From Phaeospirillum sp. (lineage in GTDB: Bacteria; Pseudomonadota; Alphaproteobacteria; Rhodospirillales; Magnetospirillaceae): a DNA stretch of 32,094 nucleotides. Of this stretch, positions 1 to 32,094 are shown piece by piece. Within the stretch, counting starts at the first letter, position 1. Each line of letters starts with the position of its first letter. Made by a program: the position numbers and the translations under genes. Location of the stretch: assembly GCA_030824585.1 (NCBI GenBank), contig JAVBXM010000217.1, forward strand, positions 1 to 32,094, read 5' to 3'. The notes under the pieces were generated by a model. It worked only from the letters and a program-made list of their open reading frames with translations, did not search any database and had not been told where the DNA came from.

Positions 1-707
1 CGAGCATCAAGCGTGGGGGCAACACCTTGTTCCGCTTCTCGGCGCGGCGGATGATCCCGGCGCACGCCTTCGCGCTCAAGAAGTACTTGGACGGGATCGG
101 CCCGGTCTCCAGCACCTGCGACAACGAACACACGGCGGCGGCGTTGGGCCAGGCCGAAATATTGGGCGTCGAGGACGCGCCACGCGACTGTACGCGCGGG
201 TCCAAACACAACACCAGCGTCCGACCATTTGCCCCCTGGTGGGACGACCGGACCATCTTCTCCGGCCAGTCCGCCCAGAAGGCATCCGAAGGCGTTGTCG
301 CGGGTGGACAGGACTCCGGGGACGTTTTCCCAAACAACCCAAGCTGGCTCGATGGCATCGGCGAGTTCCACGAATTTGAGGGCAAGGTTGCCGCGGGAAT
401 CGTCCAGCGACTTGCGCAAGCCCGCCACCGAGAACGCCTGACAGGGCGTGCCGCCCACCAGCACGTCGATCTTGCCCCGCCACGCCGAACCGTCGATGGC
501 GGTCATGTCGCCCAGGTTGGGAATGGCCGGATAGCGGTTCGCCAGCACGGTGGCGGGAAATGGTTCAATCTCGGCGAAGAAGGCCGGTTGCCAGCCCAAA
601 GGTTCCCAGGCTGCCGTCGCCGCTTCAATTCCGCTGCACACCGAGCCGTAAACCAGCGGCATCGGGCCGAGCGCCGGGGCGCCCGGCTCGGAGGAAGAGA
701 CCAGCAT
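1..707 (-). CDS. Phage-type DNA (cytosine-5) methyltransferase, C-terminus cut by window edge
   Basis: Transfers a methyl group from S-adenosylmethionine to C5 of cytosine in a specific DNA site. Reading the minus strand, the conserved motifs appear in order: VCSGIEAA (motif I, SAM binding), GGTPCQAFS (motif IV, catalytic Cys), WENVPGVL (motif VI, ENV) and LAQRRRRVFVVA (motif VIII). The frame then runs to base 1 without a stop, ending near a GVAPTLDA motif, so the target-recognition domain and C-terminus lie outside. ATG at 707 gives the longest frame; a second in-frame ATG at 662 sits just before the conserved domain, and neither has a convincing Shine-Dalgarno. No restriction endonuclease is visible, so in this phage-like operon it is more likely a solitary protective methylase. 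The site recognised cannot be read from the sequence. Confidence 0.9.
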   Translation of the reverse strand, partial: MLVSSSEPGAPALGPMPLVYGSVCSGIEAATAAWEPLGWQPAFFAEIEPFPATVLANRYPAIPNLGDMTAIDGSAWRGKIDVLVGGTPCQAFSVAGLRKSLDDSRGNLALKFVELADAIEPAWVVWENVPGVLSTRDNAFGCLLGGLAGEDGPVVPPGGKWSDAGVVFGPARTVAWRVLDAQYFGLAQRRRRVFVVAGAGDRADPVQVLLEREGVRRDHPPRREAEQGVAPTLDA

Positions 708-1009
708 GACGGTGGAAACCTGGATCAGGTGGAAACTGGAAACCTGCCGGTGGAAACCGGGTCAGGTTTCCGGCAGTGGTTTCCGCCCAGGTTTCCAGTC
801 AGCCGGACGCGAAAGGCGCGCTGTCCTTGGACAAACGCGCCTTTGGGCTGGAAACTGGAAACCGGAGTGGAAACCCAGAAATTCGGGCTGTCGCTAGCGA
901 AGTCCGGCGCTGTTGCCGCCCGCATAGCGCATCGGCCAGGGAGGACCCGCGATATCCGCGTCGCCTCGCCGTGGCCTGTTCTATTCTTTCGCCGACGGTG
1001 GGCGGCGGA
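708..1009. repeat. Non-coding stretch with iteron-like GGAAAC repeats
   Basis: The 302 bases between the methyltransferase and the DUF6362-like gene carry ten copies of GGAAAC. Seven are on the plus strand (714, 731, 738, 752, 850, 857, 869) and three are inverted (766, 779, 791), most within CTGGAAACC or GTGGAAACC contexts and spaced 7-17 bases apart. CTGGAAACCTG near 736 pairs with CAGGTTTCCAG near 789, and an inner dyad GGAAACC/GGTTTCC flanks base 760. The left half (714-796) is the densest. An iteron-type origin or a multi-site operator would look like this. No credible coding region is seen: the open frame on the minus strand at 725-925 only translates the repeats into low-complexity peptide. 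Confidence 0.6.
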
Positions 1010-1555
1010 TCATTTGATGATCGTGTTCGCCGCCTCTCGCCAGCATGGGTTCATCATGCCCCAGCGGCCCGGCTTCTGTCCGAGCGAAAAGTGTCCGCCG
1101 GACAGTTTGCGTTCCGCTTCTCGTCGCAGCGCCGCCTGGATATCGGTGATGGTCTGCCGCCGCGATTTGTTGCGGGGCACCCGCCGCCCGTTTAGTTGCC
1201 AGGCGATGATGCACAGCGCGAACAGCCAATGCTCGTTGGCGGCGGAGCGTGCCAACCCGACCTTCCAGCACACCACCTTCCAGGGTTCGCCATTGGCCCG
1301 CAGCCAGACGATGCGGGCGTCGGTGGGATCGAGCAGGCGCAGCCACGGCAGGGCTTCGTCCATGCGGGTGATAGCGGCGGCGGAGGGTGGCGGGCGGTGA
1401 AGCGTGACGTCTTCCGCCGAGCAGCATTCCTGGATGTACGGCGGCCAGGTGCTGGCGTGCCCTTGGATCTTGGCCTCGGGCAGCCTGCGCAGGGTGTCGG
1501 CGGCTTCAGCCAGCCGCTCTTCCACCAGGGAAGGAGTCCAACGGAGGTCAGTCAA
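1010..1555 (-). CDS. DUF6362-like phage HTH protein
   Basis: A 181-residue basic protein resembling the DUF6362 family found in alphaproteobacterial phages and prophages. The central part, LPWLRLLDPTDARIVWLRA, followed by a GEPWKVVCWKVG helix-turn-helix-like segment and LNGRRVPRNKSRR, is the family core as I remember it; its biochemical role is not established. I chose the TTG start at 1555 because AGGAGG lies six bases upstream; an ATG at 1597 is in frame but would overlap the upstream gene by 50 bases and has no such site. The TTG overlaps the upstream stop by eight bases, which suggests translational coupling. The HTH-like region suggests DNA binding (inference). Confidence 0.75.
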   Translation of the reverse strand: MTDLRWTPSLVEERLAEAADTLRRLPEAKIQGHASTWPPYIQECCSAEDVTLHRPPPSAAAITRMDEALPWLRLLDPTDARIVWLRANGEPWKVVCWKVGLARSAANEHWLFALCIIAWQLNGRRVPRNKSRRQTITDIQAALRREAERKLSGGHFSLGQKPGRWGMMNPCWREAANTIIK

Positions 1556-1745
1556 GATGCACCTCCTGGGACGGGCGTTTGCCGTACAGCTTGGCACCCA
1601 GCTGGCGGACCAGTTCCCGTTCGGGCCAGGTCAAGCGGTCATCGTCTTCGGCGATGACCAGGACACCGCGTTCCATCCAGCCGGCCCGCTTCACCTCTTC
1701 GGGATCGCGCCGCTCGCCGCCGAAGCCTTTGGGGAGATACCTCAT
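1548..1745 (-). CDS. Small conserved phage protein, function unknown
   Basis: A 65-residue charged soluble protein. The core GWMERGVLVIAEDDDRL followed by TWPERELVRQLGAKLYGKR looks like a small conserved gene that travels beside RuvC-like genes in alphaproteobacterial phages, but I cannot name a family with certainty. Its ATG overlaps the TGA of the RuvC-like gene (ATGA), and its own end carries the AGGAGG ribosome-binding site for the next gene, so it sits in a tightly coupled operon. No signal peptide, membrane segment or catalytic motif is visible. Confidence 0.65.
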   Translation of the reverse strand: MRYLPKGFGGERRDPEEVKRAGWMERGVLVIAEDDDRLTWPERELVRQLGAKLYGKRPSQEVHLD

Positions 1746-2206
1746 CGGGCACCTCCGGTGTCGGTAGCCCAGGTCAGGATGGCCAGGGCATCGGCCTCGT
1801 TGTCGTCTTCGGGATTGAAGCCGCGGGTCCGCATGGCGGCGATGACGGCATCTTTGGCCGCATTACCCTTGCCGGTGGCGTGACGTTTGATGGTGCCGAC
1901 CGGCACGCCTTGATAGGGAATGTGCTTGAGTTCGCACCAAGCCGACAGATGGGCGAGGAAGCCGCCATAGATGTGGGCGGCGTCGGTCCCGGCGTGGCGG
2001 CGAACTTCCTCGAAATGGATCAGGTCGACAGTCTTGGCGCCGTCCAGCAGGTGGTCGAGCCAGGAGCGGAACCGAAGGAAGCGCATGCCGCCGCCTTCAT
2101 ACCGTCCCGACCGGAACTCCATGGTGCCGGAGACGACGACACCATCGGCGAGCCGCATGGCCCAGCCGGTGGTGGTGCCCAGATCGAGGGCGAGAATGGT
2201 GATCAT
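1742..2206 (-). CDS. RuvC-like RNase H-fold nuclease
   Basis: A 154-residue protein that begins with ILALDLGTTTGWA, the first strand and catalytic Asp of the RuvC/RNase H fold. Further acidic positions follow in order: the Glu pair in HFEEVRRH (about residue 66), and the C-terminal DDNEADALAI, where EAD supplies the last metal ligands. Length matches compact phage RuvC-type resolvases (about 150-170 residues). Expected role: metal-dependent cleavage of branched DNA such as Holliday junctions during phage replication or recombination. It fits the neighbouring helicase, Cas4-like nuclease and annealing ATPase. Start ATG 2206 is the first in frame; the Shine-Dalgarno is weak. Confidence 0.85.
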   Translation of the reverse strand: MITILALDLGTTTGWAMRLADGVVVSGTMEFRSGRYEGGGMRFLRFRSWLDHLLDGAKTVDLIHFEEVRRHAGTDAAHIYGGFLAHLSAWCELKHIPYQGVPVGTIKRHATGKGNAAKDAVIAAMRTRGFNPEDDNEADALAILTWATDTGGAR

Positions 2207-2215
2207 GGTGAAGAC

Positions 2216-2359
2216 TCACAGAACTGTGGGCCTCCGGCTTTGGTCGTGGACGACGCTAACGCCTCTCGAGGCCAGCCTCAACGACAATTCGCCGTCGTCG
2301 AAGAAGATCGCAATACTGCGGGACGACGTGCCGTAAAATGACGCTGGAACCAACCTCAC
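2216..2359 (-). CDS. Possible small ORF upstream of the RuvC-like gene
   Basis: A 47-codon frame with a GTG start at 2359, ending nine bases before the RuvC-like ATG. It reads sensibly (SIAIFFDDGELSLRLASRG in the middle) and its third positions are GC-rich like the neighbouring genes. No clear ribosome-binding site is present. It could be a small operon gene, or the remaining 3' end of a longer gene cut when the TIR gene arrived. I recognise no family. Confidence 0.3.
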   Translation of the reverse strand: MRLVPASFYGTSSRSIAIFFDDGELSLRLASRGVSVVHDQSRRPTVL

Positions 2360-2770
2360 CTGGATATTTTATTGAAGAAATTCAGATCGTTATGCTGATT
2401 TCAGCAGCCGTGTCACACGTCACCGACAGGGGGGACTCCCCTTTAGGGAAATATAAAATGATTATCTGCGGGAGCAAAATGCCTTGAGTCATCTCCTAAG
2501 GCGGGAATTTTTTATTTTCCCATATGATGTTCCAAACCCGTTGGTGACAGCGGGTGGTTGGTGACAATGCCAGTTAGAAGCTTGAATTTTCGAAAAACTT
2601 TCTGTCACCAATGGCCCGGAACGGTGTGTGACAAGTATGCTAAAGGACCAAAGCGGCGTTCGGGCCGACCAGCACACAAAGCTGGCATTCCATTGCTGGC
2701 GCGGCGACCATAGGATTGCCAGTCCGATAGACAGGTGTATGGCCAGGGAGCCGGGAGAGCGAGGGGGCAC
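2360..2770. other. AT-richer intergenic region with repeated TTGGTGACA boxes
   Basis: About 410 bases separate the RuvC-side genes from the TIR gene and are clearly AT-richer than the surroundings. Visible elements are TTGGTGACA at 2541-2549 and 2558-2566 (17-base period), its inverted copy TGTCACCAA at 2603-2611, a related TGTCAC/GTCACC cluster at 2411-2424, a short GGGG/CCCC dyad around 2428-2442, and a GGGAA...TTCCC dyad around 2504-2522. It must hold the TIR promoter and may hold one for the RuvC-side operon. I see no convincing protein-coding frame in it. Confidence 0.5.
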
Positions 2771-3640
2771 ATGTACAATTTGCTTGTTTCGGGAAACGAC
2801 GAGAGCTGGGACGGTCAGCCCTGGCAGATCGAGCAGTCCCGATGTGTCCGCGAGTACACGGATGTCGACATCACATCCCGTTTTGGCAGCCTTTCCGAGG
2901 ACGCGGTTGCTCAGCTGAAAAAGCTGCCCAGTATCTTCGCCTATGAAGCCTGCCATGACCTCGCGCCGAAATTCGGTGCCATCACGAATATCCAGTCACG
3001 GCAAGGGCTGGTCCGCATAGAATACGAAATTCAGCCGCTGGATCGCTTCCTAACCGCGGACGAGCTGCATGAACTGGCGTTTGAGCTTGATATCAGCAAA
3101 TGGGAGATGAATCGTACCCACTGGGCCGTGAAGGACGTGAACCTTGTCAAAGAACTGTCGGCCAAGGAGATCAAGCTTCCAGGGTGGGCCATCGGCCTGA
3201 AGAAGCGGATCGACATCGAAACCCACCACTTTGCCGTCGGTCTTTCATTTCCTGGCGAAGCACGCTCTCTGGTGGAAAAAATTGCTGAGGAGCTTGAGCG
3301 TCTGATTGGCCCGGAATCGTATTTTTACGACAACAACTACGTCGCCCAGTTGGCGCGGCCGGGATTGGATCTGCTGCTCCAGGACATCTACGGCAACCGC
3401 TCCAAGCTCATTGTCGTATTCCTTAGCGGAGACTATCAGCGCAAGGATTGGTGCGGTATCGAGTTCCGGGCGATCCGGGAATTGATTGCCCGACGAGATA
3501 ACAAGCGGGTGATGTTCATCCGCACCGATGATGGCGCTGTCGATGGTGTTTTCAAGACAGACGGCTACGTGGATGCAAGAAAGTTCACAGCGCAGCAAAT
3601 CGCGGAATTCGTCCACGAGCGATCCGCGCTGCTGGAATGA
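2771..3640 (+). CDS. TIR-domain protein, probable antiphage NADase effector
   Basis: A 289-residue protein with a C-terminal TIR domain (about residues 153-286). HFAVGLSFPGEA is the first strand and BB-loop entry, followed by KLIVVFLSGDY and then WCGIEFRAI, where Glu231 aligns with the catalytic Glu of NAD-cleaving TIR domains and W227-C228 are typical. The N-terminal 150 residues form a mixed alpha/beta domain I do not recognise; it may sense a trigger. Start ATG 2771 is chosen because GAGGGGG lies just upstream; an earlier in-frame ATG at 2735 lacks one. The gene is on the plus strand inside a minus-strand phage operon and converges on the primase gene with 17 bases between stops, as expected for an acquired cargo gene. 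Its defence role is inferred from the family. Confidence 0.85.
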   Translation: MYNLLVSGNDESWDGQPWQIEQSRCVREYTDVDITSRFGSLSEDAVAQLKKLPSIFAYEACHDLAPKFGAITNIQSRQGLVRIEYEIQPLDRFLTADELHELAFELDISKWEMNRTHWAVKDVNLVKELSAKEIKLPGWAIGLKKRIDIETHHFAVGLSFPGEARSLVEKIAEELERLIGPESYFYDNNYVAQLARPGLDLLLQDIYGNRSKLIVVFLSGDYQRKDWCGIEFRAIRELIARRDNKRVMFIRTDDGAVDGVFKTDGYVDARKFTAQQIAEFVHERSALLE

Positions 3641-3657
3641 ACGACCTCTGCTTTGTG

Positions 3658-6156
3658 TCATCGCTCTCTTGAATAGCGCCACTCCCGTAAATTCTCGCCC
3701 TTCTGCCCCACGCGCGCCTGATATCTGATCCAGCTGTGAGCCTTCAGGTAGGCGCTGACCCGCATCTGGTCGGCCCGCGTCCATCGCCCAGGCTCGATGC
3801 CGATGGCATGACGCAGTACCTCGCCGATGGAGACATCAGCCAGCGGCTCGGGCCGGGCCACCTCCACGTCGCGCCAATCGTCGTAAGCGCCATAGCCGTA
3901 ATTGACCCGCTCCTTGTCGAAGGCCAGCCAGCGGTCGATCAGGCCGTCCCAGGCGTCGGACTGGTAGCGTTCCTCTTGCTCGGCGCGAGCCATGGCGATC
4001 AGTTCGGGATCGTCCAGCCACCAGATAGCGCCCTGGCGGTACAGCGCCATCGCCTCCGCCCAAAGCTGGTCGCGGTCGCGGCGCAGCGCCTCCAGGTCGA
4101 TCTGGCCACAGCGGATGGGCCAGAAGCGGCGGTTGCCGGTCTCGTCGCGCAGGTAGGTGTCGGGATTGACGCTGCCCGCGAACACGCACTGGCGCGGCAC
4201 GTCGATGACGTAACGCTCATAGGGCGGGCGGTAGCGGTCGACCGTGCGGGTCAGGAACGACTTGATCCGGGACACCTCGGCGCGGCCGATGGCGTCCAGT
4301 TCGGCCACCTCGATGATCCAGACGCCGCGCATCTGCTGGGCGGCGTCCTTGCTACCGATCTCGGCCAACTCGTCGGTGAACCAGTCGGATCCCGCCAGGA
4401 TCTTCAGGGCGGTGGATTTCTTGGCGCCCTGCGGGCCCTCCAGGATCAGCATGTGGTCAACCTTGGCGCCGGGGGACATGATGCGGGCGATGGCCGAGAT
4501 CATCCACAGCGAACCGAAGGCACGGTTCAGCCGGTTGTCGGCGGCCCCAAGATGGGTGACCGCCCAGCCTTCCAGGCGGCGGGTGCCGTCCCATTGCAGG
4601 CCGGTCAGGTATTCCCGCACCGGATGGATGCGGACGTCGCGGGCGACGGCGCCGACGGAACGGGCGACGATGGAGGGGGCGACGTTGATCTCGCGGCGCT
4701 GGAGCCATTCGGCGCAACGCACGTCGTCGGCATCGGACCACGGGCGCGGCACCGGTGCCTGGTCGTCCCAGGGCAGCGGCCGGTTGACGATGATCTCCTG
4801 CCGGAACTCGTCGAACACCAGCGCCCCGGCGAAGGCTTCATCGTTGGAGAGCGCGGTGATGACGTTGGCCTCGTTGCGTTCGGGCGTGCCGTCGGGGCTG
4901 GTACGAAGCTGGCCAAACCACGCGGGGCGGACGGACGGCGTGCCGGCGGGACCGGTGCGGCGGCGCAGATCGCGGATCTGCTTCTCGGTCACCGACACCG
5001 GGATGCGGGTGGTGGCCTTGATGGCGACCAGCACCTGGCGTTCGGCCACCGGGTCGAGGCGGGCCTGGGCAACATGGCCGAGCAACCGTCCGAGATCGCC
5101 CATGTCGGGTGGAAAGGTCAGCGCCAGGGCGGCGGCGTAGAGCTCGTCGAAGCCGCTGGGAGCCGCCGACGGACGATAATCGGCGGCCACCGCACCTTTA
5201 AGCAGGTCGTCGTTGAAGTCGTCGCCGTGCAGGGGCGACACGATGGTGGCGGGAATGCCTGCGGCGGTCAGCCGCTCGGCCAAAGCTTGGGCGGCCTGCT
5301 GGCCGGCCTCCCCGGCATCGGCGAAGATGGTGACGCGGCGCACGCCCTCAGGCCACTGCCAGTCGCGCAGATTGCCCGCTGATAGCGCCGCCCAGGTGGG
5401 AACGCCGAACAGCGCCCAGGCCGACAGCGCGGTCTCGATGCCCTCGGCGATGCCCAGGTGGCCGTCGGCGGGAAGGGGGGCAAGACGCACGCTGCCGCCC
5501 GCCACCGGGCCGAGCATCTTCTTGCCGGGCGGGGCCTTGCCCGAGCCATCATCCAGCAGGAAGGTGCGGTGGATGCCGCCGGTGGGAGTGCCTGCGCCGT
5601 CGCGCACGATTCCCACAAGGCCCGGCCAGCCGCGGCGGCTGTCGAAGTCGGCCAGGTCATCGTGGAACAGCAGATCGGATGAACGGGGATCGCCGACACC
5701 CCGGTGGCGGAGATAGGTCTCGCCGACGCTTCCGGCCAGCGGCTGGGCGGAACCGACGATGCGAGCCACTTCCAGGTCATGGGTCGGTTTGGGCGAGACC
5801 ACCCGCTGCGGGGCGGGCAGATCGAGCCGGGCCAACCGGGCAGCTTCCTCGAACAGGTCGCGGTCGGACAGGCCGGTGGCGTGGTGGATCAGGTCGATGG
5901 GGCCGGCGCTTTCCCCGGTGGCATGATCGAAGCCCCAGCCGGCATGGGTACCGGCCAGATGCAGGATGCAGGAGCCCTCCTTGCGTGGCGCCCGACCCGA
6001 CAGGTCGGCACAGCGGAGCGTGCGCCGGTCCTGCGACCACCGTGCATGGGGAAACAGCCCCGGCAACCAGTCGGCTGCGGTGGCGGCGAGGCGGTCGCGA
6101 ATCTCAGTCAGGTCATGCCGGGCCGCCGGCAGCCAGATGTCATTGAGGTCGATCAT
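3658..6156 (-). CDS. Toprim primase fused to VapE-type superfamily 3-like helicase
   Basis: An 832-residue replication protein. Residues 1-110 resemble the DUF7146-like N-terminal part of phage primases. A Toprim domain follows (about 230-320), with Glu238 in GIAEGIETAL and Asp280 in IFADAGEAG. The C-terminal half is a virulence-associated E (VapE) type ATPase: Walker A GPQGAKKST at 574-582, then VWIIEVAELD (Walker B-like) and the family motifs GSVNPDTYLRDETGNRRFW. Expected role is primer synthesis and unwinding at the element's origin. ATG 6156 overlaps the stop of the helicase gene (ATGA), so the two are translationally coupled. I see no break or missing key residue in it. Confidence 0.9.
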   Translation of the reverse strand: MIDLNDIWLPAARHDLTEIRDRLAATAADWLPGLFPHARWSQDRRTLRCADLSGRAPRKEGSCILHLAGTHAGWGFDHATGESAGPIDLIHHATGLSDRDLFEEAARLARLDLPAPQRVVSPKPTHDLEVARIVGSAQPLAGSVGETYLRHRGVGDPRSSDLLFHDDLADFDSRRGWPGLVGIVRDGAGTPTGGIHRTFLLDDGSGKAPPGKKMLGPVAGGSVRLAPLPADGHLGIAEGIETALSAWALFGVPTWAALSAGNLRDWQWPEGVRRVTIFADAGEAGQQAAQALAERLTAAGIPATIVSPLHGDDFNDDLLKGAVAADYRPSAAPSGFDELYAAALALTFPPDMGDLGRLLGHVAQARLDPVAERQVLVAIKATTRIPVSVTEKQIRDLRRRTGPAGTPSVRPAWFGQLRTSPDGTPERNEANVITALSNDEAFAGALVFDEFRQEIIVNRPLPWDDQAPVPRPWSDADDVRCAEWLQRREINVAPSIVARSVGAVARDVRIHPVREYLTGLQWDGTRRLEGWAVTHLGAADNRLNRAFGSLWMISAIARIMSPGAKVDHMLILEGPQGAKKSTALKILAGSDWFTDELAEIGSKDAAQQMRGVWIIEVAELDAIGRAEVSRIKSFLTRTVDRYRPPYERYVIDVPRQCVFAGSVNPDTYLRDETGNRRFWPIRCGQIDLEALRRDRDQLWAEAMALYRQGAIWWLDDPELIAMARAEQEERYQSDAWDGLIDRWLAFDKERVNYGYGAYDDWRDVEVARPEPLADVSIGEVLRHAIGIEPGRWTRADQMRVSAYLKAHSWIRYQARVGQKGENLREWRYSRER

Positions 6157-7457
6157 GCGAGAATCACCAGTCCGCGTTCAGCGCGGGTGATGGCGGTGTA
6201 CAGCCAGCGGCGGCGGACCTGCTCGGTGCGGCCCAGCCCGTCGTCCCAGACGATGACGTTCTCCCACTGCGAGCCTTGCGCCTTGTGGCAGGTGATGGCC
6301 CAGCCGAAGGTGGCCTCGGCCAGTTTCTTCTTGTCCCGCCAGTCACGGTCATGACGGTGGGGGTCAAGGGCGACGTGATCCTCGAAATGCCCCTTGTAGA
6401 GCATCAGCCGGCCTGGCTTGCCGTCCCTGGCCGGTGAACCGATGGGCGCTCCCTCCTCATCGGTGACGATGGCCGAGAAGTACAGGCTGCCCTCATCAAC
6501 GATGTCGGCCAGCGACAGGAACATGCCGTTGATCAGGCCGAGATCGTTCTGGTTCTTGAGGCAGATGATCTTCTCGTCCGGGCCGGTGGGCAGGTACGAT
6601 CCGCCGAACCCGGCGGCACGGCGGAGTGCGTTGTTCAACTGGAATCGGGTGGCGTTGCGGCCGCAGATGACCTGACCGCCGCGCAGACATTGCCCCGGCG
6701 TGACGTCGGCCATGCGCATCTTCCAGGCATGGTCGTCGTACTGGCCGAAGCCGATGGGGCGGCCTTCCCTGGCCAGGGTCGCCAGCCGGATGATGGCGCT
6801 CTCAGCGGCCTGGCGGTGGATTTCGGTCAGCATAATGTCTGGAGCAGCCTGGGTGAAGGCTCCCTCGCCCTTGATGGGCGGCAGCTGGCCGGGATCGCCG
6901 AGCACCAGGATGGGACGCTTGAAACTCATCAGGTCGCGGGCCATTTCCTCGCCGACCATGGATACCTCGTCCAGAACGATCAGCCTAGCGCTGGCGGCGG
7001 GGCTGTCGGGATTGAGGGCGAAGCGCGGCTTCTTCATGTCGCGCAAGCCCTGGCGCATGGCCTCGATGGCAGCCTCGGCGGCGGTGCGGTCGAAACCGAT
7101 CAGCGTGCGGGCGTCGATTTCCGCCTGGGCGATGCGCTTCTGGGCTTCCTCGATCTCCTCATCGGTGGCTTCGATGACGCTGTAAATCAGGCTGTGGATG
7201 GTGCGGGCCGGGGTGCCCTTGCGCCGCAGCACCAGGGCCGCCTTGCCAGTGAAGGTAGCGGTGACCACGCCGGGCGTGTCGTCGGTGTGGGGAGAAAGGC
7301 CGAGATCGTCGAGGGCGAACTTCAGCACCGTGGATTTGCCGGTCCCGGCATAGCCGAACAGCCGGAACACCTGCTGCTCGTCGGTGCGGTTCTGGAACCA
7401 GTCGCGGATGGCGGCGATGGCCTGGGCCTGGGTGTCGGACGGGGTGATATCGGTCAT
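6153..7457 (-). CDS. RecD/Dda-like superfamily 1B DNA helicase
   Basis: A 434-residue ATP-dependent DNA helicase. Walker A GYAGTGKST spans residues 35-43, Walker B-type LIVLDEVSMV lies in the middle with LVLGDPGQLPP after it, and the C-terminal UvrD_C_2 segment carries WAITCHKAQGSQW and YTAITRAERGL. This is the layout of short RecD2/Dda-type phage helicases that move 5' to 3' on ssDNA. An ATG at 7505 is in frame, but ATG 7457 is preferred: it overlaps the upstream stop as ATGA, and a GGGGGA ribosome-binding site lies just before it. It probably works with the adjacent nuclease and primase in replication or end processing. Confidence 0.92.
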   Translation of the reverse strand: MTDITPSDTQAQAIAAIRDWFQNRTDEQQVFRLFGYAGTGKSTVLKFALDDLGLSPHTDDTPGVVTATFTGKAALVLRRKGTPARTIHSLIYSVIEATDEEIEEAQKRIAQAEIDARTLIGFDRTAAEAAIEAMRQGLRDMKKPRFALNPDSPAASARLIVLDEVSMVGEEMARDLMSFKRPILVLGDPGQLPPIKGEGAFTQAAPDIMLTEIHRQAAESAIIRLATLAREGRPIGFGQYDDHAWKMRMADVTPGQCLRGGQVICGRNATRFQLNNALRRAAGFGGSYLPTGPDEKIICLKNQNDLGLINGMFLSLADIVDEGSLYFSAIVTDEEGAPIGSPARDGKPGRLMLYKGHFEDHVALDPHRHDRDWRDKKKLAEATFGWAITCHKAQGSQWENVIVWDDGLGRTEQVRRRWLYTAITRAERGLVILA

Positions 7458-8251
7458 CGGCGATTCCCCCAGCAGCGGTCCTGCCAGGCGCAGGGAGAAT
7501 GCCAACCGCCTGCCGTCTTGCCGCCGCGGCAGATCACGGAGGTCCGCTCGGCGGCGGCGCGGGGCAGCAGTTCCTGGGCGTCGCTGGCCCGCACCACCTG
7601 GAATGCGCGGTCACTCATGGTCTGGGCCAGGGCGGCGTCGAACGGAACCAGCTCGCAGTGGATTTCCCAGGTGTCACGGTTCATCGCGGTGAACAGCGCC
7701 GGGGCGGGCAGATCCATGTAGGCCTGATAGAGGGCGATCTGGGCGGCATAGACTGGCTTGGACAACACGACGCCGCGCTTGACCACATCCTTCCACGACG
7801 ACACGCCGAGCGCCTTGTTCTCCCACAGGGCGGGATAGGCCATGGCTACCGGCCCGCCGACCAGACAGCCGTCGATATGGCCCTTGAAGCGGCCGCCCAG
7901 CGCCGAGAAACCGAACTGTTTTCCGTCGCGGCGCTCGGTACGCAGATCGAAGCCGGCGGCCCGCAGCCAGGCCGCCACCACATCCTCACCGCGATGCCCG
8001 GCCTCGAAGATCCGCAAAGTGGCCGGCTCGAAATCGCGGCCCTCGTCCTTGGGCACGGCCAGATAATCGTACTGGATCTGGCGCAAACATTCCCGCCCGA
8101 TGCCGGAGGTGCTGACGTACTGGCGGGCCGCCTGGGACCGGTTGCGGGCGACCAGCGCCGCATCGATGGCGGTGTTCACCGCCATGGTGATACCGGGATC
8201 GCGAGAAGGCCCCTGATACTGGCAGCCGGAGCCATGGTTGAGATCGAGCAT
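7454..8251 (-). CDS. Cas4-like PD-(D/E)XK exonuclease with Fe-S cysteines
   Basis: A 265-residue nuclease. The PD-(D/E)XK core shows GHRGED (residues 85-90), Asp127 in GHIDG, and E-x-K in WENKAL (Glu144, Lys146). Four cysteines are placed as in Cas4/AddB-type Fe-S nucleases: one early (Cys55 in GIGRECLRQ) and three near the C-terminus (Cys241, Cys254, Cys260). It should be a metal-dependent DNA exonuclease, probably the end-resecting partner of the Sak4-like annealing ATPase and RecD-like helicase encoded in the same operon. ATG 8251 is preceded by GAGG at an eight-base spacing; the later ATG at 8185 has no ribosome-binding site. No CRISPR array or other cas gene is visible, so a phage recombination role is preferred. 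Confidence 0.85.
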   Translation of the reverse strand: MLDLNHGSGCQYQGPSRDPGITMAVNTAIDAALVARNRSQAARQYVSTSGIGRECLRQIQYDYLAVPKDEGRDFEPATLRIFEAGHRGEDVVAAWLRAAGFDLRTERRDGKQFGFSALGGRFKGHIDGCLVGGPVAMAYPALWENKALGVSSWKDVVKRGVVLSKPVYAAQIALYQAYMDLPAPALFTAMNRDTWEIHCELVPFDAALAQTMSDRAFQVVRASDAQELLPRAAAERTSVICRGGKTAGGWHSPCAWQDRCWGNRR

Positions 8252-8261
8252 GGCGGCAGCC

Positions 8262-8618
8262 TCAGAACGGGATGGGGTCGTCGAAAGCGGTGCCGTGCCG
8301 CTCCTTAACGCCCGCCTGCCGCTGCATGGAGTCCACGTATCCGGTGACGGCGGCCTCGATCAGGCGGTCGATGTCGGCGGCGGAGCGGTTGAAGAAATGC
8401 TCCATCAGGCCCAGCGCCGTCAGCGCCTCGGCGAAGAGCGGACGGGCATCCTTGATGGCCTGGGTTTCGCGGGCGGTTTTGTCGATCATGCCGTTGCTCC
8501 GTCGGGCGATTTCGGCCCCGGCCTGCTGGCAGCGCGTCGAGCAGAAGCCGTAATGGGGGTAGATGTCGTGGCGCAGGCGGTGGACATAGCCGAAGCCTCG
8601 GGCTTCCCGCCCGCACAC
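8262..8618 (-). CDS. DUF6511-like phage zinc-finger protein
   Basis: A protein of about 118 residues with a likely zinc-binding pair, CAVC near the start and CSTRC about 30 residues on, followed by GMIDKTARE and a C-terminal helical part with IEAAVTGYVDSMQ. This layout (CxxC, a second Cys pair, G-M-I-D, ...VTGY.D) resembles DUF6511 proteins of alphaproteobacterial phages; function is unknown. The start is uncertain. The frame is open further upstream, but that part only shadows the preceding gene. GTG 8618 gives a start inside CAVC, while a CTG at 8633 overlapping the upstream TGA would keep the whole zinc knuckle and fit coupled translation. I consider the CTG a real possibility. Confidence 0.6.
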   Translation of the reverse strand: MCGREARGFGYVHRLRHDIYPHYGFCSTRCQQAGAEIARRSNGMIDKTARETQAIKDARPLFAEALTALGLMEHFFNRSAADIDRLIEAAVTGYVDSMQRQAGVKERHGTAFDDPIPF

Positions 8619-8629
8619 CGCACACAGCG

Positions 8630-8857
8630 TCAGGCCAGCAAGAACCGGGTCAGGTCCGGGTGTTCGCCCGGTTCGTCCTTGATCCGCGAACAGCCCAGCA
8701 CCACGAAGCTGCTGATGGCCGCCTGGGCCATGGCCTCGAGTTCCCACATGGCGAGAACCCTGATGGGCTGATGCAGTCTTCCGCGGGCTTCGAGCCATTC
8801 ACCGATCGCCTTTGCCGCTTGGCGCGTCACATGCGCCTGCCATTCGTCGTCCGTCAT
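8630..8857 (-). CDS. Small hypothetical phage protein
   Basis: A 75-residue, mainly helical soluble protein (VTRQAAKAIGEWLEARGR, then a hydrophobic AMAQAAISSFVVLG stretch). I recognise no family. It is placed as a gene because it fits between its neighbours with an ATG at 8857, keeps the codon bias of the operon and ends where the zinc-finger protein begins. The hydrophobic stretch is too short and interrupted to be a confident membrane segment. Confidence 0.6.
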   Translation of the reverse strand: MTDDEWQAHVTRQAAKAIGEWLEARGRLHQPIRVLAMWELEAMAQAAISSFVVLGCSRIKDEPGEHPDLTRFLLA

Positions 8858-8896
8858 GGGGGGAGCCGCCCGCCGGGGAAACGGGCGGCATCTCCG

Positions 8897-9634
8897 TCAG
8901 CCGTTGAGCCAGGCCGGGCCGGCGCCCGAGGGCTGGGACTGGGCGGCAGGTTGCTGCTGCGCCGGGGGCTGTTGGGTCCACGGCACGCCCGCTTGCTGCT
9001 GCGGCGCCTGCGCCGGAGCGGCATCGGTGGCCCAGGCCGGAGCGCTCTGTCCGGCGCCGGCATTGGCGGGCTTGCGCGGCTTGGCATTGACGGGATCCGG
9101 CTCCACCGCTTCGCCCTTCATCACCGGCTCGTATTGAGGCTCGCCGGGCAGCACCACGTTGGCCAGCCGGTTTTGGTCGCGGTATTTGGGGTCGCTGGCC
9201 GGTTCGACCATGATGCGCGCGGCGAAGGTGATGCCGTCCAACTGCTTCAGTCCCTGCAAGACCCGCTTGGCCTTGGCGGCGTCGCTCATGTCCTTGGGGT
9301 TCAGGCCGAGCGCGCTGTCGACCATGGCGCGGAACGACGCCTTCGAGATGTTCCAGCCCTTGGACTGGCCCTTGTCGTCCAGCTTGCCGCCGGCCACCGT
9401 GAAGTTCTGCCAGAACTTGCGGCGCACAAACGGCCCCTCGACCACGGTGAATTCGCAGTCAAGCATCTTGGCGTCGCTTTCGGACGCCGCCTTCAGCAGA
9501 CCAGCATCCATGGGCGCCGAACCGTTGACCCCGCCGGGGCGGATGGTCATGCGGATCTTGGCGAAGGTGCCGTCGGGGATCAGTTCGCCGGGGGGCATCA
9601 TCTGCGGCTGGGCGTCGTTGAAATCGTAGGACAT
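8897..9634 (-). CDS. Probable phage ssDNA-binding protein with disordered C-tail
   Basis: A 245-residue protein. The first 170 residues form a beta-rich domain (FAKIRMTIRPGG, CEFTVVEGPFVRRKFWQNFTV, ITFAARIMVEP) resembling phage DUF669-type proteins that sit at the SSB position of replication modules. After about residue 175 it becomes a low-complexity tail rich in Ala, Pro and Gln, ending in PAWLNG. Bacterial SSBs also join a folded DNA-binding domain to a disordered tail, though this one lacks the acidic DDDIPF-like tip. Position between the Sak4-like ATPase and the nuclease supports an ssDNA-handling role; this is inference, not a motif-level proof. Confidence 0.65.
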   Translation of the reverse strand: MSYDFNDAQPQMMPPGELIPDGTFAKIRMTIRPGGVNGSAPMDAGLLKAASESDAKMLDCEFTVVEGPFVRRKFWQNFTVAGGKLDDKGQSKGWNISKASFRAMVDSALGLNPKDMSDAAKAKRVLQGLKQLDGITFAARIMVEPASDPKYRDQNRLANVVLPGEPQYEPVMKGEAVEPDPVNAKPRKPANAGAGQSAPAWATDAAPAQAPQQQAGVPWTQQPPAQQQPAAQSQPSGAGPAWLNG

Positions 9635-9653
9635 GGGGGTGGATCCCTTTCAA

Positions 9654-10490
9654 TCAGGCGGAAACGCGGTTGATCTTGGAAAGCAGGGCACCGAGATCGG
9701 GCGGCTCGGTCACGTCCAGGCGGCCGGAACGGTCCTTGGCGGGTAGGCCGTAGGGATTGCCGGAGCGGCAGACCAGGCGCCGCTCGGCGGCCTTTTCGTC
9801 CAGCAGCCATTGGCCCTCGGCGTCCTTGGAGAACAGGTGCATGGAGATGACCTGATCGACGATGCCGGGCAGTTCGCGCCCCGCCTTCGATCCCTCCATC
9901 TGCGGCTGCCAGGTGGCGACGTTGAATTCGTCGGTGACCTTCTCCAGCACACCGACGAAGATCACCGTCTTGCCCGGCGCGTGCTGCAGGTGCTTCAGGG
10001 CCTGGATCACCTCGCGCCCCAGCAGGCCGTAGGCCCCGCGCACGTCGGGCTTGCCGGTGCGGTCGGAAAAGGCTTCCGGCTGCTGCTTGGCGTAGGCCAT
10101 GGCCTGCCGGGTCAGGTCGGTGATGGAATCGACAAAGATCACCGGCATGGAGGCCAGGAATTCCTCGACCCCGGAACCCGCATAGACCGAGCGTACATGC
10201 TGGTGGTGTTGGGCGCTGTACCAGGCGTTGGGATCGACCGCTGGATCGGGGCCGCCGATCAGTACGGCGAGGTCGCGGAAGTCGCCAAAGCTGCGCACCG
10301 GGATGCTGGCGCCTGCCCAGTCCTGCACCGATTTCATGCCGGCTTCCAGGTCGAGGCAGACCGTCCGGGCGGGCGGCAGGGTCTTCAGCAGCGACGTTTT
10401 GCCGACGCCGGGCGGGCCGAAGATGGCCACCGAGGTCTTGTTGCCAGCGGCGGACAGGCGCTCGTCGGCGGTGATGATGCGAACGGCCAT
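9654..10490 (-). CDS. Sak4-like RecA-fold ATPase, phage ssDNA annealing or recombination protein
   Basis: A 278-residue P-loop ATPase. Walker A GPPGVGKTS is at residues 25-33, CLDLEAGMKSV follows at about 50, and Walker B is MPVIFVDSITDLTRQA. The size, the early P-loop and the single RecA-like core match phage nucleotide-binding proteins of the Sak4 group, which promote single-strand annealing with a cognate SSB. The adjacent downstream gene is the probable SSB, in keeping with that pairing. ATG 10490 is chosen: it opens MAVRIITADERL and has GGAG about ten bases upstream; the frame stays open further upstream but only as low-complexity sequence over the intergenic hairpin. Confidence 0.8.
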   Translation of the reverse strand: MAVRIITADERLSAAGNKTSVAIFGPPGVGKTSLLKTLPPARTVCLDLEAGMKSVQDWAGASIPVRSFGDFRDLAVLIGGPDPAVDPNAWYSAQHHQHVRSVYAGSGVEEFLASMPVIFVDSITDLTRQAMAYAKQQPEAFSDRTGKPDVRGAYGLLGREVIQALKHLQHAPGKTVIFVGVLEKVTDEFNVATWQPQMEGSKAGRELPGIVDQVISMHLFSKDAEGQWLLDEKAAERRLVCRSGNPYGLPAKDRSGRLDVTEPPDLGALLSKINRVSA

Positions 10491-10518
10491 GGGAATGGAT
10501 CTCCAGTTCGAACGGGGA

Positions 10519-10584
10519 CGGCGGGGCGTTGACCGGGCGCCGGAGGGGAACCTGCCCGCCCTTGCGGAACGGGCCGCCCCGCCG
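10519..10584. repeat. Long-loop GC inverted repeat between two operon genes
   Basis: CGGCGGGGCG at 10519-10528 is the exact reverse complement of CGCCCCGCCG at 10575-10584, with a 46-base loop. It occupies most of the 98-base gap between the conserved phage gene and the Sak4-like gene. It has no T-tract, so it is not a classical terminator. It may protect or process the operon mRNA or attenuate readthrough. Confidence 0.45.
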
Positions 10585-10588
10585 TGTC

Positions 10589-11068
10589 TCAGGGGGTGTT
10601 GGGCTTGAGCACGAAGGTCGGCTTGCCGGTTTTCACCGTGCGGGCAGCCTCGAAGGCGGTGCGGATGTGGGCGGGCCAAGCGCCGTATTTGCGTTCCGAG
10701 ACCTTGAAGGAGGTCTCGACGTACTCGCCCGGCTCGCCACCGCCCGTGCGGATGCGCTCGACGATGGCCGCCAGTTGCGTCTGGTCCCACTCGACCTTCT
10801 TGGAGAGATCGGCCACCACGGTGACGGCGCCGTCGTCGAAGCGAACGATCCCGGTGTCCTTGCCTTCCACACGGCGATGTTCCCCCGCCAGGGCGCCGTA
10901 TTTGCGCTCCAGGGCGCCGTCGAGCCAGTCCTTGGCAGCCTTGGCGCGACGCAGGTTCTCCTCGGCCTCTTCCTGCAACAGCGCCAGGGTCTCGCCGGAC
11001 AGGGCGACGATCTCGCCGATGGGCATGCGGGCCAGGTCGACCAGGCTGGGGCGATTGGGGATGCTCAT
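10589..11068 (-). CDS. Conserved alphaproteobacterial phage protein, function unknown
   Basis: A 159-residue soluble protein: an N-terminal helical hairpin (MPIGEIVALSGETLALLQEE followed by a coiled-coil-like stretch to about residue 55), then a small beta/alpha part with DTGIVRFDDGAVTVVADLSK, VEWDQTQLAAIVERIR and YVETSFKVSERKYGAWP. I have the impression of a widespread hypothetical protein next to Sak4-like genes in alphaproteobacterial prophages, but I know no function. Its ATG at 11068 overlaps the stop of the HTH gene as ATGA, so it is the second gene of the replication operon. Confidence 0.75.
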   Translation of the reverse strand: MSIPNRPSLVDLARMPIGEIVALSGETLALLQEEAEENLRRAKAAKDWLDGALERKYGALAGEHRRVEGKDTGIVRFDDGAVTVVADLSKKVEWDQTQLAAIVERIRTGGGEPGEYVETSFKVSERKYGAWPAHIRTAFEAARTVKTGKPTFVLKPNTP

Positions 11069-11295
11069 CGCGCCGCCTCCATGGACATGCCGGCCGGGGG
11101 CGGCAGCACGGTGGCCGCGGAGCTATGGGCGCGTTCGGCCTCGTAAGCCTCCACGTCTTCCAACCGGTACACCACGCGTCCGCCGATCTTGAGGTAGCGC
11201 GGTCCCTGGCCCAGCCAGCGCCAACGCTCCAGCGTGCGCGGGCTGATGCTCCAGCGACGGGACAGTTCGATCTGGTTCAGGTGTTTGACAATCAT
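11065..11295 (-). CDS. AlpA/MerR-type helix-turn-helix protein, first gene of replication operon
   Basis: A 76-residue DNA-binding protein. Residues 5-45 form a winged helix-turn-helix of the AlpA/excisionase type: LNQIELSRRWSISPRTLERW, then GQGPRYLKIGGRVVYRLEDVEAYE, the usual wing and end. The rest is an Ala/Pro-rich tail. Such proteins act as excisionases or activators of phage and satellite genes; it may set expression of the operon it heads. GGAAGGAT lies six bases before ATG 11295, but the same bases are one arm of a perfect inverted repeat (see 11302-11337). Confidence 0.82.
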   Translation of the reverse strand: MIVKHLNQIELSRRWSISPRTLERWRWLGQGPRYLKIGGRVVYRLEDVEAYEAERAHSSAATVLPPPAGMSMEAAR

Positions 11296-11301
11296 TGCCG
11301 T

Positions 11302-11337
11302 ATCCTTCCGGTCAGTGCGAAAACCTGCGGGAAGGAT
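11302..11337 (-). promoter_or_regulatory. Inverted repeat that could mask the ribosome-binding site of the HTH gene
   Basis: On the minus strand ATCCTTCC (11337-11330) is the exact complement of GGAAGGAT (11309-11302), with a 20-base loop. The downstream arm is the Shine-Dalgarno of the AlpA-like gene. If the RNA folds, ribosome access to the whole replication operon would fall. As DNA it could instead be a protein operator. Confidence 0.45.
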
Positions 11338-11400
11338 GGCAGGGGGCGAGGTGGGAGCCGGGAAGGAGGAAGGGAGGAGTTGAGGTAGGAATGCCGTTCA
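11338..11400 (+). other. Purine-rich (GA) tract upstream of the replication operon
   Basis: Bases 11338-11389 on the plus strand are almost all G and A, apart from a few pyrimidines, so the operon leader on the minus strand is pyrimidine-rich. I see no clear -35/-10 pair in it, though the operon promoter should lie between the terminator at 11408 and the ATG at 11295. Confidence 0.4.
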
Positions 11401-11405
11401 GGCAC

Positions 11406-11428
11406 ATAAAAAGCCGCCCGAAGGCGGC
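11406..11428 (-). terminator. Rho-independent terminator of the three-gene operon
   Basis: On the minus strand GCCGCC-TTCG-GGCGGC (11428-11413) forms a six-pair stem closed by a stable UUCG tetraloop and is followed at once by five T residues (11412-11408). It lies about 25 bases after the stop of the 311-residue protein, so it ends that operon and insulates the replication operon downstream. Confidence 0.88.
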
Positions 11429-11452
11429 CGATACGAGCCCGATGCGCTCAGA

Positions 11453-12388
11453 TCACAGGAATATCCAGCACGAGCCGTCTTTCTCAGCGATGAATTCCCG
11501 CCAGTCTTTGCGGCCGCTGAATGCCTTGGCCAGCGTGTTGACCGAGCCGCTGTATTCGGCTCCCTCCAACACCTTGGCGGTCAGGCATCGAGGCTGACCG
11601 GCCAGGAATGCCTCGACCAGTTGGCGGACCACATCGCGCTGCTTTGGCCCCTGGAAGACGTAATCCTTCCTGTGGACGGTAATGATCTCGAAGTCGGCAC
11701 TGTGGGTCAGCGGCCCGTTATCCGCCGGCGCCCCGCTGCCCAACAGCACCCCGCGCAGGATCGCCTTGTCCAACTGGACGCCTTGACCATTCGGGGTCAG
11801 GCCATCGGCGATGGCAATGGCCCGGTATTCCATCGGCAAGGTGATGTGTCTCGGAATGGCACCCGTGGTCAGCAGCAGGCTGGGGCCTCGGGCGCGCCTC
11901 GGCCCCAAGGCTTCCACGATCCGGTCATGGATGTCGGGCCGTCCCAGCCGCCGGGCCAGATAGATCGGGAACTTCTTCGTGGTCAGATAATCCTGCCCCA
12001 GATCCCACAGATGATCCGGAACCAGGGTCATGGGCTTGGTGCTCTCCGGCATGCCGAGAAGATTGACCGCGATTTCCGGCAGGCGATCGGTATAGAGCCG
12101 GAACGTACCCAGCCGCAGCGGATCGACCTCCAGGAAACCGCGATCAGGGTGGAAACAACGGAGCTGTCCCGTTACGCCGTCGCGCGCGACCGGCACGTCC
12201 ACCTCCGATTCGCCGACGGTCACCAGAATGCTCTTCCGGTTGCCGTCGGGAATCAAATAGCCGGTGTCGATCACTGCCCTCGCCTCGTCGCCGAACTGCT
12301 CGGCCAGGATGCCGGATGAAATGATGGGACGGGCCAATTCCGCCAACCCCAGCAGAAAGCGGAGGCCCGTCTCCGACAGCCTCGTCAT
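11453..12388 (-). CDS. Unrecognised 311-residue protein with winged-helix-like C-terminus
   Basis: I do not recognise this family. It is a soluble protein with a helical start (LSETGLRFLLGLAELARP), a central mixed region (FRLYTDRLPEIAVNLLG; LVPDHLWDLG) and a C-terminal 75-residue part beginning YVFQGPKQRDVVRQLVEAF. That last part has the pattern of winged-helix domains seen at the C-terminus of some phage proteins (helix, helix, then FSGRKDWREFI and a final strand SCWIFL). ATG 12388 is preferred to the in-frame ATG at 12424 because the latter lies inside the upstream gene; the former starts five bases after that gene's stop. Third gene of an operon with the 392-residue and DUF2188 proteins. 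Confidence 0.65.
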   Translation of the reverse strand: MTRLSETGLRFLLGLAELARPIISSGILAEQFGDEARAVIDTGYLIPDGNRKSILVTVGESEVDVPVARDGVTGQLRCFHPDRGFLEVDPLRLGTFRLYTDRLPEIAVNLLGMPESTKPMTLVPDHLWDLGQDYLTTKKFPIYLARRLGRPDIHDRIVEALGPRRARGPSLLLTTGAIPRHITLPMEYRAIAIADGLTPNGQGVQLDKAILRGVLLGSGAPADNGPLTHSADFEIITVHRKDYVFQGPKQRDVVRQLVEAFLAGQPRCLTAKVLEGAEYSGSVNTLAKAFSGRKDWREFIAEKDGSCWIFL

Positions 12389-12393
12389 GCAGC

Positions 12394-13572
12394 TCAAGCG
12401 GTCAGCTCCTGCAGGATGCCCCAACGGCGCAGGTACTTCTCACCGATCAATCGCTCCTTGTCGGTTTTGTCCTTCAGGTCGCAGCCGTTGGGATGCCGCA
12501 GCTTGAGCGAAATGGTCCGGCCGCGGGGATTGATGTCGTCGGGCTCGAACGGCACCGACAACACCACCTCGCGGATGCGGTACCCGCCCAGGAAGGGATT
12601 GCGGTCTTCAAACAACTGGCTGGCCAAGGAATGGACGTTGTCGTCCGCCGACCGTGCCTCGATAGTAAGAAACGCCGATTCGTCCAAGGTTTCGAACTTC
12701 ACCACGCGCACCCGGACTATCCCGATGCCGTCCTGCGGATCGGTCGCGAAGCGGCGGTCGGTCATGAAGACGGACAGGTCGTAATGGCGCAGAGGCAAGG
12801 GGGCTGCGTCCACCGAGTGATTGAGCAGGGTCTTGGCGAAGACCTTGGCCAGATCGCGCCGATCGGCCTTCCGGTCGCCGACCACCTCGATGACACCGGA
12901 TGCCGCCTCGTAGGTGAAGCCCAGCTCATAAACGGGGCGGTACACCAGCGGGCCGATGATGTCCTGTTCCTTGAACACCTCGACGCTGTCGGGCAGACCT
13001 TCGCGATAAACCGTCACTTGCACCAGACTCTTGACGCCGCCGTCCACGTCAGGACGGGTGCGGTCGAAGACCTCGATCTTGACCTTTTCGCCTTCGCGGA
13101 AGAAGCGCCGGACTTCCACCGCCAGCGCGTTACGGCGGTCGCCGCTGCGGCCGACGGTCAGATTCGTGGGAGCGACGAAGGCATCCCAGGTCCGACCCTT
13201 GCGAGCGTTCTCGAAGAAGGCGACGTCCTCGGCCTTGCGGAAACGGGCGGGATCGGTCCTGAACAGCCACAGCGCCCGGGCATGGCGGACGCCCATGGCG
13301 CGCAGATGATCCTGCTGCGCCTCGTCCGCCACCGACATAATCGCCGTCTGGCCGACCTCGGTGGTCATGCGGTCGATGCGGTCACAGTCCAGACGGATAC
13401 GCTCGCGCTCGATTTCGGTCAGGGTATCGACGGCCTTCAGGACCGGCTCGATGATCTCCCCGCTGCCGCCGTCCCAGTTCACCGGGTCGGGAAACGTCAT
13501 GCCGAAGCCGGTAAAATAGTCGCGCAATTCAGGACCGGGAACGTTGCGGATCAGGCGGGAGATAACCGGCAT
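12394..13572 (-). CDS. Unrecognised 392-residue protein
   Basis: I do not recognise this family. The N-terminal 150 residues are helix-rich and charged (EIERERIRLDCDRIDRMTTE; SVADEAQQDHLRAMG). The middle (about 150-290) is beta-rich, with FFREGEKVKIEVFDRTRPD, LVQVTVYREGLPDSVEVF and ASGVIEVVGDR. The C-terminus has LTIEARSADDNVHSL, then IREVVLSVPFEPDD and LKLRHPNGCDLKDKTD. No enzyme motif or membrane segment stands out. ATG 13572 has a perfect GGAGG five bases upstream; the longer open frame upstream runs across the DUF2188 gene and is rejected. It is always read together with its two neighbours here, so a shared function is likely. Confidence 0.65.
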   Translation of the reverse strand: MPVISRLIRNVPGPELRDYFTGFGMTFPDPVNWDGGSGEIIEPVLKAVDTLTEIERERIRLDCDRIDRMTTEVGQTAIMSVADEAQQDHLRAMGVRHARALWLFRTDPARFRKAEDVAFFENARKGRTWDAFVAPTNLTVGRSGDRRNALAVEVRRFFREGEKVKIEVFDRTRPDVDGGVKSLVQVTVYREGLPDSVEVFKEQDIIGPLVYRPVYELGFTYEAASGVIEVVGDRKADRRDLAKVFAKTLLNHSVDAAPLPLRHYDLSVFMTDRRFATDPQDGIGIVRVRVVKFETLDESAFLTIEARSADDNVHSLASQLFEDRNPFLGGYRIREVVLSVPFEPDDINPRGRTISLKLRHPNGCDLKDKTDKERLIGEKYLRRWGILQELTA

Positions 13573-13636
13573 GAAAGCCTCCATGGTGGTTGCGGGAAAT
13601 CGGATGGGGGGAGTTCTTCCCCCGATCCGGAAAACG

Positions 13637-13876
13637 TCAGCCCGGGATCTTGCGGGGATCGTTGCCGTGGCTGTCGCTCTGGCCGATCTGGCCATCGCGA
13701 TTGTGGATACGCAGTTCGGTGCCCTGATTGCGGCTCACCTCGCGGGCGTAATCGACCGCGTCCTGCTTGGTGTCGAAATGGCGGGAAGCGCGTTCTGCGC
13801 CACCGCGCTTGACGTCCCAACCGCCTTCGGGGTCGGGCAAAACGTGATGGGTATCGGGTCCCTTGTGATCAGCCAT
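13637..13876 (-). CDS. DUF2188 protein
   Basis: A 79-residue protein matching DUF2188: HHVLPDPEGGWDVKRGGAER, then FDTKQDAVDYAREVSRNQG, TELRIHNRDGQIGQSDSHG and a short NDP tail. The family is small, widespread, often near mobile DNA, and has no established function. ATG 13876 is preceded by GGAG with a six-base gap; an in-frame ATG at 13912 would start beyond the predicted transcription start and is less likely. It is the first gene of the minus-strand operon controlled from the 13914-13974 region. Confidence 0.88.
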   Translation of the reverse strand: MADHKGPDTHHVLPDPEGGWDVKRGGAERASRHFDTKQDAVDYAREVSRNQGTELRIHNRDGQIGQSDSHGNDPRKIPG

Positions 13877-13913
13877 GAGAGGCTCCATGTGTAAGGTGGT
13901 TACGAGAAACAAA

Positions 13914-13929
13914 GTTCGTTATTGCGAAC
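13914..13929. promoter_or_regulatory. Dyad operator candidate for the XRE repressor
   Basis: GTTCG-N6-CGAAC is a perfect 5+5 dyad with a six-base spacer, the size bound by XRE/lambda-type dimers. It covers the predicted transcription start of the minus-strand DUF2188 operon. A CGAAC half-site recurs at 13989-13993 near the XRE gene start, which would allow autoregulation. Confidence 0.55.
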
Positions 13930-13937
13930 CTGAGCGA

Positions 13938-13967
13938 AAGATATGGCTTGCCCGTATCGTCTGTCAA
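13938..13967 (-). promoter_or_regulatory. Sigma-70-type promoter for the DUF2188 operon
   Basis: On the minus strand a perfect TTGACA (-35, bases 13967-13962) is followed after 17 bases by ATATCT, or after 18 bases by TATCTT (-10). Transcription would begin near 13931, inside or just before the GTTCG/CGAAC dyad. Confidence 0.65.
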
Positions 13968-13974
13968 GTATACT
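13948..13974 (+). promoter_or_regulatory. Probable promoter for the XRE-ImmA pair
   Basis: TTGCCC (13948-13953) and TATACT (13969-13974) are separated by 15 bases, a little short for sigma-70. It overlaps the opposing TTGACA promoter, so polymerase binding at the two would compete. Confidence 0.45.
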
Positions 13975-14033
13975 AGGTGACGCCCTTACGAACTTGGGCA
14001 GGGTGCCGGGGAACAGGGAGAGGAATGTGACCC

Positions 14034-14351
14034 ATGCCAACGCCGCTTGGTGATCGGATCCGGGATCTGCGGATCAAGAAGGGTCTGACGCTGGAAGGTC
14101 TGGCCGGAAAGGTCGAATCCAGCAAAAGCTACATCTGGGAGTTGGAGAACAAGAACGTCGCCAGGCCGTCCGCCGAAAAGCTGCGGCTGATCGCGTTGGC
14201 TCTGGACACGACGACCGACTACCTGCTGTCCGCCGAAGGCGTGAGTGAGACTGGCGAAGCGGATCAGGCGTTTTTCCGCAAATACCAAACGCTCGACGAG
14301 CACGGTAAGAAGCGCTTACAACGGATACTCGACGCCCTCGACGACGAGTAA
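14034..14351 (+). CDS. XRE-family transcriptional repressor
   Basis: A 105-residue Cro/CI-type DNA-binding protein. The helix-turn-helix domain covers residues 5-62: LGDRIRDLRIKKGLTLEGLA, then KVESSKSYIWELENKNVARP and LRLIALALDTTTDYLL. The C-terminal 35 residues are helical and could dimerise or bind the protease next door. With ImmA/IrrE directly downstream it fits the ImmR-ImmA arrangement of ICEBs1, where the protease cleaves the repressor after DNA damage or another signal. It probably represses the divergent DUF2188 operon and itself through the GTTCG/CGAAC sites. ATG 14034 has GAGAGGA upstream at a long spacing. Confidence 0.9.
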   Translation: MPTPLGDRIRDLRIKKGLTLEGLAGKVESSKSYIWELENKNVARPSAEKLRLIALALDTTTDYLLSAEGVSETGEADQAFFRKYQTLDEHGKKRLQRILDALDDE

Positions 14352-14356
14352 GCCCT

Positions 14357-15283
14357 TTGAACCGGAAATCCCCTAAGAAAGCCGCCAACGACCTATCGGT
14401 CTTGTTGCATCAGGTTCTGGGGGAGGAACGGTTCACGCGGAGCCTGGACGAGATCGTTCTCGAATACACCAAGAACCAGCCTGACCCCATCGCCAAGGTG
14501 GTCGCGGATTCGCTGGGCGATTTCGAGGGCATGCTGCGGCCGAGCCGCAAAAAGCCTTGCTGGCACATCGTCTACAACAACGACACCGATTACCGTGGAC
14601 GTGAAAAATTCACCCTGGCCCACGAACTTGGCCACTACCTGCTTCATCGCCGCCCGTTGGGCGCCGCCGACTTCACCAGCGGAGTCGCGAACGACGGTGT
14701 GGATGAGCGGGCCTTCTCCTGCAATCCGCTCGACCGCCACCTCTGGCACAAGTCCAAGGAAGAGATCGAGGGCGAGGCGGACACCTTCGCGTCGTATCTG
14801 CTGATGCCGCTGGACGATTACCGGCAACAGGTCGCGGGCCAGGACATGAGCTTCGACCTGTTGCGCCATGTCGCCAGACGGTATGGCGTGTCGCTGACCG
14901 CCGTGGTGCGCAAATGGATCGAGTTCACCGACCAGCGAGCCGCCATGGTGCTGGGGCGCGATGGTTTCGCCCTGTGGGGCTGGTCGAGCGATTCCGCCTA
15001 CAAGAGCGGCATCTTCATTAACTCGGGGATGGAACTCCCCGAAATGTCCGTCGCCGCCCGTGGCCCTTCATCTCAGAACGGCGAAACCAATCTCCCCATC
15101 GCCTTGCGCGAGAATGTCTGGACCTTCGCCCGCGGCAGTGAACCGGTGCGGGAGCTGACCATCTTCGCCAGCCGGCTCGGGCAAACCCTGTCCATATTGC
15201 TGTTCGACGATGTTCCAGAGCGCGACGCTCTTGAAGAGCCAAGGGAATGGGACACTTACGACCAGTTCCGCTGGCGCGGCTGA
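14357..15283 (+). CDS. ImmA/IrrE-type zinc metallopeptidase
   Basis: A 308-residue protein whose middle carries KFTLAHELGHYLLHRRP, the HExxH zinc-peptidase motif of the ImmA/IrrE family (DUF955), followed by EEIEGEADTFASYLLMP with the third ligand Glu. The expected role is site-specific cleavage of the XRE repressor encoded five bases upstream, lifting repression. After the catalytic core comes a C-terminal half (about 200-308) that could be a sensory domain; I do not recognise it. The start is a TTG at 14357, just after the upstream stop, because no ATG precedes the conserved region closely enough. Two genes in one transcript. Confidence 0.88.
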   Translation: MNRKSPKKAANDLSVLLHQVLGEERFTRSLDEIVLEYTKNQPDPIAKVVADSLGDFEGMLRPSRKKPCWHIVYNNDTDYRGREKFTLAHELGHYLLHRRPLGAADFTSGVANDGVDERAFSCNPLDRHLWHKSKEEIEGEADTFASYLLMPLDDYRQQVAGQDMSFDLLRHVARRYGVSLTAVVRKWIEFTDQRAAMVLGRDGFALWGWSSDSAYKSGIFINSGMELPEMSVAARGPSSQNGETNLPIALRENVWTFARGSEPVRELTIFASRLGQTLSILLFDDVPERDALEEPREWDTYDQFRWRG

Positions 15284-15292
15284 TTTTCGCTT

Positions 15293-15357
15293 GGGTTCTC
15301 ACTGTTAATTTTGTTTTTTAAGACATTGGATGGGCCAGATCGAGTACTGGAGAACCC
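15293..15357. repeat. 8-bp inverted repeat upstream of the recombinase cassette
   Basis: GGGTTCTC (15293-15300) and GAGAACCC (15350-15357) are exact reverse complements around an AT-rich 49-base centre. Its location just before a serine recombinase cassette fits a recombinase-binding or att region, or a regulatory site. The centre includes a T-rich run (15308-15319) that could also help end ImmA transcription. Confidence 0.4.
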
Positions 15358-15410
15358 GACGTTTTGTGCATAGTTTGGTGACCGGCTTCAACGCAAACCG
15401 CCGGTACACA

Positions 15411-15614
15411 ATGTCCATCGCCTTGTCCCCCGACCGCATGACTGCCGCCGAACGCCTCGACGAGGTTGCCGCGATTCTTGCTGCCGGCGCCATGCGAGTC
15501 CTGGCCCGGAAGTCCACTCGTTTATCTGCTGACGGCGGAGACAGTTCCTTCGACTTTACCGCCCACCAGAGCGTGTATGGCGAGGCAACCAACCGCAGGG
15601 TTTCCCGCCGATGA
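15411..15614 (+). CDS. Small recombinase-cassette protein
   Basis: A 67-residue protein. MTAAERLDEVAAILAAGAMR followed by a basic stretch and SADGGDSSFDFTAHQSVYG is the pattern of a small gene that often precedes DUF2924 and a large serine recombinase in alphaproteobacterial elements (my recollection of the cassette; no function known to me). ATG 15411 is used, and an in-frame ATG at 15438 begins exactly at MTAAERL; the ribosome-binding site decides neither. Its stop overlaps the DUF2924 start (ATGA), supporting a real coupled gene. Confidence 0.65.
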   Translation: MSIALSPDRMTAAERLDEVAAILAAGAMRVLARKSTRLSADGGDSSFDFTAHQSVYGEATNRRVSRR

Positions 15615-16060
15615 CGAACATCATCCTCACCCAGGTGGCTGAATTGCCCACCTTACCGACCCCCAGGCTTAAGGCCATGTGGCGCGAACTGACCGGTACC
15701 GAGCCGCCGCCCTACAACCGCACCTTCTTGGTCAAGCGCCTGGCCTACCGGGTCCAGGAACTGGCCTTCGGCGGGCTTTCGGTGAAGGCCGAGCGCCGCC
15801 TCGACGATTTGATCGAGGAATTGGACGGCACGAAGAAGCCGAGGCCCAAGGACATGGCCGCTCCGGTCGCGGGCACCAAGCTGATCCGCGAATGGCAGGG
15901 TGTGCTGCATGAAGTCACGGCACTGGCCGACGGCTTCGAATGGCAAGGGCGCCGCTACCAGAGCCTATCGGCGGTGGCTCGCGCCATCACCGGCACCCGC
16001 TGGAACGGGCCGCTGTTCTTCGGCCTGCGCAAGCACGGCAAGCTGGAGGGCAAGCGATGA
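15611..16060 (+). CDS. DUF2924 protein of the recombinase cassette
   Basis: A 149-residue protein that matches DUF2924: LPTLPTPRLKAMWRELTGTE, then YNRTFLVKRLAYRVQELAFG, and a C-terminal domain with LIREWQGVLHEVTALADGF, FEWQGRRYQSLSAVARAITG and WNGPLFFGL. The family nearly always sits before large serine recombinases in alphaproteobacterial phages and islands and may help target or control them; the mechanism is not known. It overlaps both neighbours by ATGA, so the cassette is translated as a chain. Confidence 0.9.
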   Translation: MTNIILTQVAELPTLPTPRLKAMWRELTGTEPPPYNRTFLVKRLAYRVQELAFGGLSVKAERRLDDLIEELDGTKKPRPKDMAAPVAGTKLIREWQGVLHEVTALADGFEWQGRRYQSLSAVARAITGTRWNGPLFFGLRKHGKLEGKR

Positions 16061-16925
16061 TCCCGACCAAGCCGATTCGCAAGGTCCGCTGCGCCATCTA
16101 CACCCGCAAATCTTCGGAGGAGGGCTTGGACATGGAGTTCAACAGCCTCGACGCCCAGCGGGAATCCTGCGCCGCCTACATCGCCAGCCAGAAGGCCGAA
16201 GGCTGGGTGCCGGTGCCCGACCATTACGATGATGGCGGGTTCTCCGGCGGCAACCTGGAACGCCCGGCGCTGAAACGCCTGCTGGCCGATATCGAGGCCG
16301 GGTTGGTCGACGTGGTTGTGGTCTACAAGATCGACCGCCTGTCGCGCTCACTGATGGATTTCTCCAAGCTGGTCGAGGTGTTCGACCGCAACGGCGTCAC
16401 CTTCGTCTCGGTCACCCAGTCGTTCAACACCACCACCTCCATGGGGCGCCTCACGCTCAACATCCTGTTGTCCTTCGCCCAGTTCGAACGGGAAGTAATC
16501 GGCGAGCGCATCCGCGACAAGTTCGCCGCCTCGCGCAGGAAGGGCATGTGGATGGGTGGCGTGCCGCCGCTCGGCTACGACGTCATCAATCGCAAGCTGG
16601 TGGTGAACGCCGCCGAGGCGGATCTGGTGCGCCACATCTTCCGCCGCTTCCTCCAGGTCGGTTCCGCCACCCTGCTGGTCAAGGAACTGAATGTCGCCGG
16701 CCTTCACACCAAATCCTGGATCACCCAGGACGGCAAGGAGCCCTTGACCGCTTTGAGGCACTCTGGGACGAGTTGTTCCCGGTCGAGCAGGCCCGTATCC
16801 TCCAGCTTCTGGTCGAGAAAGTGGCCATCGCCCCAGACGGTGCCGAGGTCCGCTTGCGGGCCGAGGGGCTGGCCAGCGTGGTCGCCGACATCACCGCCCA
16901 AACCGGTGACAGGAGCGCGGCATGA
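16057..16925 (+). pseudogene. Large serine recombinase, internal deletion and frameshift
   Basis: Begins as a large serine recombinase: CAIYTRKSSEEGLDMEFNSL with catalytic Ser19, then IDRLSRSLMDF, the LLSFAQFEREVIGERIRDK helix and the start of the recombinase domain, up to WITQDGKE (about residue 228, base 16740). There the frame jumps. The next recognisable piece, FEALWDELFPVEQARILQLL followed by VEKVAIAPDG, is the family's C-terminal end but lies in another frame and stops at 16925. Roughly 250 residues (DNA-binding recombinase domain, zinc ribbon, coiled coil) are missing compared with the usual 500-550. The first frame runs on to 16995 as nonsense. It should be inactive for integration unless a helper acts in trans. 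Confidence 0.88.
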
Positions 16926-17329
16926 CCGCCGACTTCAGCATCGACACCTTTACCATCCGCGTGCCGTTGACCCTCCGCCGCCATGGTGGACGTAAGCTGG
17001 TGATCGTGCCGGAGGGAGAGGGTGTTCCTGTGCGCGTCAAGCCCACCCCCAACGACACCCTGCTGAAAGCGCTCGCCCGCGCCCACCGCTGGAAGCGGAT
17101 GCTGGAATCCGGACAGGTGCGGTCGCTCAATGAACTGGCCGAGGCTGAGAGGATCAGCCCGTCCTATCTGACCCGCATCTACCGCTTGACCCTGCTGGCA
17201 CCCGACATCGTCGAGGCCATCCTCGACGGTCGCCAGCCGCGCACATTGCAACTTGCCGATCTGATGGATGACCTGCCGGTGGAGTGGGAACGGCAGCGGG
17301 AGGCGTTTGAGATAGCGGAATTCGCGTAA
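16922..17329 (+). CDS. Recombinase-associated HTH protein
   Basis: A 135-residue protein. After a short beta-rich lead (FTIRVPLTLRRHGGRKLVIV) comes a ParB/KorB-like helix-turn-helix, about residues 50-100: LLKALARAHRWKRMLESGQV, RSLNELAEAERISPSYLTRI, and LLAPDIVEAILDGRQP. Genes like this follow serine recombinases in many alphaproteobacterial phages and islands. A regulator or directionality role is possible but unproven. It starts as ATGA over the stop of the deleted recombinase's C-terminal frame, showing that this overlap survived the deletion. Confidence 0.8.
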   Translation: MTADFSIDTFTIRVPLTLRRHGGRKLVIVPEGEGVPVRVKPTPNDTLLKALARAHRWKRMLESGQVRSLNELAEAERISPSYLTRIYRLTLLAPDIVEAILDGRQPRTLQLADLMDDLPVEWERQREAFEIAEFA

Positions 17330-17340
17330 CCTGTTCCAGG

Positions 17341-17490
17341 ATGAAAGACGGCATTTCGCCAGCATTTACCCCAGATATCTATTCGCGACTCCACCAGATG
17401 AGCGGCCTCCTGTGTGAAATGTCCACAGGCCTGCCGTTGCTGGTCATATTGATCGTTCTGGCGGATATCATCACAAGAAATAGTGCATAA
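17341..17490 (+). CDS. Possible small single-pass membrane protein
   Basis: A 49-codon frame starting 11 bases after the HTH protein. Its C-terminal part LPLLVILIVLADII is a plausible membrane helix, preceded by a soluble lead with two Met-Ser turns. There is only AGG directly before the ATG, so translation is uncertain. It sits between the recombinase cassette and the Wadjet-like operon. Either a real mini-gene or chance; I recognise no family. Confidence 0.3.
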   Translation: MKDGISPAFTPDIYSRLHQMSGLLCEMSTGLPLLVILIVLADIITRNSA

Positions 17491-17567
17491 ACCCTGCGTG
17501 GAGAGTTCACACGAAACGCGACATAGGTTAGGAAGTTGTGTCACGCCAAAGTGGCGAAGGGCACAGC

Positions 17568-19082
17568 ATGCACGATTCCAGATTTGGTCCGCTAACATCT
17601 TCTGCCGACTGCCCTCGAGATCAGGCAGCGGAAGGGACGGCCTCGTTGAAGGAAAGTGCCGGGGAAACCCCGTCTGTCGGCACACAAACAATAGTTCCGC
17701 CGTTGATGCGCTTCCTGATCCCAGCGTTACGGTTGGTGGACCTACACGATTCATGCCGTACCCTGGGCACATCCATGGCCGCGCCTTCCGAGGAACGAAC
17801 AGGCCTGCAAAACGCCGTTTACTGCGCCATCGCATCTGCTCTGCTGGAATATTTGCGCGATTGCGAAACCAGGGGCGCTTTCGAGTTCGTCGATCTCACT
17901 CCTTTTGCAAAGGAGTATTGCCAGGAGTTTGGCGTTGGCCCGGAGGACGTGCTTTGGGTGGCCCAGACCCTCGCCACGCCCACCGAAGCACGATGGCCAG
18001 GGGGTTCGACCAAGGCGACCTCACCGCTGAAGAAACTCCGACGCGGCCATTCCTACATGCTCGATCGGGTCGGCCGCGAGTTGCTTGCCTATGTCGCTGG
18101 CTATTTCCGATGGGTGCATGCGGGCGCGGAGGCGCGCAAGCTAATTACCGATCTCGAGAACGGCGACATGGAATCCTTCCGTGATGTCGCCCAGCGCATT
18201 CTGACCAAGATCCGCTCGGAACTGTTCGACCTTCGCCAGTTGAAGGAACAGCCGGAGGTCACCGTCCTGCAGCAGAGCTTCATCGCCCAGTCCGGCCGCT
18301 TCATCAAGACCTTCGTCGAGGTCTCCCGGGTAGTCGGGGAGGCCCAAGGGCAACTGCGCAATCCCACCACGGTGCGGATGCTGCAGGGCTGGGCGGAGGT
18401 CAACGAGGTCGAAGTCGAGGACGTGCTGGGCGAGGCCAATGACACCCTGACCAGGTTGGCCAGCGCCAACGCCGTGCTGCACCGCCTGGTCGCCGATTTC
18501 GTCGCCGAGGTGCAGTCGCGCCAGCGCTCCTTGGTAGGGGTGATCGGCTTCGACAAGGCCATTGACCGCTTCCTGCGCCTACGCAGTGCCGCTCCCGAGA
18601 TCGACCCGGGCTTCCTCGAAGAGATCATGGACAAGACCGGGCCGGTGTCGTTCCCCGGTCTCGAATTCAATCCATTGGAACTGCGGAACATCGTTGCCAA
18701 ACGTGTACGGTCGGAACCGACTGTCCGCCAGCGAATCCGTCGCGAGAAGATCGAGCCCAAGCTGGACCGCGTTGATGCCTTCGTCGCCCGTAATCGCGAG
18801 GTCATCCTGCGCATGTTGGAGGCCGGGCCGGTCTCCCTCAGTCAGTTTCTCGCGGCCGACGAGACCGACGACCCGGATCAGGCGCTCAACAACTACGATC
18901 TCGACCTGCTGATCGAGATGGCGACCGTGTTCTTCTCGCCATATGTGCTGCGACTCGACGACCAGATGAAAACAAAATGCCTGCGCTTCCAGGTCGGCGA
19001 GGAGACGGTGTGGACGCTGAAAGACGGCTGGACCCTGCGTGGCCCCGAGCTGTTGATGGAACTGGCGGAAAGGAACGTCTGA
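17568..19082 (+). CDS. jetA: JetA-like kleisin (MukF-type) subunit of a Wadjet-like system
   Basis: A 504-residue soluble, helix-rich protein, first of four overlapping genes arranged like jetABCD. Size and position match JetA/MukF kleisins, which bridge the two heads of the SMC ATPase. Residues 45-190 look like winged-helix and dimerisation parts (PPLMRFLIPALRLVDLHDSC; AVYCAIASALLEYLRD; LDRVGRELLAYVAGYFRWVH). A long helical middle (220-400) follows, and the C-terminus ends in a winged-helix-like block with SLSQFLAADETDDPDQALNN and KCLRFQVGEETVWTLKDGW. ATG 17568 is preceded by GAAGG; a GTG at 17538 is in frame but has no advantage. A CGCCA-AAG-TGGCG hairpin lies just upstream of the ribosome-binding site. 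Sequence similarity to known JetA is faint; the call depends largely on context. Confidence 0.72.
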   Translation: MHDSRFGPLTSSADCPRDQAAEGTASLKESAGETPSVGTQTIVPPLMRFLIPALRLVDLHDSCRTLGTSMAAPSEERTGLQNAVYCAIASALLEYLRDCETRGAFEFVDLTPFAKEYCQEFGVGPEDVLWVAQTLATPTEARWPGGSTKATSPLKKLRRGHSYMLDRVGRELLAYVAGYFRWVHAGAEARKLITDLENGDMESFRDVAQRILTKIRSELFDLRQLKEQPEVTVLQQSFIAQSGRFIKTFVEVSRVVGEAQGQLRNPTTVRMLQGWAEVNEVEVEDVLGEANDTLTRLASANAVLHRLVADFVAEVQSRQRSLVGVIGFDKAIDRFLRLRSAAPEIDPGFLEEIMDKTGPVSFPGLEFNPLELRNIVAKRVRSEPTVRQRIRREKIEPKLDRVDAFVARNREVILRMLEAGPVSLSQFLAADETDDPDQALNNYDLDLLIEMATVFFSPYVLRLDDQMKTKCLRFQVGEETVWTLKDGWTLRGPELLMELAERNV

Positions 19083-19903
19083 TGGATTTCGAGCGCATCG
19101 GTCAGGTGCAGTCGTTCCTGCTGCGTCATCGCGCCATCTACAGCAAGGCTCCTTCCTATCGCCGCCTGCTCGACGGCGAGGCCGAGGCAGCCGAGGCCAT
19201 GCGCCTGCTACGGGAGGAGGAGCACGAAGCCCTGGCTTCGCTGCTGCGGGGCGCGGCGGGTTACGACATCCACGAATTCCGTGACGACATGCAGGGCATC
19301 CCTCAAGGTGGTTACGCCTGGGTTGCGGTCACCGCCGCCACCGCGCCGCCGACGCCGGTGCTGTCGATGGACAAGGCCTGGGAAGGCCTTGCCATCCACA
19401 GCCAGGAACCGCGCGCGGTTACCATCTACTGGTTCACCTTCCTGTGGCTGTTGCTGTTGCGCCTGTTCTACGAGCGTGAGGGCCGCGCCCTATCGCAAGT
19501 GTCCCAATACGTCCAGGCCGTGGTCGTCCGTACCGAGCTGGAGGAGCGGGTGACTGAAAAGCTTGAGGCGCTCCGCCAGGACGGGGTCGGCACCGATGAC
19601 GACGCCTATCCGGTGGCGGCGGCGCTGCTGCATGCTGGGCGCGACCGCAACACCACACAGACCGACATTCGCAATCGCGTCAGCCGCTTCTTGGACATCC
19701 TGACCAAAGCCCGACTGATCGAGCGGTACGGTGAGGACGAGGGCGAAGCGCGATGGCGCCAGTCACTATTGTGTGCGGTTCAGGTGTCGGAATTGTTCTC
19801 GGCTGGTCTCATCCATCTCGTCCCGCTCGATGGTATGGAACGGGAAATCGCCTCTTACACCCACTCCAAGTCCGTGGAGGTCAGCAATGGCGCTGATGAA
19901 TAG
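19082..19903 (+). CDS. jetB: JetB-like (MukE-type) winged-helix subunit
   Basis: A 273-residue protein, overlapping the jetA-like stop by one base (TGATG) and the jetC-like start by 17 bases. It looks like the MukE/JetB partner, which binds the kleisin and DNA: helical N-terminus (FERIGQVQSFLLRHRAIYSK, LLREEEHEALASLLRG), then LLLLRLFYEREGRALSQV and a C-terminal winged-helix pattern with TDIRNRVSRFLDILTKARLI and SELFSAGLIHLVPLDGME. The hydrophobic stretch YWFTFLWLLLLRLFY near residue 120 is probably a buried core helix rather than a membrane segment. Length is a little above the usual JetB. Identity is inferred from operon order. Confidence 0.7.
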   Translation: MDFERIGQVQSFLLRHRAIYSKAPSYRRLLDGEAEAAEAMRLLREEEHEALASLLRGAAGYDIHEFRDDMQGIPQGGYAWVAVTAATAPPTPVLSMDKAWEGLAIHSQEPRAVTIYWFTFLWLLLLRLFYEREGRALSQVSQYVQAVVVRTELEERVTEKLEALRQDGVGTDDDAYPVAAALLHAGRDRNTTQTDIRNRVSRFLDILTKARLIERYGEDEGEARWRQSLLCAVQVSELFSAGLIHLVPLDGMEREIASYTHSKSVEVSNGADE

Positions 19904-22900
19904 GTGGGAAATCTCGAATTTCCTCGACAGCCGCAAGGGCCGTGAGTGGATCCCCGACTTCGTCGGCGAGTGCTTCGACTTCGGCGGCCTGTCGAGCGCT
20001 GTCAACATGGACAACGGTCTGGGCAAAAGTTCGTGTACCGAGGCGGTGCTGTGGATGCTGTCGCGTGACCGTGAACTCGGTCGCAAGACCAAGCCCCGCA
20101 TCGCTCCCGAATCCGACGGGCGCTTCACCCACATCCGTTGTGAATTCGTCGAGCCGAAGGGGGATATCGCACCCCATGGCGAGCGCATTATCGGCGAGAC
20201 CTGGGTGTTCGGCTACTACGGCAACCGAGGCGATGAGGGGTGCTTCTACTGTTACCCCGGTAGCCTGGAAGATTGCCCGGTCCACTTCGACGAGATCGAT
20301 GGCGACGGCGCCGCCTACAAGGTCTGCATTCCCGACGAGGAGTTCCGGGCCAGCTTGGCCAAATTCAAGAACACGGTGATTACCGGCGCCCGCGACTGGG
20401 GAGCGCGCGTACGCCAGTTCATGTCCGGCGCCCAACTGGAGCAACTGGTGGCCTACCAGAAGAAAGGCGGCGGCGATAAGGCCGCCACTTTCTACGACGT
20501 CAAGATCGGGAGGAAGGAGGCGTTCGACGAGGCATTCTTTCGTCAGTTCGTCGCTCCCGAAATCCTGGTCGGGGTCGGCGACTTCGACGAGGATATCGAT
20601 GCGCGCGGTTTTGACCGCAAGATCGTCGCCCAGGCCCAGAGTGTCATCGACGCCAAGATCAAGGTGAAGGCCAAGGCGGACGTCATTGCCAGGACTGAAC
20701 AGAACCTGACGGCCATCCGGGCGGTCAACGACGCCGCCAAGACCGTGCTGGAGGCCGAGCGCAAGTTCGCTGAGCAAGCCGAGGCCACGGCGCTGGCGGT
20801 CACCGTGATCCGCTCGGCGGTCGAACGCTGGGGTATCGCGGGTATGCCGGTTGCCATCGAAGACATGCCCCTCGGCGAAGAGGACCGACAGGCATTGATC
20901 TACGGTGGATGGGAAGTGGGCGGCGGTCCGGTCGTATCGCTGGAATGGCTGGATTCCCACATCGGCAACCACAAGGCCAAGCCCTTCAAGATGATTGAAA
21001 CCGGCATGGTTCGGGTCTTGCCGCTCTCAGTGCAGCCGATCATCAAATCGCGCTTGGCCACTATTCGTTTTGCGCGGCTCCAGGATGTGATCGAGGGGCT
21101 CAGCGAATCCCGGTCCAAGTCCGGGGTCGAGGCCATCATCCGACGTGCGGAAGTGTTCGCCGACGCCGTCCGTCGCTTCGGCATTACCGGTCTGCGCCAT
21201 ATTCATCTCGACGCCAGCAGCGCCTTCAACAGGGCACAATTGACGGTGCAAACTCTCGAAGAGGAACGTACCCGCCTGCAAGATGAGCGTGCCGGGCTTC
21301 TCGACCAGTTGACCAAGTTCGAGGCCAACGAAACCGCCTACATCAAGATGCACGGCTCCGGTCTGTTCACCGACGAGGAATTGGCCGATCCCCTGACCAC
21401 CCAGCGGCTGGTCGAGGAAGCGCGCAAGGCTGCGCGCAAGAAGGTCGAAGATCACAACCGCCGGACAGTCGAACTGGAGCAGGTCAGGAAGCAGTATGAC
21501 GCGGTTGTGCGGGAGTTCGGGCTCTCCGAAGACCTCTGTGCCCTGCTCGACAGCCTGATCGAGGCGATGCAGAAGGCAAGCGAGGAAAGCGCTGAGGCGC
21601 AGGCCAAGTATGTGGAGGCGAAGCAGGCTCTGGAGCAACTGCGCCGCGATGAGGAGAGGTCGCGCGAGGCTCTGGGAGTAGCGAGTCGGGCGATGGAGGA
21701 ATTCGCCCGCAAAGCCGCCGACATGCAGACCTTCCAGGAGGAATTCGGCGCCGACGCGGATCCCGCGATGGAGGCCGAGCGCCTCGCCGAGGCGCGCGAC
21801 ACCGCGCAGTCGGCGGAGGCCCTCCGGGAAACCGAGGCCAAGGCCGCTGTCGCCAAGGTTAGCGATCTTGAACGCCAGAGCGCGCAGGTCACCGACGAGG
21901 GCGACCGGCTGTTGGCGCGGATCGGCGAATTGGAGGTCCAGGAGCCTCGGCTGCGCGCCTTCGAAGCCGCATATCCTGGCCGCGATGCCACCACCTTCCT
22001 GGTCGAGGAAACCGAACACCTGCGTGACGGCAACGCACTGGCCAAGTCCGCCAAGGAACGCAATATACAGTTCGCTCCGCTGGTGGCGGACCTCGACGGC
22101 TTCGAGACGACCCATCCCGGCAGAGACCCTTCCGCCTGGCTGACCGAGGCCGAGCGCACGCGCAGCGAGGCCACCATCACTTTGGTCGAGATCGGCCGCC
22201 AGATCGCCAAGGCCACGGCAGACCGCGACGCTCTCAAAGCATTCCGGGTGGCGCCGACCGAAACCGACGACGCGGCGGCCACGCTGATTGCCGACCTGCC
22301 GCATCGGCCGCTGCATGGGATAATCCGCGAGACGGCGGATCTTCCGCCCTCGCGCCGGGCCGACCTGCTCGACCATTTCTCAGCCCTGTTGTTCGCCCCG
22401 GTGTTCGCCACCCTCGACGCGGCCGAACTGGCGGCCCGGCGACTGGCCGATGCGGAACTGCCGGTGCCGGTGCTGGTGGAAACCGACCTCGCAGCCTGGA
22501 TCAGCGGTAGCGACAAATTAGTGACGCGCCAGGTCACCACCGCCGGTGAGGTGGTGACCGGCTTGTTCACCGGCATCCGCACCCCCACCGTCGAGGCCAT
22601 TCTCGACCCCGAGGCGATGGCACGGCGCCTGGCGGAGACCGAGGCCAAGCTGGCCGACCTGGAGCAGCGGCAGGAGGACCTTCGGGAGATCGTTACCAAC
22701 CTCTCGCCCGAAGGCGAATCCTGCCGCTTGGCCCGCTCGGCGGCCGAGGCCATCACCAAGTCGGCGCGCGACCATCTCGCCCGGGCTGAGGCCGACGCCC
22801 TCAAGGCGGCTGATATGATCGCGGTGGCCGAGGCCAACCTGACCGCACAGGTCAAGGTCCTGGTGGGTGAGGCCAACCGCTATCTGCAGGCTGGGGGCGA

Positions 22901-24860
22901 TGCCGCCCTGGTCAAGGCTCGCGAGGATGCCGAGGCGGTTGAACAGAAGCTCGCCGAACTGGTGGAACTGCTTGAAGGTGCGCGGGACTTGCTGGTGCAG
23001 GCCGAATCCCGCCTCGTTTCCGCGAAGGAGCAGGCCCGTCAGGCCGAGGCACGGGCGGCGCAGTGGCTGTCGTGGTGCGAGAAGGCCAGCGCCTTCATCG
23101 CGGGCGGTGGCGCCGACGAATTGACACGGCGGCGGAAGGCGGTCGATCAGGCCGACGATGCCTATCGCGGAATTCCGATCAAGATCCAGGCCGCAACGAT
23201 CGAATGCGGGACGCTGGAAGACATCAAGGATAAGGCGGTCGACGCGAGCCGCACCCAGGAAGCGCGGGTAAACCGGTGGCGCGAGCCGCTGGAAATTACG
23301 GCCAAGTTCGTCGAATCCGGTGAACGCGAGGAACTGGCGCGCGCGCCAACGACTCTCAAGACCCTGGAAGACGCGGAGATCAAAGAAGAGGCTCGCCTGC
23401 GCTTCGAGTTCGAGGCAGCGGCTAACTTTGTCGTCAGCGGCGGCACCAAGGGTGTGGAACCTGCCAAGTTGCGTTTCGAAGAGATCAAGGCACGGATGGA
23501 CGTCATCGAGCGCGAAGCTCTACCCGAGGCGACCAAGATCCACGACCAGGCAGAGAGGTGGTCAAGGACTGCCGCTGACGCCAATACCGCTGCGGAGCAG
23601 AAACTCACCGCCATCATCCATGCCTACCATCAGGTCGTCACCAGGAGCAGCTTCGATGGCGTTCACATGGTGGATGGGCCAGAGATCGACAGGTACCGTG
23701 CTGTTGCCGCCGGGCTGAGCGAGATGGCGATTGCACCGGAAGCGCCACACGACATGGACAGCATGGGCAGGATCGTCACCGTTTACGAGACCCTGGCGGA
23801 TCACGTAGGCACCTTCAGCATCGACAGTCTGCACGAAAACATGAAGACGGCTTCCGCCAATCGTGAAATGACCCGCACACAGTACGAGGCGGCTGTCGAT
23901 CGCGAGGCCAATCCCAACCGGCCCCTTGACCCTGCGATTCGGCACAAACTGGAAAGCGCCCGCAAGAAGCCGGAAGAAGTCCCCGCGCTGCTGGCCACGG
24001 TCGAGCAGACCCTGGCGTGGGAACGCACTCTGCACGCGTCGGCCCAGGAGGGGCTGGACAAGGTGCAGGTGGAATTGGTGAGCATCCTTCAGGGCATCGC
24101 GGGCAACGCGAGCGTCAATCTGATGCGGCTCAAGAAGGTGCTGTCCGGCGGCGAGGGAGCCAAGATTCGCCTCAACGTCATGGTCGCCAACGATGAGCAG
24201 ATCGGTACTGTGCTGGAACGGACGGTCGATGACATCGAGACCGAGCATACCCGTTTCAAGGAAGATCAGGCCAAGGGGCGCAATGTCAGCGAGGAGCAGT
24301 TCTCCGCGCGCCTGACCAGCAGCGTCCGTGAGACGGTTTACCAGCGGATGTTCGTCAATGGTGGTGAAGGCGACCATCTGATCACTATCGAGCATCCGAA
24401 CATGCGCGAAGGGCGGCCGTTCCGCTTCGAAAGAGACGGCATCAGCGGCGGCCAGGCAACCGCGCTCACCCTTTTGTGGACGATCAAGCTGGCCGAATTC
24501 GCAGTGGTGCGAGAAACCGCTAACCTGTCCTCGACGACGCGGCGACGTGCCAACACCGCTCAGCACTCCATCGTCATCGTCGACGGCCTGTTCTCCGACC
24601 TATCGAAGCCCGAACTGATCGATGAGAGCATGGAGGCGATGCAGGGCATCAAGGGGGCGTTCCAGTTGATTGGCCTGATCCACTCCCCGCACTATCGCAA
24701 CAACTGGGAGCGCTTCCCGACCCTGATCATCGGCCGCAAGGTCGCCAGCATCGACGATCGCGGGCGTAAGAGCGAAGCGGTTGCCATTGAGGGCAAACGG
24801 CAGGTGCGTGGCCGGGTGATGGCGCTGACCTACGGAGCATCCGATGGCAATGCGGCCTGA
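19887..24860 (+). CDS. jetC: JetC-like SMC/MukB-type ATPase, very long
   Basis: A 1657-residue SMC-like motor, longer than usual JetC and MukB (1486). Head: NMDNGLGKSS (residues 40-49, GKS at 46-48) is the P-loop. Then come a long coiled coil (about 240-790), a globular centre (about 799-905) in the hinge position, a second coiled coil (about 910-1450) and a closing head with ISGGQ (1519-1523, ABC signature), HSIVIVDGLFSDLS (Walker B Asp1566) and a LIHSPHY switch-like histidine. In Wadjet systems JetC extrudes loops of circular plasmid DNA by ATP hydrolysis until JetD cuts. Two odd points: the residue after Asp1566 is Gly, not the usual Glu, and the first P-loop Gly is Met41. GGAGG six bases before ATG 19887 fixes the start. 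Both arms carry repeated F-x-x-x-G motifs. Confidence 0.8.
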   Translation: MALMNRWEISNFLDSRKGREWIPDFVGECFDFGGLSSAVNMDNGLGKSSCTEAVLWMLSRDRELGRKTKPRIAPESDGRFTHIRCEFVEPKGDIAPHGERIIGETWVFGYYGNRGDEGCFYCYPGSLEDCPVHFDEIDGDGAAYKVCIPDEEFRASLAKFKNTVITGARDWGARVRQFMSGAQLEQLVAYQKKGGGDKAATFYDVKIGRKEAFDEAFFRQFVAPEILVGVGDFDEDIDARGFDRKIVAQAQSVIDAKIKVKAKADVIARTEQNLTAIRAVNDAAKTVLEAERKFAEQAEATALAVTVIRSAVERWGIAGMPVAIEDMPLGEEDRQALIYGGWEVGGGPVVSLEWLDSHIGNHKAKPFKMIETGMVRVLPLSVQPIIKSRLATIRFARLQDVIEGLSESRSKSGVEAIIRRAEVFADAVRRFGITGLRHIHLDASSAFNRAQLTVQTLEEERTRLQDERAGLLDQLTKFEANETAYIKMHGSGLFTDEELADPLTTQRLVEEARKAARKKVEDHNRRTVELEQVRKQYDAVVREFGLSEDLCALLDSLIEAMQKASEESAEAQAKYVEAKQALEQLRRDEERSREALGVASRAMEEFARKAADMQTFQEEFGADADPAMEAERLAEARDTAQSAEALRETEAKAAVAKVSDLERQSAQVTDEGDRLLARIGELEVQEPRLRAFEAAYPGRDATTFLVEETEHLRDGNALAKSAKERNIQFAPLVADLDGFETTHPGRDPSAWLTEAERTRSEATITLVEIGRQIAKATADRDALKAFRVAPTETDDAAATLIADLPHRPLHGIIRETADLPPSRRADLLDHFSALLFAPVFATLDAAELAARRLADAELPVPVLVETDLAAWISGSDKLVTRQVTTAGEVVTGLFTGIRTPTVEAILDPEAMARRLAETEAKLADLEQRQEDLREIVTNLSPEGESCRLARSAAEAITKSARDHLARAEADALKAADMIAVAEANLTAQVKVLVGEANRYLQAGGDAALVKAREDAEAVEQKLAELVELLEGARDLLVQAESRLVSAKEQARQAEARAAQWLSWCEKASAFIAGGGADELTRRRKAVDQADDAYRGIPIKIQAATIECGTLEDIKDKAVDASRTQEARVNRWREPLEITAKFVESGEREELARAPTTLKTLEDAEIKEEARLRFEFEAAANFVVSGGTKGVEPAKLRFEEIKARMDVIEREALPEATKIHDQAERWSRTAADANTAAEQKLTAIIHAYHQVVTRSSFDGVHMVDGPEIDRYRAVAAGLSEMAIAPEAPHDMDSMGRIVTVYETLADHVGTFSIDSLHENMKTASANREMTRTQYEAAVDREANPNRPLDPAIRHKLESARKKPEEVPALLATVEQTLAWERTLHASAQEGLDKVQVELVSILQGIAGNASVNLMRLKKVLSGGEGAKIRLNVMVANDEQIGTVLERTVDDIETEHTRFKEDQAKGRNVSEEQFSARLTSSVRETVYQRMFVNGGEGDHLITIEHPNMREGRPFRFERDGISGGQATALTLLWTIKLAEFAVVRETANLSSTTRRRANTAQHSIVIVDGLFSDLSKPELIDESMEAMQGIKGAFQLIGLIHSPHYRNNWERFPTLIIGRKVASIDDRGRKSEAVAIEGKRQVRGRVMALTYGASDGNAA

Positions 24861-26007
24861 TGAGCGGGCGGAAATTGCGCGCGAAATCCTGCGCAGGTAT
24901 CTCCGCTCCGGCCAGACTACCATGCAGGGCGCTTCCGCCCTGAAGCGGCTGGAAAGTGACCAGCAGATCGGCACCCTGATCGATGCCCGGCTGTTCCTCA
25001 AGGCCCTAGTGGACATGGGTGAGGTCGAATGCACCTGGGTCGACCGGCAGGGGCCGATTGGCCTGATGACGCTGAAGCTGGCTCCGCCGCCGATGTCTGC
25101 CGCCGAGGCAGAATGGCGTGCTCTTGTCGCCGACCTCCTCACCACCCGAGTCGACGTGCGCCAGGGGGACGCCGCCGCTATCGGTAACTTATGGCCCAAG
25201 CTAGTGGATTGGCCGTCATGGTGTGCCGCCGACCTAGTCGCTGCTCTCTATGATTTCCGCACGCGGCTGGAGGCGGGCGAATGCGGTGGCAAGACCGCCT
25301 ACCTCTTCAGTGCCTCGGGCCGCTTGGCCTCATCGAAACTGCTGTCGCTGCTGCCGAAGCCAGCTCTCCAGGCCTTCGGCATCGACACCACCCTGCTGGC
25401 CGACCCGCCACCCTACGTCATCGTCGCCGGGCCGCCCGAACCACAGGCGGTGGTGCTGGTCGAAAACCCGGAAGCCTTCGAGTCGGCCGTGGCTGCGACC
25501 GCCGACCTTCCCGTCGCCTGGGTGTCCACCTACGGCTTCGGCATCGCCCATGTGGAAGGGGCAGGTGCCCGAATGGCGGCGGCCATCACCTCACTGGTGG
25601 CGCCCATCCCCCTGGTGCGGGCCGGAGCGCCGCCACCGCTCGACCAACTGCTGGCCCATCAGCGCCTTTTCCACTGGGGCGATCTCGATCTCGCCGGTCT
25701 GCTGATCTTTCGCAGCATGCAGGTCGCCCGGCCTCAACTGCGCCTCAGTGCCCTCTACCAGCCGATGATCGCGCTGCGGCAATCCGGCGGCGGGCATCCC
25801 TATGCCGAGGCAACCGGGAAGCCCAAACAGGACCGATGGACATCGAACGATCCGCTGATTTCCGACTTGCTGGCAATTTGCGCAACCCGGGCAGTTGATC
25901 AGGAATATGTTGGTGTCGGGGCCATCCGCTCATTGGCCCTGAAGGCATTGGACGAACTCATTTTCGATCAGAACATCGCCCCCCTGACGAACAGCCGCTG
26001 CAGATGA
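24844..26007 (+). CDS. jetD: JetD-like Toprim nuclease (DUF2220 type)
   Basis: A 387-residue protein, the last of the four genes. The C-terminal half is a JetD/DUF2220 Toprim domain: VVLVENPEAFE with Glu207, and HWGDLDLAGLLIF with Asp280 and Asp282, the acidic trio that binds metal in topoisomerase-type nucleases, followed by RAVDQEYVG, a conserved QE near the end. The N-terminal 180 residues are the DNA-binding part (a basic helical start and WPSWCAADLVAALYDFRTRL). In Wadjet, JetD is the nuclease that cleaves DNA once loop extrusion stalls. ATG 24844 overlaps the jetC-like stop by 17 bases, the same overlap as jetB-jetC; a second ATG at 24850 is possible. This is the most secure Wadjet assignment of the four. 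Confidence 0.82.
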   Translation: MAMRPDERAEIAREILRRYLRSGQTTMQGASALKRLESDQQIGTLIDARLFLKALVDMGEVECTWVDRQGPIGLMTLKLAPPPMSAAEAEWRALVADLLTTRVDVRQGDAAAIGNLWPKLVDWPSWCAADLVAALYDFRTRLEAGECGGKTAYLFSASGRLASSKLLSLLPKPALQAFGIDTTLLADPPPYVIVAGPPEPQAVVLVENPEAFESAVAATADLPVAWVSTYGFGIAHVEGAGARMAAAITSLVAPIPLVRAGAPPPLDQLLAHQRLFHWGDLDLAGLLIFRSMQVARPQLRLSALYQPMIALRQSGGGHPYAEATGKPKQDRWTSNDPLISDLLAICATRAVDQEYVGVGAIRSLALKALDELIFDQNIAPLTNSRCR

Positions 26008-26402
26008 TTTTCCGTGGCTGATGGAATAAGCATGCAATGGGCAATATCAAGCCGTTGACCGCCCGATTCGACCCCAGGTTCCCTCGAAGCTCAGTAAAAA
26101 CTGCGGAACGGTCAAGGGCATTGCGGCGCACAACATATTGATTCTCAAAGTCTTCGTAAACCCGTACCGTTTGGCGGCAGTCAACAGCTTGCGGAGAATA
26201 CGGGCCGGAGAGAAGAGAAAATGGGCTGAAATTCGGCCTTTGCCAGACGACAAGGTCAACAGCTATGGGCCGCAAACGGCCCAGAACCTGGGGCTTTCAC
26301 CCAGGGTTCTTTCCGTCAGAGAATATGTTCTTTGAAGTAAATGGCGGAGGGAGAGCGGCCAGAAGCGAACCTTCTCCAAGCGAATACGCAATTATATGTA
26401 TC
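26008..26402. other. Intergenic stretch at the end of the element
   Basis: About 395 bases separate the jetD-like stop from the response-regulator stop and look less GC-rich than the flanks. Short open frames occur on both strands, but none has a ribosome-binding site or a family I recognise. Two adjacent hairpins near 26266-26309 are the only clear structure. The right junction of the mobile element probably lies here, but I see no convincing tRNA end or direct repeat. Confidence 0.5.
26266..26309. terminator. Paired hairpins, probable terminator region between convergent operons
   Basis: TGGGCCG-CAAA-CGGCCCA (26266-26283) is a perfect seven-pair stem with a four-base loop. Next to it, GAACCTGGG and CCCAGGGTTC (26284-26309) form a second stem with one bulged G, followed by TTTCC. 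The pair lies between the Wadjet-like operon and the opposing regulator operon, where a bidirectional terminator would be useful. The T-tract is short. Confidence 0.5.
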
Positions 26403-27131
26403 TCAGCTATGCTTTACATCCACCGTCAGCACATAGCCACCACCGCGCACTGTCTTGAATAATTCCGGGGTCTTCGGATCAGACTCCATCTTGCGGCGCA
26501 GGCGACCGACCTGGACGTCGATGGTGCGATCGAATGGCCCCGAGACTCGCCCTCGCGCTAGGTCAAGCAACTGGTCGCGGCTGAGCACCTGATGGGGATG
26601 GCGGAGAAAAGCCAGTAGCAGGTCGAATTCGCCGCTGGTTATTTCCGCCAAGACGCCGTCGGGTGAGGTCAAGCGGCGACGGGAAATATCCAGGTGCCAG
26701 CCAGAGAATTCCAGAATCTCGCCCGATTCATCGGCCGGCGCGGGTTCGCCGGGTGCGCTCGGCGTGATCTGACCGGCCCGGCGCAGGACGGCGCGGATAC
26801 GGGCCAGAAGCTCGCGGGTGCTGAACGGCTTGGCGAGGTAGTCGTCGGCTCCCATTTCCAGGCCCACCACCCGATCAGTCTCGCTACCCATGGCGGTCAA
26901 CATGATGATCGGCAGGCTGGTGGTAGCCCGCAGGTGGCGGCATAGTGACAGGCCGTCCTCGCCCGGTAGCATCAGGTCGAGAATCACTAGATCGGCCGCC
27001 TCGTTCACCAGCGCCTGGCGCATGGCGCCGCCGTCGCCCGCCGTGGCAACGGTATAGCCTTGTCCCGTCAGGAATTGGGTCAGCAGGGTGCAGATGTCAG
27101 GGTCGTCATCGACGATCAGGATGTGGGTCAT
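26403..27131 (-). CDS. OmpR-family response regulator of the metal-efflux operon
   Basis: A 242-residue two-component regulator. The receiver domain has the acidic pocket IVDDDPD, phosphoacceptor Asp52 in VILDLMLPG, Thr79 in IIMLTA and Lys101 in YLAKPFS. The C-terminal winged-helix domain shows LTSPDGVLAEITSGEFDLLL and then RTIDVQVGRLRRKME and TVRGGGYVL, typical of OmpR/PhoB. Phosphorylated by the kinase that is encoded just upstream on the same strand (ATGA overlap), it should bind direct repeats in the divergent promoter and turn on the CusCBA-type genes. The inducing metal cannot be read from the sequence; copper or silver is likely from the neighbours. Confidence 0.93.
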   Translation of the reverse strand: MTHILIVDDDPDICTLLTQFLTGQGYTVATAGDGGAMRQALVNEAADLVILDLMLPGEDGLSLCRHLRATTSLPIIMLTAMGSETDRVVGLEMGADDYLAKPFSTRELLARIRAVLRRAGQITPSAPGEPAPADESGEILEFSGWHLDISRRRLTSPDGVLAEITSGEFDLLLAFLRHPHQVLSRDQLLDLARGRVSGPFDRTIDVQVGRLRRKMESDPKTPELFKTVRGGGYVLTVDVKHS

Positions 27132-28501
27132 GGCACGCCCTCCTGCGGCAGGGTCACGGTGACGCGCAAGCCGCCTTCCGGGCGATTTTGGAGGAGAATG
27201 TCGCCGCCATGGGCGCGGATGATGCCGCGGGCTACGGTCAGACCCAGGCCGATTCCTCCGGTCTTGCGGTTGCGCGAGCCTTCGACCCGGTAGAATGGGC
27301 CAAACACCTTGTCCAGTTCGGCTTCGGAAATGCCGGGGCCGGCATCCTCGATCACCACCTCGATGGCCTGTTCAGTCGCGTGAGCTCTGACCTTGGCCTG
27401 CCGGCCGTAGCGGGCGGCATTTTCGATCAGATTGGCCAACGCCCGTTTGATCGCGGCTGGACGGCAGGCGCAGACCAGGCGCCGCTCCCATTCGAATTCC
27501 GCCGCGAGGCCCATGTCGGCGGCGTTGTCGCAGATGGCCTCCAGCGTGGCGGCGAGGTCGATGGTCTCGGTGATTTCATCGACCGCCTCGCCGCGGGCGA
27601 AGTCGAGGGACGAGGCCACCATGGCCTCCATCTCGTCCAGGTCGCGCAACATCTTATCGCGCCCCTCGCCCTCGGGTAGCAGTTCGGTGCGCAGCCGCAG
27701 ACGGGTGATGGGGCTGCGCAGGTCATGGGAAATGGCGGCCAGCATCTGGGTCCGGTCATCGACGAAGCGGCGGATACGGCCCTGCATTTCGTTGAAGGCC
27801 GCCACGGCGCGACGCACTTCGCGCGGGCCGTCCTCGGGCAGCCGGGGAGCATTGACGTCGCGGCCCAGGCGGTCGGCCGCGGTGGCGAAGGTGGCCAGCG
27901 GGCGGCCCACCCAGCCGGTGGCCCAGGTGCCGAACACCAGGACGGCGACCATCATCACCAGGGTCGACAGGACGGCATGGGGCGACCACAGGGTGGCGGC
28001 ACGGACCATGGCCATGTCGAAGTTCACCCAGGTTCCGCTCTCCAACTGGAAAGAGACTTGCATAATCCGGTCATGGGGGAAGCCGGCGGCGAGGTTCCGC
28101 CAGAATCCAGCGTGGTCTCCAGTCTCCGTTCGGTGATGTACCACATGCAGGCGGGGATGCTCCACCGCCCCAAAATAGGGCCGCAGTGCCGTCTGCATCA
28201 GTGACAATTCTTCCTCATCCTGATGAACGAGGCCGACCTTGGGTTGGTCCGACAGGGTGATTTCGGTCAGCGCGCTTCCTAGTCCGCCGACAGCGGCACT
28301 ACGGTCCTGGGGAGAAGTCCGCTCGATCAGGTGGGCGATGACGGCAATATGATCGGCGCACAGGCGCTCGCTGGTCTCGATGAGTGTGTCATGACGGTCG
28401 GAGGACAGCACCCAGGTGCTGGCGATGTGCGACAGCGTCAGCCCGATCAACAAGACGATCATCGTCCGGCCGGCGATGGAATCGGGAAGCAATGACCTCA
28501 T
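27128..28501 (-). CDS. Membrane sensor histidine kinase
   Basis: A 457-residue inner-membrane kinase. A first membrane helix lies at about residues 13-32 (TMIVLLIGLTLSHIASTWVL), then a periplasmic sensor domain to about 165, a second helix (VLSTLVMMVAVLVFGTWAT), a HAMP linker, the H-box AAISHDLRSPITR with His259, the N-box LANLIENAARYG and the G-boxes EDAGPGI and GIGLGLT. The periplasmic part is His-rich (HPRLHVVHHRTETGDHAG), which suits metal sensing. ATG 28501 is preferred, with GGAG upstream and a typical MRSLLPDSIAGRT start, but an in-frame ATG at 28549 is also possible. It is translated together with the response regulator downstream. Confidence 0.9.
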   Translation of the reverse strand: MRSLLPDSIAGRTMIVLLIGLTLSHIASTWVLSSDRHDTLIETSERLCADHIAVIAHLIERTSPQDRSAAVGGLGSALTEITLSDQPKVGLVHQDEEELSLMQTALRPYFGAVEHPRLHVVHHRTETGDHAGFWRNLAAGFPHDRIMQVSFQLESGTWVNFDMAMVRAATLWSPHAVLSTLVMMVAVLVFGTWATGWVGRPLATFATAADRLGRDVNAPRLPEDGPREVRRAVAAFNEMQGRIRRFVDDRTQMLAAISHDLRSPITRLRLRTELLPEGEGRDKMLRDLDEMEAMVASSLDFARGEAVDEITETIDLAATLEAICDNAADMGLAAEFEWERRLVCACRPAAIKRALANLIENAARYGRQAKVRAHATEQAIEVVIEDAGPGISEAELDKVFGPFYRVEGSRNRKTGGIGLGLTVARGIIRAHGGDILLQNRPEGGLRVTVTLPQEGVP

Positions 28502-28598
28502 GCGCAAATTCTCCGGTCCTTCGGACTTACAGATCATCATTACCGCCACCGTGGCTACGGTGCGAGAGGGGATTTGGTAAAGAATCGTGTCCTGCCCA

Positions 28599-28613
28599 TT
28601 TACATAAATTTAC
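28599..28613 (+). promoter_or_regulatory. Direct-repeat box for an OmpR-family regulator
   Basis: TTTAC-ATAAA-TTTAC is a tandem repeat with a ten-base period. Read on the other strand it is GTAAA-N5-GTAAA, the same design as the CpxR box. It lies in the 123- to 171-base region between the kinase gene and the divergent efflux operon, where the adjacent response regulator should bind. Confidence 0.6.
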
Positions 28614-28672
28614 ACGCCATCCCTCTTCCTGGGGCGTATACCGATTGTCAGGTTTGACTTGATCTGGAGCGG

Positions 28673-29101
28673 ATGATGCGACTGAAGTTGATGCCGATGG
28701 TGGGCATGGTGGTGGGCCTGGGTGCCGCCTCGAGTACGGCCCTGGCCGACCCCAAGGATTACCGTTTCGAGGCGGTGGACTCTCAAGTGGCGGTCTCCTC
28801 CACCGCCACGGTAGCGATACGACTGATCCATCTGCCCGATGGCAAGCCGGTGGCAGGCGCTATTCTCTTTCAGCCCAGGATGGAAATGCCCATGGGCAAC
28901 ATGGCCCCAATGCCGACCAAGGTGGCGCCCGGCACTCCCGATGGGAAGGGCATCTACCCTTTCACCGCGGATATCGGCATGGCCGGGCCTTGGACCCTGA
29001 CGGTGTCCGCCAAGGTCCAGGGTGAAACCACGACCATTTCGGGATCCGTGCCCTTCGTCGCTGCCGCGGCTGCCCACAGTAGCGCCGACCACAAGCACTG
29101 A
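28673..29101 (+). CDS. FixH/YtkA-like periplasmic protein
   Basis: A 142-residue exported protein. A signal peptide covers about residues 1-25 (hydrophobic MVGMVVGLGAASSTALADP with cleavage after Ala-Leu-Ala). The mature part is an immunoglobulin-like beta domain of the FixH/YtkA type: VAVSSTATVAIRLIHLPDGK, FQPRMEMPMGNMAPMP, and GPWTLTVSAKVQGET. Three or more Met residues close together (MEMPMGNMAPM) and a His-rich end (HSSADHKH) could bind Cu(I). It heads the efflux operon. The start is ATG 28673 or the adjacent ATG 28676, which is better spaced from GGAG. Confidence 0.75.
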   Translation: MMRLKLMPMVGMVVGLGAASSTALADPKDYRFEAVDSQVAVSSTATVAIRLIHLPDGKPVAGAILFQPRMEMPMGNMAPMPTKVAPGTPDGKGIYPFTADIGMAGPWTLTVSAKVQGETTTISGSVPFVAAAAAHSSADHKH

Positions 29102-29122
29102 TACCAATCGGAAGAGGAATAT

Positions 29123-30433
29123 ATGGCGATGAAACGGCGAAATCCTGCGGTAACGGTTTTGGTCGCGGTCGGACTGATGTTCGCATCGGCAGCCAGGGCA
29201 GAAGAAAGCCAACATCGTCATGATCATCAGGCCAATGCTGCTGTTGGCGGTACGGTCGACGACCTGATCTCCATCGCCCGCCAGATGAGCCCAGAGCTTC
29301 AGATTGCCGCCTTGGAGGCGGCTGCCGCTCTGGCCAAGGTCGATGGTGCCGGGTCGCTGGCCGATCCCAAGGTGTCGCTGGCGATCGAGGATTGGAGCAG
29401 CAACCGCAACGGCGGCAATTTCCCCTCCAATCCGGCCTCGCAGACCACCAAGAAGCTGCGGGTTTCCCAGGAGCTGCCGTTCTGGGGCAAGCGCGACCTC
29501 AAGCGCGAGATCGCCGAGGCCGGGGCGCGCAAGGCGGCCGTCCTCAAGCGGCAGGTGGAGAACGAACTGGTCGCCAAGGTCAAGGTGGCCTATGCCGAGT
29601 ACCATTCGGCCCATCTGGCGATCGATGCCGCCCGCGACTTGCGGGCCCGTCTTGATACCCTGACCAAGCTGGCCGGCGCCCGTTACGGCCAGGCCCTGGG
29701 CAAGCAGCAGGACGTCACCCGCGCCCAGGTGGAGAAGTCGGTGCTGGAAACCGAGATCGTCCGCATGGACGGTGAGCGGCGCAAGGCCCGGGTCAAGATC
29801 AACCGTCTGCTGGCCCGTCCTCTCGATGCTCCCCTGGTGGAAGCCCCGGCGCCGCGGGCCATCCCGGCCATGGAGGCACTGGACCTCGCCGCCTTGACGG
29901 ATCGGGCCCAAAGCGCCAATCCCGAGATCATCGCGCAGCAAGTGACCATCGAGGGCTCGGACAAGGCACTCAGTTTGGCCGAGAAGAGCTGGTATCCCGA
30001 TTTCGAGTTGACCGCCGGTGCGGTCAAGCGCGAAGGCGAATGGCGCGGCTACGAGGCCATGGTCGCCATGAACATTCCGCTGCAATGGAACCTGCGCACC
30101 TCGGAGATCGGCGAGGCCAAGGCCATGGCCGGCGCGGCGCGTACCAAGCGCGAACTGCGCGCCCTGGAACTGGGCAACGAGGTCGCCGATGCCTGGATCA
30201 GCCTGAAATCCGCCCGCGAAGTAGAGAAGCTGCTGCGCGAGAGCCAGTTGCCCCAGGCGGAGATCGGATTCCAGGCGGCGGCCAAGGGCTATGAACTGGG
30301 GCGCTCGGATCTGATCGACGTGCTGCAGACCGAACAGCAGTTGTGGAAATCCAATATCGACCTGATCAAGGTGCTGTTCGAGCAGCAGATGCGCCTTGCC
30401 GAGTTGGAAAAGCTGGTGGGAGGCGACCTATGA
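29123..30433 (+). CDS. CusC/TolC-family outer-membrane efflux channel
   Basis: A 436-residue outer-membrane factor of a tripartite metal efflux pump. A signal peptide (about residues 1-26, ending SAARAEE) is followed by a His-rich HRHDHQ segment and two TolC-type repeats with long helices: LRVSQELPFWGKRDLKREIA, the ENELVAKVKVAYAEY helix, and the second half with GYEAMVAMNIPLQWNLRTSE and YELGRSDLIDVLQTEQQLW. No lipobox cysteine is seen. AGAGGA four bases before ATG 29123 fixes the start. Its TGA overlaps the adaptor gene's ATG, as expected for channel and adaptor made together. Confidence 0.9.
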   Translation: MAMKRRNPAVTVLVAVGLMFASAARAEESQHRHDHQANAAVGGTVDDLISIARQMSPELQIAALEAAAALAKVDGAGSLADPKVSLAIEDWSSNRNGGNFPSNPASQTTKKLRVSQELPFWGKRDLKREIAEAGARKAAVLKRQVENELVAKVKVAYAEYHSAHLAIDAARDLRARLDTLTKLAGARYGQALGKQQDVTRAQVEKSVLETEIVRMDGERRKARVKINRLLARPLDAPLVEAPAPRAIPAMEALDLAALTDRAQSANPEIIAQQVTIEGSDKALSLAEKSWYPDFELTAGAVKREGEWRGYEAMVAMNIPLQWNLRTSEIGEAKAMAGAARTKRELRALELGNEVADAWISLKSAREVEKLLRESQLPQAEIGFQAAAKGYELGRSDLIDVLQTEQQLWKSNIDLIKVLFEQQMRLAELEKLVGGDL

Positions 30434-31875
30434 GCGCCACCCGCGTCCTCCTGCTCGGCAGTGTCGCCGTGGTCGCCGCCCTGGGTGGCGGCTACTGGCT
30501 CGGTCGCTCCGGCCAATCGCACCAGCCCCCGGCGACCAATACCGCCCCACCGCCAGTCGCCGCCGGCTCCCACACCGGCCACGACGCGGCAGCGCAGGTC
30601 GCTAAAGAGCGCCAAATCCTGTTCTACCAGCATCCCGACGGCAGTGCCGACTACTCGCCGGTTCCGAAGAAGGATGACAAGGGCCGCGACTACACCCCGG
30701 TCTACGCCGATCCCGAGCCGGAACCCCTTGCCGCCAAGCCGGCGGGCAAGGGCAAGATCCTCTACTACCGCAATCCCATGGGTCTGGCCGACACCTCGCC
30801 GGTACCGAAGAAGGACGGCATGGGGATGGATTACGTGCCGGTCTACGAAGGCGAGGACGACGGCTCCACCCTGAAGGTCAGCCTGGACAAAGTCCAGAAA
30901 CTGGGCGTCCGCACCGAGGTCGCCAAGATGACCACTCTGGCCCGCTCCATTCGCGCCGTGGGTTCGGTCCAGGTGGACGAGCGCAACCTCCATGTGGTGG
31001 CGTCCAAGTTCGAGGGCTACATCGAACGCCTCAACGTCAACCAGACCGGTCAGGCGGTGAAACGCGGCCAGTCACTGATGGAGGTCTACAGCCCCGATCT
31101 GGTGCTGGCGCAGCAGGAGTTCCTGGTGGCCACCACGGGAGCGAAATCCCTGGAGAACGCCAGCCCGGAGGCTCGCGATGCCGCCCGGTCCCTGGCCGAC
31201 GGCGCCCTGGCGCGGCTGAAGAACTGGGACATCCCCACCTCCCAGATCGAGAAGCTGCGTCAGGGTGGTCAGATCACCCGCACCCTGTCCTTCGCCTCGC
31301 CCGCCTCGGGCATCGTGCTGGAGAAACGGGCCATCCAGGGCATGCGCTTCATGCCGGGCGAAATGCTCTACCAGATCGCCGATCTCTCCACCGTCTGGGT
31401 GATCGCTGAGGTGTTCGAGCAGGATCTGGCTCAGGTCGCTCTCGGCCAGACCGCGCGGGTCAATTTCAACGCCCTGCCGGGCCTGACCTTCACCGGCAAG
31501 GTCACCTTCCTCTATCCCACCGTGACGCCCGAGACCCGCACCGCCAAGGTGCGGATCGAGCTGCCCAACCACGACGGCCACCTGAAACCCGCCCTGTACG
31601 GCGCGGTCGAGTTGGCCTCGCCGGTGGCGGATCGGCCGGTTCTGACCATTCCCGATTCGGCGGTGTTGGATACCGGCACCAAGCAGGCGGTGCTGGTGGA
31701 GCGCGGCGAAGGCCGCTACGAGCCGCGCGAGGTCAAGGTCGGCGTCCGGGCCGGCGGCCTGATCCAGATTCAGGGCGGCCTGGCCGAAGGGGAAAGGGTG
31801 GTGGTGAGCGCCAACTTCCTGATCGACGCCGAGAGCAATCTGCGCGCCGCGCTGCAAAGCTTCCACAACCACTGA
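30430..31875 (+). CDS. CusB-like periplasmic adaptor with two metal-binding-like repeats
   Basis: A 481-residue membrane-fusion protein that links the inner-membrane RND pump to the outer-membrane channel. An N-terminal membrane anchor (residues 5-24, [19 protein letters not shown]) comes first. Then two tandem heavy-metal-binding-domain-like repeats, at about 62-92 and 108-139, each read as I-L-F/Y-Y...D-x-SPVPKKD...DYxPVY; the usual Cys residues are absent and the first copy lacks its Met pair. The CusB/HlyD core follows: barrel-sandwich [20 protein letters not shown], a helical hairpin, [18 protein letters not shown] and [19 protein letters not shown]. It starts as ATGA over the channel gene. 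Confidence 0.9.
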
Positions 31876-31894
31876 CCGCGGGAAGAGCCCGATC

Positions 31895-32094
31895 ATGATC
31901 GCCGCCATCATCCGCTGGTCCGCCAAGAACGTCTTCCTGGTGCTGCTGGCCACCCTGTTCATCACCGGCGCCGGGACCCTGGCGGTGAAGCACCTGCCGC
32001 TGGACGCGCTGCCCGATCTCTCCGACGTGCAGGTGATCCTTTATACCGAGGTTCCCGGCCAGGCCCCCCAGGTGGTGGAGGATCAGGTCACCTA
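31895..32094 (+). CDS. CusA/CzcA-type heavy-metal RND transporter, N-terminus only
   Basis: Only the first 66 residues are inside the window. ATG 31895 has GGAAGAG upstream. The sequence starts with the first cytoplasmic residues and membrane helix ([20 protein letters not shown]) and goes on with [20 protein letters not shown] and [13 protein letters not shown], the hallmark N-terminus of the heavy-metal RND (HME) pumps CusA and CzcA, which push Cu/Ag or Co/Zn/Cd ions across both membranes with proton energy. It forms the pump with the two preceding gene products. The missing part holds the DFG-type metal-path residues that would tell monovalent from divalent ions. Confidence 0.93.

Follow-up and report, generated by a model that had tools for sequence, protein, structure and literature searches.

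We found that the window, the whole stretch of 32,094 nucleotides analysed here, carries a Wadjet-like operon so divergent, chiefly in its ATP-using part, that its sequence looks like that of a separate lineage. The explanation that we favour as a whole, and consider probable, is that the four genes specify an SMC nuclease of Wadjet-like type which, judging from sequence comparison and analogy with known systems, most likely senses and cuts small circular invading DNA, and whose lineage is distinct from both type I and type II Wadjet and unmatched by type III models.

Table 1. Genes and JetC features of the operon in the window (aa, amino acid residues)
Feature	Positions	Strand	Description
jetA-like gene	17538 (GTG) or 17568 (ATG) or ~17709 to 19082	+	putative kleisin (MukF/JetA-like), start uncertain
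jetB-like gene	19082..19903	+	putative KITE subunit (MukE/JetB-like)
jetC-like gene	19887..24860	+	predicted SMC ATPase, 1657 aa
jetD-like gene	24844..26007	+	predicted Toprim nuclease, E207, D280, D282
JetC Walker A MDNGLGKS, residues 41-48	20007..20030	+	GxxxxGK[ST] without the first Gly
JetC neck insert, ~residues 315-430	20829..21176	+	globular-looking, after the N-head; from composition profile and alignment
JetC hinge-like middle domain, residues 784-928	22236..22670	+	aligns by profile with the central part of type I JetC
JetC Walker B and D-loop IVDGLFSDLSK, residues 1564-1574	24576..24608	+	Gly 1567 at the position expected for the catalytic Glu
JetC His 1599 (FQLIGLIH)	24681..24683	+	read as the switch (H-loop) histidine

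The four overlapping plus-strand genes lie where the first-pass annotation had put them, in jetA-jetB-jetC-jetD order (Table 1), and all four open reading frames (4/4) are intact. The overlap is 1 base between jetA and jetB and 17 bases at each of the other two junctions, and three of four JetA homologues begin near residue 55-58 of the window protein. The same A-B-C-D order is present whole in four other genomes (L016, L020, L040 and L041), and G025 carries the same four genes divided between two contigs. Comparison of the window with the G025 copy yielded dN/dS values of 0.092 for JetA (part of the protein), 0.054 for JetB, 0.186 for JetC (also part) and 0.216 for JetD, with the lowest value in the operon, 0.045, in the C-head part of JetC. 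Thus, given the recurrence of the complete operon in four other genomes and dN/dS of 0.045-0.216 across all four genes, the operon is not a chance arrangement but a real, conserved unit. One candidate, G694, was left out of the membership, its match covering 47 positions of a 252-aa frame at E 3e-4. A jetD remnant was found in G012, and a C'-D remnant, that is, a broken copy, sits on a conjugative Pseudomonas aeruginosa plasmid, a location that speaks against plasmid defence. WYL regulators adjoin two relatives of the operon.

Sequence comparison identifies the product of the last gene as a JetD-type Toprim nuclease. It matches PF09983 (JetD_C) at 26.2 bits, above the cut-off of 22, and the PADLOC JetD1 model at 2.9e-12, and the JetD profile matches the solved MksG and JetD at WGDLD. 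The Toprim trio by which JetD had originally been recognised, Glu207 with Asp280 and Asp282, is unchanged in all ten aligned JetDs, seven from the variant and three from type I.

JetA and JetB had been placed mainly by size and gene order. We obtained weak support, independent of both, for JetA as a kleisin and JetB as a KITE protein, from predicted folds and from profiles. For the AlphaFold model of JetA (pLDDT 59.7), the top four Foldseek matches were MukF-length chains in MukBEF entries (E 0.0017-0.064), and for that of JetB (pLDDT 74, good in only one of five JetB models) the top five were MukE-length chains in such entries (E 0.008-0.07); nothing was returned at E <= 0.001 with either model, and TM-scores were low. 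The structure predictions called for at the outset thus gave MukF and MukE as the best matches, at weak scores. Furthermore, the domain-wise local profile comparisons with type I were in register for both JetA (E 0.0027; reversed control 0.27) and JetB (E 0.0029; reversed control 0.5), and nine mismatched pairings run as controls gave E 0.045-0.57. These local runs with reversed controls superseded whole-length comparisons in global mode, in which JetA had no match (E 0.97), JetB matched at E 0.004 and the JetC match was off-register. Searches of PDB sequences with the variant JetA, JetB and JetC profiles found no MukF, MukE or MukB; those with JetC returned chance coiled coils only and no SMC, and a type I JetC (L012) likewise had no matches.

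JetC is, from its Walker A, C-loop and Walker B motifs and its N-head profile, predicted to be an SMC ATPase. The window protein (1657 aa) was described at first pass as far longer than typical JetC, which is clearly so relative to the eight type I references (1099-1152 aa) and only moderately so relative to the PADLOC JetC3 model, which at 1471 positions is the longest among the JetC models encountered; its four full-length relatives measure 1520-1629 aa and the type II reference 1392 aa. From its N-terminus, the protein apparently runs through the N-head, the neck insert, a first arm, the hinge-like domain and a second arm to the C-head. The head, arm and hinge layout read from the sequence at first pass was borne out by the motifs and by the N-head, which matched the type I JetC profile at E 1.9e-7 (reversed 0.38); the C-head match was weak (E 0.012; reversed 0.43), as was that of the hinge-like domain, with 134 columns aligned to the central part of type I JetC (E 0.0012; reversed 0.11) and none of the five variant JetCs matching Pfam SMC_hinge. 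Composition profiles of five variant, four type I and one type II JetC placed no such insert at the neck in type I, and the corresponding window stretch had no Pfam match.

The unusual active-site residues of JetC proved to be real and family-wide. The first Walker-A glycine is missing in all five full-length variant JetCs, whereas GxxxxGK[ST] is present in 8/8 type I references and in the type II reference. Walker B reads DGLFS in 7/7 variant sequences versus DE in 9/9 references (eight type I, one type II), and profile alignment pairs the variant glycine with the reference glutamate. Moreover, the switch-type histidine occurs in 7/7 variant sequences and in 0/9 of the same references. In other SMCs, the Walker-B glutamate activates water. 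Its loss is likely to matter, since the E-to-Q substitution of the same glutamate in Corynebacterium glutamicum MksB abolished ATPase activity, as stated in an excerpt of PMC10123090.

In the mechanism we propose, JetC as SMC ATPase, JetA as kleisin and JetB as KITE protein would build a DNA-handling ring, and the ring would present the JetD Toprim nuclease to DNA. By homology, the target would most likely be small circular invading DNA (plasmids, or circular forms of phages or elements), which would then be cut. The distinguishing step would be the use of ATP: with the Walker-B glutamate lost and the switch histidine kept, hydrolysis may proceed through another catalytic arrangement or very slowly. 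We infer in this way the assembly of the complex, the sensing of DNA circularity, the cleavage and any catalytic role of the histidine. A different possibility, which we hold only tentatively, is that JetC is an ATP-bound switch or clamp rather than a hydrolysing motor, so that ATP binding would shut the ring around DNA and JetD would be licensed by this trapped state. Replacement of the Walker-B glutamate by glycine in all seven sequences, loss of the first Walker-A glycine in all five and the minimum of dN/dS in the C-head part of JetC are in line with such a clamp, and there is a partial precedent in Lamassu LmuB, in which the glutamate is a glutamine and, in one such system, low or no hydrolysis is expected (excerpt of PMC10586767); the clamp mechanism itself is a proposal of the present analysis and not of that paper. 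However, the invariably kept switch-type histidine hints at preserved hydrolysis, and the known Wadjet mechanism, as the same excerpt has it, requires a functional ATPase.

The left half of the window encodes a VapE/primase, a helicase, an HTH protein and an IrrE-type peptidase, together with a DUF2924/serine-recombinase pair that has 74% DNA identity to phage AcaML1 over part of its length. The phage-like genes of a phage-derived element, as the first-pass annotation had called it, are in place; on the other side, scans of viral contigs for JetC/JetD relatives matched 0, 34, 90 and 48 pattern stretches, of which none was confirmed, and tblastn of phage records with JetC found no relative. A phage-derived element is on these counts half shown, and the operon may move together with its phage-like neighbours. 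By analogy, we infer a guard role against plasmids or rival elements. That phages or competing integrative elements, rather than plasmids, would be the main target seems rather unlikely to us: the phage-like neighbours and the WYL regulators near two relatives are compatible with it, but the closest characterised systems target circular plasmids, according to the excerpt of PMC10586767.

We compared the variant with type I references (n=8; L012, L013, L014 and L045-L049) and one type II reference (L051); type I status was assigned by PADLOC for L012, by similarity for L013 and L014, and by tblastn with the L012 JetC together with record annotation for L045-L049. BLAST of variant JetA, JetB and JetC detected 0/40 pairs each with type I and 0/5 pairs each with type II, and 0/7 JetD pairs with type II. 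The type I models JetA1 (PF18982/DUF5716) and JetC1 had no match from window JetA and JetC, and window JetB scored 12.1 bits with JetB1 and 10 bits with DUF4194, below the cut-off of 32.7; in the PADLOC control, L012 scored 575 (JetA1), 246 (JetB1) and 1361 bits (JetC1). Similarly, the type II models JetA2 (DUF2397), JetB2 (DUF2398) and JetC2 matched none of the window proteins, with control scores of 675, 470 and 1486 bits, respectively, for L051. The variant shares with type I (JetABCD/MksBEFG) the overlapping A-B-C-D genes, a homologous JetD and JetA, JetB and JetC domains that align in register at weak but control-tested scores, but differs in its longer JetC (1520-1657 versus 1099-1152 aa), in DG instead of DE, in the loss of the first Walker-A glycine that type I keeps, and in having the switch-type histidine and an extra, globular-looking neck insert. 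With type II it shares the four-gene layout and a weakly related JetD (profile E 5.3e-5), whereas the type II reference has DE in JetC and a JetB of 438 aa. For the C-heads, type I matched type II at E 1.7e-10, and the variant matched type I at 0.012 and the one type II sequence at 0.45; in the N-head and JetA, the variant matches type I better than that single type II sequence does.

The suggestion that the operon lies outside types I-III holds with respect to the type I and type II sequences; type III was compared through PADLOC models alone. With type III, the variant shares a long JetC and sub-threshold scores with the JetB3, JetC3 and JetD3 models. We therefore weighed whether the operon is a strongly diverged type III Wadjet and not a separate lineage. 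The best model for window JetB is indeed JetB3, below threshold (12.7 bits, E 0.015), and the best for JetC is JetC3 (20.4 bits for the window; two of five members), the longest of the JetC models encountered. But the JetC3 match is confined to the coiled coil (residues 496-676), and the JetB3 match covers 52 residues, with JetB unmatched in L016 (E <= 1) and in L020, L040 and L041 (E <= 0.1). Moreover, none of the five variant JetAs matches any PADLOC model at E <= 0.1, JetA of type III included, against 575 and 675 bits for the type I and type II controls. On these model comparisons, we consider a diverged type III unlikely. A JetB3 search found 0/229 Pseudomonadota and 0/14 control genomes and is uninformative on absence; genome searches with JetC3 and JetC2 gave short matches, which we read as coiled-coil noise. 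JetD2 matched in 3/229 genomes: the full type II operon of L051, a fragment within the genome that the window comes from, and a weak match (G277). That the JetC residues reflect decay of a pseudogene relic, as the broken plasmid copy and the G012 jetD remnant might hint, is refuted by the four intact reading frames, the dN/dS of 0.045-0.216 and the identical Walker-B residues in 7/7 sequences, and we give it hardly any credence.

The variant resembles MukBEF in that the predicted JetA and JetB folds best match MukF and MukE; it differs in including a nuclease gene, which MukBEF, to our knowledge, lacks. Lamassu LmuB, an SMC-like defence ATPase, likewise lacks the Walker-B glutamate, but it is of ~650 aa, has glutamine at that position and works with other partners, as described in the excerpt of PMC10586767, whereas variant JetC has 1657 aa and glycine and is encoded with a putative kleisin, a putative KITE protein and JetD. 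The PADLOC LmuB model matches JetC in the arm region only. Membership in Lamassu, where LmuB goes with an LmuA effector and LmuC, was rejected on the length of JetC and on JetA, JetB and JetD being unmatched by PADLOC Lamassu models at E <= 1.

The variant JetD matched the type I JetD profile at E 1.5e-32, a value helped by three type I JetDs of the same genus that are close to the variant. By distance, the variant is nearer to these same-genus JetDs than they are to other type I JetDs, and a branch uniting the two had support of 97/99.6. Together, the distances and this branch suggest that the nuclease has been exchanged between variant and same-genus type I operons. Against such exchange, the constraint keeping the same-genus JetDs with other type I JetDs was not rejected (p-AU 0.059), the same split becomes simply the complement of the variant clade once four long rows are removed, and the JetD tree has no independent root. 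G243 (27% JetD) and L015 (JetD remnant) were excluded from the trees; L048 has no annotated JetD, and L050 contributes JetD only.

PADLOC 2.0.0 fails to recognise JetA, JetB and JetC of such an intact operon. If the nuclease was swapped between motors, JetABC and JetD would be separable modules. In the accepted picture of Wadjet, ATP-driven loop extrusion measures the DNA circle and JetD then cuts. It is possible, though we would not put it higher than that, that the variant represents a fourth Wadjet lineage in which a glutamate-less SMC would act as a histidine switch or an ATP-locked clamp, DNA circles would be recognised and cut without ordinary, hydrolysis-driven loop extrusion, and JetD would be an exchangeable module that also occurs with ordinary type I motors. 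The loss of the hydrolysis residue throughout a family shaped by purifying selection, whose remaining subunits are conserved, would constitute a natural test of the need for extrusion.

Four overlapping genes on the plus strand of the window, which is contig C246 within a 4.94-Mb genome, encode JetA-, JetB-, JetC- and JetD-like proteins (putative kleisin, putative KITE protein, SMC ATPase and Toprim nuclease, respectively). JetA and JetB overlap by 1 base, and JetB and JetC as well as JetC and JetD by 17 bases each. The nearest named relative of the operon comes from a Magnetospirillum MAG. Searches with JetD, and then with an alignment of JetC heads, recovered the same gene order in locus L016 (genome G012, same genus), L020 (G439), L040 (G1132) and L041 (G1091) and, divided between two contigs (L009 and L010), in G025. 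The Pseudomonas aeruginosa plasmid pPUV-6 (L011) carries a broken operon of this family, hereafter the variant, consisting of a C-terminal piece of JetC and JetD, close to a Tn3-family transposase and mer genes. In L016 and L041, divergent genes for WYL-domain regulators (16189-17028 and 16078-16893, respectively) lie upstream of jetA and adjoin it; the scan of window ORFs showed no such regulator.

The variant system is rare within the genomes searched. JetD matched 6 of 60 relatives, the own genome counted (three variant and three type I operons), and 3 of 398 genomes in a phylum sample (the own genome and G439, both variant, and G243). The JetC head matched 2 of 385 genomes of the class, namely the own genome and one short match left uncounted, and 3 of 369 in the class of G439, every one a member. 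The tblastn searches of a plasmid collection, with JetC of three members or with JetD, all led to one pair of P. aeruginosa records and to no others. In another locus (L015), a minus-strand reading frame at 7873-9603 resembles at its start what we read as a Tn7-type transposase, and its end is the terminal portion of a variant-type JetD.

Features of the operon and its surroundings in the window
Feature	Position	Strand	Length	Remark
Operon jetA-jetD	17538-26007	+
JetA		+	514 aa	start uncertain
JetB		+	273 aa
JetC		+	1657 aa
JetD		+	387 aa
VapE/primase	3658-6156	-		Pfam
RecD-like helicase	6153-7505	-		own label
DUF6511	left of operon			Pfam
AAA_24	left of operon			Pfam
HTH	14034-14351			Pfam
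IrrE-type peptidase	14357-15283			Pfam
DUF2924	15611-16060			Pfam
Serine recombinase	15940-16995			Pfam

The genes left of the operon were labelled by Pfam. The DUF2924/recombinase pair (15611-16995) shares 74% DNA identity with Acidithiobacillus phage AcaML1 over 35% of a 2.2-kb query, and an ORF with a TIR domain at 2735-3640 on the plus strand (PF13676, 32.7 bits) may be another defence gene, located in the phage-like part. To the right lie a two-component pair and metal-efflux-type genes, the metal being copper in our own reading. From approximately 26340 onward, three same-genus genomes share this locus at 91-92% identity, a pattern consistent with an accessory operon set beside a host locus. 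Between the operon and the metal-efflux locus, at 26051-26351, lies a repeat some 300 bp long that is dispersed, with 3 more copies in the own genome and more than 15 in other genus members among the matches listed, in which its left edge falls at about 26050 and its right edge at about 26351 or 26377. No tRNA or Rfam match was found.

The operon is Wadjet-like in make-up and, by the models tested, outside types I and II. PADLOC recognised only JetD in the variant, besides scattered sub-threshold matches; JetA, JetB and JetC scored 575, 246 and 1361 bits in the type I operon L012 and 675, 470 and 1486 bits in the type II operon L051, and type III was compared through PADLOC models only. By BLASTP, none of these three subunits from five members matched its counterpart in eight type I sets (0/40 pairs each) or in one type II set (0/5 pairs each). 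Among type I sets, with same-genus pairs kept apart, 15/15 and 10/10 pairs matched for JetC, 12/15 and 7/10 for JetA, and 6/15 and 5/10 for JetB. Local profile-profile comparison against a null of reversed profiles matched the variant to type I in the N-head (E 1.9e-7 forward, 0.38 reversed), C-head (0.012 and 0.43), hinge (0.0012 and 0.11), JetA (0.0027 and 0.27) and JetB (0.0029 and 0.5), and nine mismatched pairings gave E 0.045-0.57; thus, each variant subunit looks distantly type-I-like, in register. These scores give a mixed picture of how the variant relates to types I and II. The type I and type II C-heads reach 1.7e-10 with each other, whereas the variant C-head matches type I at 0.012 and type II at 0.45; conversely, the variant comes closer to type I than a single type II sequence does in the N-head (against 3.8e-5) and JetA (against 0.11), and about as close in JetB (against 0.0013). 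No fourth or divergent Wadjet type was found in the available parts of the open-licence PMC literature (including PMC10586767, PMC8954581, PMC12647877, PMC10123090, PMC12287153 and PMC13040014).

JetA and JetB had no Pfam or PADLOC match above threshold. The best of five AlphaFold2 models of JetB (5 sequences) reached pLDDT 74 and pTM 0.75, the others 47-56, and its best five Foldseek matches in the PDB were MukE-length chains of MukEF/MukBEF entries (E 0.008-0.07). For JetA (pLDDT 59.7), the best four were MukF-length chains of MukBEF entries, and such chains of MukEF/MukBEF entries recurred at ranks 6, 7, 10, 19, 32 and 41 of the best 50; chain identity was taken from chain length and entry titles. 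Folds other than kleisin and MukE, which would have counted against the first-pass annotation, did not emerge from the models; since no match reached E 0.001 and TM-scores were low, the models give consistent support, short of proof, for MukF-like JetA and MukE-like JetB.

JetD matches PF09983 JetD_C (26.2 bits, cut-off 22) and PADLOC JetD1 (2.9e-12). Its Toprim metal-site residues E207, D280 and D282 (contexts VENP and WGDLD) are unchanged in 10/10 JetDs, and the alignment profile detects, at WGDLD, the MksG and JetD of known structure (E 0.002-0.13). Three same-genus genomes (G006, G015 and G004) carry operons with ordinary type I JetABC (L012, L013 and L014, respectively), the JetCs of which match other type I JetCs in 15/15 pairs and variant JetCs in 0/15. 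Their JetDs match variant JetDs in 21/21 pairs, at a median of 140 bits against 135 bits for variant JetDs paired with one another, and other type I JetDs in 5/12 pairs at no more than 39 bits, all by BLASTP. The JetD tree groups them with the variant (support 97/99.6). A nuclease exchange between the two lineages is favoured but not proven, because the tree has no independent root and the alternative is not rejected (p-AU 0.059). The own genome also holds a type II JetD remnant (L052, contig C108, ~8028-8678; 221-aa frame, 101.6 bits), and inspection by eye of the ORFs listed for its 19-kb stretch showed no type II JetA, JetB or JetC.

SMC proteins carry a glutamate after the Walker B aspartate. 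In the variant, Walker B reads hhhDGLFSxLS, and the glutamate position is Gly in all seven sequences (five full-length members, L011, and L010, a near copy of the window); the eight type I and one type II references have DE, and profile alignment places the variant G onto the reference E. Walker A is NGxGK[ST] in the alignment of full-length members (5/5), with the first P-loop glycine replaced by Met, Ile or Leu in each. A His in FQxIGxxH, in our reading a putative ABC/SMC H-switch, occurs in 7/7 variant JetCs and 0/9 references. JetC further contains a globular-looking stretch directly after the N-head (~315-430) and a hinge-like domain (~784-928), neither with a relevant Pfam match. Compared with G025, the window genes have Nei-Gojobori dN/dS values of 0.092 for JetA (308 codons), 0.054 for JetB (273), 0.186 for the N-part of JetC (1203), 0.045 for its C-part including Walker B (348) and 0.216 for JetD (369). 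The unusual JetC residues are evidently maintained, with no decay.

By homology, JetABC would most likely form a kleisin-KITE-SMC ring that acts on DNA and, again most likely, licenses JetD for DNA cutting. JetABCD cleaves circular and not linear DNA and requires ATP and a working JetC ATPase, extrusion of the entire circle before cutting being a proposal (PMC10586767). A Walker-B E-to-Q change inactivates MksB (PMC10123090); LmuB has Gln at this position, and low or no hydrolysis is expected for Vibrio Lamassu (PMC10586767). Given the ATPase requirement of JetABCD and the inactive MksB mutant, the variant may hydrolyse ATP by another arrangement, perhaps via the FQxIGxxH His, or may use ATP binding as a switch.
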